NCBI RefSeq assembly: GCF_000311785.1
Contig: NZ_HE978541.1
Span: forward strand, 111,895 to 175,894
Source of the DNA: Brevibacillus massiliensis
GTDB taxonomy: Bacteria; Bacillota; Bacilli; Brevibacillales; Brevibacillaceae
DNA: 64,000 nt
Direction of reading: 5' to 3'
Below the pieces are notes generated by a model. That model was given only the letters and a program-made list of their open reading frames with translations. It did not search any database and was not told the DNA's origin. Shown here one piece after another: positions 1 to 64,000 of the stretch. Positions within the stretch are counted from its first letter, which is position 1. Each line of letters begins with the position of its first letter. Position numbers and translations under genes: made by a program.

Positions 1-2
1 CA

Positions 3-896
3 ACCTCGACGACCCTGTTCGGACCGGCACAGCGAGTCAACGAGATCTGTTGGGAATGGGAAAGCCGGCCAGGCGTGCTGGACTGCACGTTTTTCCACGG
101 CTTCCCCTATACCGATGCGCCTGATGTCGCCGTAACGGTGTTGGCCACGGCGGACGGCGATGAGGTGTTGGCCCGGCAAGCAGCCTGTGAAGTGGCGGAT
201 GCGATCTGGAGCATGCGGGATGAATTTTTTATCACCTATCCGACTCCGTCCGAGGGGCTGAAGGAAGCCCTGGCTCAGGCGGCGACCCCCGTTATCATCA
301 ACGAGACGTCCGACAACCCGGGTGCGGGTGCGCCTGGAGACGGGACCCATCTCTTGGCCGAGATGCTCGCGGCAAACGTGCCGCTGACGTGTTTTTGCCA
401 CATCTGCGACCCGGAAGTCGTCGAAGCGGCCCATCGGGCAGGGGTTGGCGCGCATATCGAGGTGAAGCTGGGCGGTAAAACAGATGAACTGCACGGCAAG
501 CCGCTGCCGGTCAGCGCACGGGTGAAACTGCTCACAGACGGCGTATTCACACAGACGTCGCCCATGTGGTCCGGCAAATCAGTAGATCTGGGCAGGACCG
601 CACGGCTGACAGTGGGCAACGTCGATGTGATCGTCACCAGTATCAAATCCCAGCTTTTGGACGACGAACTGCTCAAGCTGCACGGCATCGACATGTACCG
701 CTGCCGGGTTATCGGGATCAAGTCAAGCCAGCACTTTCGCGGCTTTTTCCAAAGCAAGGTACCCGCGATCATCACAGTCGACTCACCTGGCATATCCACG
801 TTTGACATCTGTACGGTCTTTGACTACAAGCGAATTGCCCGTCCCATCTACCCATTGGACCCTGTTGTTTCGAGGGAAGCAGAAATAGTAGACTAG
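3..896 (+). CDS. M81 family metallopeptidase (MlrC-like), C-terminal part
   Basis: The reading frame is open from the first bases of the window, so the N-terminus lies outside. The visible 297 residues match the MlrC C-terminal region of the M81 family, named after the microcystin-degrading protease MlrC and widespread in bacteria as putative zinc peptidases or amidohydrolases. Recognisable stretches are PGVLDCTFFHGFPYTDAP, DNPGAGAPGDGTHLL and IKSSQHFRGFF. The natural substrate of most family members is unknown. The stop TAG shares its last base with a possible GTG of the next gene, so the peptidase and the cupin regulator probably form one transcript, with the regulator likely controlling peptidase expression. 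Family assignment is confident; substrate is not. Confidence 0.85.
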   Translation, partial: TSTTLFGPAQRVNEICWEWESRPGVLDCTFFHGFPYTDAPDVAVTVLATADGDEVLARQAACEVADAIWSMRDEFFITYPTPSEGLKEALAQAATPVIINETSDNPGAGAPGDGTHLLAEMLAANVPLTCFCHICDPEVVEAAHRAGVGAHIEVKLGGKTDELHGKPLPVSARVKLLTDGVFTQTSPMWSGKSVDLGRTARLTVGNVDVIVTSIKSQLLDDELLKLHGIDMYRCRVIGIKSSQHFRGFFQSKVPAIITVDSPGISTFDICTVFDYKRIARPIYPLDPVVSREAEIVD

Positions 897-937
897 TGCT
901 GGAAGTGGAAAATGTTGCAGGGCGGGAGAGGATAGAA

Positions 938-1501
938 GTGTCGGAAGCGTTTCAAGGACAAAAACTTCGGACGATTCGCAAGCAGCGGGGACTTACAATG
1001 CAGCAATTGGCGGATGCGGCCGGTGTCAGTACGGGACAGATCAGCCAGATTGAGCGCGGCCAGGTGATCCCGACATTGGTGCTGTTTTGGAAATTGTGCA
1101 AAGTGCTGGACGTCCCCTTGCATTATTTTTTCGAGGACGATTCGGCCGAGGATGAGCAGATCGTCGTCCGCCGCAATCAGCGGAAGCAGATTCACTTTCC
1201 CAATTCCAACGTCGTCTATCACTCGCTGCTCCCCCATAACAGGGGAGAAATCGACTTTTTGCTGATCGAGATCCAACCTGGCGAGATGCATGAGAAGGAG
1301 CAGCAGGTGTCCCACGGGGGCGAGGAGTGCGGGATCGTGCAAAAGGGGCAGCTAACCGTGCTTCTGGGAGAGAGAAAACACGTACTGGAAGCCGGTGACA
1401 GCATCTATTTCCAATCTTCGATACCGCACCGGTTTATCAACGAAGGAACCGAGACGTCCGTGTCGATCTGGGCGATGACGCAGCCGAAGAAATCGGGATG
1501 A
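938..1501 (+). CDS. XRE-family transcriptional regulator with C-terminal cupin sensor domain
   Basis: This encodes a DNA-binding regulator of about 187 residues. An N-terminal helix-turn-helix of the Xre/Cro type (LRTIRKQRGLTMQQLADAAG then STGQISQIERG) is followed by a C-terminal cupin barrel (HEKEQQVSHGGEECGIVQKG and DSIYFQSSIPHRFINEG). Cupin-linked Xre regulators generally sense a small metabolite and control an adjacent enzyme or transporter. I place the start at GTG 938 because GGGAGAGG sits a normal distance upstream; a GTG at 896 would overlap the peptidase stop by one base but has a poorer binding site. A strong terminator follows, closing this two-gene unit. Effector unknown. Confidence 0.85.
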   Translation: MSEAFQGQKLRTIRKQRGLTMQQLADAAGVSTGQISQIERGQVIPTLVLFWKLCKVLDVPLHYFFEDDSAEDEQIVVRRNQRKQIHFPNSNVVYHSLLPHNRGEIDFLLIEIQPGEMHEKEQQVSHGGEECGIVQKGQLTVLLGERKHVLEAGDSIYFQSSIPHRFINEGTETSVSIWAMTQPKKSG

Positions 1502-1522
1502 ACAGCTTGAAAATAGCAGAGG

Positions 1523-1563
1523 AAGGAGGAACCGGCCAGACAAGGCTGGTTCCTCCTTTTTGA
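1523..1563 (+). terminator. Rho-independent terminator after the cupin regulator
   Basis: A near-perfect stem of about 14 bp (AAGGAGGAACCGGCC against GGCTGGTTCCTCCTT) with a 6-nt loop is followed by a run of T. It lies 22 bases after the stop codon and should end the peptidase-regulator transcript. Confidence 0.9.
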
Positions 1564-1684
1564 TTTGCGGACCCTTTTTGAATTGATGGTCAAACGACAG
1601 AAATAGCCGATAGATTTGATGTAATAGAGAAGATGGAAGTTGTGACAAGTCTCTTGTTATAACAAAAGTAAGGGAGGGATTGAC

Positions 1685-1967
1685 ATGCTGTGGGATGAAG
1701 TACGTAAATGGAATACTATGAAATTGAATGACACAAAAGGACTTACATGCCGCAATAACCCTCTCATACAAAGGAAAAATCACGAAAATCGAAAACGTTA
1801 TTGTAGATACAGGGGCCGCACATACGCTTATTTCTGCTGATGCCGTGTTTGATTCAGGGATTTTTGCTGCCCCGGAGGATGAGTTAACCGTCATGAGCGG
1901 TATCGGCGGTGAAGACTTCGCTTTTAGAAAAGTGGTTGATCGGGTAGAGTTTGCTGCATTGGAATGA
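1685..1967 (+). pseudogene. Retropepsin-like aspartyl protease, frameshifted and C-terminally truncated
   Basis: Small bacterial retropepsin-like proteases are about 120 to 130 residues with a DTGA/DTGS active site. Here AAGGGAGGGA precedes ATG 1685, which opens MLWDEVRKWNTMKLNDTKGL, but that frame then runs into nonsense and stops. The matching continuation, AAITLSYKGK and the active-site stretch IVDTGAAHTLIS with GIGGEDFAFRK, is in a different frame from about position 1745. Removing one base near 1743 to 1748 joins the two. The second frame also ends at residue FAALE, about 40 residues before the flap and C-terminal lobe expected of the family. Both defects suggest a decayed gene. A 79-residue fragment starting at ATG 1728 could still be translated but lacks a ribosome binding site. 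Confidence 0.65.
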
Positions 1968-2220
1968 GAGGGACTGCCTCAAACGTGCGTAATCCGCGAG
2001 ATTAAAGAAGAGGTAGTATCTACCATCCCTTTTTCTCCTCCCTTATTCTTTCGCTTTTCAAATCGACCGTTCACCAACCATATTAACGTCTGCGGCGAAA
2101 TTGTCATTTTGCGGTTTTTCGTCGTTCGTTCAAAAAGCATAACACAAAGAAAATCAAAGCGTTTGAAAGTATTCGTTTGAATTTTAGCAAAAAACTCTCC
2201 TTATTCTAGTTATATGAACT
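1968..2220. other. Gene-free region upstream of ECH1 with a weak cre-like site
   Basis: No coding frame is convincing here. A short stem GGTAG/CTACC followed by CCCTTTTT (about 2010 to 2035) could be a weak terminator for the decayed protease. At 2154 to 2167 TCAAAGCGTTTGAA has the AARCGYTT core of a CcpA (cre) site but misses the outer consensus bases, so I regard it as only possible. The rest is AT-rich upstream sequence for the ECH1 promoter. Confidence 0.4.
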
Positions 2221-2282
2221 TTGAGAATATAAAGCCCATTTAGTATATTATGCATTGAATACGATTGTTTTTAAAACATAAC
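2221..2282 (+). promoter_or_regulatory. ECH1 promoter with shared 36-bp operator
   Basis: TTGAGA (2221-2226), a 17-bp spacer and TATATT (2244-2249) form a sigma-A promoter. A 36-bp block at 2247-2282 starts inside the -10 box and carries ATTATG at its left end, ACGATT in the middle and AAAACATAA at its right end. The same block with the same internal spacing and the same position over the -10 is found before paaA (26808) and ECH2 (33542). The overlap with the -10 box suggests repression. The binding protein is not shown; the PaaX-type regulator at 4969 is the nearest candidate. Confidence 0.65.
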
Positions 2283-2306
2283 AAAATGTGCAAAGGAGGA
2301 AATGTC

Positions 2307-3107
2307 ATGTCTTCAACTGTCGTCCATGAGCAAAAACTGTTAACCTTAAAAAAAGAAAACGGTATCGCAGAAATTCATTTGCACGTAAACAAAACCAACT
2401 CTTATAACCTCGACTTCTACCGGGAGTTGAATGCAGCGATTGACGATATTCGCTTTGACAACGACATCAAGGTAGCCATTCTGATGAGCGATATGCCCAA
2501 GTTCTTTTCCGCTGGAGCGGACATCAACTTCCTGAAAGCGGCTGAACCCCGTTTTAAAACGCAATTTTGCCTGTTCTGCAATGAAACGCTGGACAAGATG
2601 GCACGCTCTCCGCAAATTTTTATCGCCTGCCTGGAAGGGCATACGGTCGGGGGCGGATTGGAGATGGCCCTGGGCTGCGACCTGCGCTTTATGGGTGACG
2701 AAGCCGGAAAGATCGGACTGCCGGAAGTGTCGCTCGGCGTACTCGCCGGTACGGGCGGGACGCAGCGGCTGGCTCGTCTGATCGGCTATTCCCGCGCCCT
2801 GGACATGAACATCACCGGCAAGACGATCAGTCCGCAGGAAGCAAAAGAGATCGGCCTCGTAAACGATGTGTTCCCGCAAGCCGAGACGCGTGAAAAAGTG
2901 CTGGAATACGCAAGAAACATCGTAAACAGCGCCACCTACGCCGTCTCCAACATCAAGCTGTCGATCATGAACGGCAAAGAAATGCCGCTGAATGTAGCGA
3001 TTCGCTATGAAGGTGAACTGCAAAACCTGTTGTTCCGCTCCGAGGATGCAAAAGAAGGATTGAGCGCGTTTTTGGAAAAACGCCAGGCGAACTGGAAGGG
3101 GCTGTAA
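2307..3107 (+). CDS. Enoyl-CoA hydratase/isomerase family protein (ECH1)
   Basis: Crotonase-fold enzyme of 266 residues. Both catalytic glutamates of classical hydratases are present, in GGGLEMALGCD and in GLPEVSLG, and the oxyanion-hole stretch FFSAGADI is intact, so hydration of a trans-2-enoyl-CoA is likely. ATG 2307 is chosen because AAAGGAGG lies 8 bases upstream. The protein differs from ECH2 (33604-34380) at only about 8 of 253 aligned positions although the DNA differs at many third codon positions; only its first dozen residues are distinct. It is transcribed alone, with a terminator after it, next to the CoA ligase and under the same operator as the paa operon. A role in breakdown of ring-cleaved aromatic-CoA products is inferred. 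Confidence 0.88.
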   Translation: MSSTVVHEQKLLTLKKENGIAEIHLHVNKTNSYNLDFYRELNAAIDDIRFDNDIKVAILMSDMPKFFSAGADINFLKAAEPRFKTQFCLFCNETLDKMARSPQIFIACLEGHTVGGGLEMALGCDLRFMGDEAGKIGLPEVSLGVLAGTGGTQRLARLIGYSRALDMNITGKTISPQEAKEIGLVNDVFPQAETREKVLEYARNIVNSATYAVSNIKLSIMNGKEMPLNVAIRYEGELQNLLFRSEDAKEGLSAFLEKRQANWKGL

Positions 3108-3115
3108 GGAAAAAA

Positions 3116-3152
3116 GAGCAATGTCGGCTGCACGGCTGATATTGCGATTTTT
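3116..3152 (+). terminator. Terminator after ECH1
   Basis: GCAATGTCGGC, a short loop, then GGCTGATATTGC forms an RNA stem using G-U pairs, followed by GATTTTTT. The stem resembles the one after ECH2 (GGCAATATCGGC/GGCCGATATTGTC), so the terminators may be duplicated together with the genes. Confidence 0.75.
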
Positions 3153-3231
3153 TCAGGCAAAGAAAACGCGCAGCTCTTGATCATCCGTCATGGCGCGAAG
3201 CACCCGCTGCAAAAAACTCGACTACATCTTA

Positions 3232-3245
3232 TGAAAGCGCTTTAA
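3232..3245 (+). promoter_or_regulatory. Probable CcpA (cre) site before the CoA ligase gene
   Basis: TGAAAGCGCTTTAA matches the cre consensus TGNAANCGNWNNCW at all but one position and is nearly palindromic. It lies 64 bp before the ligase start, a normal place for catabolite repression of an aromatic-acid operon. I see no clear -35/-10 pair around it. Confidence 0.55.
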
Positions 3246-3308
3246 TACGTGCCTTTTATTGATTGCAAGCAGGTCTTTTTATCCTGGCAGGAAGGAGATG
3301 AGGTAAAG

Positions 3309-4871
3309 ATGGAGATAAGAGGTTTAGGGGTTAGGTACAATGCAGCCACACGCTTTATAGACGAGAATGTAAACAACGGCATCGGAGACAAGGTGGCCAT
3401 CTACTATGAGGACCGGCAGATCACGTACAAACAACTGCAAAGCAGCGTAAATCAGGCAGGGAATGCGCTGAAAAAGCTCGGGCTGGAGATGGAGCATCGG
3501 ATTCTCTTGGTGTGTTACGACACTCCGGAATTTATCGCTTCTTTCTACGGGGCAGTGAAGATTGGCGCCGTGCCGATTCCGGTCAATACGATGATGCATC
3601 CTTCCGATTACGAATACTTTTTAAACAACAGCCGGGCCAAGGCGATGATCATCCACGCCGACATCTGGAGCAAAATTCGCCATCTGCAAAGCCGGTTTCT
3701 TTACCTGGAACATGTGATTGTGATCGGCGAGGCGGAAGGCGGCGAAGAACATGTGCACTCCTACGACGAGTTGATCGGCTGGGCATCGGCAGAGCTGGAG
3801 CCGGCGTCGACCAATTACGATGATGCCGCTTTCTGGCTGTACAGCTCCGGAAGCACGGGAAATCCCAAGGGCGTCATCCACCTGCAGCACGACATGCAAT
3901 TCGCCCTCGACACGTATGCCAAAAGAGTGCTGAAGATAACGGAGGCCGACATCACATTCTCCGCCTCCAAACTGTTTTTTGCCTATGGGCTCGGCAACGG
4001 CATGTACTTTCCTTTAGGGGTGGGCGCATCGACCGTTTTGATGCCGGATCGCCCGCTGCCCGAAAAGGTCTTCGAAACCATCGAGAAGTACAGGCCTACG
4101 ATCTTTTTCGGGGTGCCGACGCTTTACGGCTCGATGATCGGTCTCGTCGAACGCAGCGGAAAAACATACGACCTTTCCTCGATACGGGTCAGCGTATCGG
4201 CCGGAGAATCGCTGCCGGCCAAGTACGTTCGCAAGTGGAGGGAGCTGTTCGGTACGGATATCCTCGACGGGCTCGGATCAACGGAAGTGCTGCACATCTT
4301 CCTGTCCAATCAAATCGGCGATATTCGCGAAGGCAGCTCGGGCAAGCTCGTCCCCGGGTACGAGGCGAAGATCGTCAATGAAATGGGCGTGGCGCTCTCG
4401 GCGAACGAAACCGGCGATCTGCTGGTGAAGGGCGACAGTATTGCCCACGGCTACTGGAACCTCCATGAGGAAAACAAGCGAAAGTTCAGCGGAGAGTGGC
4501 TGCACACCGGCGACAAGTACTACGTCGACGAGGAAGGGTATTTCTGGTACTGCGGCCGGTCGGACGACATGATCAAGGTAGGGGGAATCTGGGTCTCGCC
4601 CATCGAGATTGAAAACGCTTTACTTCAACACGAGGCTGTCCTGGAGGTTGCCGTCGTCGGCGTGCAGCAGGAGGAAAACCTTACCCACCCGAAAGCGTTT
4701 GTCGTGTTGAAAAACGGCGTCACTCCGCTCGACAGCCTGAAAAAGGACATGCAGGATTACTTGAAACAAAGGCTGGCGCCGTACAAGTATCCGCGGTTGA
4801 TTGAATTCGTCGATGAGCTGCCAAAAACATCAACCGGTAAAATACAGCGGTTCAAACTGAGAATCAGTTAA
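3309..4871 (+). CDS. Benzoate-CoA ligase family acyl-CoA synthetase
   Basis: A 520-residue ANL-superfamily adenylating enzyme that would activate an aromatic carboxylate to its CoA thioester via an acyl-adenylate. The P-loop-like A3 motif YSSGSTGNPKGV is at about residues 177-188, the A5-type motif GLGSTEVLHIFLSN near 340, the hinge motif GRSDDMIKVGG near 420 and the catalytic lysine motif PKTSTGKIQR near 505. The GSTE-x-LH-x-FLSN stretch is typical of benzoate- and 4-hydroxybenzoate-CoA ligases rather than of PaaK phenylacetate ligases. ATG 3309 follows GGAAGGAGATGAGG; longer versions lack such a site. Its neighbours, a PaaX-type regulator and a BenE-type permease, support benzoate or a relative as substrate, but specificity cannot be read from sequence alone. 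Confidence 0.85.
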   Translation: MEIRGLGVRYNAATRFIDENVNNGIGDKVAIYYEDRQITYKQLQSSVNQAGNALKKLGLEMEHRILLVCYDTPEFIASFYGAVKIGAVPIPVNTMMHPSDYEYFLNNSRAKAMIIHADIWSKIRHLQSRFLYLEHVIVIGEAEGGEEHVHSYDELIGWASAELEPASTNYDDAAFWLYSSGSTGNPKGVIHLQHDMQFALDTYAKRVLKITEADITFSASKLFFAYGLGNGMYFPLGVGASTVLMPDRPLPEKVFETIEKYRPTIFFGVPTLYGSMIGLVERSGKTYDLSSIRVSVSAGESLPAKYVRKWRELFGTDILDGLGSTEVLHIFLSNQIGDIREGSSGKLVPGYEAKIVNEMGVALSANETGDLLVKGDSIAHGYWNLHEENKRKFSGEWLHTGDKYYVDEEGYFWYCGRSDDMIKVGGIWVSPIEIENALLQHEAVLEVAVVGVQQEENLTHPKAFVVLKNGVTPLDSLKKDMQDYLKQRLAPYKYPRLIEFVDELPKTSTGKIQRFKLRIS

Positions 4872-4968
4872 ATAGAGCTTCCGGACATTCTTGCCATTAA
4901 GAGGGAATTAGCATACTCTAGATATCAGTGATAGAAGAAACAAGTCTCATCTATAGAAGGTGATAGAA

Positions 4969-5850
4969 ATGAAACCAAGATCACTGATGATCACTCTCTA
5001 CGGGGATTTTATCCAGTACTATGGCGGAGAAATCTGGATCGGCAGCCTCATCCGGATCATGTCGGAATTCGGAATTTCTGAATCCTCTGTCAGGGGAGCG
5101 ACTCTCCGCATGGTTCAGCAAGATCTCCTGCAGGTAAGAAGAGTCGGAAACAAGAGCTATTACAGTTTGACCGAGAAAGGCAAAAGAAGAATCGAAGACG
5201 GCGTAAAAAGGGTGTACTCCATTCGCGATCACAAATGGGATGGTCTATGGCGGATTTTGACTTACTCCGTGCCGGAAGAGAAGCGGGAGCTGCGCAACCA
5301 GATTCGCAAGGAGCTGAACTGGACGGGATTCGGGCTTGTGTCCAACAGTGTCTGGGTCAGCCCGAATCCCTTGGAAGAGCAGATCATGGAGATGATCCGC
5401 ACCTATAATCTGGAAGATTATACCATGTTATTCAGTTCCAGCTCTGTCGTGTCCCATGACAATCAGTACATCATTGACAAGGGATGGAATTTGCAGGAAA
5501 TTGAGGCGGAATACAACGGTTTTATCAAGTCCTATCAAGCCAAATACGAGCATTTGAAAGAGCGCGTCTGGAATAATACGCTGACAGATGTGGAGTCTTT
5601 TTTGGAGCGCACCCATCTTGTCCACGAGTTCAGAAAGTTTCTGTTTAAGGACCCGGGATTTCCCAAGGACCTCCTGCCCGATCATTGGAGCGGAAGAAGC
5701 GCCAGAGATTTGTTTTGGAATATCCATCAATTGATCTCCGTGTCCGCCGTCCGGTTCTTCGAGTCCGTGTTTGAACACGCACCTGATCGGACTGTCCAGC
5801 CAAACCGCGACAAAGCGATCAATCCGTTTGCGGAGATATACGTTAGTTAA
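4969..5850 (+). CDS. paaX: PaaX-family transcriptional regulator
   Basis: A 293-residue regulator of the PaaX type: an N-terminal winged helix (MKPRSLMITLYGDF, then SEFGISESSVRGATLRMVQQ), the central domain DHKWDGLWRILTYSVPEEKR and a C-terminal helical domain. E. coli PaaX represses phenylacetate genes and is released by phenylacetyl-CoA; relatives respond to other aromatic CoA esters. ATG 4969 has AGAAGGTG 7 bases upstream; a GTG at 4960 overlaps that site. It sits 97 bp after the CoA ligase and 18 bp before the permease, so it probably shares a transcript with both. It is the only aromatic-pathway regulator in the window and thus a candidate for binding the 36-bp operators. Family confident, target inferred. 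Confidence 0.85.
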   Translation: MKPRSLMITLYGDFIQYYGGEIWIGSLIRIMSEFGISESSVRGATLRMVQQDLLQVRRVGNKSYYSLTEKGKRRIEDGVKRVYSIRDHKWDGLWRILTYSVPEEKRELRNQIRKELNWTGFGLVSNSVWVSPNPLEEQIMEMIRTYNLEDYTMLFSSSSVVSHDNQYIIDKGWNLQEIEAEYNGFIKSYQAKYEHLKERVWNNTLTDVESFLERTHLVHEFRKFLFKDPGFPKDLLPDHWSGRSARDLFWNIHQLISVSAVRFFESVFEHAPDRTVQPNRDKAINPFAEIYVS

Positions 5851-5868
5851 GGAGGGAACATACGACAC

Positions 5869-7149
5869 TTGACCTCGGGGAGATCAGCCTGGATGGGAAG
5901 CCTTCGCGACTTCCCCAAGTACTTGTCTGTTGCCAGCATATCCAACGGGATTATTGCCTGGCTTTTTGGGGTCACAGGACCTTTGCTGATCGTGCTGCAG
6001 TCAGCCGCCAAGGGGAATGTCACCTTGGATGTAACCATCTCCTGGATTTTTTCGATCTACGTCGTCGGCGGCATTTTGACGCTTGGAATGTCGCTGTACT
6101 ACCGCCAGCCAATCCCGGTCGCTTTTTCCATTCCCGGCGCTGTTTTGGTCGGGAGCTCGCTGATGCAGCATACGTTTGCCGAGGTGGTCGGAGCGTATTT
6201 CATCACGGGCGTCCTGGTCGTGATTCTCGGCGTTACCGGGATTGTCAAGCGAATCATGAAAATTCTGCCGATGCCGATCATGATGGGTATGGTCTCCGGG
6301 GTCCTGCTGCCCTTCGGAATTGATATCATCACTTCGACTGTAGAAGCGCCCTTGCTGAATGGCGCGGTATTGGCCGTTTACTTCCTGCTTGCTGGTTTTC
6401 CCCTGCTGGCGAAGCGATTTCCGCCGCTGCTCGCCGCACTGCTGGCCGCTTTTTTGCTGCTGTATCTGTCGGGAATGCTGCAGGCAAACGGCGCAGCGTT
6501 TGCGCTGGCGAGGCCCCAGGTGTTCCTGCCGTCCTTCGACCTCGGCGCGATCGGCGAGCTGGTGATTCCCTTGACGCTGACGGTCATTGCAATTCAAAAT
6601 GCGCAGGGAATCGGCCTGCTCGGCACAAGCGGCTACCTGCCGCCGGTCAATGCCATGACCAACTGGAGCGGCATCGGTTCGCTGATCAACAGCTTTTTCG
6701 GCGCCCACTCGGCATGCATCGCCGGACCGATGACGGCGATTATCAGCGGGAGTGATACCGGCCCGCGGGAAGGAAGGTATGTCGCGGCGGTCATTGTTGG
6801 AATCTTGTGGATTTTGTTTGGCGTGTTTGCCCCGATTGCCGCGATGATGACGCAGATCGTCCCAGCTCATCTGATCAAGCTGCTCGGCGGCTTGGCCATG
6901 GTTGGCGTGTTGGCAGGCTCGCTGCAGTCCAGTTTTTCATCGCGCTTCAAGCTTGGGGCGCTGTTCTCATTTATCATCACCGTCTCCGGCGTCTCCCTCT
7001 TTCACATCGGAGCGCCGTTTTGGGGATTGGTAGGCGGCACGTTGGCGTCACTCGTACTGGAAAGAGCAGACTTTTCACCTTCGGCCGGGAACCTGCAGGC
7101 CAAAGGTGTAACAAAAGGTGGTAATGAACGTGAAAGCGACTCGGCATGA
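5869..7149 (+). CDS. benE: BenE-family aromatic acid (benzoate) permease
   Basis: A 426-residue integral membrane protein with about 12 hydrophobic segments. The stretches FSIPGAVLVGSSL, GMVSGVLLPFGI, QNAQGIGLL, GYLPPVNAMTN and FGAHSACIAGPMTAI follow the BenE benzoate/H+ symporter pattern. It would bring benzoate or a related acid into the cell for the CoA ligase encoded upstream. The start is uncertain: AAGGAGGG at 5849-5856 is 12 bases before TTG 5869, and the next candidate ATG 5893 lacks a binding site. The gene overlaps the next one by 26 bases, which argues for coupled translation. Substrate assignment comes from family and context. Confidence 0.8.
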   Translation: MTSGRSAWMGSLRDFPKYLSVASISNGIIAWLFGVTGPLLIVLQSAAKGNVTLDVTISWIFSIYVVGGILTLGMSLYYRQPIPVAFSIPGAVLVGSSLMQHTFAEVVGAYFITGVLVVILGVTGIVKRIMKILPMPIMMGMVSGVLLPFGIDIITSTVEAPLLNGAVLAVYFLLAGFPLLAKRFPPLLAALLAAFLLLYLSGMLQANGAAFALARPQVFLPSFDLGAIGELVIPLTLTVIAIQNAQGIGLLGTSGYLPPVNAMTNWSGIGSLINSFFGAHSACIAGPMTAIISGSDTGPREGRYVAAVIVGILWILFGVFAPIAAMMTQIVPAHLIKLLGGLAMVGVLAGSLQSSFSSRFKLGALFSFIITVSGVSLFHIGAPFWGLVGGTLASLVLERADFSPSAGNLQAKGVTKGGNERESDSA

Positions 7150-8893
7150 ACTGATAGAAGTTGCACAAGGACGTAGGACTGCTGATCTTTACATCAAGGG
7201 CGGGACGGTAATCAATGTGTACTCGGGAGAGTTCCTGCGCCAAAATGTGGCGGTATACAAAGATTGCATCGCCTATGTCGGGGAGAGCGAAGCCTCAATC
7301 GGCGACAAGACAAAGGTGATTGATGCAGAGGGGAAGTACGTCGCCCCGGGCTATATCGAGCCCCATGCCCATCCCTGGGTGGTCTACAATCCCATCAGCT
7401 TGACCAAGAAGGCGTTGTCCCTCGGAACCACTACCCTTGTGAACGACAATCTGTTTTTTTACCTGCACATGGGAGCGGACGGATTTGCCAAAATGGTGGA
7501 AGATTTGCGCGAGCTTCCAGGCAACAATCTGTGGTTGGTCCGATTGGTCTCCCAGGCCGACTACCCGACAGAGAGAGACGACTTCAACCATGAAGCTGTC
7601 CGCCGCCTGCTTGCCATGGACGAAGTGGTCGGCAGCGCAGAGGTGACGCGCTGGCCGCTTCTCTACAACGGCGATCCGTTTTTGCTGGAAACGATTGACT
7701 ACTTGAAAGGTTTGGGGAAGATTTCCGACGGTCACACCGCCGGATGTTCGTACGAAAAACTGAATTCCATCGTGGCAGCCGGCATCAGCGCCTGCCATGA
7801 AGCGATCACCGCAAAGGAATCCCTGGACCGGCTGCGCCTCGGCATGTGGACCACCTTGCGCAACAGTTCGCTGCGTCCTGATTTGGCGGAGATCATCACG
7901 ATGATTACGGAAGGGAAGGTGGCGACAAGCCGGATCCTGATGACGACAGACGGACCGCATCCTGCCTTTATCGAGGAGGAGGGGCTTGTCGACGGCCTGC
8001 TGCGAAAAGCGGTTCAACTCGGACTGCCGCCGATGCAGGCGATTCAGATGGTGACGATCAATGCAGCGACGTTTCTTCGTTTGGACGAGCAGATCGGCGG
8101 GATTGCTCCTGCCAGACGTGCCGATTTATTACTATTGCCCGACTTGACAGACTTCCGTCCGGAGTTGGTGATTTCCGGAGGGGAGATCGTTGCCTCCAAT
8201 GGAGAACTGCTTGCCTCCTTCCCGGAGATCGATTGGGATCAATACGTCGCTAACAGACCGTTTGGAATTGCCAAAACGGCGTTGGAGCATGCCGATCTGC
8301 ACCGCTTTCCGCATGCGTCAGCAGACGAGCCTGTACCTGTGATCAGCTTCCGCAGTACCGTGATTACGATGCGAAAACAACTGAACTTGCCTGTAGACAA
8401 GGGGTATGTGGATCTCTCTGGCCAACAAGGTCTTGTGTATGCCAACCTGATCGATCGGGAGGGGAGATGGGTGTCGCGAGGGATTATGGAAAACTTTGCC
8501 ACGAATCTTGACGGACTGGCGTCGACCTACAATACAACCACCCAACTGCTGACGATCGGACGGGACCCGGAAGCGATGGCTCTTGCGGCAGCACGGGTAC
8601 ATGAGCTGGGCGGGGGCATTGTCATCGTAGACCGCGGTCAGGTGATCCTGGAAATTCCGCTTCCTTTGACCGGGATGATGACTACCTCTCCTTCGTTTGA
8701 GCAAGCGGTCAAGTACCAAAATGCCTTGTTGGCCGCCGTGCAGCAGCGCGGGTATCCGTTCCACGATATTTTGTACACCCTGCTGTTTTTGACTTGTGAT
8801 TTCCTTCCGGGGCTGCGCTTGATTCCGCTCGGGCTTTACGACGTGCGAGCGAACGAGATCGTGAAGCAGCCAGCGGTACATCCATTTATGTAG
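7124..8893 (+). CDS. Adenine deaminase-like amidohydrolase
   Basis: A 589-residue amidohydrolase-superfamily protein with an N-terminal composite beta-sandwich/TIM barrel (ADLYIKGGTVINVYSGE, GYIEPHAHPW, SDGHTAGC, MTTDGPHP) and a C-terminal domain of the adenine-deaminase type (GGGIVIVDRGQVILEIPLPL). Classical adenine deaminases convert adenine to hypoxanthine. Diverged relatives such as B. subtilis YerA have no proven activity. Metal-ligand histidines in PHAHP and DGHTAG are present. ATG 7124 lies behind AAAAGGTGG and inside the end of the permease gene. Its place between an aromatic permease and a crotonase suggests a ring- or amide-hydrolysing job rather than purine salvage. That is inference. 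Confidence 0.7.
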   Translation: MNVKATRHELIEVAQGRRTADLYIKGGTVINVYSGEFLRQNVAVYKDCIAYVGESEASIGDKTKVIDAEGKYVAPGYIEPHAHPWVVYNPISLTKKALSLGTTTLVNDNLFFYLHMGADGFAKMVEDLRELPGNNLWLVRLVSQADYPTERDDFNHEAVRRLLAMDEVVGSAEVTRWPLLYNGDPFLLETIDYLKGLGKISDGHTAGCSYEKLNSIVAAGISACHEAITAKESLDRLRLGMWTTLRNSSLRPDLAEIITMITEGKVATSRILMTTDGPHPAFIEEEGLVDGLLRKAVQLGLPPMQAIQMVTINAATFLRLDEQIGGIAPARRADLLLLPDLTDFRPELVISGGEIVASNGELLASFPEIDWDQYVANRPFGIAKTALEHADLHRFPHASADEPVPVISFRSTVITMRKQLNLPVDKGYVDLSGQQGLVYANLIDREGRWVSRGIMENFATNLDGLASTYNTTTQLLTIGRDPEAMALAAARVHELGGGIVIVDRGQVILEIPLPLTGMMTTSPSFEQAVKYQNALLAAVQQRGYPFHDILYTLLFLTCDFLPGLRLIPLGLYDVRANEIVKQPAVHPFM

Positions 8894-8908
8894 AGGGGAT
8901 GAAAGTGC

Positions 8909-9679
8909 GTGAAATCGTATCAATTGATCCGTTTTTCCGTGGAGGATCGTGTTGCTACACTTGTTTTAAAAAGGCCCCCTGTAAACGTCATGAACATGGA
9001 GATGATGGAAGAGATCGTGGATGCGCTCTCTTCCATCTGTAAAGAGGAAAACCTGCATGCTCTGGTGATTCGCGCCGAAGGAAAAGCGTTTTCAGCCGGC
9101 GTTGCGGTGGAAGATCACATGGGCGACAAGACGGAGCCGATGATTCACCTGTTTCACAAGATGTTTCACCGGTTGATTGAGGTTCCTTGTCCGACCATCG
9201 CCGTGGTCGAGGGAGCGGCGATCGGCGGCGGCTGCGAACTGGCGACATTTTGCGATCTGGTCATCGCTACGGACCAGGCCAAGTTTGGTCAGCCGGAGAT
9301 CAATTTGGCGCTGTTTCCGCCGGTATCTGTCGTGGCGTTCCCCTGGTTGACAGGTCTGAACCGCACGATGGAGCTGCTCTTGACCGGTGAGACGATCAGC
9401 GCCGGGAAGGCGTATGAATGGGGGCTCGTCAACCGGGTAGTTTCACCGGAAGACTTGGAGGCGACAGTAGGCCAGCTCCTCGACAACCTGCGCGGCAAAA
9501 GCGCGCTTGCCCTGCGCCTGACCCGTAAAGCGGTGCGCGAGGCGATGGCGTCGTCGTTTGCTTCTGCTATCGGCAAGGTGGAACAAATCTACTTGCGGGA
9601 ACTTGTTTATTCAGACGATGCACAGGAGGGTCTGCATTCTTTTCTGGAAAAGCGCCCGCCCGTCTGGAAGAACTGCTAG
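8909..9679 (+). CDS. Crotonase, cyclohexa-1,5-dienecarbonyl-CoA hydratase-like
   Basis: A 256-residue crotonase-fold protein. It keeps both active-site glutamates (GGGCELATFCD and GQPEINLALFPP) and the oxyanion loop KAFSAGVAVEDH. The combination FSAGVxVxDH, FGQPEIxL and FPPVS in place of the usual IPGAGGTQ is what I associate with dienoyl-CoA hydratases (Dch) of benzoyl-CoA pathways, but also with some unassigned crotonases. The start is GTG 8909 behind AGAGGGGATG, 13 bases after the amidohydrolase stop. It belongs to the permease-amidohydrolase operon. Hydratase-type chemistry is likely; the exact substrate is unproven. Confidence 0.75.
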   Translation: MKSYQLIRFSVEDRVATLVLKRPPVNVMNMEMMEEIVDALSSICKEENLHALVIRAEGKAFSAGVAVEDHMGDKTEPMIHLFHKMFHRLIEVPCPTIAVVEGAAIGGGCELATFCDLVIATDQAKFGQPEINLALFPPVSVVAFPWLTGLNRTMELLLTGETISAGKAYEWGLVNRVVSPEDLEATVGQLLDNLRGKSALALRLTRKAVREAMASSFASAIGKVEQIYLRELVYSDDAQEGLHSFLEKRPPVWKNC

Positions 9680-9688
9680 GAGGGGAAT

Positions 9689-10657
9689 ATGGAGATACAA
9701 CGCATGAGTGATACGCTGTTTCGGATTCCGATTCCCGTTCCTTTTCCGATGAAGTACGTCTATTGTTACTTGTTCCGGGGAGATCAGGGAAGCGTAGTGG
9801 TTGACGCAGGCTTTAACTATCCTGAAGCGCAGGAGGCGTGGAAGGCGGCATTTCGCCAATTGGACGTGCAGCCTCGCGATGTGGGCGCGATCTATCTGAC
9901 TCACTTTCACCCCGATCATCTCGGGTTGGCCGGCTGGATGCAGGAGTTGACCGGGGCGCCGGTGTATCTCAGCGACATCGATCGGGAGATGTCGCTTAGG
10001 ACCTGGGGGACGGACAGCAGCCAGTCAAGGCTGGTAGCACAGATGTGTGTCAAACACGGGGTGCCGTCCGACCTGGCGGAGAGAATCGCAGCAAGCATGG
10101 AAAAGCTGAGCCAGCATGTGCTGCCGCTCGCTCGGCTTCAAGCTGTCCCGATTGGGCAGGCGGATTTGGCGGGAGAAGTGTGGAAAATGATCCTCACTCC
10201 GGGGCACAGCGACGGGCACGTCTGTTTTTATCAACCGGAGCGCAAGTGGCTGCTGGCCGGGGATCATCTGCTTGACAAAATCACGCCCAACATCAGTCTG
10301 TGGCCGGGATGCAGTCCCAATCCGCTGCAGGATTACCTGGAATCGCTGCGCCAGCTCCGCTCGCTTGATGTCTCCCTGGCGCTGCCCGGACATGGAAAAG
10401 TCATCACTGACGTAAAGCAGCGCATCGAGGAGATCCTGCAGCATCACTCGGTACGCCTGGACAGGATGCTGCAGCTGGCAAAAGCGGGACGGACTGCCTA
10501 TCAGGTTGCCGAGGCGGTATTCAGCGAGAAGCAGCTGACGCCGCACCAGTGGAGGTTTGCGCTGGCCGAGACGCTAGCCCACCTGGAGTATCTGGCTTCC
10601 CGGGATGAGCTGGCAAAAGTGGAAGGGGAACAGACGCTATTTCAAGCTCGCGAGTGA
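9689..10657 (+). CDS. Metallo-beta-lactamase-fold hydrolase
   Basis: A 322-residue MBL-superfamily protein with the metal-binding motif THFHPDHLG, a later ligand region in TPGHSDGHVCFY, the bridging aspartate in LLAGDHLLD and the terminal histidine in LALPGHGKVI. The C-terminal 70 residues form a helical extension with LTPHQWRFALAETLAHLEYL, a winged-helix-like tail seen in LACTB2-type relatives that act as thioesterases or nucleases. AGGAGGGG precedes ATG 9689, 10 bases after the crotonase stop. In a pathway of CoA esters a thioesterase role is plausible but not demonstrated. Confidence 0.8.
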   Translation: MEIQRMSDTLFRIPIPVPFPMKYVYCYLFRGDQGSVVVDAGFNYPEAQEAWKAAFRQLDVQPRDVGAIYLTHFHPDHLGLAGWMQELTGAPVYLSDIDREMSLRTWGTDSSQSRLVAQMCVKHGVPSDLAERIAASMEKLSQHVLPLARLQAVPIGQADLAGEVWKMILTPGHSDGHVCFYQPERKWLLAGDHLLDKITPNISLWPGCSPNPLQDYLESLRQLRSLDVSLALPGHGKVITDVKQRIEEILQHHSVRLDRMLQLAKAGRTAYQVAEAVFSEKQLTPHQWRFALAETLAHLEYLASRDELAKVEGEQTLFQARE

Positions 10658-10685
10658 AATGTTGTGACGGAGGGACTGGGAACCA

Positions 10686-11510
10686 ATGTCTATTTTAGAT
10701 CATTTTATCGCCGTTGCCCCTTATATGAGCCAATTGATGCTGGAGGATGTGCATTTTTGCATTGCCGACAGGGAGAAATTTGTCGTCTCCCTGCCCGGCA
10801 AAAAGTTAAAAATGGCACTGTATGTGGGCGATCCGATCAGGGATGGCAGCCTGACCAAAGTGGCGCTGGAGGAAAAACGCAGAATTTTCCGGCAAGGCAA
10901 TAAAGAACTGTACGGTGTCGCACACAATGCGATCTGCTTGCCATTAATTGAGAATGGGGAAGCGGTGGGATGTATCTCGATCGGGATCTCGCAAGAGAAA
11001 AATGATAAAATATCCCAAATCGCACAAAGCCTTGCCGCGATGACGGAGCAGATATCCGCAAGTGCCCAATCTATCTCCCAGGCTTCCCAACAGCTGGCGG
11101 TAATGACTGAGACGATGGCCGACACATCAGTTACGGTACATAAACAGATGGAAGATATCTCAGAGGTAACCAAATTCGTCTTTCAAGTGGCTTCCCAGAC
11201 GAATCTGCTCGGTTTAAATGCTTCCATTCAGGCAGCTCACGCCGGTGAATACGGCAAAGGTTTCTCCGTGGTGGCTCAAGAAATCCGTAATTTGGCCGAA
11301 CGTTCCGGTGAGTCAGCCAAACGGATTGCCGGCCAGCTAAAACAGATTCAAGACTTAATCTCTTCGATGCTGCAAAGTATCGAGGAGTCAGGCAGCTTGA
11401 CGGAAGAGAATGCTGCCAGTACCGAAGAATTGGCCGCCTCGATTGAGGAATTAAACAGTTTGGCAAAAAAACTGTCAGAACTGTCAGAGTTACAGGCAGG
11501 AGAACCGTAG
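10686..11510 (+). CDS. Soluble methyl-accepting chemotaxis-type signal transducer
   Basis: A 274-residue cytoplasmic chemoreceptor without membrane segments. Residues 1-100 form a small sensor domain with one Cys-containing strand ([13 protein letters not shown]) and a GAF-like core ([20 protein letters not shown]). Residues 110-270 are the coiled-coil signalling domain, with the hairpin tip [19 protein letters not shown] matching the consensus that contacts CheA/CheW. It ends a catabolic operon and is followed by a terminator, so it may couple aromatic-acid metabolism to motility. GGAGGG lies about 11 bases before ATG 10686. Ligand unknown. Confidence 0.85.
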
Positions 11511-11529
11511 TGATTACGGTTCTTTTTTT
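11501..11529 (+). terminator. Terminator after the chemoreceptor gene
   Basis: AGAACCGTA, a short loop and TACGGTTCT followed by TTTTTTT. The stem includes the stop codon of the chemoreceptor gene and should end the ligase-to-chemoreceptor transcript. Confidence 0.9.
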
Positions 11530-11950
11530 GATGGAAAAAGTGGGGTCTATCAATATTGTTCGTAAAGAACACCCATTTTGTTCCTCTGGCTGCCGTGTAC
11601 GATCGACCAACCGTTTCCGTCTTGAATGTAAACTTTTTACGGAAGTAGGAAGCTTCAGAAGGAAGGCGGTCGGCTTGTATCTCAAATAGGCACCCTTGTC
11701 GTATAATGGACAAGGGAGTCACCTCCAGTTCTCTTAGGTCTAGGTCGCCATTCTTGTTCGTGATTGGGGGAGGCGCTCCTTTTTTCTTGTCTTGAAGCCC
11801 TTCGCTTTGGAAACATGAAATACGCTTTCATTTTTTGCATAATCTTTTATACCATCTTTCGTTTCTGTATAATATATTTAAAAATGAATAACGGGAAAAT
11901 ACTTGATGAGAAGGTGCTTAGCTTTTGATTCTAGAGGAAAATATACAAAA
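11530..11950. other. Gene-free region with an inverted repeat and a possible transposase-start remnant
   Basis: No intact gene is seen. CCCTTGTC-N8-GACAAGGG at about 11691-11714 is a perfect 8-bp inverted repeat. On the minus strand, GGAGGTGA precedes a TTG at 11713 that opens SIIRQGCLFEIQ, a start resembling IS1182-type transposases; the frame then loses any likeness, so at most this is a scar. On the plus strand TATAAT at 11868-11873 could be the -10 of the downstream regulator gene, with a poor -35 (TTTTAT) 17 bp upstream. Confidence 0.3.
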
Positions 11951-13357
11951 ATGAATAAAACGGGAGTGGCTGACAACTTGGATTTTCATACAGAAAAGTG
12001 GAATGAATATGAGGCGATCCTGCATTCGCTAAAAGACGATATTCTAGTGACAAATACGGATGGAATCATTCTCCGGGTCAGTGAAGTAACGGGTTCGATC
12101 TACGGTGTAAAATCGGACGATCTGATTGGAAAATCCGTATATGACCTGGAAAAACAGGGGCTGTTTACACCATTGGCTACACCCATTGTGGTGAAGAACA
12201 GGAAAAAGACAACCTTCGTGCAAACGACAAAAGACGGAAAAAAGCTGCTGGTTACGGGCATTCCCGTTTTCGACGTAAACGGGGAACTGTTTCGCATCGT
12301 CAGCTATTCACATGACGTGACAGAGTTGCTGGAAATGGAAAAGTATTTGTTTCAGATGAGTGACGAGATGGAGCGCGTCAAAAGCGAACTAGAATTGATG
12401 CGCAACCGCAATTATTTTGTCGAAGGCATTATCGCCAACAGCGAGCAGATGAGGAAGGTCATCAATACCTCGCTGCAAATCGCCGAGGTGGATGTAAACG
12501 TGCTCTTTCTCGGTGAATCCGGCGTAGGCAAATCGCTTATCGCCAGGTTTATTCACAATAAAAGTCCGCGTAGAAACGGGCCTTTTATTGAAGTGAACTG
12601 CGGAACGATTCCCGAACAGTTGTTTGAAACGGAGTTTTTCGGCTATGAATCCGGCTCGTTTACCGGAGCGAACAAGAAAGGCAAAATGGGGCTCGCCGAG
12701 TTGGCTGAAAAAGGCACGCTGTTTCTCGACGAGGTAGGCGAATTATCGCTGGCAAATCAGGTCAAAGTACTCAAATTCATTCAAGAAAAGCAGTTCTATC
12801 GTGTCGGTGGGACGACAGTGAAGCAAGTGGATTTCCGGCTGATCGCAGCTACCAATCAGAACCTGGAAGAAATGGTGAAAAAGAAGACGTTTCGCGAAGA
12901 TCTTTACTTTCGTCTCAATGTCGTGCCGATCACCATTCCCCCTTTGCGCGAACGCCCGGAAGACATCATTCCGCTGATTGAAAAGGTATTGCAGCAGTTC
13001 GCGAAAAAATACAACCGGAAAAAAATCATCCATGAAGATGCCATGAGATTGCTGCTCTCCATGGAATGGCAAGGAAACGTAAGAGAGTTGATCAATTTGA
13101 TCGAGCGGCTTGTCGTGACTTCATCGCGGCAAGTGATTATGCGTGAGGATTTGCCGGAAGCCTACCTCACCCGCCTCGCTGACGAGCTTTCGTTTCAACA
13201 TTCGGGACGTACATTAAAAGAGATGCTGGAAGATTACGAGAAGAAGATTTTGCTGCGAGCCAAAAAGCGGTACAAAAAACAGGTAGAGATCGCGAAAGCA
13301 TTAGGTGTCAGCCAGCCGTCCATCGTGCGGAAACTAAAGAAATACGGCCTGGAGTAA
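11951..13357 (+). CDS. PAS domain sigma-54-dependent transcriptional activator
   Basis: A 468-residue enhancer-binding protein. A PAS domain spans residues 10-115 (DDILVTNTDGIILRVSEVTG), a short coiled coil follows, then the AAA+ domain with Walker A GESGVGKS near 187, the sigma-54 contact loop GSFTGA near 235 and Walker B LFLDEVGE near 256. A Fis-type HTH closes the protein (EIAKALGVSQPSIVRKLKKY). There is no receiver domain, so it likely senses a small molecule through PAS. ATG 11951 gives the tidiest start, with AGAGGA upstream; TTG 11903 and ATG 11906 are alternatives. A -24/-12 promoter begins 18 bp after its stop, so the aminotransferase/ABC operon is its obvious target. Confidence 0.9.
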   Translation: MNKTGVADNLDFHTEKWNEYEAILHSLKDDILVTNTDGIILRVSEVTGSIYGVKSDDLIGKSVYDLEKQGLFTPLATPIVVKNRKKTTFVQTTKDGKKLLVTGIPVFDVNGELFRIVSYSHDVTELLEMEKYLFQMSDEMERVKSELELMRNRNYFVEGIIANSEQMRKVINTSLQIAEVDVNVLFLGESGVGKSLIARFIHNKSPRRNGPFIEVNCGTIPEQLFETEFFGYESGSFTGANKKGKMGLAELAEKGTLFLDEVGELSLANQVKVLKFIQEKQFYRVGGTTVKQVDFRLIAATNQNLEEMVKKKTFREDLYFRLNVVPITIPPLRERPEDIIPLIEKVLQQFAKKYNRKKIIHEDAMRLLLSMEWQGNVRELINLIERLVVTSSRQVIMREDLPEAYLTRLADELSFQHSGRTLKEMLEDYEKKILLRAKKRYKKQVEIAKALGVSQPSIVRKLKKYGLE

Positions 13358-13374
13358 AGCGATTTGTTAAGCAG

Positions 13375-13391
13375 TTGGCACGTTTTTTGCT
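13375..13391 (+). promoter_or_regulatory. Sigma-54 (-24/-12) promoter
   Basis: TTGGCAC-GTTTT-TTGCT fits the consensus TGGCAC-N5-TTGCW exactly, with GG and GC on the conserved spacing. It lies 99 bp before the aminotransferase start and right after the sigma-54 activator gene. Enhancer sites for the activator are probably inside the 3' end of its own gene; I could not pick them out. Confidence 0.88.
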
Positions 13392-13489
13392 ATTAGAAAA
13401 TAGCGGACGATTTGCATTTCTGACGGAAAGGGGACATACCGCGTTTTTATTTGACCAACAGAAGCAAACAGAAAGTGGAGGAGAAACAT

Positions 13490-14806
13490 ATGTCCAGAGA
13501 TTGGAGCGATCTCATCAAGAAAATGCCAAAACGGCTGGCGCCAAGTATGGCAAAAGATCATCCCAATCTTCCCGTCATCAAGGAAGAAGGATGCTATTAT
13601 TACGGACTGGATGGTAAGAAGTACCTTGACTTTACGTCAGGCATTGCAGTGGCCAATACCGGACATCGGCACCCTAAGATCGTCCAGGCTATAAAAGAGG
13701 CGGCAGATCAACTGACGCACGGTCCATCGGGTGTAATCATTTACGAGTCGATCTTGCGGTTGGCTGACGAGCTGGCAGAGATTTTGCCGGGGAATCTGGA
13801 TTGCTTTTTCTTTGCCAACAGCGGAACCGAAGCGGTAGAAGGGGCTATCAAACTGGCGAAATATGTAACCCGGCGTCCTTACGTCGTTTCCTTTATCGGA
13901 TGTTTTCACGGCCGCTCGCTGGGCGCTTTAAGCGTTACCAGTTCAAAAAGCAAGTATCGCAAATACGTGCAGCCGTCTCATTTGACGTACCAGCTGCCCT
14001 ATGCAAACACTGCGGAATGTCCGCCTGGCATGGACGCTGAAACGTACTGTATCGAAAAGCTGGAGAAGGATTTTGCGACGTTATTCAAGCACCAGGTTAC
14101 GCCTGAAGAGGTTGCCTGCGTCATTGTCGAACCGGTGCTGGGCGAAGGCGGCTATATCATACCGCCAAAGGGCTGGCTGCACAAGCTGAGGGAAATCTGC
14201 AACCGGTATCAGATCCTGCTTATTTTTGACGAAGTGCAGACAGGATTTGGTCGGACAGGCGAGTGGTTTGCTGCTCAAACTTTCGGTGTAACACCGGACA
14301 TTATGGCCATCGCCAAAGGAATCGCTTCCGGACTGCCGCTCAGTGCAACTGTAGCTTCACAGGAACTGATGCAGCAGTGGCCGCTGGGATCGCACGGGAC
14401 GACGTTTGGCGGCAATCCTATTGCATGCTCGGTAGCACTGGCAACGCTTGCGGTGATCAAAGAGGAGAGGCTGATTGAAAACGCCAGGGAAATGGGTGCG
14501 TATGCGGTGGAAAAGCTGCAGCAGTTGAAAGCGAAACACCCGCTGATCGGCAGCATCCGCGCAGTAGGGCTGATGATCGGGATCGAGATTGTCGACCCGG
14601 TCACAAAAGCGCCGGATGGCGATGCGTTGATAAAAATTCTTGACATCGCCTTGCGCAAAGGTGTGTTGTTTTACTTGTGCGGAAATCATGGGGAAGTCAT
14701 TCGGATGGTACCGCCTCTGACCGTTTCAAAGGAACAAATCGATGAAGGACTGCGCCTGTTGGACGAGGCGATGACAGAATTTGAAACAAGCCAAGTGCTT
14801 GCATAA
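13490..14806 (+). CDS. Class III PLP-dependent aminotransferase (4-aminobutyrate type)
   Basis: A 438-residue fold-type I aminotransferase that moves an omega- or alpha-amino group to a keto acid. The signature [15 protein letters not shown] and the PLP lysine in [13 protein letters not shown] are present, as are the substrate-binding stretches [16 protein letters not shown] and [12 protein letters not shown]. Length is normal. ATG 13490 is preceded by GGAGGAG. It is the first gene after the sigma-54 promoter and is co-transcribed with a peptide-type ABC transporter and an M20 amidohydrolase, so its substrate is likely an amino acid released from an imported conjugate or peptide. GabT-like by sequence; true substrate unknown. 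Confidence 0.87.
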
Positions 14807-14843
14807 TTAATATCCAGAGAAAATTCGAGGGGGATTTACGGTA

Positions 14844-16454
14844 GTGAGAAAAACAGCTAGCAAATGGACTGCAGCCGCCCTTGCATTCGGGCTGCTGTTG
14901 GCAGGATGTTCATCGGGTGGAAATACGCCGAGCGGCGCGGCAGGGGAAAAAGCCGACACTGGGAAGCCCAAGGATTTTGTCATGGGGATCGCCGCGGATG
15001 CGGTCACACTGGACCCGTCACTTCAATCCGATCTCGTTTCCATCACGATTACGTCGGAAATTTATGAAACGCTGGTCCGGTACAAGGCTGGTTCATCCGA
15101 GTTGGAATCGGATCTGGCGACCAGCTGGGAAGCTTCTCCCGATGGATTATCGTGGACGTTCCATTTGGCGAAAGACGTCAAATTCCACGATGGCACTCCG
15201 TTTAACGCGGATGCTTTCATCTTTAATTTTGAACGCTGGTGGGACGAGAAAAACCCGTACCACAAAGGAGATTTCTCTCCCTTCCAGGCCGATTTCGGCG
15301 GATTCAAAGACAGTGAAACGTGCGTAGTCAAAGATGTGCAGAAGATTGATGACGATACGGTTCAAATCAATTTGAAACAGCCGTTTTCGCCTCTGCTCGC
15401 CATTTTGTCGCAAACCGAATACGGAATTGCTTCGCCTGAAGCGATCAAAAAGCATAACGGGGATATCCTCAAAACGCCTGTGGGAACCGGGGCGTTTAAG
15501 TTCGTCAGCTGGACGCCGGGCGACAAGATTGTTTTGGAGAAAAACCAGGACTACAGACAGCCGGGCATGCCGAAGCTGGACAAGCTTATTTTCCAAGTAA
15601 TTAAGGACAATACAGCCAGACTTAACGCGCTGCGGGCAGGGCAAATTGATTTAATGGACGGCCTGAGCCCCTCTGACGCTGCTTCCGTAAAGAGCGATGC
15701 AAAATTGCAATTGTACGAAACGCCGAGCAACAATGTCGGGTATCTGGCGATGAATAACTTGAAGCCGCCGTTTGACAATCCGAAAGTGCGCCAGGCGATC
15801 AACATGGCCATTGACAAACAAGCGCTGATTGATGCGTACTACTACGGGTTGGCTGAACCGGCCGTCACGGTGCTTCCTTCAAAAAACTGGGCGTTTCATA
15901 CGGATTTGAATGACTACGAAGTAAATGTGGAAAAGGCGAAAGAGCTGTTGAAAGAAGCAGGGTACCCCAACGGCTTCTCGACAGAGCTGTGGGCAATGCC
16001 CGTTGCCCGCCCATATATGCCGCAGCCGGAACAAATTGCAACCGTCCTGCAGGCTGACCTGAAGAAGATCGGCATCGATGCGAAGATCGTGACAATGGAC
16101 TGGGCGACGTACACGCAAAAAATGAAAAACGGCGAACACACCATGGGCCTGATGGGATGGGCACCTGGTACGTGGGATCCGTCAAATTTGCTGTACACGC
16201 TCTTGCACAGCAGCAATGCCAAACCGCCGGCTCTCAACCTTTCGTTTTATAAGAATCCGCAGGTCGATACACTGCTTGAAAACGCGCTGAAGGAAACGGA
16301 TCAAACAAAGGCGGCGGAACTGTACAAGCAGGCGCAACAGATCATCCACGACGATGCGCCGATGGTACCGCTCGTGCACACCAAACCTGTCCTCGCCGGG
16401 GCGAGTTACGTCAAGGACTTTGTGCCCAGTCCGGTGGGGACTCCGCAATTCTGA
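14844..16454 (+). CDS. dppA: ABC transporter substrate-binding lipoprotein, family 5 (peptide/nickel type)
   Basis: A 536-residue extracytoplasmic binding protein. A lipoprotein signal peptide (RKTASKWTAAALAFGLLLAG then Cys) anchors it at about residue 22. The mature part has the family 5 hallmarks: SDLVSITITSEIYETLVRY, TSWEASPDGLSWTFHLAKDV and VRQAINMAIDKQALI. It would deliver a peptide-like or acylated ligand to the permease DppBC. GTG 14844 has GAGGGGG 9 bases upstream. It is separated from the M20 gene by a long inverted repeat that may protect its mRNA. The ligand cannot be read from sequence. Confidence 0.9.
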   Translation: MRKTASKWTAAALAFGLLLAGCSSGGNTPSGAAGEKADTGKPKDFVMGIAADAVTLDPSLQSDLVSITITSEIYETLVRYKAGSSELESDLATSWEASPDGLSWTFHLAKDVKFHDGTPFNADAFIFNFERWWDEKNPYHKGDFSPFQADFGGFKDSETCVVKDVQKIDDDTVQINLKQPFSPLLAILSQTEYGIASPEAIKKHNGDILKTPVGTGAFKFVSWTPGDKIVLEKNQDYRQPGMPKLDKLIFQVIKDNTARLNALRAGQIDLMDGLSPSDAASVKSDAKLQLYETPSNNVGYLAMNNLKPPFDNPKVRQAINMAIDKQALIDAYYYGLAEPAVTVLPSKNWAFHTDLNDYEVNVEKAKELLKEAGYPNGFSTELWAMPVARPYMPQPEQIATVLQADLKKIGIDAKIVTMDWATYTQKMKNGEHTMGLMGWAPGTWDPSNLLYTLLHSSNAKPPALNLSFYKNPQVDTLLENALKETDQTKAAELYKQAQQIIHDDAPMVPLVHTKPVLAGASYVKDFVPSPVGTPQF

Positions 16455-16489
16455 ACGGTAGATATCGAGAAGTAATGAAATCAATTGAG

Positions 16490-16589
16490 TTGAAATGAAA
16501 AGGGCCGAGCTATTTCAAATCATCCATGCAGGGTAAGCGGGCCGCCGCTGCTTCTGCCGGGGATTCGGAAATGGCCCTTTTCATTTCAA
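16490..16589 (+). repeat. Long intercistronic inverted repeat (17-bp perfect arms)
   Basis: TTGAAATGAAAAGGGCC at 16490-16506 is exactly complementary to 16573-16589, around a 66-base loop that can fold further. No T-run follows, so it is not a usual terminator. It lies between the binding-protein gene and the amidohydrolase gene, where stem-loops often stabilise the upstream message. The perfect arms could alternatively be the ends of a tiny decayed mobile element. Confidence 0.75.
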
Positions 16590-16612
16590 GAGCGCGCAAA
16601 GGAGAATGCGAG

Positions 16613-17803
16613 ATGCAAATAACAAGCGATACCATTGCGGAATATGCGGATCAGGTAATAGACGATGTGATCAAGTGGCGGCGATATCTCCACCAGAACC
16701 CCGAGTTATCGTTTCATGAAGTGAACACGGCTCAATTCGTCTTTGACACATTGCAATCATTTGGTGAACTTGAGCTTTCTAGGCCGACCAGGACAAGTGT
16801 GATGGCGCGGCTGATCGGGCCTAATCCGGGGAAGACGCTGGCATTGCGCGCAGATATGGACGCCTTGCCCATCACGGAGGAGACGGGCTTGCCGTTCGCT
16901 TCGCAAAATCCTGGAGTCATGCATGCGTGCGGCCATGACGGACATACGGCCATTTTGTTGGGCACCGCAAAAATTTTGGCCGGAATGAAGGAGCAGATCA
17001 ACGGGGAGGTGCGGTTTTTATTCCAACATGGGGAAGAACAGTTTCCCGGCGGCGCCCAGGAGATGGTCAAGGCAGGGTGCATGGACGGCGTCGACATGGT
17101 GATCGGCCTGCACCTCGATTCACAGCGGGAGACCGGGCAAATCGCTCTCTTGAGCGGTCCGTACTACGCCGCACCGGATTCGTTCGAGATTACAGTCATC
17201 GGGAAAGGCGGTCATGCTGCTTATCCGCATGAAACAGTCGACAGTGTCGCCGTGGCGGCTCAGGTGATCACAAATTTGCAGCAGATTGTATCGCGAACGA
17301 CCAACCCTCTCGATTCGCTCGTCTTGTCGGTAAGCACGATTGCCGGAGGACAAGCCCATAATGTCATCCCCGGGAAAGTCACGATGACCGGCACCGTGAG
17401 AAGCTTTCAGCCGGCGTTTCGCCAATCTGTGCCTGAGCGGATGGAAGCGGTCATCAGAGGTGTGACCGCCGCTCATGGAGCATCATATGAATTTCGCTAT
17501 ACGAGAGGATACGACCCGGTGATTAACGACGAAAAATTGACCAATCTGGTCCGGGCTACGCTGGTCAGCGTGTTTGGCGAGGAAGCCCTTCCGCCAGTAG
17601 AGCGACAGATGGGCGGTGAGGATTTCTCCGCCTATTTGCAAAAGGCCCCGGGAACGTTTTTTGATATCGGTGCCGGCAATGTTGCGAAAGGAATCGTCGC
17701 TCCGCACCATCACCCGCGCTTTACGATCGACGAGGATGCGCTGTTGATCGGTGTGAAGGCGTTCGTGAACATAGCTTACAACCTGCTAAATCGAAAGGAT
17801 TGA
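16613..17803 (+). CDS. M20D-type amidohydrolase (hippurate / N-acyl-amino-acid hydrolase family)
   Basis: A 396-residue metal-dependent amidohydrolase. The metal-binding motifs [34 protein letters not shown] and the final [10 protein letters not shown] are all present, with the dimerisation insert between ([20 protein letters not shown]). Enzymes of this family cleave N-acyl amino acids such as hippurate (benzoylglycine) or IAA conjugates to a carboxylate and an amino acid. ATG 16613 follows AAAGGAG. Placed inside a transporter operon and near a benzoate-CoA ligase and BenE permease, it may release benzoate-like acids from imported conjugates. That link is my inference; a general N-acyl-amino-acid role is equally compatible. 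Confidence 0.87.
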
Positions 17804-17807
17804 ACCG

Positions 17808-18833
17808 ATGAAGCCGATACTGGAAGTCCGCGGATTGAAAACCCACTTTTTTACCGATGCGGGTGTTGTTCGTTCTGTTGATGGCGTTGATTTTACGATC
17901 AAGCAGGGCGAAATTCTCGGGATTGTCGGCGAATCGGGGTGCGGCAAAAGCGTTACCTCCCTGTCCATCATGAGGCTGATCCCTTCCCCCCCCGGTAAGA
18001 CGGTAGGCGGCGAGATCATGTTTCAGGGGAAGAACCTGCTGGCCGTGTCAGAAAAGGAAATGCGCTCCATTCGCGGCAATGAGATCGCCATGATCTTTCA
18101 GGAGCCGATGACCAGCTTGAATCCCGCTTTTCGCATCGGAGCGCAAATCTGTGAAGCGATTCAACTACACTTGGGCATTGGCCGCAGCCAGGCCAGACAG
18201 CGAGCTGTTGAGCTGCTGCGCGAAGTAGGCATTCCGCGGCCCGAACAACTGATTTTTGAATATCCGCATCAACTCTCCGGGGGAATGCGACAGCGTGTGA
18301 TGATCGCCATGGCCATGGCTTGCAGGCCAAAACTGCTCATCGCCGACGAACCGACAACGGCCCTGGATGTAACGATTCAAGCGCAGATATTGACTCTTAT
18401 GCGGCGAATCCGGGATGAAGCCGGTACCTCGATCATGCTGATTACCCACGATTTGGGCGTAGTTGCGGAGACGTGCGACCGGGTGGTGGTGATGTACGCG
18501 GGAAAGGTGATCGAAGAGGCGGATGTGAAGACACTGTTTAAAAATCCGAAACATCCTTACACCCAGGGGTTGCTGCAATCCGTTCCGAAGCTGAAAGGGC
18601 CGCGCGAAAGACTGTACTCCATTCCCGGCAGCATTCCGGTACCTCACGCAATGCCGAAAGGGTGCAAATTTGCCCCGCGATGTCCACTTGCCGGACAAGC
18701 GTGTTGGGAATCGGAACCGGAGTTGCTTGGCGTGGACGAGCGTACACTCCACCACGTTCGGTGCTGGTTGCACCACGACTCGCGATCCGCAGCCGATCTG
18801 GTCAAAACCGCCGGCAAAGGGGGAACGACATGA
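17808..18833 (+). CDS. dppD: Oligopeptide-type ABC transporter ATP-binding protein
   Basis: A 341-residue ATPase with Walker [10 protein letters not shown]-loop [12 protein letters not shown], signature [15 protein letters not shown], Walker [13 protein letters not shown] and the H-loop in LITHDLGVV. The C-terminal extension has the Cys-containing stretch [16 protein letters not shown] typical of the DppD/OppD tail. It energises the DppBC permease together with DppF. It starts 4 bases after the M20 gene and overlaps dppF by 4 bases (ATGA), so the subunits are translated in a coupled manner. Confidence 0.92.
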
Positions 18834-19819
18834 ACAAGACTTTGCTAGAAGTGAAGGATTTAACGAAATACTACCCGATTCGCGGCGGATTGTTTCAGCG
18901 CAATAAGCAATACGTCAAGGCTGTTGACGGTGTTACTTTCAGCATCCGGGAAGGGGAAACGTTTGGCCTCGTAGGAGAGAGCGGGTGCGGGAAATCGACT
19001 ACGGGCAGGAGCATCCTGCGCCTGATTGAGCCGACGTCTGGAAAGGTTTACTTTGACGGCCGGGAGATTACCAAACTGAATCATCAAGAACTGCGGAACA
19101 TTCGCAAAGACATGCAAATTATCTTTCAGGATCCTTATGCTTCTTTGAATCCGCGGATGACAATTGGGAAAATGATGGAAGAGCCAATGATCGTCCACGG
19201 AATTTCCGATAAGTCGCTGCGGCGACAGAAGGTCCGGGAAATGCTGGAAGTCGTTGGACTTAACGCCGAACACGGCGACCGCTACCCCCATGAATTCAGC
19301 GGCGGACAGAGGCAGCGCGTCGGAATTGCCAGGGCGTTGATGCACCAGCCCAAGCTGATCGTAGCGGACGAACCTGTCTCCGCTCTCGATGTCAGCGTGC
19401 AGTCACAGGTGCTGAACCTGCTGCAAGACCTGCAGGAGACTTTTCGCTTGACCTATCTGTTTATTTCCCATGATTTAAGCGTCGTCAGATATATTTGCGA
19501 CCGTATCGGAGTGATGTACCTCGGCAGAATGGTCGAATTGGGCGAGCGGGACGCCCTCTATGACCGCCCGCTTCACCCCTATACGCAAGCACTGCTCTCG
19601 GCGGCTCCGATTCCCGACCCCGAGGCGCTGCGGGAGCGGATCGTACTGCAAGGGGATGTGCCAAACCCGGCCAACCCGCCTGTCGGCTGTGCTTTTCACC
19701 CGCGCTGCCCTTATGCCGTGGAAACGTGCAGGACCACCCGTCCGGCCTTTAGAGAAGCGGAGTCCGGGCGGTTTGTGGCCTGTCATTTGTACGAAACAGG
19801 TGGTGAGCCGGTTGCTTAA
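18830..19819 (+). CDS. dppF: Oligopeptide-type ABC transporter ATP-binding protein
   Basis: A 329-residue partner ATPase: Walker [14 protein letters not shown]-loop [14 protein letters not shown], signature [15 protein letters not shown], Walker [13 protein letters not shown] and a C-terminal [15 protein letters not shown] tail. ATG 18830 overlaps the dppD stop by 4 bases and follows GGGGGAAC, which fixes the start although the frame is open further upstream. The end overlaps the permease gene by 17 bases. Confidence 0.92.
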
Positions 19820-20816
19820 ATACGTGTTGCAACGAATGGGACATCTGATTCCTGTTTTATTTGGCATGTCGATCATCGTCTTTTCGATCATCCACGCAAT
19901 CCCTGGCGATCCGGCCGAAGTTATTTTAGGGCAAAGGGCGGATCCGGAAGCAATTAAAACGTTGCGGGCGCAATTAGGACTGGATCAGCCTTTACATGTG
20001 CAATATTTCCATTTTTTAGAGCGTATCCTGCAAGGGGATCTGGGCACATCCATGGTAACCAAACAGCCGATTGTCGAGGAAATGGTTCCCTATCTCGCGG
20101 CAACTGCCGAGTTGGCTATCTTCAGCATGATCATCGCGGTCATTTTCGGTGTCAACCTGGGGATTCTCTCGGCCTGGAGACGTAACACATGGCTTGACAA
20201 CGGGGCGATGGCGCTGGCTCTCGTCGGTGTGTCAATGCCGATCTTCTGGTTAGGCCTCGTGGAACAATGGTTGTTCAGCGTCAAACTTGACTGGCTGCCG
20301 GTGTTGGGTCGAGCCGATGTTCGCGATACGATCACCCCGATTACCCATTTTTACCTGATCGATACGTTGCTGGCTGGCAATACCGGGCAGTTCTGGTCTG
20401 TCCTGAAACATATCATTTTACCGGGAATTGCCCTGGCAACGATCCCAACCGCGATTATTGCCCGGATGACGCGCGCGAGCATGCTGGAGGTGCTCAAGCA
20501 TGAATACATTCGGACCGCTCGGGCAAAAGGGCTGCACGATTTTTTCGTCGTCTACAAGCATGCGTTGAAAAACGCGTTTGCCCCTGTTTTAACGGTAATC
20601 GGCTTACAGCTCGGGACGCTGCTGGGCGGAGCCGTTCTGACCGAGACGATCTTTGGCTGGCCCGGAGTCGGACTCTACTTGTTTAATGCGATCGGCGCCC
20701 GCGATTATGCCGTCATCCAATCGGGGATCCTCGTGTTGGCAACGATTTATATCGTCGTAAACCTGATCGTCGATTTGCTCTACGCTTATTTCGATCCAAG
20801 GATCCAGTACAAATAG
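19803..20816 (+). CDS. dppB: Oligopeptide-type ABC transporter permease
   Basis: A 337-residue membrane protein of the DppB/OppB type. It begins with [26 protein letters not shown], written here in parts: segment [17 protein letters not shown] then IPGDPAEV. It has six hydrophobic helices and the EAA loop [20 protein letters not shown] that contacts the ATPases. GTG 19803, inside the end of dppF and after CAGGTGG, is the best start; GTG 19800 is possible. It pairs with DppC to form the channel. Confidence 0.9.
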
Positions 20817-20830
20817 GGAGGTGATTGGGG

Positions 20831-21730
20831 ATGCAAACAGATCGTGTGCACGCAAATCAGAGTGTTTCAATCAACTCCAATTACCAGAAGGCCAGGTCGC
20901 CTTGGATGGAAGGATGGAGGCGTTTGCGAAAGCAAAAGGCAGCGCTCATCGGCGGCGGCATCGTCATCCTCTTCGTCCTGATCGGACTGTTGGCGCCTGT
21001 CCTCGCTCCGTATGATCCGACTGAACAAAACTTGAAGATCAATTTGCAGCCGCCGTCAAGCGATCATTGGCTTGGGACGGATGATGCGGGCCGGGACGTC
21101 TTTTCCCGCTTATTGTACGGAGCGCGCATCTCATTGACGATAGGCTTCTTTTCTGTCATCGGATCGCTTGTGATTGGCGGTTTGCTCGGTCTTTTGGCAG
21201 GTTATTTCGGCAAGTGGATCGACACGCTGATCTCCCGCTTGTTTGACATGATGCTGGCTTTTCCCAGCATTCTGCTGGCGATTGCGATCGTGGCCATTCT
21301 CGGACCGGGCTTGTTTAATGCCTTGCTTGCCATAGCCATTATCAACATACCGACATTTGGCCGACTGATTCGCTCCAGAGTGCTCAGTGTAAAACAGGAA
21401 GAGTATATTATGGCTGCCAGGGCACAGGGAATGACCCAGTGGCGGTTGATCTTTCGGCATGTGCTGCCTAACAGTTGGGTGCCGTTAATCGTCCAGGGGA
21501 CACTGGGAATCGGTACCGCGGTTTTGGACGCCGCAGCTTTGGGCTTTCTTGGGCTGGGAGCGCAACCTCCTGACGCGGAATGGGGAAAGATGCTGTCCGA
21601 TGCGAAGGGGTACATCACGAATGCCCCGTGGCTGATGCTCTGCCCGGGGATTGCCATCATGCTGAGCGTTTTAGGCTTTAACATGTTTGGCGATGGACTG
21701 CGTGATGCGCTTGATCCGAAAGAGCGGTAG
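20831..21730 (+). CDS. dppC: Oligopeptide-type ABC transporter permease
   Basis: A 299-residue permease with the N-terminal cytoplasmic stretch followed by a hydrophobic helix and LAPYDPTEQNL, WLGTDDAGRDVFSRLLYGAR and the EAA loop EYIMAARAQGMTQWRLIFRH. These are standard for DppC/OppC. ATG 20831 is chosen because GGAGGTG lies 6 bases upstream. It is the last gene of the sigma-54 operon and is followed by a terminator. Confidence 0.92.
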   Translation: MQTDRVHANQSVSINSNYQKARSPWMEGWRRLRKQKAALIGGGIVILFVLIGLLAPVLAPYDPTEQNLKINLQPPSSDHWLGTDDAGRDVFSRLLYGARISLTIGFFSVIGSLVIGGLLGLLAGYFGKWIDTLISRLFDMMLAFPSILLAIAIVAILGPGLFNALLAIAIINIPTFGRLIRSRVLSVKQEEYIMAARAQGMTQWRLIFRHVLPNSWVPLIVQGTLGIGTAVLDAAALGFLGLGAQPPDAEWGKMLSDAKGYITNAPWLMLCPGIAIMLSVLGFNMFGDGLRDALDPKER

Positions 21731-21740
21731 GAAGATCCTG

Positions 21741-21767
21741 GGACGGGCTTGCCCGTCTCTTTTTTTT
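21741..21767 (+). terminator. Terminator at the end of the dpp-type operon
   Basis: GGACGGGC-TT-GCCCGTCT followed by eight T. It lies 10 bases after the dppC stop and separates the sigma-54 operon from the liv operon. Confidence 0.92.
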
Positions 21768-21773
21768 GTTTGA

Positions 21774-21895
21774 TATATTACGTAATTTTAACGATCATAT
21801 AATTATCAGCATTATGTTTTTATTACGAACATTAAAAAAATCTTTGTAAAAATCAGATGCAGAATATATAATACTATTTGAATATATTGATATTC
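21774..21895 (+). promoter_or_regulatory. livK upstream region: promoter and a partial match to the 36-bp operator
   Basis: TTGTAA (21844-21849), 17 bp, TATAAT (21867-21872) is a good sigma-A promoter for livK. At 21777-21812 ATTACG and ACGAT stand at exactly the positions they hold in the operators before ECH1, paaA and ECH2, and TATATT overlaps the left end in the same way, but the right half is poor (only CA of AACRTAA) and no -35 is in place. Just after the -10, GAATAT-ATTG-ATATTC (21880-21895) is a small dyad that could be a further regulator site. Confidence 0.5.
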
Positions 21896-21992
21896 CAGAA
21901 TTTTGAGGAGGGGGCGCACAGAGACTAGAAAGAGGGCAGCAGATCATACCTGCTTTGTTCAGCACAAAGTATTTGATTGACGGGGTGAGAAA

Positions 21993-23246
21993 ATGAGAAA
22001 AACCAAAATTGTAATCGCTTTCTTGCTGGTTTTAAGTATGGCCCTGCTGTCAGCCTGCGGCCAGTCCGCCACCGCTCCGGTTTCGGGGTCGGAGAACAAG
22101 CCCCAGGGCGAGGCCCCTGCCGCCGGCGGAGACAAGGCGCCCGCGAATCAGGCACCGGTAAAAATCGGTGCGATTCTCCCGTATTCCGGCGTCTACGCCT
22201 CTTTGGGCGAGAACCTGACGAGAGGATTGGAATTGTACTTTGACACGGTCAATTGGGAAGCGGGCGGAAGAAAAATCGAACTCATCAAAGAGGATGAGGA
22301 AAACGATCCGCAGGCCGCCCTGCGCAAGCTCCGCAAACTGGTCGAAAAGGATCAAATCGACTTCCTGACCGGTCCGGTCAGCACAGCGGTTGCCTACGCG
22401 CTGCGCGATGAAGTGGACAGCAAGAAAATCCCCTTCCTCGTCTCGCATGCCGGCGGCAACGATCTGACCAGAAGCAAAGGCAGCAATTACATCTGGAGAT
22501 CGTCTTTCAGCTCGTGGCAGATCGGCCACTCGATGGGAAAATACGCCTATGACCATATCTCCAAGAAGATGTACCTGGTCGCTGCCGACTACGCGTTCGG
22601 ACACGAGGTCGTAACCGCTTTCAAAGAGGCCTATACAGCGGCTGGCGGCGAAATTACCGGAGAAGTCTTCCCGCCGCTCGGTTCCAACGACTACGCCTCG
22701 TATCTGACCCAGATCAAGGGAGCCAACCCGGAAGCCGTCTACGCTTTCTTCGCGGGCAGCGACGCCGTTCGCTTCGTCCAGCAGTACGAGCAGTACGGGC
22801 TGAAAGGCAAAATCCCGCTCGTCGGCTCCGGGTGGTTGAACGCCGAGGATATCCGTCCGGCCCAGGGCAGCTCGCCGGAAGGGATCATCAGCACGATGTT
22901 CTGGGATTACCACCTGGATACGCCGGAGAACAAAGCTTTTATCGAAGCCTACGAGAAGAAGTACAACCAGCGCCCGAGCATTGAGTCGATTGAAGGCTAC
23001 GATGCGGGGCGGATCATCGCAGAGGTGTTGAACAGCCTGAACGGCGATACCTCTGATAAGCAAAAAGTAACGGAAGCATTCGGGAAAGTCGCCTTTACCA
23101 GCCCGCGCGGACCGATCAAATTCGATCCCAAGACCCATCACATCATCCAGCAGCTGTACGTCATCCAAACCGAATTGAAAGATGGCAAAACGGAAAACAA
23201 AGTGATTGACACGATCGGCGAGGTCCAGGATCCCGGAGTGCAGTAA
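21993..23246 (+). CDS. livK: Branched-chain-type ABC transporter substrate-binding lipoprotein
   Basis: A 417-residue periplasmic-binding-fold type I lipoprotein. The signal MRKTKIVIAFLLVLSMALLS leads to the lipobox LLSAC. The mature protein carries KIGAILPYSGVYASLGE, ENDPQAALRKLRKLVEKD and GYDAGRIIAEVLNSL, standard for Liv-type receptors. Related systems import amino acids but also aromatic acids such as benzoate and 4-hydroxybenzoate derivatives. Its position directly before the paa operon suggests an aromatic acid or conjugate as ligand; this is inference. GGGGTG precedes ATG 21993. Confidence 0.9.
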   Translation: MRKTKIVIAFLLVLSMALLSACGQSATAPVSGSENKPQGEAPAAGGDKAPANQAPVKIGAILPYSGVYASLGENLTRGLELYFDTVNWEAGGRKIELIKEDEENDPQAALRKLRKLVEKDQIDFLTGPVSTAVAYALRDEVDSKKIPFLVSHAGGNDLTRSKGSNYIWRSSFSSWQIGHSMGKYAYDHISKKMYLVAADYAFGHEVVTAFKEAYTAAGGEITGEVFPPLGSNDYASYLTQIKGANPEAVYAFFAGSDAVRFVQQYEQYGLKGKIPLVGSGWLNAEDIRPAQGSSPEGIISTMFWDYHLDTPENKAFIEAYEKKYNQRPSIESIEGYDAGRIIAEVLNSLNGDTSDKQKVTEAFGKVAFTSPRGPIKFDPKTHHIIQQLYVIQTELKDGKTENKVIDTIGEVQDPGVQ

Positions 23247-23270
23247 CCGACTACCAACGCATCAACAGGG

Positions 23271-23292
23271 CCCTCTGTGCAGCGCACAGGGG
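23271..23292 (+). other. Intercistronic stem-loop between livK and livH
   Basis: CCCTCTGTGC-AG-CGCACAGGGGG forms a 10-bp RNA stem (one G-U pair) without a T-run. It fits the usual retention structure that keeps binding-protein mRNA more abundant than permease mRNA. Confidence 0.65.
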
Positions 23293-23336
23293 GACCGCTG
23301 CCAGTCTCATAGCTCGATGAGGGAGATGGATTACTC

Positions 23337-24203
23337 TTGGATATTTTGGCAATTCAACTGGTCAACGGTTTGTCATATGGTCTGCTCCTGTTCATGATCA
23401 CAAGCGGCTTATCGCTGATCTTCGGAATCATGGGCGTGCTGAATCTGGCCCACGGCTCGCTCTACATGGTTGGAGCTTATCTGGCGCTTGGCATAACCAA
23501 GCACGTGGCCCCCAGCTTCTTTGCTGCCCTGCTCTTGGCTCCGCTGCTGGTGGCGCTGTTTTCCGTCATCCTGGAGGTGGGGCTGCTTCGGCCCACTTAT
23601 CGTCTGGGTCATTTGTCGCAAGTGCTGCTCACTTTTGGATTGGCGTACGTCGTCCACGACCTGGTCCGCTGGATCTGGGGCTCCAGCGTGCAATCCCTGT
23701 CCATCCCTGCGTCCCTTGGCAGTTCTGTCGAGTTGTTCGGCCAGACCTTCCCGATCTATCGCCTGGCAGTGATGGGCTTTGGACTCATCGTCGCAGCCGC
23801 CATGTGGTTCTTCCAGGAAAAAACCCGCTGGGGGGCGATTATCCGGGCCGGGCTGTCCAACAGAGAGATGGTGGGCGGGCTGGGGATCAATATCACCGTG
23901 GTGTTCACCGTTGTCTTTGCCATCGGAGGGCTCTTGGCCGGCATCGGGGGAGTGGCCGCGGCGCCCATTCTCGGTCTGTTTCCCGGGATGGAATTCGAGG
24001 TGCTGATCCTCGCGCTGGTCATTTTGGTCGTCGGCGGACTGGGATCCATTACCGGGACTTTGGCCGCCAGTATGATCATCGGAGTGGTGGACACGTTTGG
24101 CAAAGTGATGTTCCCGCAGCTCAGCTTGATGATCATTTTTGGGTTAATGGCACTTGTGCTGATCGTGAAACCAACCGGATTGCTCGGAAAGCAGGTGAAC
24201 TGA
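23337..24203 (+). CDS. livH: Branched-chain-type ABC transporter permease
   Basis: A 288-residue membrane protein of the LivH type with about eight hydrophobic segments. Signature stretches are SLIFGIMGVLNLAHGSLYM near the N-terminus and LVILVVGGLGSITGTLAA near the C-terminus. The start is TTG 23337, about 6 bases after a GAGGGAGATGG box; no ATG or GTG is nearer in frame. Its stop overlaps the livM start by one base. Confidence 0.88.
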   Translation: MDILAIQLVNGLSYGLLLFMITSGLSLIFGIMGVLNLAHGSLYMVGAYLALGITKHVAPSFFAALLLAPLLVALFSVILEVGLLRPTYRLGHLSQVLLTFGLAYVVHDLVRWIWGSSVQSLSIPASLGSSVELFGQTFPIYRLAVMGFGLIVAAAMWFFQEKTRWGAIIRAGLSNREMVGGLGINITVVFTVVFAIGGLLAGIGGVAAAPILGLFPGMEFEVLILALVILVVGGLGSITGTLAASMIIGVVDTFGKVMFPQLSLMIIFGLMALVLIVKPTGLLGKQVN

Positions 24204-25183
24204 TGGAAAGTCAAAAGATAAAGACGGGCAGCCTGGCTGCTGTCCTGCTGCTGTGCCTGGTTCCGTTCCTTTCCTCCGATTATTTCACGGGCATCATGGC
24301 CGAAATCCTGATTTTCGGCATTTTTGCCGCCAGCTTGAACCTTTTGGTCGGATACACGGGGCTTGTCTCTCTTGGGCATGCCGCGTTTTTCGGGGTGGGG
24401 GCGTACACCTCCAGCCTGGTCGCGATTCACCTCTCCGCCAACCTGTTTGTCTCTTTGATCTCCGGGCTGCTCGTTTCGCTTGTCGCAGCCGGGATCGTCG
24501 GATTTTTCTGCAACAGGGTGAGCGGGTTCTACTTCCTGATGCTGACGTTGGCGTTTTCCCAGATGATCTACGCGCTTGTCTACCGCTGGGGCAGCTTGAC
24601 GGGCGGGGATAACGGCTTGTCCGGGGTACCGAAGCCGACGCTTGCCGGAGGGGTTGCGTTGGACAGTTCCAGCTCGCTCTACTTTTTGATCCTGATTCTG
24701 TTTGTCCTGGTGATGGCGGGGCTGCGCCTGTTCGTCCGCTCGCCGCTGGGACAAATCCTCGTCGGCATTCGCGAAAACGAAACGAGAATGAAATCGATGG
24801 GTTACAACACCACTTTCTATAAAAATGTGTCCTTTGTTTTGGCCGGCGGAATCGGCGGCATCGCCGGTGCGCTGTACTCCTACTTCAACGGATTCGTCTC
24901 ACCGAAAGACATCTACTGGACGATGTCCGGGGAAGTGCTGATCATGGTGCTGATCGGGGGAGCCGGTACCCTTTTGGGACCTGTTTTTGGAGCCGCTTTT
25001 ATCGTCATCCTGGAGACGATCATTAGCTCCTATACCGATCTTTGGATGCTGATCGTCGGCACCACGTTCATTCTTTTCGTCATTTTTATCCCCAAGGGAA
25101 TCGTCGGTCTGGAATCTGTTTGGCGCAAGTCCGCAAAAGCGAGGGCACCGGTGCAAACGGAGAGCCCGGAGTCAGTATCTTGA
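24203..25183 (+). CDS. livM: Branched-chain-type ABC transporter permease
   Basis: A 326-residue permease of the LivM type with some nine to ten hydrophobic segments. Recognisable are ASLNLLVGYTGLVSLGHAAF, GVGAYTSSL and the EAA-like loop GIRENETRMKSMGYNT. TGATG joins it to livH, and livG starts at or shortly after its stop. It forms the channel with LivH. Confidence 0.9.
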   Translation: MESQKIKTGSLAAVLLLCLVPFLSSDYFTGIMAEILIFGIFAASLNLLVGYTGLVSLGHAAFFGVGAYTSSLVAIHLSANLFVSLISGLLVSLVAAGIVGFFCNRVSGFYFLMLTLAFSQMIYALVYRWGSLTGGDNGLSGVPKPTLAGGVALDSSSSLYFLILILFVLVMAGLRLFVRSPLGQILVGIRENETRMKSMGYNTTFYKNVSFVLAGGIGGIAGALYSYFNGFVSPKDIYWTMSGEVLIMVLIGGAGTLLGPVFGAAFIVILETIISSYTDLWMLIVGTTFILFVIFIPKGIVGLESVWRKSAKARAPVQTESPESVS

Positions 25184-25216
25184 ATGGAACGTCAGAGTAA
25201 ACGGGGGATGGAAGCG

Positions 25217-26011
25217 ATGACAAAACCAGCGTATCAGAGCGCAACTGTAACTGAAACGCCCGCCTTGCGCGTGGAAGGGTTGGGCAAGCGGTTTGGCGGG
25301 TTGGAAATCCTGAAAGACTTGTCGTTTACGATCGCCAAGGGAGAACGGCGGGCGTTTATCGGGCCGAATGGCGCCGGCAAGTCGACGCTGTTTAACATGA
25401 TCGCGGGCGATTTGGCGCCAAGCTGCGGGGAAGTAACCTACTTCGGCGAAAACATCTCCCGGGTGCCGGGTTACCAGCGGGTGCGCAAAGGGATGGTCAG
25501 AACCTTTCAGAAGAACAACTTGTTGAATGAACTGACCGTCCAGGACAACCTGCTGTTGGTCCTGCAGATGAAGGCCGGGCTGGAGCATGTGTGGTATCGT
25601 CCGCGGCTGGCAAAGCATTTTCCGGACATATACGAGCGTGCCGACCGGCTGCTGGAGACATGGGGGCTGGCAGACCGCAGGAATGCGGTGGTAAAAAACC
25701 TGTCCTACGGCGAACAGCGCCAGGTCGAGATCCTCTTGGGAATCGCGACGGAGCCGCGGATCTTGCTGCTGGATGAACCGACTGCCGGGATGTCCAATTC
25801 CGAGACGCAGTACATTTTGCGATTGCTGCAGCAATTGCCCAAGGATCTGACTCTCTTGATCATCGAACACGACATGGACGTCGTCTTCGGACTGGCCGAT
25901 AGGGTCACGGTGCTCCATAACGGCGGCATCCTGCTGGAAGGGGACCCGCAGGCGATCCAAACCGACCCGCGTGTCTATGAAATCTACTTCGGCCAGGAAG
26001 GGGTGCTGTAG
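25217..26011 (+). CDS. livG: Branched-chain-type ABC transporter ATP-binding protein
   Basis: A 264-residue ATPase: Walker A GPNGAGKST, Q-loop MVRTFQKNNLLNELTV, signature LSYGEQRQVEILLG, Walker B ILLLDEPTAGMS and H-loop LIIEHDMDVVF. I choose ATG 25217 because GGGGGATGG precedes it; ATG 25184, immediately after the livM stop, and ATG 25208 are in frame but less well placed. The LivG-type insert after the Q-loop is present. Confidence 0.9.
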   Translation: MTKPAYQSATVTETPALRVEGLGKRFGGLEILKDLSFTIAKGERRAFIGPNGAGKSTLFNMIAGDLAPSCGEVTYFGENISRVPGYQRVRKGMVRTFQKNNLLNELTVQDNLLLVLQMKAGLEHVWYRPRLAKHFPDIYERADRLLETWGLADRRNAVVKNLSYGEQRQVEILLGIATEPRILLLDEPTAGMSNSETQYILRLLQQLPKDLTLLIIEHDMDVVFGLADRVTVLHNGGILLEGDPQAIQTDPRVYEIYFGQEGVL

Positions 26012-26713
26012 ATGCTGCAGGTGGAACAGATTCACACGTATTATGGAGACAGCCACGTCCTGCACGGCATCTCCCTATCCGTCGAGAAAGGGAGTTTGGC
26101 CGTGCTGCTTGGCCGCAACGGCATGGGCAAGACGACGACGATTCGTTCCATTATCGGCTTCACTGCCCCCCGGACGGGCAAAATCCGCTTTCAGGGCAAA
26201 GAGATTCAACACTTGCCGTCCTATAAAATCGCCAAGCTGGGCATCGGCTTGTCGCCCCAGGGCAGGGGGATCTTCCCCAATTTGACGGTCAAGGAAAACC
26301 TGACCGTGGCGGCCAGGGGAAGCTCAGCAGACGGCTGGACGCTGGAAAAAATATACGAACTGTTTCCCCGCTTGCGGGAGCGCTCCGCTTCGATGGGCGG
26401 CAACCTGAGCGGCGGTGAACAGCAGATGCTCTCGATCGGCAGAGCGCTGATGACCAATCCCGATCTGCTGCTTCTCGACGAGCCGTCAGAAGGGCTTTCG
26501 CCGATCATGGTGCAGGAAGTGATGGCGATCATCTCGCGGCTGAAGGCCGAGGGCTTGTCGATGCTCATGGTCGAGCAGAATATCGCGATGGCGATGGGGG
26601 TGGCCGACCGGGTGTACATTCTCAGCAAGGGGCAAGTGGTCTTTGCAGGCACTCCCAACGAGCTGCGGGCGAATGATGAAGTAAAGAGCCAATATCTCGG
26701 GATGAACCACTGA
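26012..26713 (+). CDS. livF: Branched-chain-type ABC transporter ATP-binding protein
   Basis: A 233-residue ATPase of the compact LivF type: Walker A GRNGMGKTT, signature NLSGGEQQMLSIGRAL, Walker B LLLLDEPSEGLSP and H-loop MLMVEQNIAMAM. It starts directly after the livG stop. A strong terminator follows, so the liv operon ends here even though the paa operon starts only 140 bp further on. Confidence 0.92.
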   Translation: MLQVEQIHTYYGDSHVLHGISLSVEKGSLAVLLGRNGMGKTTTIRSIIGFTAPRTGKIRFQGKEIQHLPSYKIAKLGIGLSPQGRGIFPNLTVKENLTVAARGSSADGWTLEKIYELFPRLRERSASMGGNLSGGEQQMLSIGRALMTNPDLLLLDEPSEGLSPIMVQEVMAIISRLKAEGLSMLMVEQNIAMAMGVADRVYILSKGQVVFAGTPNELRANDEVKSQYLGMNH

Positions 26714-26721
26714 TGCGGGAG

Positions 26722-26760
26722 AACCTCTTGGGTAAGAGCTGCTTACTTGAGAGGTTTTTT
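26722..26760 (+). terminator. Terminator of the liv operon
   Basis: AACCTCTTGGGTAAG, a short loop and CTTACTTGAGAGGTT form a long stem with an internal mismatch, followed by TTTTTTT. Confidence 0.9.
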
Positions 26761-26780
26761 TCTTTGCGAAAAAGAGACGC

Positions 26781-26843
26781 TTGACAGAAAACTTATAATA
26801 TTTTAGTATTACGTTAAATAGACGATAATAATAAAAACGTAAT
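26781..26843 (+). promoter_or_regulatory. paaA promoter with the 36-bp operator (best copy)
   Basis: TTGACA (26781-26786) and TAGTAT (26804-26809) at 17-bp spacing give a strong sigma-A promoter. The operator at 26808-26843 has perfect inverted 8-bp ends, ATTACGTT and AACGTAAT, 20 bp apart, plus the central ACGAT. It overlaps the -10 box and ends 12 bases before the paaA start codon. The same arrangement precedes ECH1 and ECH2. Confidence 0.72.
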
Positions 26844-26855
26844 GAGGTGGAGCGA

Positions 26856-27791
26856 ATGGAACAGGCAGCTTTGCTGAAGGAGAAGGTTCATTCAGGTTTT
26901 ATGGTCGAACGCATAGAGGACATGAACGATGAGTACCTGAAGGCGTTGAAGCAAACCTTGGTGATTGTCGGGGATACGGAATTGCTGAGCGTCCCGCCGC
27001 TCTTGACGGTCTATGACCAGGCGCCGACCTTGAACAGCAAGATTACGGCATTAGCCATTATGCAGGATGAGATCGGCCATGCCCATATTGCCTACCGATT
27101 GCTGAAGGACCTTGGCGAGGATGTCGACCAGCTTCTGTACGAACGTCCGGCCAACCGATGGAAAAATCCGTACGCCTTTGACTTTCCGCTGTCCAACTGG
27201 ATTGAACTGGGCGTCTTCAACGCATTTTTTGACCGCGCCGGCTACACGCTGCTCGGAGATGCCTTCGAACACACGTCTTACGGCCCGTGGAAGCGAGCGC
27301 TGGTCAAGGTGGATAAAGAGGAACTGTTTCACCTGCGCAACGGAGAGATCATCATGAAGGCGGCGATGGAAAATCCCGAGACGCGGGAGCAGGTGCAGCA
27401 GGCAGCCGACTGGATGTTCTTGATGGGATTGGAGTTTTTCGGCGTCGCTGACGAACTGAAAAGCCGCTCGGCGCAATTGGACTACAAATTAAAAGGCCGG
27501 ACCAACGACCAGCTTCGGCAAAAATGGCTGTCCACCTGTGTTCCGTTTTGCGAGTCGATCGGCGTAAAAGTACCGGCCCGATACGATGAGGAAGCACAGA
27601 AGTACGTCATCACGGTACCGTTCCCTTGCAAGTTTGACGTGGAAAACAAGCGCTGGCTCTTCGAACAGCCGGACACGTGGGACGGCGTCATCGCCCGCTT
27701 CAAGAAAAGAGGCCCGCTCAACGAAGAATTCGTTGCCCGCATTCAGCAGGGGGCCCACGAAATGGCCGATCTCCGAAAAGAGGTGGGATGA
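26856..27791 (+). CDS. paaA: Phenylacetyl-CoA epoxidase-like catalytic subunit PaaA
   Basis: A 311-residue di-iron oxygenase subunit. Phenylacetyl-CoA 1,2-epoxidase adds one oxygen atom to the aromatic ring of a CoA thioester. The ligand motifs are visible: a first glutamate in GDTELLS, ExxH in MQDEIGHAHIAY, and a second ExxH in VDKEELFHLRNGE. ATG 26856 follows GAGGTGG. It is the first of nine tightly packed genes. No PaaE-type reductase and no PaaK ligase are in the window, and the only CoA ligase is of the benzoate type, so the true aromatic-CoA substrate needs testing. The family call is firm. Confidence 0.9.
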   Translation: MEQAALLKEKVHSGFMVERIEDMNDEYLKALKQTLVIVGDTELLSVPPLLTVYDQAPTLNSKITALAIMQDEIGHAHIAYRLLKDLGEDVDQLLYERPANRWKNPYAFDFPLSNWIELGVFNAFFDRAGYTLLGDAFEHTSYGPWKRALVKVDKEELFHLRNGEIIMKAAMENPETREQVQQAADWMFLMGLEFFGVADELKSRSAQLDYKLKGRTNDQLRQKWLSTCVPFCESIGVKVPARYDEEAQKYVITVPFPCKFDVENKRWLFEQPDTWDGVIARFKKRGPLNEEFVARIQQGAHEMADLRKEVG

Positions 27792-28117
27792 TGGCTGAGG
27801 CGAAATTGGTGGAAAAACGCTGCTGGAAGGCCTTGAAGGAAGTGATGGACCCCGAGTTTCCCGTCAGTGTGGTCGACATGGGGTTGATCTACGGGATCGA
27901 GGAACAGGACGGAGTCGTCACGGTTACGATGACCTACACGGCCGTATCCTGTGCTTGCATGGAGTGGATCGAAGGAGATATCCGCAAGCGGCTGCTGCAG
28001 GAGGCGGGCGTGGAAGAGGTCGAGATCAACGTCGTCTGGGATCCGCCCTGGACGGTGGAGCGTCTCAGCCCGGAAGCCCGTGAAAAAATGAAGACCTGGG
28101 GGGTAAGCGCCCGATGA
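27791..28117 (+). CDS. paaD: PaaD N-terminal domain (MIP18/DUF59 family) as a separate protein
   Basis: A 108-residue protein of the DUF59/SufT family: EVMDPEFPVSVVDMGLIYGI, then VTMTYTAVSCACMEWIEGDI and VNVVWDPPW-like INVVWDPPWTVERL. In E. coli PaaD this domain is fused to a zinc ribbon and is needed for maturation of the PaaABC di-iron oxygenase. Here the protein stops after the first domain; the ribbon is encoded at 28984. The cysteines in SCACM are retained. ATG 27791 overlaps the paaA stop by one base (27788 is possible), with AGAGGTGG upstream. Confidence 0.85.
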   Translation: MAEAKLVEKRCWKALKEVMDPEFPVSVVDMGLIYGIEEQDGVVTVTMTYTAVSCACMEWIEGDIRKRLLQEAGVEEVEINVVWDPPWTVERLSPEAREKMKTWGVSAR

Positions 28118-28347
28118 ACAACAGAGTCAGCAGAAACGAGTACGACGTCTTTACGCGGATCAAACGCGGCGACAATCTCGTTCACATAGGAACAGTCGAA
28201 GCCGAGACCGATGATCTGGCCAAGGTGTACGCCACTTACATCTACGACGAGGAAGATTGGGTGGAGATGTGCGTGGTGCGCAGAGATCACATCGGATGGG
28301 TCAGACATCCGGAAGGGTTATTCAAGAAAGAGGAGGCGGGGGCATAA
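28114..28347 (+). CDS. paaB: PaaB subunit of the aromatic-CoA epoxidase
   Basis: A 77-residue protein with the PaaB pattern: EYDVFTRIKRGDNLVHIGTV, a middle helix ATYIYDEEDWVEMCVV and the end RDHIGWVRHPEGLF. PaaB bridges the PaaAC heterodimers and has no catalytic residues. Length is close to the usual 90 to 95. It overlaps both neighbours (ATGA with paaD, TAATG with paaC). Confidence 0.87.
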   Translation: MNNRVSRNEYDVFTRIKRGDNLVHIGTVEAETDDLAKVYATYIYDEEDWVEMCVVRRDHIGWVRHPEGLFKKEEAGA

Positions 28348-28994
28348 TGGCAGAGCAGACAGCAGGACTTACATCTTTGGTCAATTTGATCGAGAGAATT
28401 GCTGATAACAAGTACGTACTCGGAGATCGCTTGGTCGAGGTGGGGATTAGCGGCCCCAACCTGGAAGCGACGCTTTCCGCGATCGCCATGGCCCAGGGAG
28501 AATTAGGCCATGCCCGGCTCTTGTACAACTGGTCGTTTGACTTGAAGGGACTGAAGGGCAAGAAACCGGAGATCGCGAGCCAATCGGGAAAGGCGTTTCC
28601 CCAGGTTGTCGCGATACGGAATTGGATCGAGCTGATCGCCGCCCTCTACACGGTCAACGTCGCGCTTGAGCTGGTGCTGAAAGCGCTGCTGGAGGCCAAC
28701 CACGCAGATGTGGTGCACCGGATTCACAAGCTGCTCAAAGAACAGAAGGAACACATCATCTATTCCCGGGGCTGGGCCCAGCAGCTATTGGCGGACGGCG
28801 GAACCATCCCGGCAAGGTTTAACGAAAGCCTTGACAAGGTGCTTCCGCAAGCGGAGGCCTGGCTGCAAAGCGTGGAAGACTCGGCAGACCTCATCAGCAG
28901 CGGATATCTTCCAAGCGGGACGAACCTCGTCGCCTCGTTCCAAAAGCAAATCGCCGAATTGCGCAGCGCAAGGACGGCTGTCAATGCAGGCTGA
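28347..28994 (+). CDS. paaC: PaaC structural subunit of the aromatic-CoA epoxidase
   Basis: A 215-residue ferritin-like protein related to PaaA. E. coli PaaC binds PaaA without its own iron centre. Here one ExxH motif, AQGELGHARLLYN, is intact, while the second (KEQKEHIIYSRGW) is out of register, so a full di-iron site is unlikely. Length is somewhat below the usual 240 to 250. Start ATG 28347 overlaps the paaB stop by one base, and its end overlaps the zinc-ribbon gene by 11 bases. Confidence 0.87.
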   Translation: MAEQTAGLTSLVNLIERIADNKYVLGDRLVEVGISGPNLEATLSAIAMAQGELGHARLLYNWSFDLKGLKGKKPEIASQSGKAFPQVVAIRNWIELIAALYTVNVALELVLKALLEANHADVVHRIHKLLKEQKEHIIYSRGWAQQLLADGGTIPARFNESLDKVLPQAEAWLQSVEDSADLISSGYLPSGTNLVASFQKQIAELRSARTAVNAG

Positions 28995-29166
28995 CCGAGA
29001 TACTTCTGTCCACTGTCCCTTCTGTGACAAAACGGATGTCACGCTGATGTCCCCGTTTGGAACGGCGCAGTTGGTCCGCCAGTATTACTGCAACGTTTGC
29101 CGAAGCGTTTTTGAGTACATCAGGTGGCAGGATGAGGATACGGACAAACGCGAGGGATTCATATGA
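28984..29166 (+). CDS. PaaD C-terminal zinc-ribbon domain as a separate 60-residue protein
   Basis: A 60-residue protein with two CxxC pairs, HCPFCDKTD and YYCNVCRSVFEYIRW, around MSPFGTAQLVRQ. This is the C-terminal zinc ribbon of E. coli-type PaaD, normally fused to the DUF59 domain. Here the two parts are separated by paaB and paaC. It starts inside the end of paaC (11-base overlap) and ends in an ATGA overlap with paaH, so coupled translation makes it a genuine gene. It presumably works with the 108-residue PaaD domain in maturing the oxygenase. Confidence 0.82.
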   Translation: MQADRDTSVHCPFCDKTDVTLMSPFGTAQLVRQYYCNVCRSVFEYIRWQDEDTDKREGFI

Positions 29167-30020
29167 ACGCAAAGACAGTAGGTGTAGTCGGTTCCGGCAC
29201 GATGGGCTCGGGGATCGCGCAGGTCATCAGCCAAAGCGGCAGCAGCGTGCTTTTATACGACATCAATGAGACGGTGGTCAATCGTGCCATCGCCAAAATA
29301 AGCGGGCAGCTGGATCGCCTGCACGAGAAGGGGAAACTGTCCGAAGCCGACTGCCTTGCCGCGAAAGAGAGGATTCGCCCGGCGGTCAACCTGGTGGAAC
29401 TGCAGCATTGCGAGTTGGTGATTGAAGCAGCTCCGGAACGGCTTGAGATCAAACGCGATCTCTTTCGCCAGCTGGACGAATGCTGCCGGAGGGAGACGAT
29501 TCTCGCGACCAATACGTCCTCTTTCTCCGTGACGGAAATGGGCGGCTTCACATCGCGTGCGGAGCGCGTGGCCGGGCTGCACTTCTTTAATCCGGCGCCG
29601 CTGATGCCGCTCGTCGAGGTGATCAGGGGCATCAAGACGGCGGAAGAAACCGTCAGCTGGCTGTACCGGTTTGCCTGCGATCTCGGCAAGAGCCCGGTCA
29701 TCTGCGAAGACACTCCGGGGTTTATCGTCAACCGGGTGGCCCGCCCTTATTATAATGAAGCTTTGCGAATTCTGGGAGATCGCATAGCGACTGCGGAGCA
29801 GATCGACCGGATCATGAAAAAAGCCGGGGCTTTCCGCATGGGCCCGTTCGAGCTGCAGGATTTGATCGGCATTGACATCAACTTCTCCACGACGGAATCG
29901 GTCCACGCCGGATTTTTCGGAGACCCGCGGTTCCGACCGCATACCTATCAGCAGCGGATGATGCAGGCAGGAAAGCTGGGGAGAAAGGCGGGAGGAGGGT
30001 TTTACGACTATGACGAGTAG
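29163..30020 (+). CDS. paaH: 3-hydroxyacyl-CoA dehydrogenase
   Basis: A 285-residue NAD-dependent dehydrogenase. The Rossmann motif [14 protein letters not shown], the catalytic histidine in [16 protein letters not shown] and the C-terminal helical domain ([34 protein letters not shown]) are intact. In the paa pathway it oxidises 3-hydroxyadipyl-CoA to 3-oxoadipyl-CoA before thiolysis. ATG 29163 overlaps the zinc-ribbon stop by 4 bases and the next gene by 11. Confidence 0.92.
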
Positions 30021-30768
30021 AGTGCGCGTTGCGGTCGTGGGGAGCAGTTCACTTGCCGCTGCCCTGAGAGAATTATGTGCACAGGCAGATGCGGTTGAAT
30101 TGGTACCGCCAAGCGAAACGGGACATCCCAATCAGCTTGCTGCCGTGATCGAGGCGACCAATGCCGACCTCGCCGAAAAGCGGGCGAACCTGGCGGAAAT
30201 AGAGCGGCTTGCGGGAGCGGAGACGCTGATCTTGTCCTCGGTACTGGGTGTGACCGCGACGCAGTCAGCCTCTTGGCTGAAGCACCCGTCCAGGCTGGTT
30301 GGCTTCGCGGCATTTGCTCCGCTCAAAAAAACGGAATTGATCGAGCTTGCCCCGGCCCTACAGACAGACCCGATCTACCTCGAGCAGGCGCGAGCTGTGC
30401 TCGGCAGCATCGGAAAAGAGACGGAAACCGTGGAAGACGAGGTGGGGTTGGTCTTTCCGCGCATCCTCGCGCTGATCGTCAATGAAGCCGCTTTCACGCT
30501 GATGGAGCGAACCGCCTCGGCGGAAGATATCGACATGGCGATGCAAAAGGGAACCAATTATCCGCAGGGACCGCTGGCCTGGGCTGATGAAATCGGCTTG
30601 GACGATATCTATGCCGTCCTGTCCGGCCTGCATCGGGATCTGGGCGAAGACCGATACCGCCCTGCCCCGCTGGTGCGGAAACTGGTTCACGCCGGGTGGC
30701 TGGGCCAAAAGACGGGCAGAGGATTCTATCGCTATCAAAGACAGGAAAACAGGGAGCCGGTAGTATGA
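30010..30768 (+). CDS. 3-hydroxyacyl-CoA dehydrogenase paralogue lacking active-site residues
   Basis: A 252-residue protein with the overall PaaH layout but with key residues gone. The nucleotide-binding loop is [11 protein letters not shown] instead of GxGxMG, and the segment aligned with GLHFFNPAP reads [10 protein letters not shown], so the catalytic histidine and the following asparagine are missing. The C-terminal half is well kept ([19 protein letters not shown] and [13 protein letters not shown], with KTGRGFYRY at the end). It is coupled by overlap to both paaH and paaJ, so it is surely expressed. A structural or regulatory partner of PaaH, or a CoA-ester binding protein, is plausible; dehydrogenase activity is doubtful. 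Confidence 0.8.
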
Positions 30769-31976
30769 GAGAAGCGGTAATTGTTGATGCAGTACGCACT
30801 CCGATCGGGCGTTACAACGGTTCGCTCCAAGGTGTTCGCGCCGATGATCTGGCCGCCAAGGTGATTGCCGAGGTGGTCAGGCGCAATCAGCTTGATCCCG
30901 GCCTGATCGACGACGTCTACTTCGGATGTGCCAATCAGGGGGGAGAAGACAATCGCAACGTCGCGCGGATGGCCCTGCTCCTGGCAGGCGTTCCGGAGAC
31001 GGTCCCGGGTGTCACTGTAAACCGTCTGTGCGCCTCCGGACTGGAGGCGATCAACCAGGCGGCAGCCGCCATCCGGGCGGATATCGGCGACGTGTTCATC
31101 GCGGGCGGGACAGAGAGTATGACGAGAGCCCCGTACGTGATGATGAAACCGCAGTTTAGCGGCGAGCGGGGCAATCAGACCCTCTACGATACGACGCTGG
31201 GCTGGCGGCTGGTCAATCCCGAACTGGCCCGCATGTATCCGCCGATCAGCCTGGGCGAGACGGCGGAAAACGTGGCGGAGCGCTGCGGCATCTCCCGCCG
31301 GGAACAAGATGAGTTTGCCCTGGCCAGCCAGGAGAAAGCGGCAGCCGCCATCAGAGCGGGGCGGTTTCGGGATGAGATCGTACCGGTCGAGGTGCGCCAA
31401 GGCAAAAACGTGGTCCTGTTTGACACCGATGAACATCCCAGACCGGAGACGACGCTGGAAAAGCTGTCCAAGCTGCAGCCCGCTTTTAAAGCGAACGGCA
31501 CGGTTACAGCGGGCAATTCTTCCGGGATCAACGATGGCGCCAGCGCCGTACTCGTGATGGAGCGGGAGACGGCACTTAGGCTGGGCTATACGCCGATCGC
31601 CCGGATCGTCACCTGGGCAGTCGCCGGCGTCGATCCGGCCTACATGGGGATCGGACCGGTGCCCGCCGTCAGGAAAGCGCTGCAAAAAGCCGGACTTTCC
31701 GAGAACCAGCTCGATTTGATCGAAATCAATGAAGCGTTTGCCTCCCAAGCGGCAGCGTGCATCAAAGAGCTTGGGCTGCCGCTGGATAAGGTAAATGTGA
31801 ATGGCGGGGCGATCGCTTTGGGCCATCCGCTCGGATGCAGCGGCGCCCGGATCGTCACGACGATGGTGCACGAGATGAAACGAAGAGACTGCCGCTACAG
31901 TCTGGCGACGATGTGTGTCGGAGTCGGACAGGGAATTGCCACGATCATCGAAAAATGGCAAGCGGCTTGCCAATAA
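30765..31976 (+). CDS. paaJ: 3-oxoadipyl-CoA/acetyl-CoA thiolase
   Basis: A 403-residue thiolase. The acyl-binding cysteine lies in [14 protein letters not shown], the second active-site segment is [17 protein letters not shown] and the C-terminal CVGVGQG carries the proton-transfer cysteine. In aromatic pathways it splits 3-oxoadipyl-CoA to succinyl-CoA and acetyl-CoA. ATG 30765 overlaps the dehydrogenase paralogue stop by 4 bases. Length and motifs are standard for PaaJ/PcaF. Confidence 0.9.
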
Positions 31977-31998
31977 CCACCAATCGGGAGGTATGGAC

Positions 31999-33477
31999 GT
32001 GTTAAAAGATTACTATCAACTCTTCATCAACGGCAAATACGAAGACAGCAGCAGCGGTGAGTTTTTTGAAACGCACAACCCCGCGACGGGCGAAGTCCTG
32101 GCCCGGGTCGCAAAAGCCACCAAGGCAGATGTCGACAAGGCTGTCGCCGCTGCCAGAGAGGCATTCGAAAACGGCAAGTGGTCGAAGTACACGGCGGCAA
32201 GACGCGCTCGTGTATTGAACAAGATCGCCGACATCATGCGCAGCAAGCTGGCCGACCTGATCCGCCTGGAAGTGCTGAACAGCGGGAAGACGGTCGATGC
32301 CGCCAAGGGGCAAATCAACCAGGCGATCGAGGACTTTGAATTTTACGCTGCTGCCGCCTTGACCCTGCGCGGCGATACCAACCCGGTGCCGAACGGATTT
32401 TTCAACTACACCGTCAAAGAGCCGGTAGGCGTCTGCGGCCAGATCATCCCGTGGAACTACCCGCTGATGATGGCTGCCTGGAAGGTAGCGCCCGCACTGG
32501 CGGCCGGCTGCACGATCGTCTTGAAACCGGCCAGCCTGACCCCGATCACGGCGTACGTGTTAGCCGATATTTGCCATGAAGCCGGCGTGCCGGAAGGCGT
32601 GATCAACGTGATCACCGGCAGCGGTTCCGAGATCGGCCCTTATATGACAGAACATCCCGGCATCGACAAAATCGCCTTTACCGGGGAGACGGAGACCGGG
32701 AAGGATATCATGTCCCGCGCTTCTGCCACGTTGAAACGGGTTACGCTGGAATTGGGCGGCAAATCGCCGAGCATCGTCTTTGACGACTGCGACCTTGAAG
32801 GCGCCGTTGACGGCTCTTTGTACGGCATTTTCTACAACACCGGACAATCCTGCGAAGCCCGCTCCCGCTTGTTTGTCCATGAGAAGATCTACGACCAGTT
32901 TATGGAAAAATTTGTAGAAAAGGCGAAGCGGCTGCGCGTAGGCGACCCGTTTGCCGAAGGCACACACATGGGAGCGGTGATTTCCGCCGGTCACGAACAG
33001 GTGATAGACAGTTACGTAAAACTGGCCGTAGAGGAAGGGGCAGAGGTGCTCTACGGAGGGAAGCGGCCGGAAGGGCCCGAGTTTGAAAAGGGGCATTGGT
33101 ACATGCCGACGATCATCGGCAACGTCACCAATAATATGCGGGTAGCGCAGGAAGAGATTTTCGGGCCGGTGGTAGTCGTGATCAAATTCAGTGACGAAAA
33201 AGATGTCATTCGCCAGGCGAACGATTCGATTTTCGGATTGGGGTCCGCTGTTTGGACCAAGGACCACGGCAAGGCACACCGCGTCGCCGCCGCGATTCGC
33301 GCCGGAATCGTCATGGTCAATTCTCCGATCTCGGCATTTCCGGGAACGCCGTTCGGCGGATACAAGCAGTCAGGCTTTGGACGCGAACTCTGTCTCGAGA
33401 CGCTAAACCTCTACACCGAGACGAAGAGCGTCATCTCCTATACGGGCAGCCGTCCGCTCAACCTGTTCGGCCTGTAA
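31999..33477 (+). CDS. Aldehyde dehydrogenase
   Basis: A 492-residue NAD(P)-dependent aldehyde dehydrogenase. The glutamate motif LELGGKSP, the nucleophilic cysteine in TGQSCEARSR and the C-terminal PFGGYKQSGFGRE are present. GTG 31999 is the likely start because GGGAGG is 7 bases before it; ATG 31993 would sit one base after that box. In this operon it probably oxidises the semialdehyde formed on ring opening, the job done by the PaaZ dehydrogenase domain. There is no fused MaoC hydratase domain, so the ring-opening step must be provided by another protein. Confidence 0.88.
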   Translation: MLKDYYQLFINGKYEDSSSGEFFETHNPATGEVLARVAKATKADVDKAVAAAREAFENGKWSKYTAARRARVLNKIADIMRSKLADLIRLEVLNSGKTVDAAKGQINQAIEDFEFYAAAALTLRGDTNPVPNGFFNYTVKEPVGVCGQIIPWNYPLMMAAWKVAPALAAGCTIVLKPASLTPITAYVLADICHEAGVPEGVINVITGSGSEIGPYMTEHPGIDKIAFTGETETGKDIMSRASATLKRVTLELGGKSPSIVFDDCDLEGAVDGSLYGIFYNTGQSCEARSRLFVHEKIYDQFMEKFVEKAKRLRVGDPFAEGTHMGAVISAGHEQVIDSYVKLAVEEGAEVLYGGKRPEGPEFEKGHWYMPTIIGNVTNNMRVAQEEIFGPVVVVIKFSDEKDVIRQANDSIFGLGSAVWTKDHGKAHRVAAAIRAGIVMVNSPISAFPGTPFGGYKQSGFGRELCLETLNLYTETKSVISYTGSRPLNLFGL

Positions 33478-33515
33478 GCGCCCTGTGGAAGCGAAAAAAT
33501 TCAAAAACGATCCAA

Positions 33516-33577
33516 TTGCAAAAATCGGTAGAGTATTATATATTATGTTATACAGACGTTAGTTTAAAAAACATATT
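33516..33577 (+). promoter_or_regulatory. ECH2 promoter with the 36-bp operator
   Basis: TTGCAA (33516-33521), 17 bp, TATATT (33539-33544). The operator at 33542-33577 has ends ATTATGTT and AACATATT 20 bp apart and the central ACGTT. Geometry relative to the -10 box is the same as at ECH1, so ECH2 has its own switch although it follows the paa operon. Confidence 0.68.
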
Positions 33578-33603
33578 ATGATAAATCAGAGGAGGAACAA
33601 AAC

Positions 33604-34380
33604 ATGTCACTTCTTACTTTGAAAAAAGAAAACGGGATTGCCGAAATTCACCTGCACGTCAACAAGACCAACTCGTACAACCTGGACTTCTACAAGGAAT
33701 TGAATGCCGCGATCGACGATATCCGCTTTGACAACGACATGAAAGTGGCGATCCTGATGAGCGATATGCCGAAGTTTTTCTCTGCAGGAGCCGACATCAA
33801 CTTCCTCAAAGCAGCCGAACCGCGTTTCAAGACGCAATTCTGCCTGTTCTGCAACGAGACATTGGATAAAATGGCCCGCTCCCCGCAAATTTTCATCGCC
33901 TGCCTGGAAGGCCATACCGTCGGCGGCGGACTGGAGATGGCACTGGGCTGCGACCTGCGTTTCATGGGTGACGACTCCGGCAAAATCGGTCTTCCGGAAG
34001 TGTCGCTCGGCGTGCTCGCCGGTACGGGCGGCACCCAGCGGCTGGCTCGCCTGATCGGGTATTCCCGGGCGCTCGACATGAACATTACCGGCAAGACGAT
34101 CAGCCCGCAGGAAGCAAAAGAAATCGGTCTGGTAAATGACGTGTTCCCGCAGGCCGAAACCCGTGAAAGAGTGCTGGAATACGCGAGAAATATCGTGAAT
34201 AGCGCAACGTACGCCGTCTCCAACATCAAGCTGTCCATCATGAACGGCAAAGAGATGCCGCTCAACGTCGCGATCCGCTACGAAGGCGAGCTGCAAAACC
34301 TGTTGTTCCGCTCCGAGGACGCGAAAGAGGGCTTGAGCGCTTTCCTGGAAAAACGCGCGGCGGATTGGAAAGGCGTGTAA
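33604..34380 (+). CDS. Enoyl-CoA hydratase/isomerase family protein (ECH2)
   Basis: A 258-residue crotonase with both glutamates (GGGLEMALGCD, GLPEVSLG) and FFSAGADI intact. It is the near-twin of ECH1, differing at about 8 of 253 aligned residues, while third codon positions have drifted widely. ATG 33604 follows AGAGGAGG. It is bounded by its own promoter-operator and terminator, unlike the packed genes before it. It may hydrate the dehydroadipyl-CoA intermediate or isomerise the epoxide as PaaG does; sequence does not settle which. Confidence 0.88.
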   Translation: MSLLTLKKENGIAEIHLHVNKTNSYNLDFYKELNAAIDDIRFDNDMKVAILMSDMPKFFSAGADINFLKAAEPRFKTQFCLFCNETLDKMARSPQIFIACLEGHTVGGGLEMALGCDLRFMGDDSGKIGLPEVSLGVLAGTGGTQRLARLIGYSRALDMNITGKTISPQEAKEIGLVNDVFPQAETRERVLEYARNIVNSATYAVSNIKLSIMNGKEMPLNVAIRYEGELQNLLFRSEDAKEGLSAFLEKRAADWKGV

Positions 34381-34412
34381 CGCAAGCAGCGCTACCTTTT
34401 CTTACCTCTTTG

Positions 34413-34453
34413 TGGCAATATCGGCTATGCGAATGGCCGATATTGTCATTTTT
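34413..34453 (+). terminator. Terminator after ECH2
   Basis: TGGCAATATCGGC, a loop and GCCGATATTGTCA followed by TTTTT. The stem core GCAATATCGGC also occurs, with changes, after ECH1. Confidence 0.88.
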
Positions 34454-34498
34454 CGCGGGTTCACATGATAGATATCCCAACGCGAAGGAGTGGCTGAA

Positions 34499-35035
34499 GT
34501 GATCCTTGAGTACAACGGAAAGAAACCGAAGATTGCCAAAAGCGCTTTTATTGCCCCCAGCGCTTCCATCATCGGCGATGTCACGATCGGGGAGGGTGCG
34601 AGCATCTGGTTTGGGGCCGTGCTGCGCGGCGACTGCGGTCCGATCGTGGTCGGAGCCAGAACCAGTGTCCAGGACAACTGCGTGATCCATATGACGGACG
34701 GCGGCACCTATATCGCGGAAGATGTCACAGTCGGTCATGGAGCCGTCCTGCACAACTGCCGGATCGGGCGAAGCTCTGTCATCGGCATGAATGCGGTCGT
34801 GCTGGACAACACGGAAATCGGCGAAGAATCCGTGGTCGCGGCAGGCAGCATCGTCACGGCCAATCAAACATTCCCGCCGCGAATCCTGCTTGCCGGCAAT
34901 CCCGCCGTGAAGAAAAAGGAGATCGAGGGCAATTCGCTTTGGTGGGTGAAGGAGAGCTCCAAGTCGTACCAGGAGTTGAAGGAACAGTACATCCGCCAAG
35001 GCTATGACAGCAAACCGGAGGAGGAGAGCAGATGA
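34499..35035 (+). CDS. paaY: Gamma-carbonic-anhydrase-like hexapeptide protein, PaaY type
   Basis: A 178-residue left-handed beta-helix trimer protein. Hexapeptide repeats run through the middle (APSASIIGDVTIGEGASIW, ARTSVQDNCVIHM, VGHGAVLHNCRIG), with the zinc-ligand histidines in NCVIHM and VGHGAVLHNC. PaaY in Pseudomonas is a thioesterase that removes dead-end CoA esters formed by the epoxidase; other relatives are carbonic anhydrases. I favour GTG 34499, 8 bases after GAAGGAG, over GTG 34490 which overlaps that box. It overlaps the next crotonase gene by 4 bases. Confidence 0.83.
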   Translation: MILEYNGKKPKIAKSAFIAPSASIIGDVTIGEGASIWFGAVLRGDCGPIVVGARTSVQDNCVIHMTDGGTYIAEDVTVGHGAVLHNCRIGRSSVIGMNAVVLDNTEIGEESVVAAGSIVTANQTFPPRILLAGNPAVKKKEIEGNSLWWVKESSKSYQELKEQYIRQGYDSKPEEESR

Positions 35036-35817
35036 CACAGCAGCCAGTCTTGTTTGAGCGAAGCGGACACATCGGGTATGTCAGGCTAAATCGTCCCGAC
35101 GAGTTGAATGCGCTGGATTACGCTACGTTGTCGCGACTCGGCGAGATCATCGACGAGGTGCAGCAAAATCCCAAAGAGATCAGGGCGGTCATCGTCACGG
35201 CGGAAGGGCGAGCTTTTTGTGCCGGGGCTGATCTGAAAGAACGCAGAACGTTGAACGAACAGCAGGTGCGCCGCAATGTCAAGAAGATCAGGGATGTCTT
35301 CACCGCGCTGGAGAGATTGCCACAGCCGACGATTGCCGCGATTAACGGTTATGCCTTCGGCGGCGGGTTTGAACTGGCACTTGCCTGTGACTTCAGATAT
35401 GCCGTCAGGGAAGCCAAACTGGGGCTGACAGAGGTAAGTCTGGGGATCATCCCCGGAGCGGGCGGAACCCAACGCTTGCCAAGGCTGATCGGCCCGCAAA
35501 AAGCGAAAGAATTGATTTTTACCGCCCGCAGGATCGACGCCCAAACCGCTCTCGACTGGGGAGTGCTTGGCGGGATCGCGGAAGACCGCAGGGAACTGCA
35601 CAGCCTGTGCGCCAACCTCGCAGAAGAGATCCTGGCAAATGCGCCTTTGGCTGTCTACCAGGCCAAGTACGCGATTGACCGCGGGGCAGGCGTCGACCTG
35701 CAGACGGGGATGGACATCGAGTCAAAGGCATACGAGGTCATCATTCCCACCAGGGATCGGATCGAAGCCCTGGAGGCTTTTCGGGAAAAGAGAAAACCGG
35801 AATTTCGCGGCGAGTAA
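35032..35817 (+). CDS. paaF: Enoyl-CoA hydratase (ECH3)
   Basis: A 261-residue crotonase with glutamates in GGGFELALACDF and GLTEVSLGIIPGAGGTQ and the oxyanion loop AFCAGADLKER. Sequence is clearly distinct from ECH1/ECH2 and closer to short-chain or methylglutaconyl-type hydratases. In the paa pathway PaaF hydrates 2,3-dehydroadipyl-CoA. It is coupled to paaY by an ATGA overlap. The symbol is a pathway-based suggestion. Confidence 0.8.
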   Translation: MTQQPVLFERSGHIGYVRLNRPDELNALDYATLSRLGEIIDEVQQNPKEIRAVIVTAEGRAFCAGADLKERRTLNEQQVRRNVKKIRDVFTALERLPQPTIAAINGYAFGGGFELALACDFRYAVREAKLGLTEVSLGIIPGAGGTQRLPRLIGPQKAKELIFTARRIDAQTALDWGVLGGIAEDRRELHSLCANLAEEILANAPLAVYQAKYAIDRGAGVDLQTGMDIESKAYEVIIPTRDRIEALEAFREKRKPEFRGE

Positions 35818-35909
35818 CACTTCTTTCGGAAGAAAAGCAAGTGGTTCAACGTACGAAATGCCCATCCGCCACATAGGATACAGGAGTTCAACTTTGGGAG
35901 GGTGTTATC

Positions 35910-36440
35910 ATGTACGGATATCCAAATTATGGATATTACCCGCCGAGGGTGTTTTCCCATGCCGCAGAAACTATGCCGACTCGGGCTATCGCACGGATTC
36001 AAGGCGGTCCCTTGGCGCCAAATCTCAGCGGGTATGTGGCATTTGAAGAGGTGCCAAACGGAACCGAGGTGTACGTGGAAGTCAACGGACTGCCGCCTTA
36101 TCAACCGGCTGAAGCGGGCCAATCGCCCATAGGGCCCCATGGCTTCCACATTCATGAAAATGGCAGCTGTGATGTAGGGAACCCGCAAAACCCGTTTCAG
36201 TCCGCAGGGGAACACTGGAATCCCGACAATCAGCCGCACGGCCATCACGCCGGCGATTTTCCCGTTTTGTTCTCCAACAACGGGTACGCCCGCATGAGCT
36301 TTTTTACAGATCGGTTTCGCGTCCCGGATGTCATCGGCAAGTCGGTTATCATCCATCAAAATCCTGACGATTACCGCACCCAGCCGGCCGGCAACTCCGG
36401 CAAACGACTGGCCTGCGGCGTCATTCAAGCCTACAGTTAA
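35910..36440 (+). CDS. sodC: Cu/Zn superoxide dismutase family protein with Tyr/Pro-rich N-terminus
   Basis: A 176-residue protein with a complete set of metal ligands: GFHIHENGSC, GEHWNP, HGHHAGDFP and the copper histidine in SVIIHQNPDDY, then GKRLACGVI with the disulfide cysteine. It should convert superoxide to peroxide. There is no signal peptide or lipobox; instead the protein opens with MYGYPNYGYYPPR, reminiscent of spore coat proteins. Spore localisation is inferred from that and from other coat-family genes nearby. GGGAGGGTG precedes ATG 35910. Its stop overlaps the convergent gene by 4 bases. Confidence 0.87.
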   Translation: MYGYPNYGYYPPRVFSHAAETMPTRAIARIQGGPLAPNLSGYVAFEEVPNGTEVYVEVNGLPPYQPAEAGQSPIGPHGFHIHENGSCDVGNPQNPFQSAGEHWNPDNQPHGHHAGDFPVLFSNNGYARMSFFTDRFRVPDVIGKSVIIHQNPDDYRTQPAGNSGKRLACGVIQAYS

Positions 36441-36772
36441 TGGCGCGGGGCAGACAGGACATCGTTTATCCAATGGACGCTCTGGGAGACGATCATTCCT
36501 CCGCTCATGGCGATGGCAACTCCCACTGTCTCCCAAATTTCCTTCTCCGCAGCCCCTTTATGAAGCGCCTCCTGGACGTGGTAACGAACACAGTTGTCAT
36601 CGCGATGGCTTAAACTGATGCCCAACGCGATCAGATGCTTTTGCTTGGGGGTAAGTTCACCCGCTTTAAAACAAGCGCCGGTTAAGGCATGGTACGAATC
36701 TACGATATCGGGCATCACGTTTTGCAAAGCGGATACTTCCTGTTTGTAGTTGTCGTCACGGTTCATGATCAT
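36437..36772 (-). CDS. Carboxymuconolactone decarboxylase/AhpD-like protein
   Basis: A 111-residue helical protein of the CMD/AhpD family: HALTGACFKAGELTPKQKHL, ALGISLSHRDDNCVRYHVQE and EIWETVGVAIAMSGG. AhpD-type members have CxxC in the middle motif; here the first cysteine is aspartate (DDNCVRYH), so a disulfide reductase activity is unlikely and a decarboxylase or unknown role fits better. ATG 36772 is preceded by AAGGAGTG on the minus strand; a TTG lies just before it. It is convergent with sodC. Confidence 0.78.
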   Translation of the reverse strand: MIMNRDDNYKQEVSALQNVMPDIVDSYHALTGACFKAGELTPKQKHLIALGISLSHRDDNCVRYHVQEALHKGAAEKEIWETVGVAIAMSGGMIVSQSVHWINDVLSAPRH

Positions 36773-36851
36773 CAAGCTTCACTCCTTGCACAGATGGTAA
36801 TATTCAATCATGTTCAGCTACATTATTGCCGTATGTCCCCGGGGTTATAAA

Positions 36852-36904
36852 TGAAAGAAAAAGAGCCAGCCTCCCCACGCCGATGACAATGGGGAGGCTG
36901 GCTG
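36852..36904 (-). terminator. Terminator of the minus-strand aminotransferase gene
   Basis: Reading the minus strand, AGCCAGCCTCCCCA, a 12-base loop and TGGGGAGGCTGGCT (14 bp perfect) followed by CTTTTTCTTTC. It lies 9 bases after the aminotransferase stop. Confidence 0.92.
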
Positions 36905-36912
36905 CTGTTGTG

Positions 36913-38298
36913 TTACTGACTGATCGCCAGGCCGGACATGACTTCCTCGATGGACTCGGTCAAAATGGCTGCAGCTTCGGCGAGCTGCTGCTCGTTGATA
37001 TTGAGCGGCGGACACAAGGCGATGATATCGTTGCCAAGATGGGAGATTGCCCGGGTGATCAGTCCTTTTTGCAGCGCCTTTTCAAATACCTGGTTGGCTA
37101 CCTTCAGGGAAGGATCGAAACTCTTTTTGCCCGCTTTGTCCTGCACCAGTTCGATCTGGGCAAGCAGTCCGCGGCACATTGTGTTGCCGACGCCGGGCGT
37201 GGCCGCTTTCATCTGTTCCAGGTGGCGCGAAAGCACTTCGCCCATCGCGCGGGCATTGTCGATGAGACCTTCCGTCTCCAGAATTTCGATGTTTTTCAGA
37301 GCGACGGCACAGGCTGCCGGATGGCCGCTGTAAGTAAAGCCGTGCGGCAGTACACCGGAAGAGTTTTCCGTCAATTCCCGGTGAATCCGATCGCTGATGA
37401 TGACGCCGCCGAGCGGAATGTAGCCGCTGGTGACCCCTTTGGCAAAGGTCAGCATATCCGGCACCACGTTTTCATGCTCGATGCCAAACCATTTTCCCGT
37501 GCGGCCAAAACCGGTAATCACCTCGTCGGCTATCATCAGAATACCGTATTCGTCACACAGGCTGCGGACCTCTTGGATGTAGCCGGGCGGAGGGACGATG
37601 ACCCCGCCGGCTCCTTGAATCGGCTCGACGATGATCGCCGCTACTGTCTCCGGACCTTCTTTTTCCAGCAGCTCGCGGATGCTTTGGGAGGCGCAGGCGA
37701 GCTGGCAGTCCGGGTAGGTTTTGCCCAGTTCGCAGTGATAACAGAACGGAGCCGGAGCGTGAACAAACCCGTCCGCCAAGGGACCGACCTTTTCCCGGAA
37801 GACAGGCAGTCCGGTCGCGCTGGTCGCTCCCATGGAAACCCCGTGGTAGGCCCTGTTTCTCGCAATGACTTTATAGCGCTGGGGCTGGCCTTTCAGCGCA
37901 AAGTAATGCCTGGCCAGTTTAAATGCCGAGTCGTTCGATTCGGAGCCGCCCGAAGTGAAGTGGCAGACATTGAGATCCCCAGGCGCCAGCGAAGCGATTT
38001 TCGCTGCCAGCTGAATGACCGTTTCATGGCTAAACCGGTTGAAGGAATGGCTGAATGCCAGCCGGCTCATCTGTTCCATGGCTGCTTCGGCCAGTTCTTT
38101 GCGGCCGTGGCCGACGTTTACGTTCCAAAGCTGGGCCAAGCCGTCGATGTATCTCTTCCCGTCGGAATCGTACAGGTAAACCCCTTCCCCCCGTTCCGCA
38201 AGCAGACTGGGTCCATGCTGGAAATTGTCCTTTGCCGAAGTTGCCGGATGGAGCAGATGCCTTTTATCCAGCTCCATCAAGGTCGTTTTTGTGCTCAT
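36913..38298 (-). CDS. Class III omega-aminotransferase
   Basis: A 461-residue PLP enzyme with ADEVITGFGRTGKWF, the PLP lysine in LTFAKGVTSGYIPLGG and FTYSGHPAACAVAL. It resembles omega-amino-acid:pyruvate or putrescine-type aminotransferases. An internal CYHCELGKTYPDCQLAC stretch with four cysteines is common in one Bacillales subgroup and may bind a metal. ATG 38298 follows AAAGGGG; the frame is open further but without a better start. It is a single-gene unit with its own terminator. The opposite-strand open frame over the same region is a shadow. Confidence 0.88.
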   Translation of the reverse strand: MSTKTTLMELDKRHLLHPATSAKDNFQHGPSLLAERGEGVYLYDSDGKRYIDGLAQLWNVNVGHGRKELAEAAMEQMSRLAFSHSFNRFSHETVIQLAAKIASLAPGDLNVCHFTSGGSESNDSAFKLARHYFALKGQPQRYKVIARNRAYHGVSMGATSATGLPVFREKVGPLADGFVHAPAPFCYHCELGKTYPDCQLACASQSIRELLEKEGPETVAAIIVEPIQGAGGVIVPPPGYIQEVRSLCDEYGILMIADEVITGFGRTGKWFGIEHENVVPDMLTFAKGVTSGYIPLGGVIISDRIHRELTENSSGVLPHGFTYSGHPAACAVALKNIEILETEGLIDNARAMGEVLSRHLEQMKAATPGVGNTMCRGLLAQIELVQDKAGKKSFDPSLKVANQVFEKALQKGLITRAISHLGNDIIALCPPLNINEQQLAEAAAILTESIEEVMSGLAISQ

Positions 38299-38473
38299 TG
38301 CGGTACCCCTTTCCCCTTTTTGAATAAAGACCCGTTTCACCATTGCAATAGTCAGAGTTTTCACTCAAGCCTATCTTCATCATAACAAGCTTTTCGGATT
38401 TGTTCAAACGATTCCCCTGAAAATTCCAAATGGTGTATACTAGATAAAACCTTGGAACGTTAGGAGGGAACCG

Positions 38474-39250
38474 ATGTACAGTTACTATGGAAAGCTGAGT
38501 ACGGAACTCTACGATTTCACCAAACCGGTCGGCAAGTCCATCGGCGGCGATCTTGAGTACTACCTGGCACGGTTACAAAACACAGAGGGAAGGGTGCTGG
38601 AAGCCTGGGTTGGGTCAGGCAGGTTTCTGATCCCGCTGTTGGAAAAGGGCTTCGTCGCGGACGGAATCGACTATTCGGCAGACATGCTGCAATCTTGCAA
38701 GGAACGCTGTGCAGAGCGCGGCTTCACTCCGGAACTATACCAAATGAGGCTGGAGAACTTTCAACTGCCTCATAAGTATCAGGCCATCGTCATGCCGACA
38801 GGGACCTTTTGCCTGATCGAGAATCGGGAGGATTCCATCAACGCACGAAAGTGTTTTTATAACCACCTGGAAGCTGGCGGCCGGATTATCATCGACCTGC
38901 TGCTCCCCCATGACTTCAAGGCGGGGGAAATCACTACAAAGGCATTTTCCCTGCCCAATGGCGAAGGGATCACACTTGAAAGCAGATCGATTGATATGGA
39001 TTGGGTTACTCAAAAAACGAAAACATTGTTAAAGTATGAAAAATGGAAAGACGGTAAATGTATCGACACGGAGCTGCAAGAATTTGGATTGCGCTGGTAT
39101 GGGGTAGAAGAATTCAGATTGATTTTGGCAGACCTAGGGTTTATCAATATCACGTGCTCTTCAGGTTATGTGTTTGGTAAATATCCTGCCAATCCCCATG
39201 AGATGATCACCTTTAAAGCGGAAAAGGGCGGTGACAGGCAAACGCTCTAG
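38474..39250 (+). CDS. Class I SAM-dependent methyltransferase
   Basis: A 258-residue methyltransferase of the YqeM/Tam-like group. Motif I reads VLEAWVGSGRFLIPL (usual ExGxGxG changed to AWVGSGR), followed by the acidic GIDYSADML and motif IV AIVMPTGTFCLI. AGGAGGG precedes ATG 38474. No substrate clue comes from its neighbours, a separate PatB-type gene 121 bp downstream. The unusual tryptophan in motif I is shared by some Bacillales homologues as far as I recall. Confidence 0.78.
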   Translation: MYSYYGKLSTELYDFTKPVGKSIGGDLEYYLARLQNTEGRVLEAWVGSGRFLIPLLEKGFVADGIDYSADMLQSCKERCAERGFTPELYQMRLENFQLPHKYQAIVMPTGTFCLIENREDSINARKCFYNHLEAGGRIIIDLLLPHDFKAGEITTKAFSLPNGEGITLESRSIDMDWVTQKTKTLLKYEKWKDGKCIDTELQEFGLRWYGVEEFRLILADLGFINITCSSGYVFGKYPANPHEMITFKAEKGGDRQTL

Positions 39251-39371
39251 GGCGGACTGAACAAGCCGGAGACAGATGAAGCCTACACCTGCCGTTCGAA
39301 ACCGCGCATTGCTAGCGGGATTAAAATCTACTAAGATGAAGGAGATTCGAAGCTCGGGAGGAGGATGGTAC

Positions 39372-40550
39372 ATGCGGTACGATTTTGACAAACCAATCAA
39401 TCGATTTCATACGGCCTCCGAAAAGTGGGACCAGCTGGAGGAGCATTTCGGAGACAAGGATCTGCTGCCGATGTGGGTGGCAGACATGGATTTTGCGTCC
39501 CCCGAACCGGTGATAGAGGCGATCAAACAAAGGGCCGAACACGGAATATTCGGATATACGGTCATCTCGGACGATTATCTGGAGGCCGTCGTCAATTGGA
39601 TGCGAGTCAGGCACGACTGGGCAATTCAGAAAGACTGGGTATGCCACAGTCCGGGGGTGGTGCCCGCCCTGCACTTTATCGTCCAATCGCTTACGCAGCC
39701 TGGCGATAAAGTCATGTTTCAACCTCCTGTCTACTACCCGTTTTCCAAAGTGATCGCCAATAATGGCCGGGAGATTGTCTACAATCCGCTCAAATGTGAA
39801 AACGGCCGGTACCAAATGGATCTGGACGATCTGCAGAAGAAAATCGCCGGTGTCAAGCTGCTGATCCTCTGCAGTCCGCACAATCCGGTGGGCAGGGTCT
39901 GGACCAAGGCGGAGCTGGCTGAATTGGGCCGGATCTGCCTGGAGCACAACGTGCTGGTCATCTCCGACGAGATCCATTTTGACCTCGTGTTCAAAGGGCA
40001 TACCCACACGCCGTTTGCGGCCATCTCAGAGGAATTTGCGCAAAACTCGATCATCTGCACCGCGCCTAGCAAAACCTTTAATTTGGCCGGACTGCAAACC
40101 TCCAATATCATCATCCCCAATCAGAAGCTGCGGAAGGTCTTTGCCGATACGGTAGACAAGCATTTTCTCGGGCTGCCGGGCACCTTTGGCCTCGTCGCTG
40201 CAGAAAGTGCCTACAGGCACGGCGGAGAGTGGCTGGATCAATTGTTGGCATATCTCGAACAAAACCGGGATTTCCTGACGGCCTACCTGCAGCAGAACCT
40301 GCCGGAACTGAAGGTGATCAAGCCGGAAGGAACCTACCTCGTCTGGGTAGATTGCCGCGGGCTTGGCCTGGGTGTAAGACAACTGGAGCAATTGATGCTG
40401 CAGCAGGCCAAAGTAGCTTTTAATCAAGGATATGTTTTTGGTCCGGGCGGCGAAGGGTTTATCCGCATCAACATCGCTTGTCCCCGTGCGCTGTTGGAAG
40501 AAGGGCTAACAAGAGTCAGTGCGGCGGTAAGGAGTTTGAAAAAAGGATAG
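39372..40550 (+). CDS. patB: PatB/MalY-type cystathionine beta-lyase/aminotransferase
   Basis: A 392-residue fold-type I PLP enzyme. DPMWVADMDFASPEPV-like LPMWVADMDFASPEPV near the start, HNPVGRVWTKAEL, SDEIHFDLVF and the PLP lysine in TAPSKTFNLAGL identify the PatB/MalY group, which cleaves cystathionine or other cysteine S-conjugates. ATG 39372 follows GGGAGGAGG; the frame is open upstream but without coding character. Single-gene unit, as far as visible. Confidence 0.88.
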   Translation: MRYDFDKPINRFHTASEKWDQLEEHFGDKDLLPMWVADMDFASPEPVIEAIKQRAEHGIFGYTVISDDYLEAVVNWMRVRHDWAIQKDWVCHSPGVVPALHFIVQSLTQPGDKVMFQPPVYYPFSKVIANNGREIVYNPLKCENGRYQMDLDDLQKKIAGVKLLILCSPHNPVGRVWTKAELAELGRICLEHNVLVISDEIHFDLVFKGHTHTPFAAISEEFAQNSIICTAPSKTFNLAGLQTSNIIIPNQKLRKVFADTVDKHFLGLPGTFGLVAAESAYRHGGEWLDQLLAYLEQNRDFLTAYLQQNLPELKVIKPEGTYLVWVDCRGLGLGVRQLEQLMLQQAKVAFNQGYVFGPGGEGFIRINIACPRALLEEGLTRVSAAVRSLKKG

Positions 40551-40568
40551 TTTCCCGGGGCGGAAGGG

Positions 40569-40736
40569 CTAGTTTTGCTCCGGCAGCTTGTCCCAAACGA
40601 CAATAATCAGCGTCGCAATCGGACCGAACAGTAACGAGAGAAAAAACCAATTCAGTCCGCTGCGGTTTTTGCCCTGGGCCAGTCCGGCATTGATGAGCGC
40701 CAGAGTGCCCCAACCGACAAAATATTGATTCTCCAT
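40569..40736 (-). CDS. Small hypothetical membrane protein (55 residues)
   Basis: A 55-residue frame on the minus strand, starting ATG behind GGAGGT (spacing 8) and ending TAG. It opens with MENQYFVGWGTLALINAGLA, has a short basic loop QGKNRSGLNW and a second hydrophobic stretch FFLSLLFGPIATLIIVVW. Two membrane helices with a positively charged connector are a coherent design, and the ribosome binding site is good. I do not recognise a family. It is divergent from bioY across about 200 bp. Confidence 0.6.
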   Translation of the reverse strand: MENQYFVGWGTLALINAGLAQGKNRSGLNWFFLSLLFGPIATLIIVVWDKLPEQN

Positions 40737-40858
40737 GACAGATTACCTCCAAGGTTAAACATCCAGCGTGAAATGACGCCGTTTCTCTTACCGTATCACA
40801 TGTTTTCATCCGCGGCCATCCTTTCATATTGGAATGTTAATCATCAGTAGGATAATAG

Positions 40859-40927
40859 TTGACTTTTTTTCTTGCACCCCACATAATGTTAACTGAAATA
40901 ATAATTTGGTTAACAATATGTGGGGTG
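40859..40927 (+). promoter_or_regulatory. bioY promoter and BirA operator within a larger dyad
   Basis: TTGACT (40859-40864), 17 bp, CATAAT (40882-40887) is the promoter. TGTTAAC (40887-40893)-N15-GTTAACA (40909-40915) is a BirA site, overlapping the -10 as in other Firmicutes biotin promoters. The same dyad axis continues outward: CACCCCACATA (40875-40885) is exactly complementary to 40917-40927, giving 19-base arms with a single mismatch. The right outer arm holds the GGGGTG ribosome binding site of bioY. Confidence 0.82.
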
Positions 40928-40932
40928 TTGTC

Positions 40933-41502
40933 ATGAACAGTACGAGTGAACGGCTCAAGATGTTCGTCGTCGCGGCGATGTTTGCTGCGATTACCGGAAT
41001 CTTGGCCCAGATGGTCATTCCGCTGCCGCTTGTGCCGATTACCGGCCAGACGCTTGCGGTCGGCCTGACGGCGACGATCCTGGGCAGCCGCTACGGCACT
41101 TTGGCGATGATTTTGTACGCGATCATGGGGGCGATCGGCCTGCCTGTCTTTACCGAGGCCAGCGGAGGGTTTCACGTCATTCTCGGGAAGACCGGCGGCT
41201 ACATCATCGGCTTTATCTTTACAGCATTTGTCACTGGAATCATTCTGGAGAAAACCCGGTTTTCCTTTCTCTACGCGATGCTGGCCAATACGGCAGGGAT
41301 GGTCGTCACGCTCGTGTTCGGCGTGGTTCAGTTGAAGTACGTGCTCGACGCGCCTTGGGACAAAGCTCTGGAATGGGGCGTCTACCCGTTTATTGTTGTA
41401 GGTCTGATCAAAGCGGCCCTCGCTTCGTTTATCGGGGTGAAGGTGCGTGAACGCCTCATCGCCGCCCGGTTGTTAAAGGAAGAAGTTCCAAAATCGGCTT
41501 AA
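40933..41502 (+). CDS. bioY: Biotin transporter substrate-binding component BioY
   Basis: A 189-residue S-component of an ECF-type vitamin transporter with six hydrophobic helices. Family stretches are MVIPLPLVPITGQTLAV, LYAIMGAIGLPVF and SGGFHVILGKTGGYIIGFI. It binds biotin with or without the shared EcfAAT module, whose genes are not here. ATG 40933 follows GTGGGGTG at 5 bases; ATG 40918 lies inside the operator. BirA control is indicated by the upstream site. Confidence 0.92.
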   Translation: MNSTSERLKMFVVAAMFAAITGILAQMVIPLPLVPITGQTLAVGLTATILGSRYGTLAMILYAIMGAIGLPVFTEASGGFHVILGKTGGYIIGFIFTAFVTGIILEKTRFSFLYAMLANTAGMVVTLVFGVVQLKYVLDAPWDKALEWGVYPFIVVGLIKAALASFIGVKVRERLIAARLLKEEVPKSA

Positions 41503-41559
41503 CAAAAAGCAACATGGAAGATCCGGCGGGTACATCTTGCATGTAACAAGGAAAAAGCT

Positions 41560-41784
41560 CGAGGCAGAAGAAAAAAATGGAGCGAGCGCAGGCCTTGGCA
41601 GCGCCAACCCAGTCGGAACGGAAAAAAACGGCACGCGCTTGTCGACCAAATTCTACGTTGAGTTACTTGCAGTAGTTTTTGGTCGACGTGCCGTTTTTTG
41701 AAGTGTAGACGGACATTCCAGCTTCCCCGCCGGCGCGCCACGAACGAAGCGAGCCCATTTTTTTCTTCCCCAACCACCATGTTC
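41560..41784. repeat. 225-bp palindromic intergenic element, copy A
   Basis: Aligns along its whole length, at roughly 80 percent or more by eye, with 57466-57691. The ends are a perfect 13-bp inverted repeat (AAGAAAAAAATGG at 41568, complement at 41755). The centre is a long hairpin: AAAAAACGGCAC (41623) and GTCGACCAAA (41641) pair with TTTGGTCGACGTGCCGTTTTTT, written in parts as TTTGGTCGAC (41678) and GTGCCGTTTTTT (41688). A-runs and T-runs flank the stem, so it could stop transcription from both sides. Short open frames inside are not genes. Confidence 0.85.
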
Positions 41785-41796
41785 GCACAAACCAAT

Positions 41797-41829
41797 AACC
41801 GTCAGGGAAAAAGCACCCTGACGGTTTTT
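41797..41829 (+). terminator. Terminator downstream of bioY
   Basis: AACCGTCAGGG, an A-rich loop and CCCTGACGGTT followed by TTTT. It lies 13 bases after the repeat element. Confidence 0.85.
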
Positions 41830-41941
41830 CAGCCAACACATCGGCATAAAAAAATTCTGCTAAAAGATGTAACGTGTTCTATCCCTCCTGCGTCTTAACT
41901 ATACTGAAACGGTTGGTTTAACAAAGAAATGAGGGATAAAC

Positions 41942-43243
41942 ATGAATAAAAAGATGATCTTCATTCCACTTGCGATACTGCTTTTGACGTATACGCCGGA
42001 GGCCATTTACGCTGCCGGAAATCCGTCGCCGCCGATCCTGGACGACAAAGGAGCTAATCAGACGTCAGAGCAAGTCAAGCGGCTGCAGCGGCAAATTGAG
42101 CAGCTGGAGAGTGCGCTGGCGCCGCGGACTCCGCTTGAGGCGGTGGAAACGTGGGCGAAGGGAGTCATGACGCGCAACGGCGCCCTGCAGTATGCGATGA
42201 TGGATCCGAAGCTAAAGGAAGCAAGCAGGACTGATCTCGAACAGAACGGCTGGGTCACAGGCGTATCCAGTCCGTGGATCGAGGGCTTCCAGATCGTCAA
42301 GGAAACGCTCTTGGACGATGGGGAAAGAGAGTATGAAGTTCATTTCCCCGGGATGACCTCTACCGGTCCGGCTGGAGTAACTGCAGTAAAGGCTGTCGTG
42401 AAGCGCTACGATGATCACTGGTACCTGTCGGCGATTGCCGATCAGCAACTGGATGAGAAGAGTGCGCCGGCAAAGCAGATGAGTCCGGCCCTTCACTATA
42501 CAGATGTTAAGTTCGGGTACTCCTTGACATTTCCCCAGGGGTGGGACGGGAAATACGGAGTCGACAAGGGACAAAATTCAGCCGCTTTTTACATGAGAAC
42601 GGCTGACGGTGGAAAAGTCTTTCTGTTTTTGCTGGAAGTCTACACGGAAGAAGAATGGGCTGAATACCAGAAGGCAAAAGAGACGGATTGGGGCAATTAC
42701 AGGCAGTCGGCCACTTTGGCTAAAGAGATTGCCAAACAGGACGGCTATGTCTACACGTATATCCCCGCTTCCGGAAATGCATTGCTGGATGGCGTACACC
42801 AGCAGGAAGCTGCCGACCTGGAGCAGATGAAGGCGGGGATCCCGGCGGCTCTCGCCAGTTTTCAAGCCGGGAAGGTAAAGCCGATTGCTTACAGCGACAA
42901 GCAGCTCGGCTTTAGCCTGGAATTGCCGCGCACCTGGGAAGGGATGTACGAAGTTCGCCAGGATGAAAAAAATCGCGTCTCTTTCTACTACAAACCTGGT
43001 ACAGAAGAGCCCGGTTGGCTGTTCAGCATCTCGACCATGAGCAAAGCAGAGTGGGATCGCACCAAGGATGAGGTGGGTCCGAAGAAGTTGATTGAACAAG
43101 TCGGCGACACCTGTTACATCTATACGTACTCGCTAGATATCCCCTACTCGGACGGCAACCATCCCCGGGAGACAGTTGGCTATGCGCTGGCATATAAGGA
43201 TATACAAAAAGTGATCAGTTCGTTCCAATCAATAAAAGGCTGA
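41942..43243 (+). CDS. Secreted protein with two related C-terminal domains
   Basis: A 433-residue exported protein. MNKKMIFIPLAILLLTYTPE leads to a cleavage site near AIYAAGN. A short coiled coil (EQVKRLQRQIEQLESAL) and a lumazine-like/NTF2-like region (WAKGVMTRNGALQYAMMDPK) follow. Two repeated units make up the rest: one from YTDVKFGYSLTFPQGWDGKY and one from YSDKQLGFSLELPRTWEGMY, each ending in a helix-strand pair. I do not recognise a named family for the repeats. It stands alone behind the repeat element and terminator. Confidence 0.75.
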   Translation: MNKKMIFIPLAILLLTYTPEAIYAAGNPSPPILDDKGANQTSEQVKRLQRQIEQLESALAPRTPLEAVETWAKGVMTRNGALQYAMMDPKLKEASRTDLEQNGWVTGVSSPWIEGFQIVKETLLDDGEREYEVHFPGMTSTGPAGVTAVKAVVKRYDDHWYLSAIADQQLDEKSAPAKQMSPALHYTDVKFGYSLTFPQGWDGKYGVDKGQNSAAFYMRTADGGKVFLFLLEVYTEEEWAEYQKAKETDWGNYRQSATLAKEIAKQDGYVYTYIPASGNALLDGVHQQEAADLEQMKAGIPAALASFQAGKVKPIAYSDKQLGFSLELPRTWEGMYEVRQDEKNRVSFYYKPGTEEPGWLFSISTMSKAEWDRTKDEVGPKKLIEQVGDTCYIYTYSLDIPYSDGNHPRETVGYALAYKDIQKVISSFQSIKG

Positions 43244-44197
43244 TATGCCGCGGATGGAGCGGGCCGGTTTTTCCAGGGACTGCCCGCCTGATCGCGGCGC
43301 CGTTTTTGGGCTGGATCGCGCGCCTGATGGCAGTCCCGTTTTTGACCTGGGCCCTGGGCTTGTTGGCAGCACTCCTGTTGGCCCGAATCGCGGGTTTGAC
43401 GGCAGCATCGTTTTTTGCCTGTACCCTCTGCCTGTTTGCGGCAGCGGGTTTTTCAGTTCGGCGCTGTCTTCTCCGATTCGCGAGGATGGTCCAGTACATG
43501 CTCTTATCCTTCAGTTTCCGAAAGAGGGAGAGGGCTGGAGAGAAGTTTGCTTCGATGATCCAGACATTTCCCTGCTTGTCGACCCCTACATCCATGCCGA
43601 CCATGGAGAGCCAGCGGTAGCCGGACTGCAGCTGTGCAGCCGACCGGAGCGAAATCCGGTCGATTTTTTTTGCCAGCTGAGCGGGGTTGGGCGATTTGAC
43701 CGAGGAATGGTTTAGCGCCGTATGGAGGGGCAGTACCCTCCCCCTGCTCCGTGCCGTGTTGGTAATGATAAATCCGGGACCGGCGACCTTCGCCAATTTG
43801 CCGGTCACCTTCCACGCCGAGCCGGCAGGGCGCTGCACCATCACACGGACGTCAAAAGGCCGGCCGTTTACCTCGGCCAGATGAATTCGCCGTTGAATCA
43901 GGCAAGGGCGTGATTTCACCAGCATTTTACGTGACGACAGGCATTGCCCGGGCCGGAGAGAATCTGTCTGTTGGTTCCGCTGTGAACGCTGTAACGCTGG
44001 TTGCCCTGTGCGGATACCATGATGACGCCCATCCCTTGGTATCCCGTGGTCGGTTTGACAATCACAGTGGAGTAGCGGGCAAGGAAATCGAAAAAATTGC
44101 GCTCTGTAAACATCCGGGTCGGAGGCAGCGCGGCCGCCAACAGCTGGTCCTTCTGAAGAATCTGATGCTTTCGCCACTTATTCAAGCTGTTTTTCAT
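43215..44197 (-). pseudogene. YheC/YheD-type coat-associated protein, frameshifted, with repetitive basic tail
   Basis: The two parts of one gene lie in different minus-strand frames. The first, from ATG 44197 behind AAGGGAG, gives MKNSLNKWRKHQILQKDQLL, then YSTVIVKPTTGYQGMGVIMV and reaches HVK near 43929. The second continues MLVKSRPCLIQRRIHLAEVNG and GRPFDVRVMVQR, with GMDVGVDKQGNVWIIEANFSP. One extra base in the TTTT run at 43925-43928 restores a single frame of about 327 codons. YheC/YheD proteins are ATP-grasp-like and associate with the spore coat. After the ATP-grasp part comes a 90-residue Arg/Lys/Asn/Ala-rich tail built of imperfect repeats (QAKNDAAVKPAIRAN, QVKNGTAIRRAIQP, KNGAAIRRAVPG). 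A sequencing slip in a homopolymer is possible. Confidence 0.75.
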
Positions 44198-44273
44198 CGA
44201 GAATCGGCTCCCTTCTAGCCTGTTGACGCCAGCCATTTCGATCATCGCGCCCTATCAGCGTTGCAGCATGCCA

Positions 44274-44948
44274 TTACGACACTCCCGGCAGATGAAAGGT
44301 TTTTAGATGCCGCAAATTAAGCAGCCGACTCTTTCCGTTCGCCGTGACAAGCTTGAGCATGCTGCTCTCCATCTTTACCAGAAGTCCGATCTTGTTTGGA
44401 TGATCCCCAAGGTCAAATACGACCAGATTTCCCTCCAGCCTTTTGCATTGCTGCTCAAATGTACGGGACAGCGGAATCGAAGTCGGATTAACCGGGAAGT
44501 GCTGATTGGCTAATGAGTAAGGAGTCAGGTGAGGAGGGGAGGGAATGATCCATTTTACATGGTCGAGAGACACAAAGATCGTGTTGTAAACGGGAGAATA
44601 AAAGACAAAGTAATCATTCATAATGCTGGTGACATAGCCGTGAATCGATTTGTTCCCGGTTACGTAAATTTCGATGAATTTGCCCTTTGCATTGTCCAAT
44701 ACTTTTCGGTACGAGATATTGTCGGTTTGGAAGTGGATGGGCACATCAGGCGGCTGTTCGGGTAAATCCTCCGGCAAGGAACTTTGTTCGATATGCTGAA
44801 CATGTACCAATGGTATATAGATGAACTCCTGTTCTTGATAGATTACGATGATATCCAGTCCCGCGTCGATCAGAACTCCTTGATAAAAACTCTTTCCGGA
44901 AATCTCCACATCAATATTTTTTCCAATCAGTTGAAGCAGCTGTTCCAT
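44274..44948 (-). CDS. DUF2642-type spore coat-like protein
   Basis: A 224-residue protein built of small all-beta (SH3/LSm-like) units: NIDVEISGKSFYQGVLIDAG with FIYIPLVHVQHIE, then KFIEIYVTGNKSIHGYVTSI with TIFVSLDHVKWI, and a third partial unit near the end (LVVFDLGDHPNKIGLLVKM). This layout is that of DUF2642 proteins, several of which are spore coat components in bacilli. ATG 44948 follows GGAGGC at 8 bases; a longer frame would run into the upstream gene. It lies between the coat-type YheC/YheD gene and an ArsB-type gene on the same strand. Confidence 0.7.
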   Translation of the reverse strand: MEQLLQLIGKNIDVEISGKSFYQGVLIDAGLDIIVIYQEQEFIYIPLVHVQHIEQSSLPEDLPEQPPDVPIHFQTDNISYRKVLDNAKGKFIEIYVTGNKSIHGYVTSIMNDYFVFYSPVYNTIFVSLDHVKWIIPSPPHLTPYSLANQHFPVNPTSIPLSRTFEQQCKRLEGNLVVFDLGDHPNKIGLLVKMESSMLKLVTANGKSRLLNLRHLKTFHLPGVS

Positions 44949-44983
44949 TTTTGATGCCTCCAATCCCAATAAAGCCTTTCTTG

Positions 44984-46336
44984 CTAGAAAATCCAGGATA
45001 CCCAATACGCGAGAATGATTAAGGTGAATAGAACGGTGACCGGAATGACGACAGAGGTTACTCTTAGGTACTCGCTCCAGCTTATTTTCACTTTTCCTTT
45101 TTTCAGTATATGCATCCAGAGCAGTGTAGCCAGTGTTCCGATCGGCAGCAGCAGGGAGCCTACGTCGCTGCCGATGACGCTTGCCAAATAGGAGATTTTT
45201 AATGGAAGCGGCTCAAGCCCCATGTTGGTTAACGTGAGGGTTCCGATCATCAAGGCAGGATGGTTGTTGAATAGGTTAGACAGAATGGACACGAGGAGCC
45301 CCATCATCACACTCGCATGCAGCAAGTCTCCGGAGACAATCGGCAGAAAGAAATGGACAAGCATATGGGTCAATCCAATATTGTGCAAACCGTAGATGAT
45401 CACATACATGCTGAAGGCAAAGACGAGGATATGCCACGGCGTTTTCTTTAGCATGTCTGTAGGTGCGACTCTCAAATAAAACCACCGCCAAGCCAGCAGG
45501 AAGAGAGAACCGATTACCGCCATTAACGGGACGGGAAAGTGGATATAAGAGGCGACGAAGAGGCTGACGCGTACACCCAGTACAAAGAGCAGGATATAGC
45601 ACATGAATTGGGTCTGCTTCTCTTGGGGGATGGGGGACGTATCTGTCTTTAACGGGTGATTCCCTGAAGTCGGCTGGTAATTCCAGAGGCTGAGCTTGGA
45701 CGTAGGAAGCTTGCGCGGCAGTTTGGAATAAAAGATAAGAAACAGCAGGAGCGTAAGGAGAACAAGTCCGAGCGAAGAGGGAACAAACATCATCGCTGTA
45801 TGCAGATAGAGATCCATGTGGACAATTTTTAAGGCGATCAAATTCACGATATTGCTTACTCCGATCGGGGCGCTGGATGCTGTGGCAATCAAGGCGCCGC
45901 TTAGCAGGTAGGGAATTTTTTGATGGGTTTTAAGTCCTAAATTATGAAGCAAGAGCAGCAAAATGGGTGTCGTAATCAGGATGCTGCCATCGTTATTGAC
46001 GAACAGGGTCATGAGGAAGCAAAAAAGGTTCGTGTACCAGAAGAGGCGAATACCTGATCCGTTCGCTTTTTCTGCCAACTTCTCAGCGGCCCAGTGGAAG
46101 AACCCGAAGCTCTCCAAAACGATCGCCATCACAATCGTAGCCATGATGGTAATGGCAGCTCCCCCTATGGTCTCCGTGATTATTCCCAGATCGCTTAGAG
46201 AAACACTGCCGCTGAGGAGGACAAAAAAAGCGCCGCAGACAGCCGGTATTGCCACGTTGACTTGGGGACGCGAAAAGAGAAACAAGAGTGTGCAAATAAA
46301 CGACATGATTGTGATAGGAATCATCAATTCTGCCAT
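44984..46336 (-). CDS. arsB: ArsB/SLC13-superfamily ion permease
   Basis: A 450-residue membrane protein with about 11 to 12 helices. FVNNDGSILITTPILLLLLH and SNLFNNHPALMIGTLTLTN are the two re-entrant ion-binding segments of the ArsB/ion-transporter superfamily (compare B. subtilis YdfA). It would export arsenite or another anion. No arsR or arsC is adjacent, so the substrate remains open. ATG 46336 has AAAGGATGG upstream. Confidence 0.8.
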   Translation of the reverse strand: MAELMIPITIMSFICTLLFLFSRPQVNVAIPAVCGAFFVLLSGSVSLSDLGIITETIGGAAITIMATIVMAIVLESFGFFHWAAEKLAEKANGSGIRLFWYTNLFCFLMTLFVNNDGSILITTPILLLLLHNLGLKTHQKIPYLLSGALIATASSAPIGVSNIVNLIALKIVHMDLYLHTAMMFVPSSLGLVLLTLLLFLIFYSKLPRKLPTSKLSLWNYQPTSGNHPLKTDTSPIPQEKQTQFMCYILLFVLGVRVSLFVASYIHFPVPLMAVIGSLFLLAWRWFYLRVAPTDMLKKTPWHILVFAFSMYVIIYGLHNIGLTHMLVHFFLPIVSGDLLHASVMMGLLVSILSNLFNNHPALMIGTLTLTNMGLEPLPLKISYLASVIGSDVGSLLLPIGTLATLLWMHILKKGKVKISWSEYLRVTSVVIPVTVLFTLIILAYWVSWIF

Positions 46337-46591
46337 GCAGCAGCCATCCTTTCGATAAACCGGGTTACTTTTTCCTCTCTTTCATTTGTCCTTGAAGTTC
46401 ATTTGTAATGTACAATACGCGATGTCCAGATGATGAGGACTAAACTATTATCTTAATGCTCTCAAATTTCCACCAAGACCTATCAACTATGATGGATAAG
46501 TGACAGATCTACCTGATCAATAGTTGACTAGTTTTAACCGTCTCTTACGCGGGTGGAGACCGCGAATGCTCCCTTTTCCCAACGACAAAAA
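46337..46591. other. Gene-free upstream region of the ArsB-type gene
   Basis: AT-rich sequence that should hold the minus-strand promoter of the permease gene. Apart from a 7-bp inverted repeat (CAACTAT at about 46487, ATAGTTG at about 46519) I see nothing in it. Confidence 0.4.
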
Positions 46592-46616
46592 GGCAGTCCG
46601 CTGTTCCGGACTGCCA
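46590..46616 (-). terminator. Hairpin terminator (minus strand)
   Basis: GGCAGTCCG-GAACAG-CGGACTGCC on the minus strand followed by TTTTTGTC. It would stop minus-strand transcription arriving from dedA 290 bp away. Confidence 0.75.
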
Positions 46617-46657
46617 CCTATGGATTGTCTAAACGCAGGATTCGGCTCGCAAAAAAC

Positions 46658-46876
46658 ATGACTATGAGAATCCGCGGCCTTGCCTTCGGCGCGGGGCAAA
46701 AAACTTCGCAAATGACCTTCGGCGGCCGCGACTGGCGGCAGTCGCCGGAATCCGCAAAACAAATGTTCGAGGTATTTCCCATCATGCAGCAGCTACACGA
46801 GCTCCTGTGGTACCTGACCGAGGCGCTAACGCTGCAGCCGGCCCGCCCGATCCACTGGACCGCCTGCGAAGCGTAA
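46658..46876 (+). CDS. Possible small hypothetical protein (72 residues)
   Basis: An open frame whose third codon positions are strongly G/C, as in neighbouring genuine genes, and whose product is plausible: MTMRIRGLAFGAGQKTSQMT, MFEVFPIMQQLHELLWYLTE and QPARPIHWTACEA. No clear ribosome binding site precedes ATG 46658 or ATG 46664. The frame continues upstream to 46553 but through the terminator hairpin, so a longer version is unlikely. The opposite frame is Cys-rich and unconvincing. No family recognised. Confidence 0.35.
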   Translation: MTMRIRGLAFGAGQKTSQMTFGGRDWRQSPESAKQMFEVFPIMQQLHELLWYLTEALTLQPARPIHWTACEA

Positions 46877-46906
46877 GTCAAGCGGGCGCATGCAGGTGGG
46901 GGTTCT

Positions 46907-47503
46907 CTATGTTCTGCTCCGTCTCAACCTGAGCAAAAGGGCGGAGACGAGTCCGAGCAGGACGATGCAGATGACGAGGTACCAGCCGTATCGATGGGCA
47001 ATCCGCTCAACGCGATGCCAGTTTTCACCGAGAGCCCGGCCGAGCATAATAAACGAAAAGCTCCATAACAAAGCACCTGAATAAGCAAACAGCGCAAAAG
47101 TCCGCCGCTCCATTCCGGAGATGCCGGCGAGATACGCAGTAATGTGGCGGACGCCGGGAATGAAGTAGCCGAAGAACAGCAGGACACTTCCGTACTTCTC
47201 AAACAGATTGTGTGTCCACTGCAATTTTTGCTCCGTGATATGTATTTTCGGCCCGTATTTCTTTAAGAACGGGAGTCCCAGTTTCAAACCCAATATGTAG
47301 CTGACGGTGATCCCGGTCGCAGAACCGAGAAAAGCGCTCAACAAAGACAGGGAGAACAAAACCTTCCCTTGTGAAACCATGTATCCCAGAAATGCCATTA
47401 GCGCTTCGTCGGGAAGCGGAAGTCCGATGACTCCGAGTGCCAGGGCAGCGTAAATCCCGACGTATCCGTAGTGGCTGATGACGTATGCCAAATGCTGTTC
47501 CAA
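46907..47503 (-). CDS. DedA-family membrane protein
   Basis: A 198-residue DedA/VTT protein: GVIGLPLPDEALMAFLGYM near the N-terminus, KYGPKIHITEQKLQ in the middle, FFGYFIPGVRHITAYLAGIS as the conserved core and an Arg-rich end. Members act as lipid (undecaprenyl-phosphate or phospholipid) scramblases linked to membrane potential and drug tolerance. The start is TTG 47503 behind GGGGAGG; no ATG is near. Confidence 0.87.
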   Translation of the reverse strand: MEQHLAYVISHYGYVGIYAALALGVIGLPLPDEALMAFLGYMVSQGKVLFSLSLLSAFLGSATGITVSYILGLKLGLPFLKKYGPKIHITEQKLQWTHNLFEKYGSVLLFFGYFIPGVRHITAYLAGISGMERRTFALFAYSGALLWSFSFIMLGRALGENWHRVERIAHRYGWYLVICIVLLGLVSALLLRLRRSRT

Positions 47504-47548
47504 TGAGACCTCCCCTTTGACTCCATGATAACAGAAATGGGCCTACAC

Positions 47549-47580
47549 GAAAAACAGCACCATTCAAATTGGGTGCTGTC
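47549..47580 (-). terminator. Terminator overlapping the end of the secreted-protein gene (minus strand)
   Basis: On the minus strand ACAGCACC, a loop containing the stop codon, then GGTGCTGT followed by TTTTT. Confidence 0.85.
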
Positions 47581-48379
47581 TTATTTTTAAAGTCGCTTTT
47601 GCCAGTTTCCACTTGTTTTCCGCCGGATCCCATCGCCAATGCGAGACAACATGGGCGATCGTATCAGCGTTGACCACTCCGGACACGCGCTGTATGCCCT
47701 GTAAATCGCAGCCTGCCGTCGGTTCATCCGGCATTGGTTTCAGTTCGCTGTAGGCATTTGCCATCAGGCTGATCGGTTGGACCAGTTTTCCCGCTTTGTA
47801 CATATGCAGTTGGTCGTAATATGGTTTTCGGTCGTGCAGATCGATTTCGTATGTTTGCTGCGTGTTTTCGAGGGTAAGCTTCGCTGCGTAATTGTCCTGG
47901 AGGTTCCCGGTAACCTGCACAGGCGGCGGTACGGGCATCGATACCAGCTTGTCCTCCGCAACCGCATAGAGGTAATAATCAGAGGTTCCGCCGCTCCCCC
48001 CGGTTTCCGCCGAGACGAGAATGTCAGCCGCTTTTCGTCCGGTAAAGCCGCAAAAGGTCAGCCGGGGATTGCTGCCACCTCCCGAGGAAGCGGAGAGAGG
48101 ATGGCCCGCTTCATTCTCGACAGCGACGAAAAGCTTTTCCCAGTAGACGCTGGATGAGTCTTTTTTTCCGATCAGCGAAACCAGGTCGGGTTTGCCGTCG
48201 CCTGTCACATCTATTCGCTTGCTTTCCAATAGATACGAATTGTTCGGGAGGTTGAATTTCTGATACCCGTCTGGAAGCGGAATCGGCTGCTGTCCCAAAG
48301 ATGCGGCTAGTCCGGTACCGGCAAGGCCGCTCCCCGCGAGAACGAGGCAGAGCATGAAGATGAGCACGCGTTTTCTCAT
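47564..48379 (-). CDS. Hypothetical secreted protein with VCBS/FG-GAP-like start
   Basis: A 271-residue protein with a signal peptide (MRKRVLIFMLCLVLAGSGLA, cleavage near GLAAS). The stretch KRIDVTGDGKPDLVSLIGKK is a calcium-binding FG-GAP/VCBS-type motif, and GRKAADILVSAETGGSGGTSDYYLY-like GRKAADILVSAETGG follows. Related Bacillales proteins are of unknown function. ATG 48379 lies behind AAGGGGG; TTG 48382 precedes it. The stop lies inside its own terminator loop. Confidence 0.72.
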   Translation of the reverse strand: MRKRVLIFMLCLVLAGSGLAGTGLAASLGQQPIPLPDGYQKFNLPNNSYLLESKRIDVTGDGKPDLVSLIGKKDSSSVYWEKLFVAVENEAGHPLSASSGGGSNPRLTFCGFTGRKAADILVSAETGGSGGTSDYYLYAVAEDKLVSMPVPPPVQVTGNLQDNYAAKLTLENTQQTYEIDLHDRKPYYDQLHMYKAGKLVQPISLMANAYSELKPMPDEPTAGCDLQGIQRVSGVVNADTIAHVVSHWRWDPAENKWKLAKATLKIRQHPI

Positions 48380-48445
48380 CAACGAACCCCCTTTTTTAGG
48401 GTATCGTTTCCATTCTTTGGTGGAATATGCGTCTTTTTACCCGTT

Positions 48446-48811
48446 CTACAGAGAAATTGCCTGAATCACGAGCAGCAGCCAGCCGATGAGAAACGCCAAT
48501 CCGCCCAGCGGTGTAATCGCGCCCAACTTCCTGATGCCGCTTGCCGCCAAGGCGTAAAGGCTGCCGGAAAAGAGGATGATGCCGATGATGAAGAACCATC
48601 CCGCTGTGACGAGAAGTGTGGCGGAGCGATCGGCTAACATTCCGGCAAGAAGCAGCGCCAGTGCGTGGTACATCTGATATTGCACGCCCGTCTGAAAGAC
48701 CGCCAGCCGATCCGGCGTCAATTTGGATTTGAGCGCATGGGCGGCAAACGCTCCCAGCACCACCGAGAGAAATGCCAGGATACCGCCGATGATCAGAAAT
48801 GTTTTCACCAT
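48446..48811 (-). CDS. DUF423 family membrane protein
   Basis: A 121-residue protein with four hydrophobic helices: FLIIGGILAFLSVVLGAFAA, HALKSKLTPDRLAVFQTG, QYQMYHALALLLAG and GWFFIIGIILFSGSLYAL. This is the DUF423 family (YwdK in B. subtilis), of unknown function. ATG 48811 has GAAGGT upstream. Confidence 0.88.
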   Translation of the reverse strand: MVKTFLIIGGILAFLSVVLGAFAAHALKSKLTPDRLAVFQTGVQYQMYHALALLLAGMLADRSATLLVTAGWFFIIGIILFSGSLYALAASGIRKLGAITPLGGLAFLIGWLLLVIQAISL

Positions 48812-48905
48812 GAAAGTACCTTCTTTCTGCAAGAGGGGATTGATTAGAGCTTCTGCTCATAGTGTATTGTACATCTGATCGCGCTGCACATGCCAGATGT
48901 ATCAC

Positions 48906-50123
48906 CTAATACCGGGCCGTCTCTTTTACCTTTGGCGGCAGCAGCCACTTGGCGGCAAAGGCGAGCAAAAGCAGGGCGCCGCCCAGATAGACGACAGACA
49001 TCCCGGCTGCACTGTTCATCAAATATGCGAACATCGGGCCGATCGCGGCTCCTGCGTCGATCGAGATGGTGTAGAAGGTGACGATCGCTGCTTTTGCCGA
49101 CGGGGACTGCGCGGCGCGATCCGCCGCCAGCGTGTCGCTCAAGGTGGTCAAAGCCGTCGCCGTCAATTGGACCCCGACCAATAGCAGTATCCAAAGGCCG
49201 AGCGGCATGTGGACGGGGATCAGGGCGAAGAAAACCGCGGCGCAGACCAGGGCGTAAGCGAGGAAGTGGCGGCGGCTGATCCGTCCGTCCGAGATGCGCC
49301 CAACCAAGGGGGCAAGCCATGGCTCCCAAGCCCAGCGCAGCGCTTGCAGCGTGCCGGCGATCGCGGCGGCGCCAATCGTCATGCCCAAAAGTGTCACGTT
49401 TTCCGCGTACTGTCTGACGACAAGATAGCTGACCGTGGAGGCAAAAATGCCCGCGTACAGCATCGAGATATACAAGCCGGTCGCCATCGTCCAGAGCACC
49501 TGGCGATCTCGCCACAGGGAGGCGGCAGCCGCTGCGGAAAGATCGGCGGACTGAAAGTTCGTTTTGCCTTTGGGCACATAGCGAAACAGGAAGGGAAGTG
49601 CGGCTGCCGTCACGCCTGCAAACAGCAGCGCCACGGGCTGCAAACCCCAGGAATCGGCCAGGAAGCCGCCGGCCGACATGCCAAATAAACTGCCCAACCT
49701 GTACAAACCGTTGTACGTTCCCATGTAGTAACCGCGATTGTCATCATCTGACACATCCAGAATGGCGAACTGGGCGCCCATTCGCAGCAGCCCCCAGGAG
49801 ACACCCCAGAGGCAGCGAAGTGCCAGCCAAGCAAAAAAACCGTAGCAAAGCCCGTAACCCGCTGTGGTGACGATCGCCAAAAGCACGGCGATCAGCATCG
49901 CAGGACGTTTGTGCAGTTTCTGGTAAACCCAGGCGACGAGCGGATTTAGCGGCAGGCGAACGATTCGATTGACCGATAGCAGCAGTCCCACCTGCCACAA
50001 GGAATCCAGCCCTGCTTCCGCCCAGCGGATGGGCAGCGCGATGTACAGCATCGAATCTCCGAGCAGGCAGGCTGCCGTCAGTAAGGAGATGACAACCACT
50101 TGTTTCCGGTTGCCTGTTTTCAT
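48906..50123 (-). CDS. Major facilitator superfamily transporter
   Basis: A 405-residue protein with 12 predicted helices in two halves. The first half has RLPLNPLVAWVYQKLHKRPA (motif A region) and FLADSWGLQPVALLFAG; the second has GRISDGRISRRHFLAYALVC. The substrate is unknown. ATG 50123 is preceded by GGAG; longer starts are weaker. It is divergent from the LysR gene, across a 124-bp region with a dyad, so LysR control is likely. Confidence 0.85.
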   Translation of the reverse strand: MKTGNRKQVVVISLLTAACLLGDSMLYIALPIRWAEAGLDSLWQVGLLLSVNRIVRLPLNPLVAWVYQKLHKRPAMLIAVLLAIVTTAGYGLCYGFFAWLALRCLWGVSWGLLRMGAQFAILDVSDDDNRGYYMGTYNGLYRLGSLFGMSAGGFLADSWGLQPVALLFAGVTAAALPFLFRYVPKGKTNFQSADLSAAAAASLWRDRQVLWTMATGLYISMLYAGIFASTVSYLVVRQYAENVTLLGMTIGAAAIAGTLQALRWAWEPWLAPLVGRISDGRISRRHFLAYALVCAAVFFALIPVHMPLGLWILLLVGVQLTATALTTLSDTLAADRAAQSPSAKAAIVTFYTISIDAGAAIGPMFAYLMNSAAGMSVVYLGGALLLLAFAAKWLLPPKVKETARY

Positions 50124-50206
50124 GGTAAGCTCCAAGCCCTTTCCTAATCTTTTGGTTACGAATAGAATATATAAGATGCCAATTCATAAATCTAATCAAT
50201 TTTAAG

Positions 50207-50227
50207 AATAAAATCATAAATTTTATT
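50207..50227. promoter_or_regulatory. Dyad in the MFS/LysR divergent promoter
   Basis: AATAAAAT-CATAA-ATTTTATT is a perfect 8-5-8 inverted repeat 19 bp before the LysR start, in an AT-rich spacer. It fits the usual autoregulatory site of LysR-type proteins. Confidence 0.55.
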
Positions 50228-50246
50228 GATGGGTTGTGGGTATGAA

Positions 50247-51149
50247 ATGAATCTGCACGCATTGCGCATTTTTACGGAAGTAGCCAGTCGGGGGAGTGTG
50301 ACACGGGCGGCGGAAGCCCTGTTATTGACCCAGCCCGCCGTGACGGCACAGGTGCGAAGACTGGAGGTGGAGATCGGCCTGACGCTCTTGACGCCGCAAG
50401 GGAGGGGTGTCCAGTTGACAGAAGCGGGCGAGCTGCTGGCTCGGCATGCGCAGCGCCTGTTTGCGATGGAAAAAGAGATCGAGCAGCGGCTGCAGGCCTT
50501 AAAAGAAGGGACAAGCGGCCGCCTGCGAGTTGCGGCGACCAATCTGCCGGCCAATTTGCTGCTGCCGGTCTGGCTGGCCAGGTTCAAGCGGGAGCACCCG
50601 GGGATTCAACTGGAGCTGGTGACGGGAAACTCGCGGGAAGTGTACGAACGGCTCCTGACGTTTGAAGCGGACCTCGCTCTGGTCGCTGGCGGTTGGGAAG
50701 CAGAAGGCGTCTTGCGGGAGGTGTTGTTCGAGGACGAGCTTTGGTTCATCGTGCCGGTTGATCACGAGTACGCGGGCAGACAAGTGCCGCTTGCCGACAT
50801 GATGAAGGAGCCGTTTTTGCTGCGGGAAGAAGGGAGCTCGACGAGGCAGATGTTGATCTCACTCTGCATCGCCAACAACGTCGAGCCGCCTCCGGTCGGA
50901 TTGCAGTTTTACGGCATGAATGAATCCATTCGCTCCGTCATCTCCGGCTATGGAGCGATGCTTGTGCCCTCGCTGGCCGCCCGGGGATTCGTCGAGCGGG
51001 GCGATGTGGCCCTCGTCCATGTGGAGGGAGTAAAGCTGAACTGGCCGATCTCGCTTTGCCAAAGAAAGGCAGATCCGCTTTCGCCTGCTGCGGCCCGCTT
51101 TGTAGCCCGGATCAAGCAGCTTTTTGCTTCAAACAAAAAAATTTTGTAA
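50247..51149 (+). CDS. LysR-family transcriptional regulator
   Basis: A 300-residue LTTR. The N-terminal HTH is ALRIFTEVASRGSVTRAAEA with LLLTQPAVTAQVRRLE; the effector domain starts at RLRVAATNLPANLLLPVWL and resembles the CysB/CbbR-type fold. ATG 50247 gives the standard start; ATG 50226 is possible. It probably controls the divergent MFS gene. Its stop is followed in the same frame by the sigma-factor gene without any ATG, GTG or TTG between. Confidence 0.88.
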   Translation: MNLHALRIFTEVASRGSVTRAAEALLLTQPAVTAQVRRLEVEIGLTLLTPQGRGVQLTEAGELLARHAQRLFAMEKEIEQRLQALKEGTSGRLRVAATNLPANLLLPVWLARFKREHPGIQLELVTGNSREVYERLLTFEADLALVAGGWEAEGVLREVLFEDELWFIVPVDHEYAGRQVPLADMMKEPFLLREEGSSTRQMLISLCIANNVEPPPVGLQFYGMNESIRSVISGYGAMLVPSLAARGFVERGDVALVHVEGVKLNWPISLCQRKADPLSPAAARFVARIKQLFASNKKIL

Positions 51150-51155
51150 AAAAGT

Positions 51156-51184
51156 GCAGGGGACAAGCCGGGGCAGTTCGTCTA
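51156..51184 (+). promoter_or_regulatory. Possible ECF-type promoter of the sigma factor operon
   Basis: GCAGGG (51156-51161), 17 bp, CGTCTA (51179-51184). CGTC is the typical -10 core of ECF promoters in bacilli, and the -35 resembles weakened GCAACG-type boxes. Autoregulation of the operon is the usual arrangement. Confidence 0.45.
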
Positions 51185-51212
51185 TACAAGAGAGAGAAAG
51201 GGGGGGAGGAAC

Positions 51213-51758
51213 ATCCAGGATGAACAACTGATTCGACAGATCATCGCCGGCGATGCGGAAGCGTTTCGAATCTTTCTGGAACGGTACCGACAGTATCTGT
51301 TTCAAGTGGTTTATTCCGTTTTGCGCCATCAAAAAGACGCGGAAGACGTGACACAGGAAGTGTTCGTACAGATTTACCTGTCCCTCCCCCAGTATCAATC
51401 ACAAGGGATAAAGGCGTGGATGACCCGCATTGCGGTCAACAAGGCGATCGATTGGAAGCGCAAAGCGCAGCGAAGCCGGGAGGAACTGACAGAATCACTC
51501 GATCAGCTTTCCGTCCCTGTCGCGGCGGAAGCGGCGGATTCGCCTGTTTTGCAGAAGGAGTACAGGGAGACGATCCGCGGGCGTCTGCATGAGCTTCCGC
51601 AAAATTATCGGGAAGTGGTGTACGCCTATTATTTTGAAGAGAAATCGTATCAGGAGATTGCCAGCGAACAGGGGATCGAGCCTAAAAGCGTGGAGTCCAA
51701 ACTGTACCGTGCGAGAAAGTGGATACGCAGCCATTGGCAGGAGGGGGATTTCCGATGA
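51213..51758 (+). CDS. ECF RNA polymerase sigma factor (non-canonical start codon)
   Basis: A 181-residue extracytoplasmic-function sigma factor. Region 2 is AFRIFLERYRQYLFQVVYSV with DAEDVTQEVFVQIY; region 4 is LPQNYREVVYAYYFEEKSYQ and EIASEQGIEPKSVESKLYRA. Family members start as M-x-DEQLIRQI; here that place is ATC 51213 (I-Q-D-E-Q-L-I), 3 bases after GGGGGGAGG. No ATG, GTG or TTG exists in frame between the LysR stop (51149) and GTG 51306, and a start at 51306 would remove half of region 2. So either ATC is used or the gene is impaired. It overlaps the anti-sigma gene by 4 bases. Confidence 0.78.
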   Translation: MQDEQLIRQIIAGDAEAFRIFLERYRQYLFQVVYSVLRHQKDAEDVTQEVFVQIYLSLPQYQSQGIKAWMTRIAVNKAIDWKRKAQRSREELTESLDQLSVPVAAEAADSPVLQKEYRETIRGRLHELPQNYREVVYAYYFEEKSYQEIASEQGIEPKSVESKLYRARKWIRSHWQEGDFR

Positions 51759-52237
51759 GGCATTACACAAGAGCAGAGTGGAGCAGCTATCTGCAGGATG
51801 TGCTGTCCGAGTCCGAACGGGAGCAGTACGAGCAGCACCTGTATCGCTGTGAGGAGTGTCTGGCCCTCTACATGGACTGTCTGGAAGCCGGCGGGACCAG
51901 CCTTCCGCTGCTGACAGACGAGCGGCAGTTTGCCGATGCCGTCATGGACGAGCTGTCCAGGCGGGAATGGCCGGCGATTCAGCCGCAGACAGCGCGCAGG
52001 GAGACCAAACGCAGCCAGGTGAAACCGTGGTATCAGCAGACGATCTTTCACTATGGGGTGGCAGCAGCCATCACCTTTATCCTGATGTCTGCGGGAGTCT
52101 TTCAACAGGTGTTTGCGGTCTCGGCGCATCTGACCGCCTCGACCCAGCGGGAGCAGCAGTCCTCGTTCTCCGACAGGTTGATGCAAAAGGCGGTCACGGT
52201 CATCGATACGATACGGCTTCGCGAGCAAAGGAGGTAG
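51755..52237 (+). CDS. Zinc-finger anti-sigma factor
   Basis: A 160-residue membrane-anchored anti-sigma factor. The N-terminal zinc-binding anti-sigma motif is EQHLYRCEECLALYMDC (HxxxCxxC). A single membrane helix, FHYGVAAAITFILMSAGVFQ, lies near residues 100-120, with a short outer part. ATG 51755 overlaps the sigma stop (ATGA). It would hold the ECF factor until an envelope signal is received. Confidence 0.87.
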   Translation: MRHYTRAEWSSYLQDVLSESEREQYEQHLYRCEECLALYMDCLEAGGTSLPLLTDERQFADAVMDELSRREWPAIQPQTARRETKRSQVKPWYQQTIFHYGVAAAITFILMSAGVFQQVFAVSAHLTASTQREQQSSFSDRLMQKAVTVIDTIRLREQRR

Positions 52238-52243
52238 TTGTTA

Positions 52244-53353
52244 ATGAATGAACACAAAAGTGGGCTTGTTGCCTTTTTTCTTTCCCTTTTTCCCGGAGTG
52301 GGCCATCTTTACCTCAATCGGAAGCGGGGGATTATCTATCTGCTCGTTTTCTTTGGATTGATCGGCTGCGGGTTTTGTCTGGCTGTTGTGTCAAATGACG
52401 GAGCGCCGTTTGTCTTTTTCCTGATCATCGCCTTGCTTGTGTGGCTGGCAAACGTTCTTGACATGCTGGTCACTCTGCTGAAAGGACGTCCGATAGCAGC
52501 GGTTATGGAGAGCGGCCAAACGGGCAGGATGACTCATCAAGCAAGCCGATCGCAGCAGCAAAACGAGCGGTTTTTCACGATCCTGCTCTCGTTTATCCCC
52601 GGTTTGGGCCACTTTCAGCTGGGGCTGATGACACGCGGGTCGGCGTTTCTGATCGCCTTCTTCGGCCTGGCCGTGATGGTGCTGTTCGTTACCGTGGTAA
52701 CCCGTGAAAAAGGCTTTGCCCTCTTTCTCGGCGGGCTGCCGATCATCTGGCTCTACAGCTTGTTTGACGCCTTGCAGCTGCTGGACCGCAAAGAACGGGG
52801 CGAAGAGATCGTGGACCGGTCGTTTTTTGAAGAGCTGGAAGAGAGCCGCGAAGCCGGCAGAAAGAGCGGGGTGCTCGCCACCTTTTTATCTGTCATCCCG
52901 GGTGCCGGACATATGTATCTGGGTTTGCAGCGGCGCGGGCTGCAGTTGATGGCGGCGTTCGTGTTCTCGATCTACATCATGGACGTGCTGCGTCTTTCGA
53001 TTTTCCTGTTTTTGATTCCGATTATCTGGTTTTACAGCTTCTTTGACGGGCTGCAGCAGTTTTCCCGCTGGCGCCGGGGAGAAGTGAGGGATGAACCGGT
53101 GGTCGATTGGCTGTTGAACCACCAGAAGTGGATTGGGATCGGCCTGATTGGACTCGGCGGATTTTATCTGTTGGATCAGGTGGTGCTGCCGATTATTGAA
53201 CGGAATTTTCCTGATTTTAACATCAACTATTGGTTCCACAGCTACGTGCAGACGAGCATCGTTTCCATTCTGCTGATTGGCGGCGGATTGAAATTGCTGC
53301 TCGGCAAAAAACAGCGAGAGGAAGGGAAGGCCGAATGCGGCAATGGCGAATAG
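52244..53353 (+). CDS. Polytopic membrane protein with three TM2-like repeats
   Basis: A 369-residue membrane protein containing three copies of one pattern: LSLFPGVGHLYLNRKRGIIY, LSFIPGLGHFQLGLMTRGSA and LSVIPGAGHMYLGLQRRGLQ. Each is followed by a hydrophobic helix pair and an aromatic segment (IIWLYSLFDALQLLDRK and IIWFYSFFDGLQQFSRW). The PGxGHxYLG core recalls TM2-domain proteins. It is the third gene of the ECF operon, with AAAGGAGGT before ATG 52244, so it is likely an envelope-stress target. No function recognised. Confidence 0.78.
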   Translation: MNEHKSGLVAFFLSLFPGVGHLYLNRKRGIIYLLVFFGLIGCGFCLAVVSNDGAPFVFFLIIALLVWLANVLDMLVTLLKGRPIAAVMESGQTGRMTHQASRSQQQNERFFTILLSFIPGLGHFQLGLMTRGSAFLIAFFGLAVMVLFVTVVTREKGFALFLGGLPIIWLYSLFDALQLLDRKERGEEIVDRSFFEELEESREAGRKSGVLATFLSVIPGAGHMYLGLQRRGLQLMAAFVFSIYIMDVLRLSIFLFLIPIIWFYSFFDGLQQFSRWRRGEVRDEPVVDWLLNHQKWIGIGLIGLGGFYLLDQVVLPIIERNFPDFNINYWFHSYVQTSIVSILLIGGGLKLLLGKKQREEGKAECGNGE

Positions 53354-53976
53354 GGACGCTTTCGATGGGTGTCTCCTTGATCGTGCTGGGAGCGATCCTG
53401 TTTCTCTCCCAGTGGAGGGGCCCGCAGGCGTTTGATTGGGCGTTTACGTGGTGGCCGATCGTCTTTATTCTGTTGGGGGCGGAGATCCTGATCTTCCTGG
53501 CCCTGTCGAAGGGCGAACAGGTTCGCGTCAAATACGACATCTTCAGCATTTTCTTTATCGGACTTTTGGGATCTCTTTGCATCGGTTTGACGCTGCTTGC
53601 TTCTACGGGCGTGTTGGGAGAGATACGCCATGCGGTGGCCTCCGTCGACCAGATCAAAGACGTGCCGGAGTTATCCCGGCCCGTGCCGCAGGAAGTGAAG
53701 CGGATTGTCGTTCAATCCGCCGACGTGCAGGTCAGGATTGAACGGGCCGTCGAGCGGGATGTGCACCTGTTCGGGACGTACCGTATCGTAACGTCGGAGG
53801 AGCGGGCTGAACCGGAGTATGACGCATCACAATTTGCTGCCATCCACACCGTTGGGGATACGATGTACGTGACACTAAAGCGGCTCCCCGAAAAGCGGGG
53901 GATCGTATCCTTCTCCTCCCGGGCGGATCTGGTGCTGGTCCTGCCGAAGGACGTAACCGTGGAAAATCAGGAGTGA
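53335..53976 (+). CDS. LiaF/LiaI-like membrane protein
   Basis: A 213-residue protein with an N-terminal helix pair of the LiaI/DUF5668 type (GVSLIVLGAILFLSQWRG, WWPIVFILLGAEILIFLALS), a third helix (IFFIGLLGSLCIGLTLLAS) and an extracytoplasmic beta-rich part (KRIVVQSADVQVRIERAVE, ADLVLVLPKDVTV). Such proteins take part in cell-envelope stress sensing. It ends abruptly after VENQE, where adhesin-like beta strands often continue, so the C-terminus may be shortened. It overlaps the previous gene by 19 bases and the convergent dctR by 10. Confidence 0.75.
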   Translation: MRQWRIGTLSMGVSLIVLGAILFLSQWRGPQAFDWAFTWWPIVFILLGAEILIFLALSKGEQVRVKYDIFSIFFIGLLGSLCIGLTLLASTGVLGEIRHAVASVDQIKDVPELSRPVPQEVKRIVVQSADVQVRIERAVERDVHLFGTYRIVTSEERAEPEYDASQFAAIHTVGDTMYVTLKRLPEKRGIVSFSSRADLVLVLPKDVTVENQE

Positions 53977-54674
53977 GAAGGGGCTTTGACGATCAGGTAG
54001 CGGTTGGTCGGCCGCCCCACTCCGCCGTAGCGAATATCCCGGCAGACCCTGCCCGTCTTTTCCAGGTACTCCAGGTAGCGCCGTGCAGTGACACGAGCGA
54101 TGCCGACCTGCTCTGCCACTTCTTCGGCGGAAAGCGAGCGCGTCTGCTGGGTCAGGAACAGGATCACCTGCTGCAAGGTCAAGGCGTTAAGACCTTTCGG
54201 CAGGTGATTTTGTTCTTCGATGGAAACCGGATGTTTGCCGAACAACAGCTGATCCAGTTCCGCTTGGGAAGAAAACTCCCCCTGTTTCAACTGCGAGCGG
54301 AGCCGCCGGTAGTTCTCCAACGCTTGCTTCAGCCGCTCGAACTGAAACGGCTTCATAATGTAGTCAATGGCGCCGTTTCGCAGCATCAATTGGATCGTCT
54401 CTTTGTCTTTCGCCGCCGTGATGACGATCACGTCGACCGGCTCGTTAAGGCTGCGCAGCTGTTTTAATGTTTCGATGCCGTCTTGGTCGGGCATGAAAAT
54501 ATCGATGATGACGAGTTCGGGGCGCAGCTCTTTGACCAGTCTTACTCCTTCTTTTCCGTTCTCCGCCACGCCGACTACCGTAAAGGAAGGGATCCGCTCG
54601 ACAAACTGCCTGTTTACCTCTTGAACCATCGGGTCGTCCTCGACGATGACGACCCGGATCGTTTGCGCTGTCAC
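53967..54674 (-). CDS. dctR: CitB-type response regulator
   Basis: A 235-residue regulator with a receiver domain (VVIVEDDPMVQEVNRQFVER, phosphorylation aspartate in VIIDIFMPDQDG near residue 57, lysine in YIMKPFQFE) and a C-terminal HTH (LSAEEVAEQVGIARVTARRY). It belongs to the CitB/DctR group that activates C4-dicarboxylate uptake. GTG 54674 follows the dctS stop directly. Its likely target is dctP (57838). The end overlaps the convergent LiaF-like gene. Confidence 0.88.
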   Translation of the reverse strand: MTAQTIRVVIVEDDPMVQEVNRQFVERIPSFTVVGVAENGKEGVRLVKELRPELVIIDIFMPDQDGIETLKQLRSLNEPVDVIVITAAKDKETIQLMLRNGAIDYIMKPFQFERLKQALENYRRLRSQLKQGEFSSQAELDQLLFGKHPVSIEEQNHLPKGLNALTLQQVILFLTQQTRSLSAEEVAEQVGIARVTARRYLEYLEKTGRVCRDIRYGGVGRPTNRYLIVKAPSHS

Positions 54675-56300
54675 TTATTGCCCGTCTCCTTTCATCGGGA
54701 ATGTCAGAATAAAGCTGGTCCCGACTCCCGGCTCGGAGTCACAGACCAGTTTTCCCTTGCCTACTTCGACTACCTGATTGACCAGAAACAGGCCAATTCC
54801 GCGGTTTTCGCCCTGTTTGGTAGAGTAGCCGCGCTCCATGATGCGCTCCGCCGTCTCGGGTGACATGCCGCATCCGTTATCCTCGACCATCAGCGACAAC
54901 AGCTCGTCATCCTGTTCGATGCTGACGTAGACCTCTTTCTTGTCCCGCTCCACGTGGGCCAGCGCGTCAAATGCATTTTCGATCAGATTCCCCAAGACGA
55001 GCACAAAATCGTGGTGGTCCAGATGCTCGGGAAAACGCTCCAGATGGCTCCGCCGATCGACTACGACATCGACGCCCAATTCCTTGCCGCGGCGAATCTT
55101 GGCCAGAAGCAGGCCGGAGAGGTTGTCATCGGCAATGCGGCGGGTCAAGAACGTGCTGACATCGCGCTGCTGCTCACTGATCTTGAACAGGTAGTCGAGC
55201 GCCTTCTCCGTCTGTCCGAGCTGAAGCAGGCCGGCGATGGTGTGCAGCTTGTTCATGTACTCGTGGTTTTGCACTCGCAGCGCTTCGACAAATTCTTTCA
55301 CGCCCGTCAGCTCTTCTGCGATTCGCGTCACTTCTGTGCGATCCTGAAAAATGGCGATCGCTCCTACGGTTTTATCGCCCACGCGAATGGGAATCCGGTT
55401 GGACCAGATCAGCGTGTCGCCGATCCGCAGTTCCATATTGTAGACCCCGTGCTGAAGTGCCAGGATTTCCGGCAGACGGGTGCCGGGGATGACCTGGTGG
55501 ATATTCTGGCCGATGACATCCCCCGTGATCTGAAAAACCCGCTTGGCCGTGTCGTTGATGACAGTGATTCGCTCCTGGTTGTCAATCGCGATGATGCCTT
55601 CGTGCATGGCGTGAAACATGGCTGTTCGCTCCCGCAGGATGCGAGCGATTTCGTGCGGTTCCAAATCCAGCATCTGCCGTTTGATCTGCTTGGCCAACTG
55701 CCAGGAGCCCCAGATTCCGAACAACAGCGACAGGAATAAGGTGATCGCGATGCTTCGCTGTTGGCTGCGGATCATCTCGACAATACCGGGCAGCAGATGT
55801 CCGGCTATGACCAACCCGACCTGACGGTGCCCGGCATCCATCACCGGAACATACGCCCGAATCGCCGTCCCCTGGTCTCCCTTTACCTTGTTGACGTAGG
55901 TGTGCTCGGAAAATGCCTCCTCGGCCTCCTTGCCGTGAAACGGGGTGCCGATGCGCTGCTTGACCGGATCGGAGAGGCGAATCCGGTTCATATCTATTAC
56001 CACAATATAATCAACGTTGTTGATAATCCTGATTCGATTGGTGATCGGATCAATCTCCCGCCAACTGTCCGGTTCCGCCATGCTCTCCCTGACGACCGGG
56101 ATCTCCGCAACTGTCCGGGCAGTAACCAGCAATCGCTGTCCGATCTCCTCTTCCATCATCCGGAACATCGTTCCCAGGATAATAATGCCGCCGATCAGCG
56201 CCGAAAATAGGACGATGCCGAACGAAAAGATCGTAATTTTCCACTTGATAGGCAGGTTCCTCAGCTTAAACAGAACGCTTTCCCCTTTACTAAATTTCAT
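54675..56300 (-). CDS. dctS: CitA/DctS-type sensor histidine kinase
   Basis: A 541-residue kinase. Membrane helix 1 (ITIFSFGIVLFSALIGGIII) and helix 2 near 185-203 enclose an extracytoplasmic PAS-like (PDC) domain with NRIRIINNVDYIVVIDMNRI. A cytoplasmic PAS domain (AMHEGIIAIDNQERITVIND) precedes the kinase core with the histidine in VQNHEYMNKLHTIAGLL and the ATP-binding NLIENAFDAL and VEDNGCGMS. Such kinases sense fumarate, malate or succinate, in B. subtilis together with DctB. It is transcribed away from dctB across 70 bp. Confidence 0.9.
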   Translation of the reverse strand: MKFSKGESVLFKLRNLPIKWKITIFSFGIVLFSALIGGIIILGTMFRMMEEEIGQRLLVTARTVAEIPVVRESMAEPDSWREIDPITNRIRIINNVDYIVVIDMNRIRLSDPVKQRIGTPFHGKEAEEAFSEHTYVNKVKGDQGTAIRAYVPVMDAGHRQVGLVIAGHLLPGIVEMIRSQQRSIAITLFLSLLFGIWGSWQLAKQIKRQMLDLEPHEIARILRERTAMFHAMHEGIIAIDNQERITVINDTAKRVFQITGDVIGQNIHQVIPGTRLPEILALQHGVYNMELRIGDTLIWSNRIPIRVGDKTVGAIAIFQDRTEVTRIAEELTGVKEFVEALRVQNHEYMNKLHTIAGLLQLGQTEKALDYLFKISEQQRDVSTFLTRRIADDNLSGLLLAKIRRGKELGVDVVVDRRSHLERFPEHLDHHDFVLVLGNLIENAFDALAHVERDKKEVYVSIEQDDELLSLMVEDNGCGMSPETAERIMERGYSTKQGENRGIGLFLVNQVVEVGKGKLVCDSEPGVGTSFILTFPMKGDGQ

Positions 56301-56370
56301 TTTTCGCTACTATGTATGTATTGTGGGATAAGAAACAGATTTTCGCAATCCATAAAAAGCAGGTGTCCAG

Positions 56371-57423
56371 ATGAAAGCCATCATCGGAATCGGGTTCTTT
56401 ATTTTTTTGGGACTGTTCGCTGCGCTGCTGACCGGATTTGGCGGCAACCTTGCGCCAGGCAGCCTGCCTTATGACGAGGTCCAGGAAGGGCTCAATGACC
56501 GCATTATCATCAAATTCAGCCACGTCGTCGCAGAGAATACCCCGAAAGGACTGGCGGCGGAAAAGTTTGCCCAGCTCGCTGCAGAGAAGACACATGGCAG
56601 AGTCGAGGTACAGGTATACCCGAACGGCATTCTCTACTCCGACCAGGACGAAGTCGACGCGCTGATGGGCGGAGAAATCCAGATGATCGCCCCGGCCTTT
56701 TCCAAGCTTTCCAGCCTGATCCCCGCATGGCTGGCCCTCGATCTGCCCTTTGCCTTTCGGGATCAGGCCGAGGTGGATCAGGCATTGCAGGGAGAGATCG
56801 GACAAATGCTGTTTCGCTCCCTGGAGCAAAGGCAGATGGTTGGCCTGGCCTTCTGGAACAATGGGTTTAAACAGATGAGCAGCAAGCTGAAGCCTTTGAT
56901 CACACCGGAAGACTTCAGCGGCCAACGGTTTCGCATCATGCCGAGCAAGGTGATCGAGATGCAGTTTCAACTGCTGCATGCCAAAGCGGTCCCGATCTCC
57001 TTTAACGAGGTGTATCGCAGTTTGGAGCGTGACGAGGTGGAGGGACAGGAGAACACGATCTCCAATATCTACACAAAGCGGCTCTACACGGTTCAAAAGT
57101 ACATGACACTCAGCAATCACGCCTACCTGGGTTACGCCGTGGTCATGAACAAAGCCTTTTGGGAGAAGCTTCCTTGGGATATCCAGTCAAAGCTTGCAGA
57201 AGCGATGCGGGAGACGACCGAGTGGGCAAATCGGCAGGCGGTCTCCATGAATGAACGGCAGTTGCAGGAGTTGAAAGCGACCGGCTTGCAAATCCACCAG
57301 CTCACCCCAAAAGAGCGGGAGAGATGGGAAGCCGCGTTTCAGCCGATCTACGATCACTATGCCCCCGTCATCGGCCGGGAACTCATGGACAAAATCGCGG
57401 AATTGCGGAAGCAGCGGGAATAG
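56371..57423 (+). CDS. dctB: DctP/DctB-type TRAP solute-binding protein
   Basis: A 350-residue binding protein of the TRAP DctP family, with an N-terminal helix (IIGIGFFIFLGLFAALLTGF) that anchors or exports it. Family stretches are IIKFSHVVAENTPKGLAAEK, VYPNGILYSDQDEVDAL and PSKVIEMQFQLLHAKAVPIS. No TRAP permease subunits are nearby. In B. subtilis the orthologous DctB works as a co-sensor with DctS rather than as transporter subunit, and this locus has the same order. AGGTG precedes ATG 56371. Its stop is in a terminator stem. Confidence 0.88.
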   Translation: MKAIIGIGFFIFLGLFAALLTGFGGNLAPGSLPYDEVQEGLNDRIIIKFSHVVAENTPKGLAAEKFAQLAAEKTHGRVEVQVYPNGILYSDQDEVDALMGGEIQMIAPAFSKLSSLIPAWLALDLPFAFRDQAEVDQALQGEIGQMLFRSLEQRQMVGLAFWNNGFKQMSSKLKPLITPEDFSGQRFRIMPSKVIEMQFQLLHAKAVPISFNEVYRSLERDEVEGQENTISNIYTKRLYTVQKYMTLSNHAYLGYAVVMNKAFWEKLPWDIQSKLAEAMRETTEWANRQAVSMNERQLQELKATGLQIHQLTPKERERWEAAFQPIYDHYAPVIGRELMDKIAELRKQRE

Positions 57424-57441
57424 CACCCGCTGCTTTTTTTA
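57409..57441 (+). terminator. Terminator after dctB
   Basis: AGCAGCGGG, a loop containing the stop TAG, then CCCGCTGCT followed by seven T. Confidence 0.9.
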
Positions 57442-57465
57442 TTTTTTGATATATAGGAAAATGCC

Positions 57466-57691
57466 CGAGGAGATCGAGAAAAATGGAGCGAGCTGAGGCC
57501 TTGGCAACGCCTACCCAGTCGGAACGGAAAAAAACGGCACACGCTTGTCGACCAAACTCTACGTTGAGATACTTCCATTCAATTTTGGTCGACGTGCCGT
57601 TTTTTGGAGTGAAGACGGCCAGTCTAGTTTCCCCGCTGGCGTGCCACGAACGAAGCGAGCCCGTTTTTCTCGGTCTCCATCCCCCATGTTC
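57466..57691. repeat. 225-bp palindromic intergenic element, copy B
   Basis: Second copy of the element at 41560-41784. Ends are CGAGAAAAATGG (57475) and CCGTTTTTCTCG (57661), complementary with one T-G pair. These end bases differ from copy A, yet still pair with each other. The centre keeps AAAAAACGGCAC, GTCGACCAAA, TTTGGTCGAC and GTGCCGTTTTTT. Between dctB and dctP it could insulate the two genes. Confidence 0.85.
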
Positions 57692-57796
57692 TCCAAAGCC
57701 CAAGGGCGTTTTCGTATGACCAAAAAGACCAAAATGAACAATAAGACCAGAACATTTCCATCACCGGCTAAACATTTTACAATTGCTTTACAAAAA

Positions 57797-57810
57797 GGGA
57801 AACGTTTTCA
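57797..57810 (+). promoter_or_regulatory. Probable CcpA (cre) site before dctP
   Basis: GGGAAACGTTTTCA matches TGNAANCGNWNNCW at all but the first base. It lies 27 bp before the dctP start. Glucose repression of dctP through CcpA is known in B. subtilis, which supports the call. Confidence 0.6.
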
Positions 57811-57837
57811 CAAACGATGAAGGGATGTGAGCAGAAG

Positions 57838-59133
57838 ATGTTTTCAAAGCTGAAGAATCTAACGGTGCAAGTCATTTTGGCCATTATCTTCGGTATTATC
57901 GTCGGCTATTTATACCCCGCGTTCGGGGCGCAGTTAAAAGTGCTTGCGGACATCTTTATCAAGATGATCAAGATGGTGATTCCGCCAGTCGTCTTCTTTA
58001 CGGTCGTGATCGGCATTGCCAGCATGGGCGATTTGAAGAAAGTGGGACGCATCGGAGGAAAGGCGCTGATCTATTTTGAAATCGTTACCACTTTCGCGCT
58101 TGCGATCGGTATTGTCGTTGTCAACCTGTTAAAGCCGGGCGTCGGCTTTGACAAAAGCGCGGTAGGCACCGCCGGCGACATCACGAAATACACAAAAGAA
58201 GCGGCGGAAACCTCTCATGGCGTGATGGATTTCCTCATGGGGATCATTCCGGACAACGTCGTCGGTGCGTTGGCCAAGGGAGAACTGCTGCCGATCTTGT
58301 TCTTCGCAGTGCTGTTCGGACTCGCCTTGGCGGCGATGGGATCAGGCGCTAAGCCGGTGATCAACCTGTTTGAGAAGCTGGCGCAAGGGTTTTTCGGCGT
58401 CGTCAACATGATCATGCGGTTTTCACCGATTGCAGCCTTCGGGGCGATGTCCTACACCATCGGAAAGTTTGGCTTGGACTCCCTGCTGAATCTGGGAAAA
58501 CTGATGGGCTCCGTCTACCTTACCATGTTCCTGTTTATCATCGTTGTATTAGGTCTTATTGCCAGAATGTACAAATTTAGTATTTTTTCCTTTATCAAAT
58601 ACATCCGCGAAGAAATTCTGCTGGTGCTGGGTACGTCTTCTTCCGAATCGGCGCTGCCGAGCCTGATGAAGCGGTTGGAGAACTACGGCTGCGGAAAATC
58701 TGTAGTGGGTCTGGTCGTGCCGACCGGCTACTCGTTTAACCTAGATGGAACCTCGATCTACCTGTCGATGGCCGCGATCTTTATCGCCCAGGCGTACGGC
58801 ATTGATCTGACCATCTGGCAAGAGCTCACCCTGCTCGGCATTCTGATGCTGACCTCAAAAGGCGCTGCAGGTGTTACCGGTTCAGGCTTCGTCACCCTCG
58901 CTGCCACGTTGGCGGCATTCCCGATGATTCCGGTGGAGGGGATGGCTCTCTTGCTCGGGGTTGACCGCTTCATGTCGGAGGCGCGCGCCATCACCAACCT
59001 GATCGGCAACGGGGTTGCCACGGTGGTCATCTCCAAAACAGAGGGAGAGTTTCACCCGGGCGGAAAGCCGGAGACTTTGGCTGAGGCTGAAGATGAATCA
59101 GCTTCGCACGCTGCGAGCACTTCTCTTGCCTAG
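57838..59133 (+). CDS. dctP: C4-dicarboxylate/H+(Na+) symporter, DAACS family
   Basis: A 431-residue transporter of the glutamate/dicarboxylate symporter family (DctA type). [17 protein letters not shown], the unwound segment [18 protein letters not shown] and [20 protein letters not shown] are the family signatures. It takes up succinate, fumarate and malate. I take ATG 57838, with AGGGATGTG upstream, over ATG 57817, which lies on the cre site side without a ribosome binding site. Control by DctSR and CcpA is inferred. Confidence 0.9.
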
Positions 59134-59154
59134 AATAAACGAATGATGGATCAC

Positions 59155-59181
59155 GGGGCTGCACAGGGTGCAGCCCTTTTG
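59155..59181 (+). terminator. Terminator after dctP
   Basis: GGGCTGCA-CAGGG-TGCAGCCC followed by TTTT. Confidence 0.85.
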
Positions 59182-59268
59182 TCATGCATGGGTGCACTCC
59201 GGCGGCGATTCTTGTAAAATGTAGGCAGCAGCCCCCAAGCACACGGAATACAGAGAGGAGAATCGCAG

Positions 59269-60222
59269 ATGAAAAGCCCAAAGATTCTTGTATACAGCCC
59301 TCAGGCCAAAGAGGTAGAGAAGTATGTGGAAATCCTCCGCTCCCACGGCTGCACCCAAGTCGCTGCCGCGTCGACGCCTGAGGAAGCAGAACGCCACCTC
59401 CCGGAGACGGAAGTGCTGCTCTGCTGGAAATTTCCCATTCAGCTGCTGCCGTCTCCCGCCGCTGCCAATGTGAGGTGGGTTCAATCGATGGGCGCCGGCG
59501 TTGACGATTGGGTTTCCGCCGGGGAGGTTCCTTCCCGGATCGTCATCACCCGCATCCTGGACCAGTTTGGCGGACCTATCGCCGAATACGTCTTCGCTTA
59601 CCTGCTCTCCCTTGCCAAAGATCTGCCTCGCTTGCGGACTGCCCAATCCGAACGCCGCTGGGAACCGTTTGTCACCGGATTTTTGCAAAACAAGACGATC
59701 GGTGTAGCTGGTTTGGGCTCGATCGGAGCGGAAATCGTACGGAAAGCGCGGGCCTTCGACATGAAAGTGGCAGGGCTCAGCCACAGCGGAAGACAAGCTC
59801 ATTTGGTGGACCGCCACTTTGGTCCGCACGAATGGAGCAGCTTCGTGCAAGAACTGGACTACCTGGTCCTGACTCTGCCCTTGACAAAAGAAACGCATCA
59901 CGTCGTCGACCGTCAAGTACTGCTGGCGATGAAACCTGACGCCTGCCTGGTAAATGTGGGGCGCGGAAGCCTGATCGCGGAAGCGGACCTGATCGGCGTT
60001 CTCCACTCCGGCCACCTGCAGGCCGCTGTTCTCGATGTATTCGAGCAAGAGCCTTTGCTGGCGGACAGTCCTTTATGGAACATGCCGAACGTTTTTGTGA
60101 CGCCGCATTTATCGGGACCGAGCACACCGGAAGACGTGGGGCGGTTCTTTTTGCAAAATCTGGAGCGCTACGTGCAAGGAAAGCCGCTGGCGGGAGCAGT
60201 CAATCGCGAGCTTGGGTATTGA
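59269..60222 (+). CDS. D-isomer-specific 2-hydroxyacid dehydrogenase (GhrA-like)
   Basis: A 317-residue NAD(P)-dependent dehydrogenase. The substrate domain includes WVQSMGAGVDDW; the nucleotide loop is GVAGLGSIGAEIVRKARAF. The catalytic triad is seen as Arg in VNVGRGSLI, Glu in DVFEQEP and His in VTPHLSGPS. It would reduce glyoxylate, hydroxypyruvate or another 2-oxoacid. AGAGAGGAGA precedes ATG 59269. An MBL-fold gene follows 20 bases on, probably in the same operon. Confidence 0.9.
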   Translation: MKSPKILVYSPQAKEVEKYVEILRSHGCTQVAAASTPEEAERHLPETEVLLCWKFPIQLLPSPAAANVRWVQSMGAGVDDWVSAGEVPSRIVITRILDQFGGPIAEYVFAYLLSLAKDLPRLRTAQSERRWEPFVTGFLQNKTIGVAGLGSIGAEIVRKARAFDMKVAGLSHSGRQAHLVDRHFGPHEWSSFVQELDYLVLTLPLTKETHHVVDRQVLLAMKPDACLVNVGRGSLIAEADLIGVLHSGHLQAAVLDVFEQEPLLADSPLWNMPNVFVTPHLSGPSTPEDVGRFFLQNLERYVQGKPLAGAVNRELGY

Positions 60223-60242
60223 AAATGCCTGGAGGGATCGAA

Positions 60243-61040
60243 ATGAAGCTTACCTTTCTCGGAACGGGGGACGCCTTTTCGCTAAAGTTGGGCCATACCA
60301 GCGCCCTTTTGGAGTGGGGCGGGGAAAATCTCGTCATCGACTTTCCGGCGACCAATTGGCCGGCATTAAAGAGGCTGGGCAGGGACTTGCAGGATGTGAA
60401 GAACGTCTTTATCACCCACCTTCACGAAGACCATGTCAACGGACTGCAGCAGCTTGCCCACTATCGCAGGATCGTCGGTGGGCAGAAGCCCAATCTGCTG
60501 ATCTCCCGCGAGCTGGCGGATGAATTGTGGCAGACGGTAAAGGCGGGCTTGGCCCATACGACCTCGGGGCCCAAGCGGCTGGAGGATTACTTTGAGGTGA
60601 TTTTGCTCGACCGGCATTTTGAGCTGGGCGGGGCAGCTTTTGAGCTGATCCCGACCAGGCACACACCCGGCATGACCAGCTTCGGCCTCTTGACAGAGCC
60701 GTACTTTTTCTTTACCGGCGATACTTCTTTTGACAGGGAGCTTTTGGCTGTGCATGAACAGAGGGTGAGCCGGATTTTTCACGACTGCCACATGTGGGAG
60801 CTTGAGATCCCATCGCATACCTCTCTGGCGCAGCTGCAGACTCTGCCGGCGGAACTGCAAAAGAAACTCATCTTGATGCATTACCAGGATGGCTATGCCA
60901 GTGAAGAAGCGAGAAGAGAGGCGGAGGAACAGAGCGGTTTTTGCTTTGCCAGGCCGCTGGAGCCCATTTCCTTTAGACCAGAACGAGACAAAGACACCAA
61001 GAAACCGGGAGCAGGGGGTTTGAGATGGAACGGGATGTAA
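60243..61040 (+). CDS. Metallo-beta-lactamase-fold hydrolase
   Basis: A 265-residue MBL-fold protein of the RNase Z/YhfI-like type: MKLTFLGTGDAFSLKLGHTS, metal motif THLHEDHVNGL, a ligand in TRHTPGMTSFG, the bridging aspartate in FFTGDTSFD and HYQDGYASEE at the end. The substrate is not evident. GGAGGG precedes ATG 60243. It overlaps the next gene by 16 bases. Confidence 0.82.
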   Translation: MKLTFLGTGDAFSLKLGHTSALLEWGGENLVIDFPATNWPALKRLGRDLQDVKNVFITHLHEDHVNGLQQLAHYRRIVGGQKPNLLISRELADELWQTVKAGLAHTTSGPKRLEDYFEVILLDRHFELGGAAFELIPTRHTPGMTSFGLLTEPYFFFTGDTSFDRELLAVHEQRVSRIFHDCHMWELEIPSHTSLAQLQTLPAELQKKLILMHYQDGYASEEARREAEEQSGFCFARPLEPISFRPERDKDTKKPGAGGLRWNGM

Positions 61041-61549
61041 CCAACCGATACAGGGGATTGCCGCCCCGGACGCCGGACATGCTGCTCAAAATTGTCCGCA
61101 AGTTTTACCGCGGGGCGGTCAGCCACTTTGATCTGATCCAAGAAAAGAAGAAAACGGTCAGACAGGCGCTCTTGTCGATGCGCCAGACCGGGGACCCGCA
61201 GCCGCTGAGAGAGGCGCTGACGGTGCTGTTCTGGGAATTCCATTTTTACGTCACCTGCTGGCTGCAAATCGACCTGGCCCTGTACCGCCTGGCCCGCCTG
61301 GACGAGACAGGCCGGTACGCGGAGGTGTACGCGCGGTACCGGAGCGAGATTGACCGGCATCTGCAGGTGCGCAAATGCGCAGAGGATACGGCCGCATGCG
61401 TAGAGGCCCAGTTTGATCGCTTCGGCAGCGGGATGTCCGGTGTGGAGCAGGATGCTTACTGGTTTGACGGACTTTCCTTTACCGTGGATCAAGCAAGCCT
61501 GGACGCCCTGCACCGGCTGTACCGGGCGATTATGAAAGAAGAAGCTTGA
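61025..61549 (+). CDS. Hypothetical protein (174 residues), coupled to the MBL gene
   Basis: I do not recognise this protein. It appears soluble and mostly helical: MLLKIVRKFYRGAVSHFDLI, ALTVLFWEFHFYVTCWLQID, LALYRLARLDETGRYAEVYA, and the end SLDALHRLYRAIMKEEA. Two cysteines (VRKCAEDTAACVEAQ) lie in one helix. ATG 61025 lies inside the end of the MBL gene, so translation is coupled and a functional link to that hydrolase is likely. Confidence 0.7.
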   Translation: MERDVTNRYRGLPPRTPDMLLKIVRKFYRGAVSHFDLIQEKKKTVRQALLSMRQTGDPQPLREALTVLFWEFHFYVTCWLQIDLALYRLARLDETGRYAEVYARYRSEIDRHLQVRKCAEDTAACVEAQFDRFGSGMSGVEQDAYWFDGLSFTVDQASLDALHRLYRAIMKEEA

Positions 61550-61574
61550 GATTTCTGAGTGACGCCATTCGCCG

Positions 61575-61602
61575 GCCTGCCCCTAACGCAACAGGGGCAG
61601 GC
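61575..61602. other. Convergent hairpin between the 174-residue gene and nifS
   Basis: GCCTGCCCCT-AACGCAAC-AGGGGCAGGC is a perfect 10-bp stem enclosing the nifS stop codon. Neither side has a T-run, so it would be a weak two-way terminator or an RNA end-protecting structure. Confidence 0.6.
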
Positions 61603-62782
61603 TGGCTGCGCTTCGCCACTTGTTTGCCGCCTGTTCGACCGCCGCGGCAAGCTCGTCGATGCTTTTTTCAGTCGTAGTCCTGCCCATCGTAATCCGCAAG
61701 CTCTCCAAAGCTGCCTCCCGGGTTCTTCCCATCGCCAGCAGCACGTAGGAGGGTTCGGAGCCGGAAGCGCTGCATGCCGAGCCGCTGGAAGTGGCGAAGC
61801 CGAGCCGTTCCAATTCCAGCATGAGCGCTTGTCCTTCGATCCGGTCGATGCCAATATTGACATGGGTTGGCAGGACTTGCGCCGCGTCCGGATCGTCCGC
61901 TCCGGGTCCGTTCAGCTTGCATCCCGGAATCGTGCTGGTCAGGCGCCTGATCAGCCGGGTCCGCAGCTTCGCCAGCCGGGCCCTCTCCTGCGAAAGCTCG
62001 GCTGCGGCCAGCTCAGCCGCTTTGGCAAACGCGACGATGCCGGCGACGTTGGGAGTCGCGGAGCGCATTCCCCGCTCCTGCCCGCCCCCGTGGAGAATCG
62101 GGTCGATCCTCACACCCTTCCGCACGTACAGGGCAGCCACGCCTTTCGGACCGCCCAGCTTGTGGGCATTGATCGTCAACAGGTCCACCTGCATTCGCAC
62201 AGCATCTACTTCTATCTTTCCGTAACTTTGCACCGCGTCCGAGTGGAACAAGATGTTTTTGCCGCGCAGAAAAGCTCCGATTTCCGCAATCGGCTGAATC
62301 GTACCGACGACGTTATTCGCGTGCATGACGCTCACCAGCACCGTGTCCGGCGAAATGGCCTCGTACAACTTCTCCGGGATGATCCGCCCGTTTTCGTCCA
62401 CCGGGACGTACGTCACCCGAAATCCTTCCGCTGCCAGCGCCCGGCAGGTTTCTCTTACCGCCGGATGCTCCACTGCGCTGGCAATCACGTGATTCCCTTT
62501 TCCCAACCGGCGCATGCGCCGCGCCCCGCCGAGGATGGCGAGGTTATTGGATTCTGTGCCGCTGGCGGTAAAGATCAGCTCTTTGCCGTGAGCACCGATC
62601 GTTTTGGCGATCGAGGCCCTGGCCACATCCAGGGCTTCCTTTGCCTGAAAGCCAAATGGATGGATGCTCCCCGGATTGCCGAAATATTCCATACAGTACG
62701 GCGCCATTACTGCGAAAGCCTCCGGCCGCATCGGAGTGGCTGCAGCGTGATCGAAGTAGCGTGCAAGATCAAGTTGGGGCAT
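61583..62782 (-). CDS. nifS: Cysteine desulfurase (NifS-like, NAD biosynthesis type)
   Basis: A 399-residue PLP enzyme: YFDHAAATPMRPEAFAVMAP, FTASGTESNNLAILGG, the PLP lysine in LTINAHKLGGPKGVAAL and the sulfur-carrying cysteine in SSGSACSASGSEPS. In Bacillus the nifS gene next to nadB supplies sulfur for the [4Fe-4S] cluster of quinolinate synthase NadA. ATG 62782 follows AGAGGTG; the frame is open further upstream but into the promoter region. It is divergent from nadB. Confidence 0.9.
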   Translation of the reverse strand: MPQLDLARYFDHAAATPMRPEAFAVMAPYCMEYFGNPGSIHPFGFQAKEALDVARASIAKTIGAHGKELIFTASGTESNNLAILGGARRMRRLGKGNHVIASAVEHPAVRETCRALAAEGFRVTYVPVDENGRIIPEKLYEAISPDTVLVSVMHANNVVGTIQPIAEIGAFLRGKNILFHSDAVQSYGKIEVDAVRMQVDLLTINAHKLGGPKGVAALYVRKGVRIDPILHGGGQERGMRSATPNVAGIVAFAKAAELAAAELSQERARLAKLRTRLIRRLTSTIPGCKLNGPGADDPDAAQVLPTHVNIGIDRIEGQALMLELERLGFATSSGSACSASGSEPSYVLLAMGRTREAALESLRITMGRTTTEKSIDELAAAVEQAANKWRSAASLPLLR

Positions 62783-62850
62783 GGCAAACACCTCTCTGGA
62801 ACGTATTGGGAGCAGGATTTGACATCGTAACTTTACAGTTAATTTTACAC

Positions 62851-62862
62851 ATGTCTTGACAT
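62851..62862. promoter_or_regulatory. Dyad in the nifS/nadB divergent promoter, candidate NadR (NiaR/YrxA) site
   Basis: ATGTC-TT-GACAT is a perfect palindrome that contains TTGACA, the likely -35 of nadB. In Bacillus this divergent promoter is controlled by the niacin-responsive repressor NadR/YrxA. I did not match a known consensus in full, so binding is a suggestion. Confidence 0.45.
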
Positions 62863-62928
62863 AAATCAATAGCAGTCAAATAATAGAGTCGTAGATTTGG
62901 ACATCAGCAAAGCGAAAGAAGGGTGGCC

Positions 62929-64000
62929 ATGGGAAATGACGTTGCGGCAGATTACGTTGTCATCGGTTCCGGAATAGCGGGTTTGACACTCGGTTTATTG
63001 GCATCCCGCCACGGCCGGGTCGCCCTCGTCACGAAGGGGAACGTCCGCGACTGCAACAGCAGCCTGGCACAAGGCGGAATCGCTGCGGCGCTGTCCGCAG
63101 ACGACAGCGCGAGCCTGCACGGCGAAGATACGCTTCGGACCGGTCAGGGCCTTTGCCACGCCGGGACGGTTGACACCTACGTTCGTCTGGCTCCGGATGC
63201 CGTCCGCTTCCTGCAGGAAGTCGGCGTCGCTTGGGACTGCGACCGCGACGGCAATCTGCTCCTCGGTAGAGAGGGCGCACACAGCAGAAAGCGAATCGTC
63301 CACGCAGGCGGTGATGCAACCGGACGGGCGATTGTCAAAACATTGGCCGGGCAGCTTTATGCCAATCCAAACATCAGCTTGTGGGAAAATACGGCGGTTG
63401 TGAAGCTTGCGGTGGAAGACGGGGAATGCACCGGAGCGGTAGGGCAAGACTCGTCCGGCCAGCTGATTCGCTTCCGGGCGAAAGCGGTTGTTCTCGCCAC
63501 CGGCGGGCTGGGCCAGCTGTACAAGTACACCACCAACACCGGCGGCAGCACCGGTGACGGGTACGCCTTGGCCTACCGGGCAGGGGCGCTTTTGCGCGAC
63601 ATGGAATTTGTGCAGTTTCATCCGACTGCTTTGAAGTGCGGAACCACTCCTCTTCCGCTCGTCTCCGAAGCCGTTCGGGGTGAAGGGGCGATCCTTGTCA
63701 ACTCCAGGAAGGAGGCTTTCATGCGCCGCTACCATGAGTGGGGCGAGCTGGCCTCGCGGGACATCGTCTCCAGGGCGATCTACGCCGAGATGCAGGCGGG
63801 CCGGGATGTATATCTGGACGCCCGCCCGATTTCCGGATTTGCCAAGAGGTTTCCCACTGTCTGGGCCTCCTGTCAAAGGATCGGGATTGATCCGGCTGTC
63901 GACTTGATTCCCGTCGTTCCGGCCGCCCACTACACAATGGGCGGAATCCAGACGGATGACCGGGGCCAGGCCTCCGTTCCGCGATTGTTTGCGATTGGCG
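62929..64000 (+). CDS. nadB: L-aspartate oxidase, N-terminal part
   Basis: The frame runs from ATG 62929 (behind AAGGGTGG) to the window end, 357 codons without a stop. The FAD-binding VIGSGIAGLTLGLLAS, the stretches SSLAQGGIAAALS and HSRKRIVHAGGDATG, and the active-site region FVQFHPTAL with ASRDIVSRAIYAEM are those of NadB. The enzyme oxidises L-aspartate to iminosuccinate, the first step of NAD synthesis. nadC and nadA are expected downstream. The remaining third of the protein is outside the window. Confidence 0.93.
   Translation, partial: MGNDVAADYVVIGSGIAGLTLGLLASRHGRVALVTKGNVRDCNSSLAQGGIAAALSADDSASLHGEDTLRTGQGLCHAGTVDTYVRLAPDAVRFLQEVGVAWDCDRDGNLLLGREGAHSRKRIVHAGGDATGRAIVKTLAGQLYANPNISLWENTAVVKLAVEDGECTGAVGQDSSGQLIRFRAKAVVLATGGLGQLYKYTTNTGGSTGDGYALAYRAGALLRDMEFVQFHPTALKCGTTPLPLVSEAVRGEGAILVNSRKEAFMRRYHEWGELASRDIVSRAIYAEMQAGRDVYLDARPISGFAKRFPTVWASCQRIGIDPAVDLIPVVPAAHYTMGGIQTDDRGQASVPRLFAIG

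What the first reader, a model, noticed from the sequence alone, without database searches (positions are those of the whole stretch)
27791..29166. PaaD split into two non-adjacent genes
The DUF59 domain (27791-28117) and the zinc-ribbon domain (28984-29166) of PaaD, one polypeptide in E. coli, are separate genes with paaB and paaC between. Start and stop overlaps on every junction argue against misannotation. The zinc-ribbon protein of 60 residues is easily missed by gene callers. It offers a natural dissection of the maturation factor.
Basis: partly seen in the sequence, partly recalled or inferred. Interest (0 to 1): 0.6.

Follow-up and report, generated by a model that had tools for sequence, protein, structure and literature searches.

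The report
Split PaaD in a benzoate cluster
The two halves of the E. coli protein PaaD really are separate genes here, but they serve a second, sister enzyme to the phenylacetate epoxidase that sits with benzoate genes, and the two-gene form looks like the older one, with E. coli's fused protein a later merger.

Summary
A 108-aa DUF59 gene (27791-28117) and a 60-aa PaaD-type zinc-ribbon gene (28984-29166) are separate, with paaB-like and paaC-like genes between them, and every junction overlaps. The split pair is not a broken copy of that. It belongs to a distinct sister clade of PaaABC-like diiron enzymes. All 54 genomes examined with this clade in Bacillota and Chloroflexota keep a zinc ribbon that is not fused to DUF59, and so do the Thermus, haloarchaeal and Agrobacterium plasmid copies examined. 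The clade keeps all six iron ligands but has lost the PaaA 'lysine bridge' (59 of 59). It tracks benzoate-CoA ligase almost perfectly (13 of 13 genomes with it, against 1 of 385 without), and no BoxB was found in 398 Bacilli. Best reading: a PaaABC-like benzoyl-CoA (or close aryl-CoA) epoxidase with a two-gene maturation pair. On the PaaA tree the split state looks ancestral and fused PaaD derived. A split PaaD is already named in haloarchaea by NCBIfam (PaaD + PaaE). Substrate and roles of the two small proteins are inferred, not shown.

The parts
26856..27791 (+). PaaA-like catalytic subunit (311 aa), six Fe ligands kept, lysine bridge (E. coli E49/K68) absent
   Evidence: PF05138 203.5 bits; TIGR02156 135 bits, cut-off 280; residues; fold Z 32 to PaaA, 20 to BoxB
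27791..28117 (+). DUF59 protein (108 aa), counterpart of the N-terminal domain of PaaD
   Evidence: PF01883 60.7 bits; best NCBIfam NF041868 PaaD haloarchaeal 100.3, cut-off 180
28114..28347 (+). short PaaB-like bridging subunit (77 aa)
   Evidence: PF06243 E 0.0018, below cut-off; TIGR02157 25.5, cut-off 85.45; operon position conserved
28347..28994 (+). PaaC-like structural subunit (215 aa)
   Evidence: PF05138 68.1 bits; matches E. coli PaaC structures E 3e-6
28984..29166 (+). free-standing zinc ribbon (60 aa; Cys 11, 14, 36, 39), counterpart of the C-terminal domain of PaaD
   Evidence: PF23451 46.6 bits; four Cys invariant; dN/dS 0.0-0.23 where estimable; model core pLDDT about 80-94
29163..30020 (+). 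3-hydroxyacyl-CoA dehydrogenase
   Evidence: PF02737/PF00725
30010..30768 (+). second 3-hydroxyacyl-CoA dehydrogenase-like protein
30765..31976 (+). thiolase, nearest to 3-oxoadipyl-CoA thiolase (559.5 bits, cut-off 605)
31993..33477 (+). aldehyde dehydrogenase (494 aa), matched along its length by aldehyde dehydrogenase models only
33604..34380 (+). crotonase (enoyl-CoA hydratase), twin of 2310-3107
35032..35817 (+). enoyl-CoA hydratase
3249..4871 (+). benzoate-CoA ligase family protein
   Evidence: TIGR02262 639.9 bits, cut-off 375.25
4960..5850 (+). PaaX-type repressor
   Evidence: TIGR02277 267.4, cut-off 264.55
5869..7149 (+). BenE-type benzoate/H+ symporter
   Evidence: TIGR00843 204.5, cut-off 203.4
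26781..26809 (+). sigma-70-like promoter ahead of paaA (TTGACA-17-TAGTAT)
   Evidence: 3 promoter-like sites found, 1.8 expected: weak

Best explanation
The window holds a second, paralogous PaaABC-like diiron monooxygenase operon ('W-type'), sister to true phenylacetyl-CoA epoxidase, in a benzoate gene set. Most likely benzoate is imported (BenE or the ABC transporter), made into benzoyl-CoA (ligase), epoxidised on the ring by the PaaA-like diiron subunit held by PaaC-like and PaaB-like subunits, then opened and oxidised (crotonases, aldehyde dehydrogenase) and taken by 3-hydroxyacyl-CoA dehydrogenase and thiolase to acetyl-CoA and succinyl-CoA. The DUF59 protein and the 60-aa zinc-ribbon protein act together as the counterpart of PaaD: DUF59 delivers or inserts iron into the oxygenase and the zinc ribbon docks it on the target. 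Shown: gene structure, clade, conserved split state, iron ligands, link to the ligase. Inferred: substrate, maturation role, partnership of the two proteins. The two-gene state is probably ancestral; fused PaaD arose once, in bacterial paa clusters.
For: Two classes with a clean gap: in 398 Bacilli, 13 genomes have W-type PaaA at 63-100% identity (E <= 5e-134); the other 141 with a match have only matches at E >= 8e-35, no more than about 34% identical in the listed rows. Benzoate-CoA ligase over cut-off in 14 of 398: all 13 W-type genomes plus one (Fisher p 1.7e-23, kinship ignored); same contig within 10 kb in 10 of 13. BoxB: 0 of 398. Of 53 related loci, ligase in 45, PaaX in 43. Zinc ribbon found in 47 of 53 loci, none in one frame with DUF59; the other six genomes have it elsewhere. 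All six Fe ligands kept in 59 of 59. One relative (G175) has the W-type pair and no fused PaaD, so the pair stands alone there. Split/fused needs one change on the tree.
Against: No substrate or activity data. PaaA crystal structures also bind benzoyl-CoA (3pvr, 4ii4; titles), so binding alone would not prove use. No PaaE-type reductase was identified near the cluster (one weak hit in 60 stretches); BoxA and BoxC were not searched for. Formate dehydrogenase is near only in Haloterrigena; in the Bacilli loci there was one weak hit (28%, L043). Haloarchaeal ligases fall just under the benzoate-CoA ligase cut-off (370.7-374.9 against 375.25). G098 has the ligase without W-type PaaA. In the window the ligase is about 22 kb from paaA. 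The PaaC root is long-branched, so the direction of the split/fused change is moderately supported (W-type clade 87/68 to 96/89).
Confidence: 0.6

Rival explanations
1. The cluster is simply a divergent second phenylacetyl-CoA epoxidase; PaaD was split in this lineage and the benzoate-CoA ligase is an incidental neighbour.
For: PaaA fold Z 32; PaaX-type regulator over cut-off; F108, which orients the phenylacetyl ring in E. coli (PMC4498308), kept in 58 of 59.
Against: PaaA, PaaB, PaaC, DUF59 and zinc ribbon all fail the Paa equivalog cut-offs while the C6 operon passes all. The C6 operon already has PaaK and fused PaaD. No PaaK hit in the window. Ligase co-occurrence 13 of 13 against 1 of 385. 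Lysine bridge lost in 59 of 59.
Confidence: 0.15
2. The epoxidase acts on another aryl-CoA made by a benzoate-CoA-ligase-family enzyme (hydroxy-, amino- or methylbenzoyl-CoA), not benzoyl-CoA itself.
For: TIGR02262 is a subfamily model, not an equivalog; haloarchaeal clusters add UbiD decarboxylases and CoA-transferases; for the Agrobacterium W-type cluster the nearby ligase tested does not list TIGR02262 among its 25 best families.
Against: BenE symporter in the window. Aerobic benzoyl-CoA catabolism was reported for Bacillus stearothermophilus (Zaar et al. 2001, recalled; not held), and no BoxB was found in Bacilli.
Confidence: 0.2
3. The zinc ribbon is not a maturation partner of DUF59 but a structural or docking subunit of the oxygenase or of the downstream dehydrogenase.
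For: In 10 Bacilli loci and the Chloroflexi locus it lies upstream, away from DUF59, and in several loci it heads the dehydrogenase genes. In Domibacillus antri it is in one frame with the 3-hydroxyacyl-CoA dehydrogenase. Chains of the vanillic acid decarboxylase VdcCD are among its weak fold matches.
Against: The same two domains are joined in bacterial PaaD and adjacent in haloarchaeal PaaD/PaaE, which links their functions.
Confidence: 0.25
4. Annotation or sequencing artefact (frameshift in a fused PaaD, or a spurious 60-aa ORF).
For: Short ORF; ORF lists alone prove nothing.
Against: paaB and paaC lie between the halves; W-type zinc ribbon found in all 53 related genomes (47 in the locus; 6 elsewhere in the genome); dN/dS 0.0-0.23 where estimable.
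Confidence: 0.01

Closest known systems
PaaABCD(E), 1,2-phenylacetyl-CoA epoxidase (E. coli; also C6 of this genome)
   Same: PaaA fold, six Fe ligands, PaaC-like partner, DUF59 plus zinc-ribbon accessory, PaaX-type regulator, beta-oxidation tail.
   Different: All equivalog scores fail; lysine bridge E49/K68 absent; gene order A-DUF59-B-C-ZnR; DUF59 and ribbon separate; fifth ribbon Cys absent (0 of 53 against 18 of 18); benzoate-CoA ligase instead of PaaK.
Haloarchaeal PaaD + PaaE (NCBIfam NF041868, NF041869)
   Same: DUF59 and a roughly 56-aa zinc ribbon as separate genes.
   Different: There the two are adjacent after paaC, belong to the canonical PaaA clade, and the ribbon has the fifth Cys; window proteins score below both cut-offs.
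BoxAB benzoyl-CoA 2,3-epoxidase
   Same: Expected reaction type and pathway logic (ligase, epoxidation, stand-alone aldehyde dehydrogenase as described for BoxD in PMC4498308).
   Different: BoxB is a single larger chain with no structural subunit (PMC4498308); no BoxB in the genome or in 398 Bacilli; fold Z 20 against 32 for PaaA.
SufT / DUF59 iron-sulfur maturation proteins
   Same: DUF59 domain with the conserved Cys (alignment; PMC4982691 passages).
   Different: TIGR02945 85 bits, cut-off 143.4; operon with an oxygenase, not suf genes. PMC4982691 lists a C-terminal 'PaaJ' fusion class, n = 75, which I take to be fused PaaD.

Membership tests
1,2-phenylacetyl-CoA epoxidase PaaABCD | NCBIfam equivalog cut-offs TIGR02156/57/58/59 | tested here: not met
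   135/280, 25.5/85.45, 52.8/133.35; TIGR02159 69.5 (DUF59) and 32.2 (ribbon) against 108.15; C6 operon passes all
1,2-phenylacetyl-CoA epoxidase PaaABCD | Six Fe ligands E42 E72 H75 D126 E155 H158 (named in PMC4498308) | tested here: met
   59 of 59 W-type
1,2-phenylacetyl-CoA epoxidase PaaABCD | Lysine bridge K68 with E49 (PMC4498308) | tested here: not met
   K68 and E49 in 0 of 59 W-type, 17 of 17 canonical plus E. coli
1,2-phenylacetyl-CoA epoxidase PaaABCD | Turns over phenylacetyl-CoA | not testable with these tools
   needs an enzyme assay
PaaD (fused) | DUF59 and zinc ribbon in one polypeptide | tested here: not met
   separate genes in the window and in all 47 loci where the ribbon lies in the locus
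PaaD (fused) | Both Pfam domains present (PF01883, PF23451) | tested here: met
Haloarchaeal PaaD/PaaE | Equivalog cut-offs NF041868 (180), NF041869 (100) | tested here: not met
   100.3 and 27.1 bits
Haloarchaeal PaaD/PaaE | Fifth Cys of the ribbon | tested here: not met
   0 of 53 W-type; 18 of 18 canonical incl. 5 haloarchaeal
BoxB benzoyl-CoA epoxidase | TIGR03225 cut-off 499.1 | tested here: not met
   window PaaA 17.8 bits; none in own genome or 398 Bacilli
Benzoyl-CoA epoxidase (as a function) | NADPH- and O2-dependent turnover of benzoyl-CoA | not testable with these tools
   only genomic association
SufT | TIGR02945 cut-off 143.4 | tested here: not met
   85 bits

The most novel reading that the evidence does not exclude
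A previously unassigned clade of PaaABC-like diiron oxygenases is the aerobic benzoyl-CoA epoxidase of Bacillota, Thermus and haloarchaea, evolutionarily separate from BoxAB, working without the PaaA lysine bridge and matured by the ancestral two-protein form of PaaD. E. coli PaaD is then a later fusion of two independent factors, and the free zinc ribbon has moved between operon positions, contigs and even into a dehydrogenase frame.
Probability: 0.5. Interest if true: 0.75.

Novelty: new variant of a known kind. Interest (0 to 1): 0.6.

Why it matters
It gives separate genes for the two halves of PaaD, a factor needed in vivo but not in vitro (PMC4498308, passages), so their roles can be tested one at a time. 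It offers a candidate gene set for aerobic benzoyl-CoA use in Bacilli, where no BoxB was found. It shows natural diiron oxygenases lacking the lysine bridge whose E49Q/K68Q mutant has been crystallised (4ii4, title). Current names ('Phenylacetic acid catabolic protein', 'PaaA') would mislabel such clusters as phenylacetate pathways.

Tried and rejected
Artefact or frameshift: rejected. Identity as the genome's only PaaD: rejected. BoxB as the epoxidase: rejected for this genome and 398 Bacilli. D126 replaced by Glu: suggested by the pairwise alignment, rejected by the multiple alignment (D in 59 of 59). DUF59 tree: its outgroup row was translated on the wrong strand, so the tree is not used; the alignments printed there are. 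L114 (RHA1 plasmid) has no DUF59 or ribbon hit in the stretch and a long branch; it was in the tree unscored and dropped from the tree. L109 (Rhodococcus, fused, PaaA fragment) was left out, then tested: it falls inside canonical, still one change. Formate dehydrogenase near the Bacilli loci as a sign of Box-type formate release (formate release recalled): one weak hit only. Zinc-ribbon fold search gave only generic ribbons, none at E <= 0.001. Zinc-ribbon sequence search of the PDB: nothing relevant. Missing DUF59 in L054: found on another contig of that genome, 58% identical. Literature: ten searches listed no paper whose title or abstract start assigns PaaABC-like genes to benzoyl-CoA, nor did the passages I read (one search had no match for its terms); the library holds CC-licensed PMC papers only.
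Full report
OBSERVATION. The 60-aa protein is a real gene: dN/dS was 0.0-0.23 in the 10 of 16 pairs where dS could be estimated; in the other six dS was saturated.

One exists: contig C6 holds PaaA, PaaB, PaaC, fused PaaD (TIGR02159 174.8 bits, cut-off 108.15) and PaaK, all over their NCBIfam cut-offs (loci). In contrast none of the window proteins passes a Paa cut-off: PaaA 135/280, PaaB 25.5/85.45, PaaC 52.8/133.35. So the window is not the paa operon. The fused copy does not explain the split pair away, because it belongs to another operon, and relative G175 has the split pair with no canonical PaaA, no fused ribbon and no fused PaaD.

A DISTINCT CLADE. With window PaaA as query, 154 of 398 Bacilli genomes matched. 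Thirteen are at 63-100% identity (E <= 5e-134); the other 141 have only matches at E >= 8e-35, no more than about 34% identical in the rows listed (the list was cut before its end), with nothing between. A scan of named genomes gave 53 loci, 52 Bacillota and one Chloroflexi MAG. Plasmid records add Thermus (54%), haloarchaea (46-50%) and Agrobacterium (38%). On a PaaA tree rooted with PaaC, these form one clade (90/82, 87/68, 96/89), sister to canonical PaaA.

SPLIT EVERYWHERE. In the 53 loci DUF59 was found in 52. The ribbon was found in 47: 36 directly after paaC and 11 upstream by 2-12 kb. None shared a frame with DUF59. The six loci without a ribbon have W-type PaaA less than 6 kb from a contig end, and all six genomes have a W-type ribbon elsewhere. 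The locus without DUF59 (L054) has it on another contig. With the window's own genome that makes 54. In Domibacillus antri the ribbon is in one 365-aa frame with the 3-hydroxyacyl-CoA dehydrogenase.

WHICH STATE IS OLDER. Scoring 37 rows (20 W-type split, 5 haloarchaeal canonical split, 12 bacterial canonical fused), the tree needs one change. The fused rows form one clade (99/97) and the haloarchaeal canonical rows branch before it. Three rows of that tree were not scored (L013, L052 canonical, L114). Adding a divergent fused Rhodococcus row keeps it at one. With the PaaC root this makes split ancestral and fused derived. The root is long-branched and only plasmid-borne archaeal rows were sampled, so I hold this at about 0.7. 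Haloarchaeal canonical D and E are adjacent, which would make a fusion easy; this is inference.

RESIDUES. All six iron ligands listed in PMC4498308 (passages) are kept in 59 of 59 W-type PaaA. The lysine-bridge residues K68 and E49 are kept in 17 of 17 canonical rows and in E. coli, and in 0 of 59 W-type. The PDB title of 4ii4 shows that an E49Q/K68Q double mutant of PaaA was crystallised with benzoyl-CoA. The four zinc cysteines are in 53 of 53 W-type and 18 of 18 canonical ribbons; a fifth cysteine is in 18 of 18 canonical, split or fused, and in 0 of 53 W-type. The model of window PaaA (pLDDT 90) matches PaaA at Z 32.0 (rmsd 2.3, 292 aligned) and BoxB at Z 20.4 (rmsd 2.6, 239 aligned).

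BENZOATE LINK. The window has a benzoate-CoA ligase family protein (639.9 bits, cut-off 375.25), a BenE symporter and PaaX. In the same 398 Bacilli the ligase family is over cut-off in 14: the 13 W-type genomes and G098. Fisher p is 1.7e-23, ignoring kinship; the 13 fall in nine family codes. Within f7, of the genomes listed with a match, four have W-type PaaA and the same four have the ligase over cut-off. In 10 of 13 the two genes are within 10 kb; in the window they are about 22 kb apart and in two genomes on different contigs. Of the 53 named loci, 45 hold the ligase; of the eight that do not, six are on stretches of 11.3 kb or less. BoxB was found in 0 of 398. In Calidifontibacillus L056 the W-type operon with the ligase and the canonical operon with PaaK and fused PaaD stand side by side. 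Haloarchaeal W-type clusters carry ligases whose best family is the same, just under the cut-off.

MECHANISM. Shown: anatomy, clade, iron ligands, ligase association. From known families: PaaABC epoxidise an aryl-CoA; DUF59 proteins act in iron-sulfur maturation (PMC4982691, passages); PaaD is needed in vivo but not in vitro, and a role in iron incorporation has been suggested (PMC4498308, passages). Inferred: DUF59 loads iron and the zinc ribbon docks or stabilises; the substrate is benzoyl-CoA. Open: the reductase and the ring-opening enzyme. Aerobic benzoyl-CoA use by Bacillus stearothermophilus (Zaar 2001) is recalled; that paper is not held.

PRIOR KNOWLEDGE. NCBIfam names split PaaD/PaaE in haloarchaea. 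The 2026 survey PMC13186573 (outline and passages) describes PaaD by the FeS_assembly_P domain alone in the passages I saw. No paper found ties W-type genes to benzoate (searches under Tried and rejected).

VERDICT. Observation confirmed; interpretation partly supported; new variant of a known kind; interest 0.6, mostly for the separate epoxidase clade and the likely direction of the fusion.

Noticed in passing
window 2310-3107 and 33604-34380: Twin crotonase genes 96% identical to each other against 90.6% to the nearest other locus. 27 of 45 loci with a copy have two, and in six (L015, L019, L020, L028, L030, L048) the pair is 99-100% identical while other species are at 90-96%: concerted evolution.
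   Followed up: partly
L136 (Domibacillus antri): The zinc ribbon is in one 365-aa frame with the 3-hydroxyacyl-CoA dehydrogenase: a fusion in a different direction.
   Followed up: no
L054 and its genome (Aliibacillus thermotolerans): W-type operon without DUF59 between paaA and paaB; the DUF59 gene sits on another contig, 58% identical.
   Followed up: yes
L098 23744-24885 and L102 16449-20366: Haloarchaeal W-type clusters lie near formate dehydrogenase (Haloterrigena), UbiD decarboxylases and an MBL-fold protein; an MBL-fold gene also lies at window 9689-10657 and in 36 of 53 loci.
   Followed up: partly
L100 9929-12444 (Agrobacterium plasmid): A deep W-type branch with a free ribbon not listed in the record's gene table, next to CoA-transferase and ABC transporter genes; substrate unknown.
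   Followed up: no
window 7121-8893: Adenine-deaminase-like amidohydrolase (250.8 bits, cut-off 472.5) recurring in 23 of 53 related loci beside the aromatic genes; role unclear.
   Followed up: no
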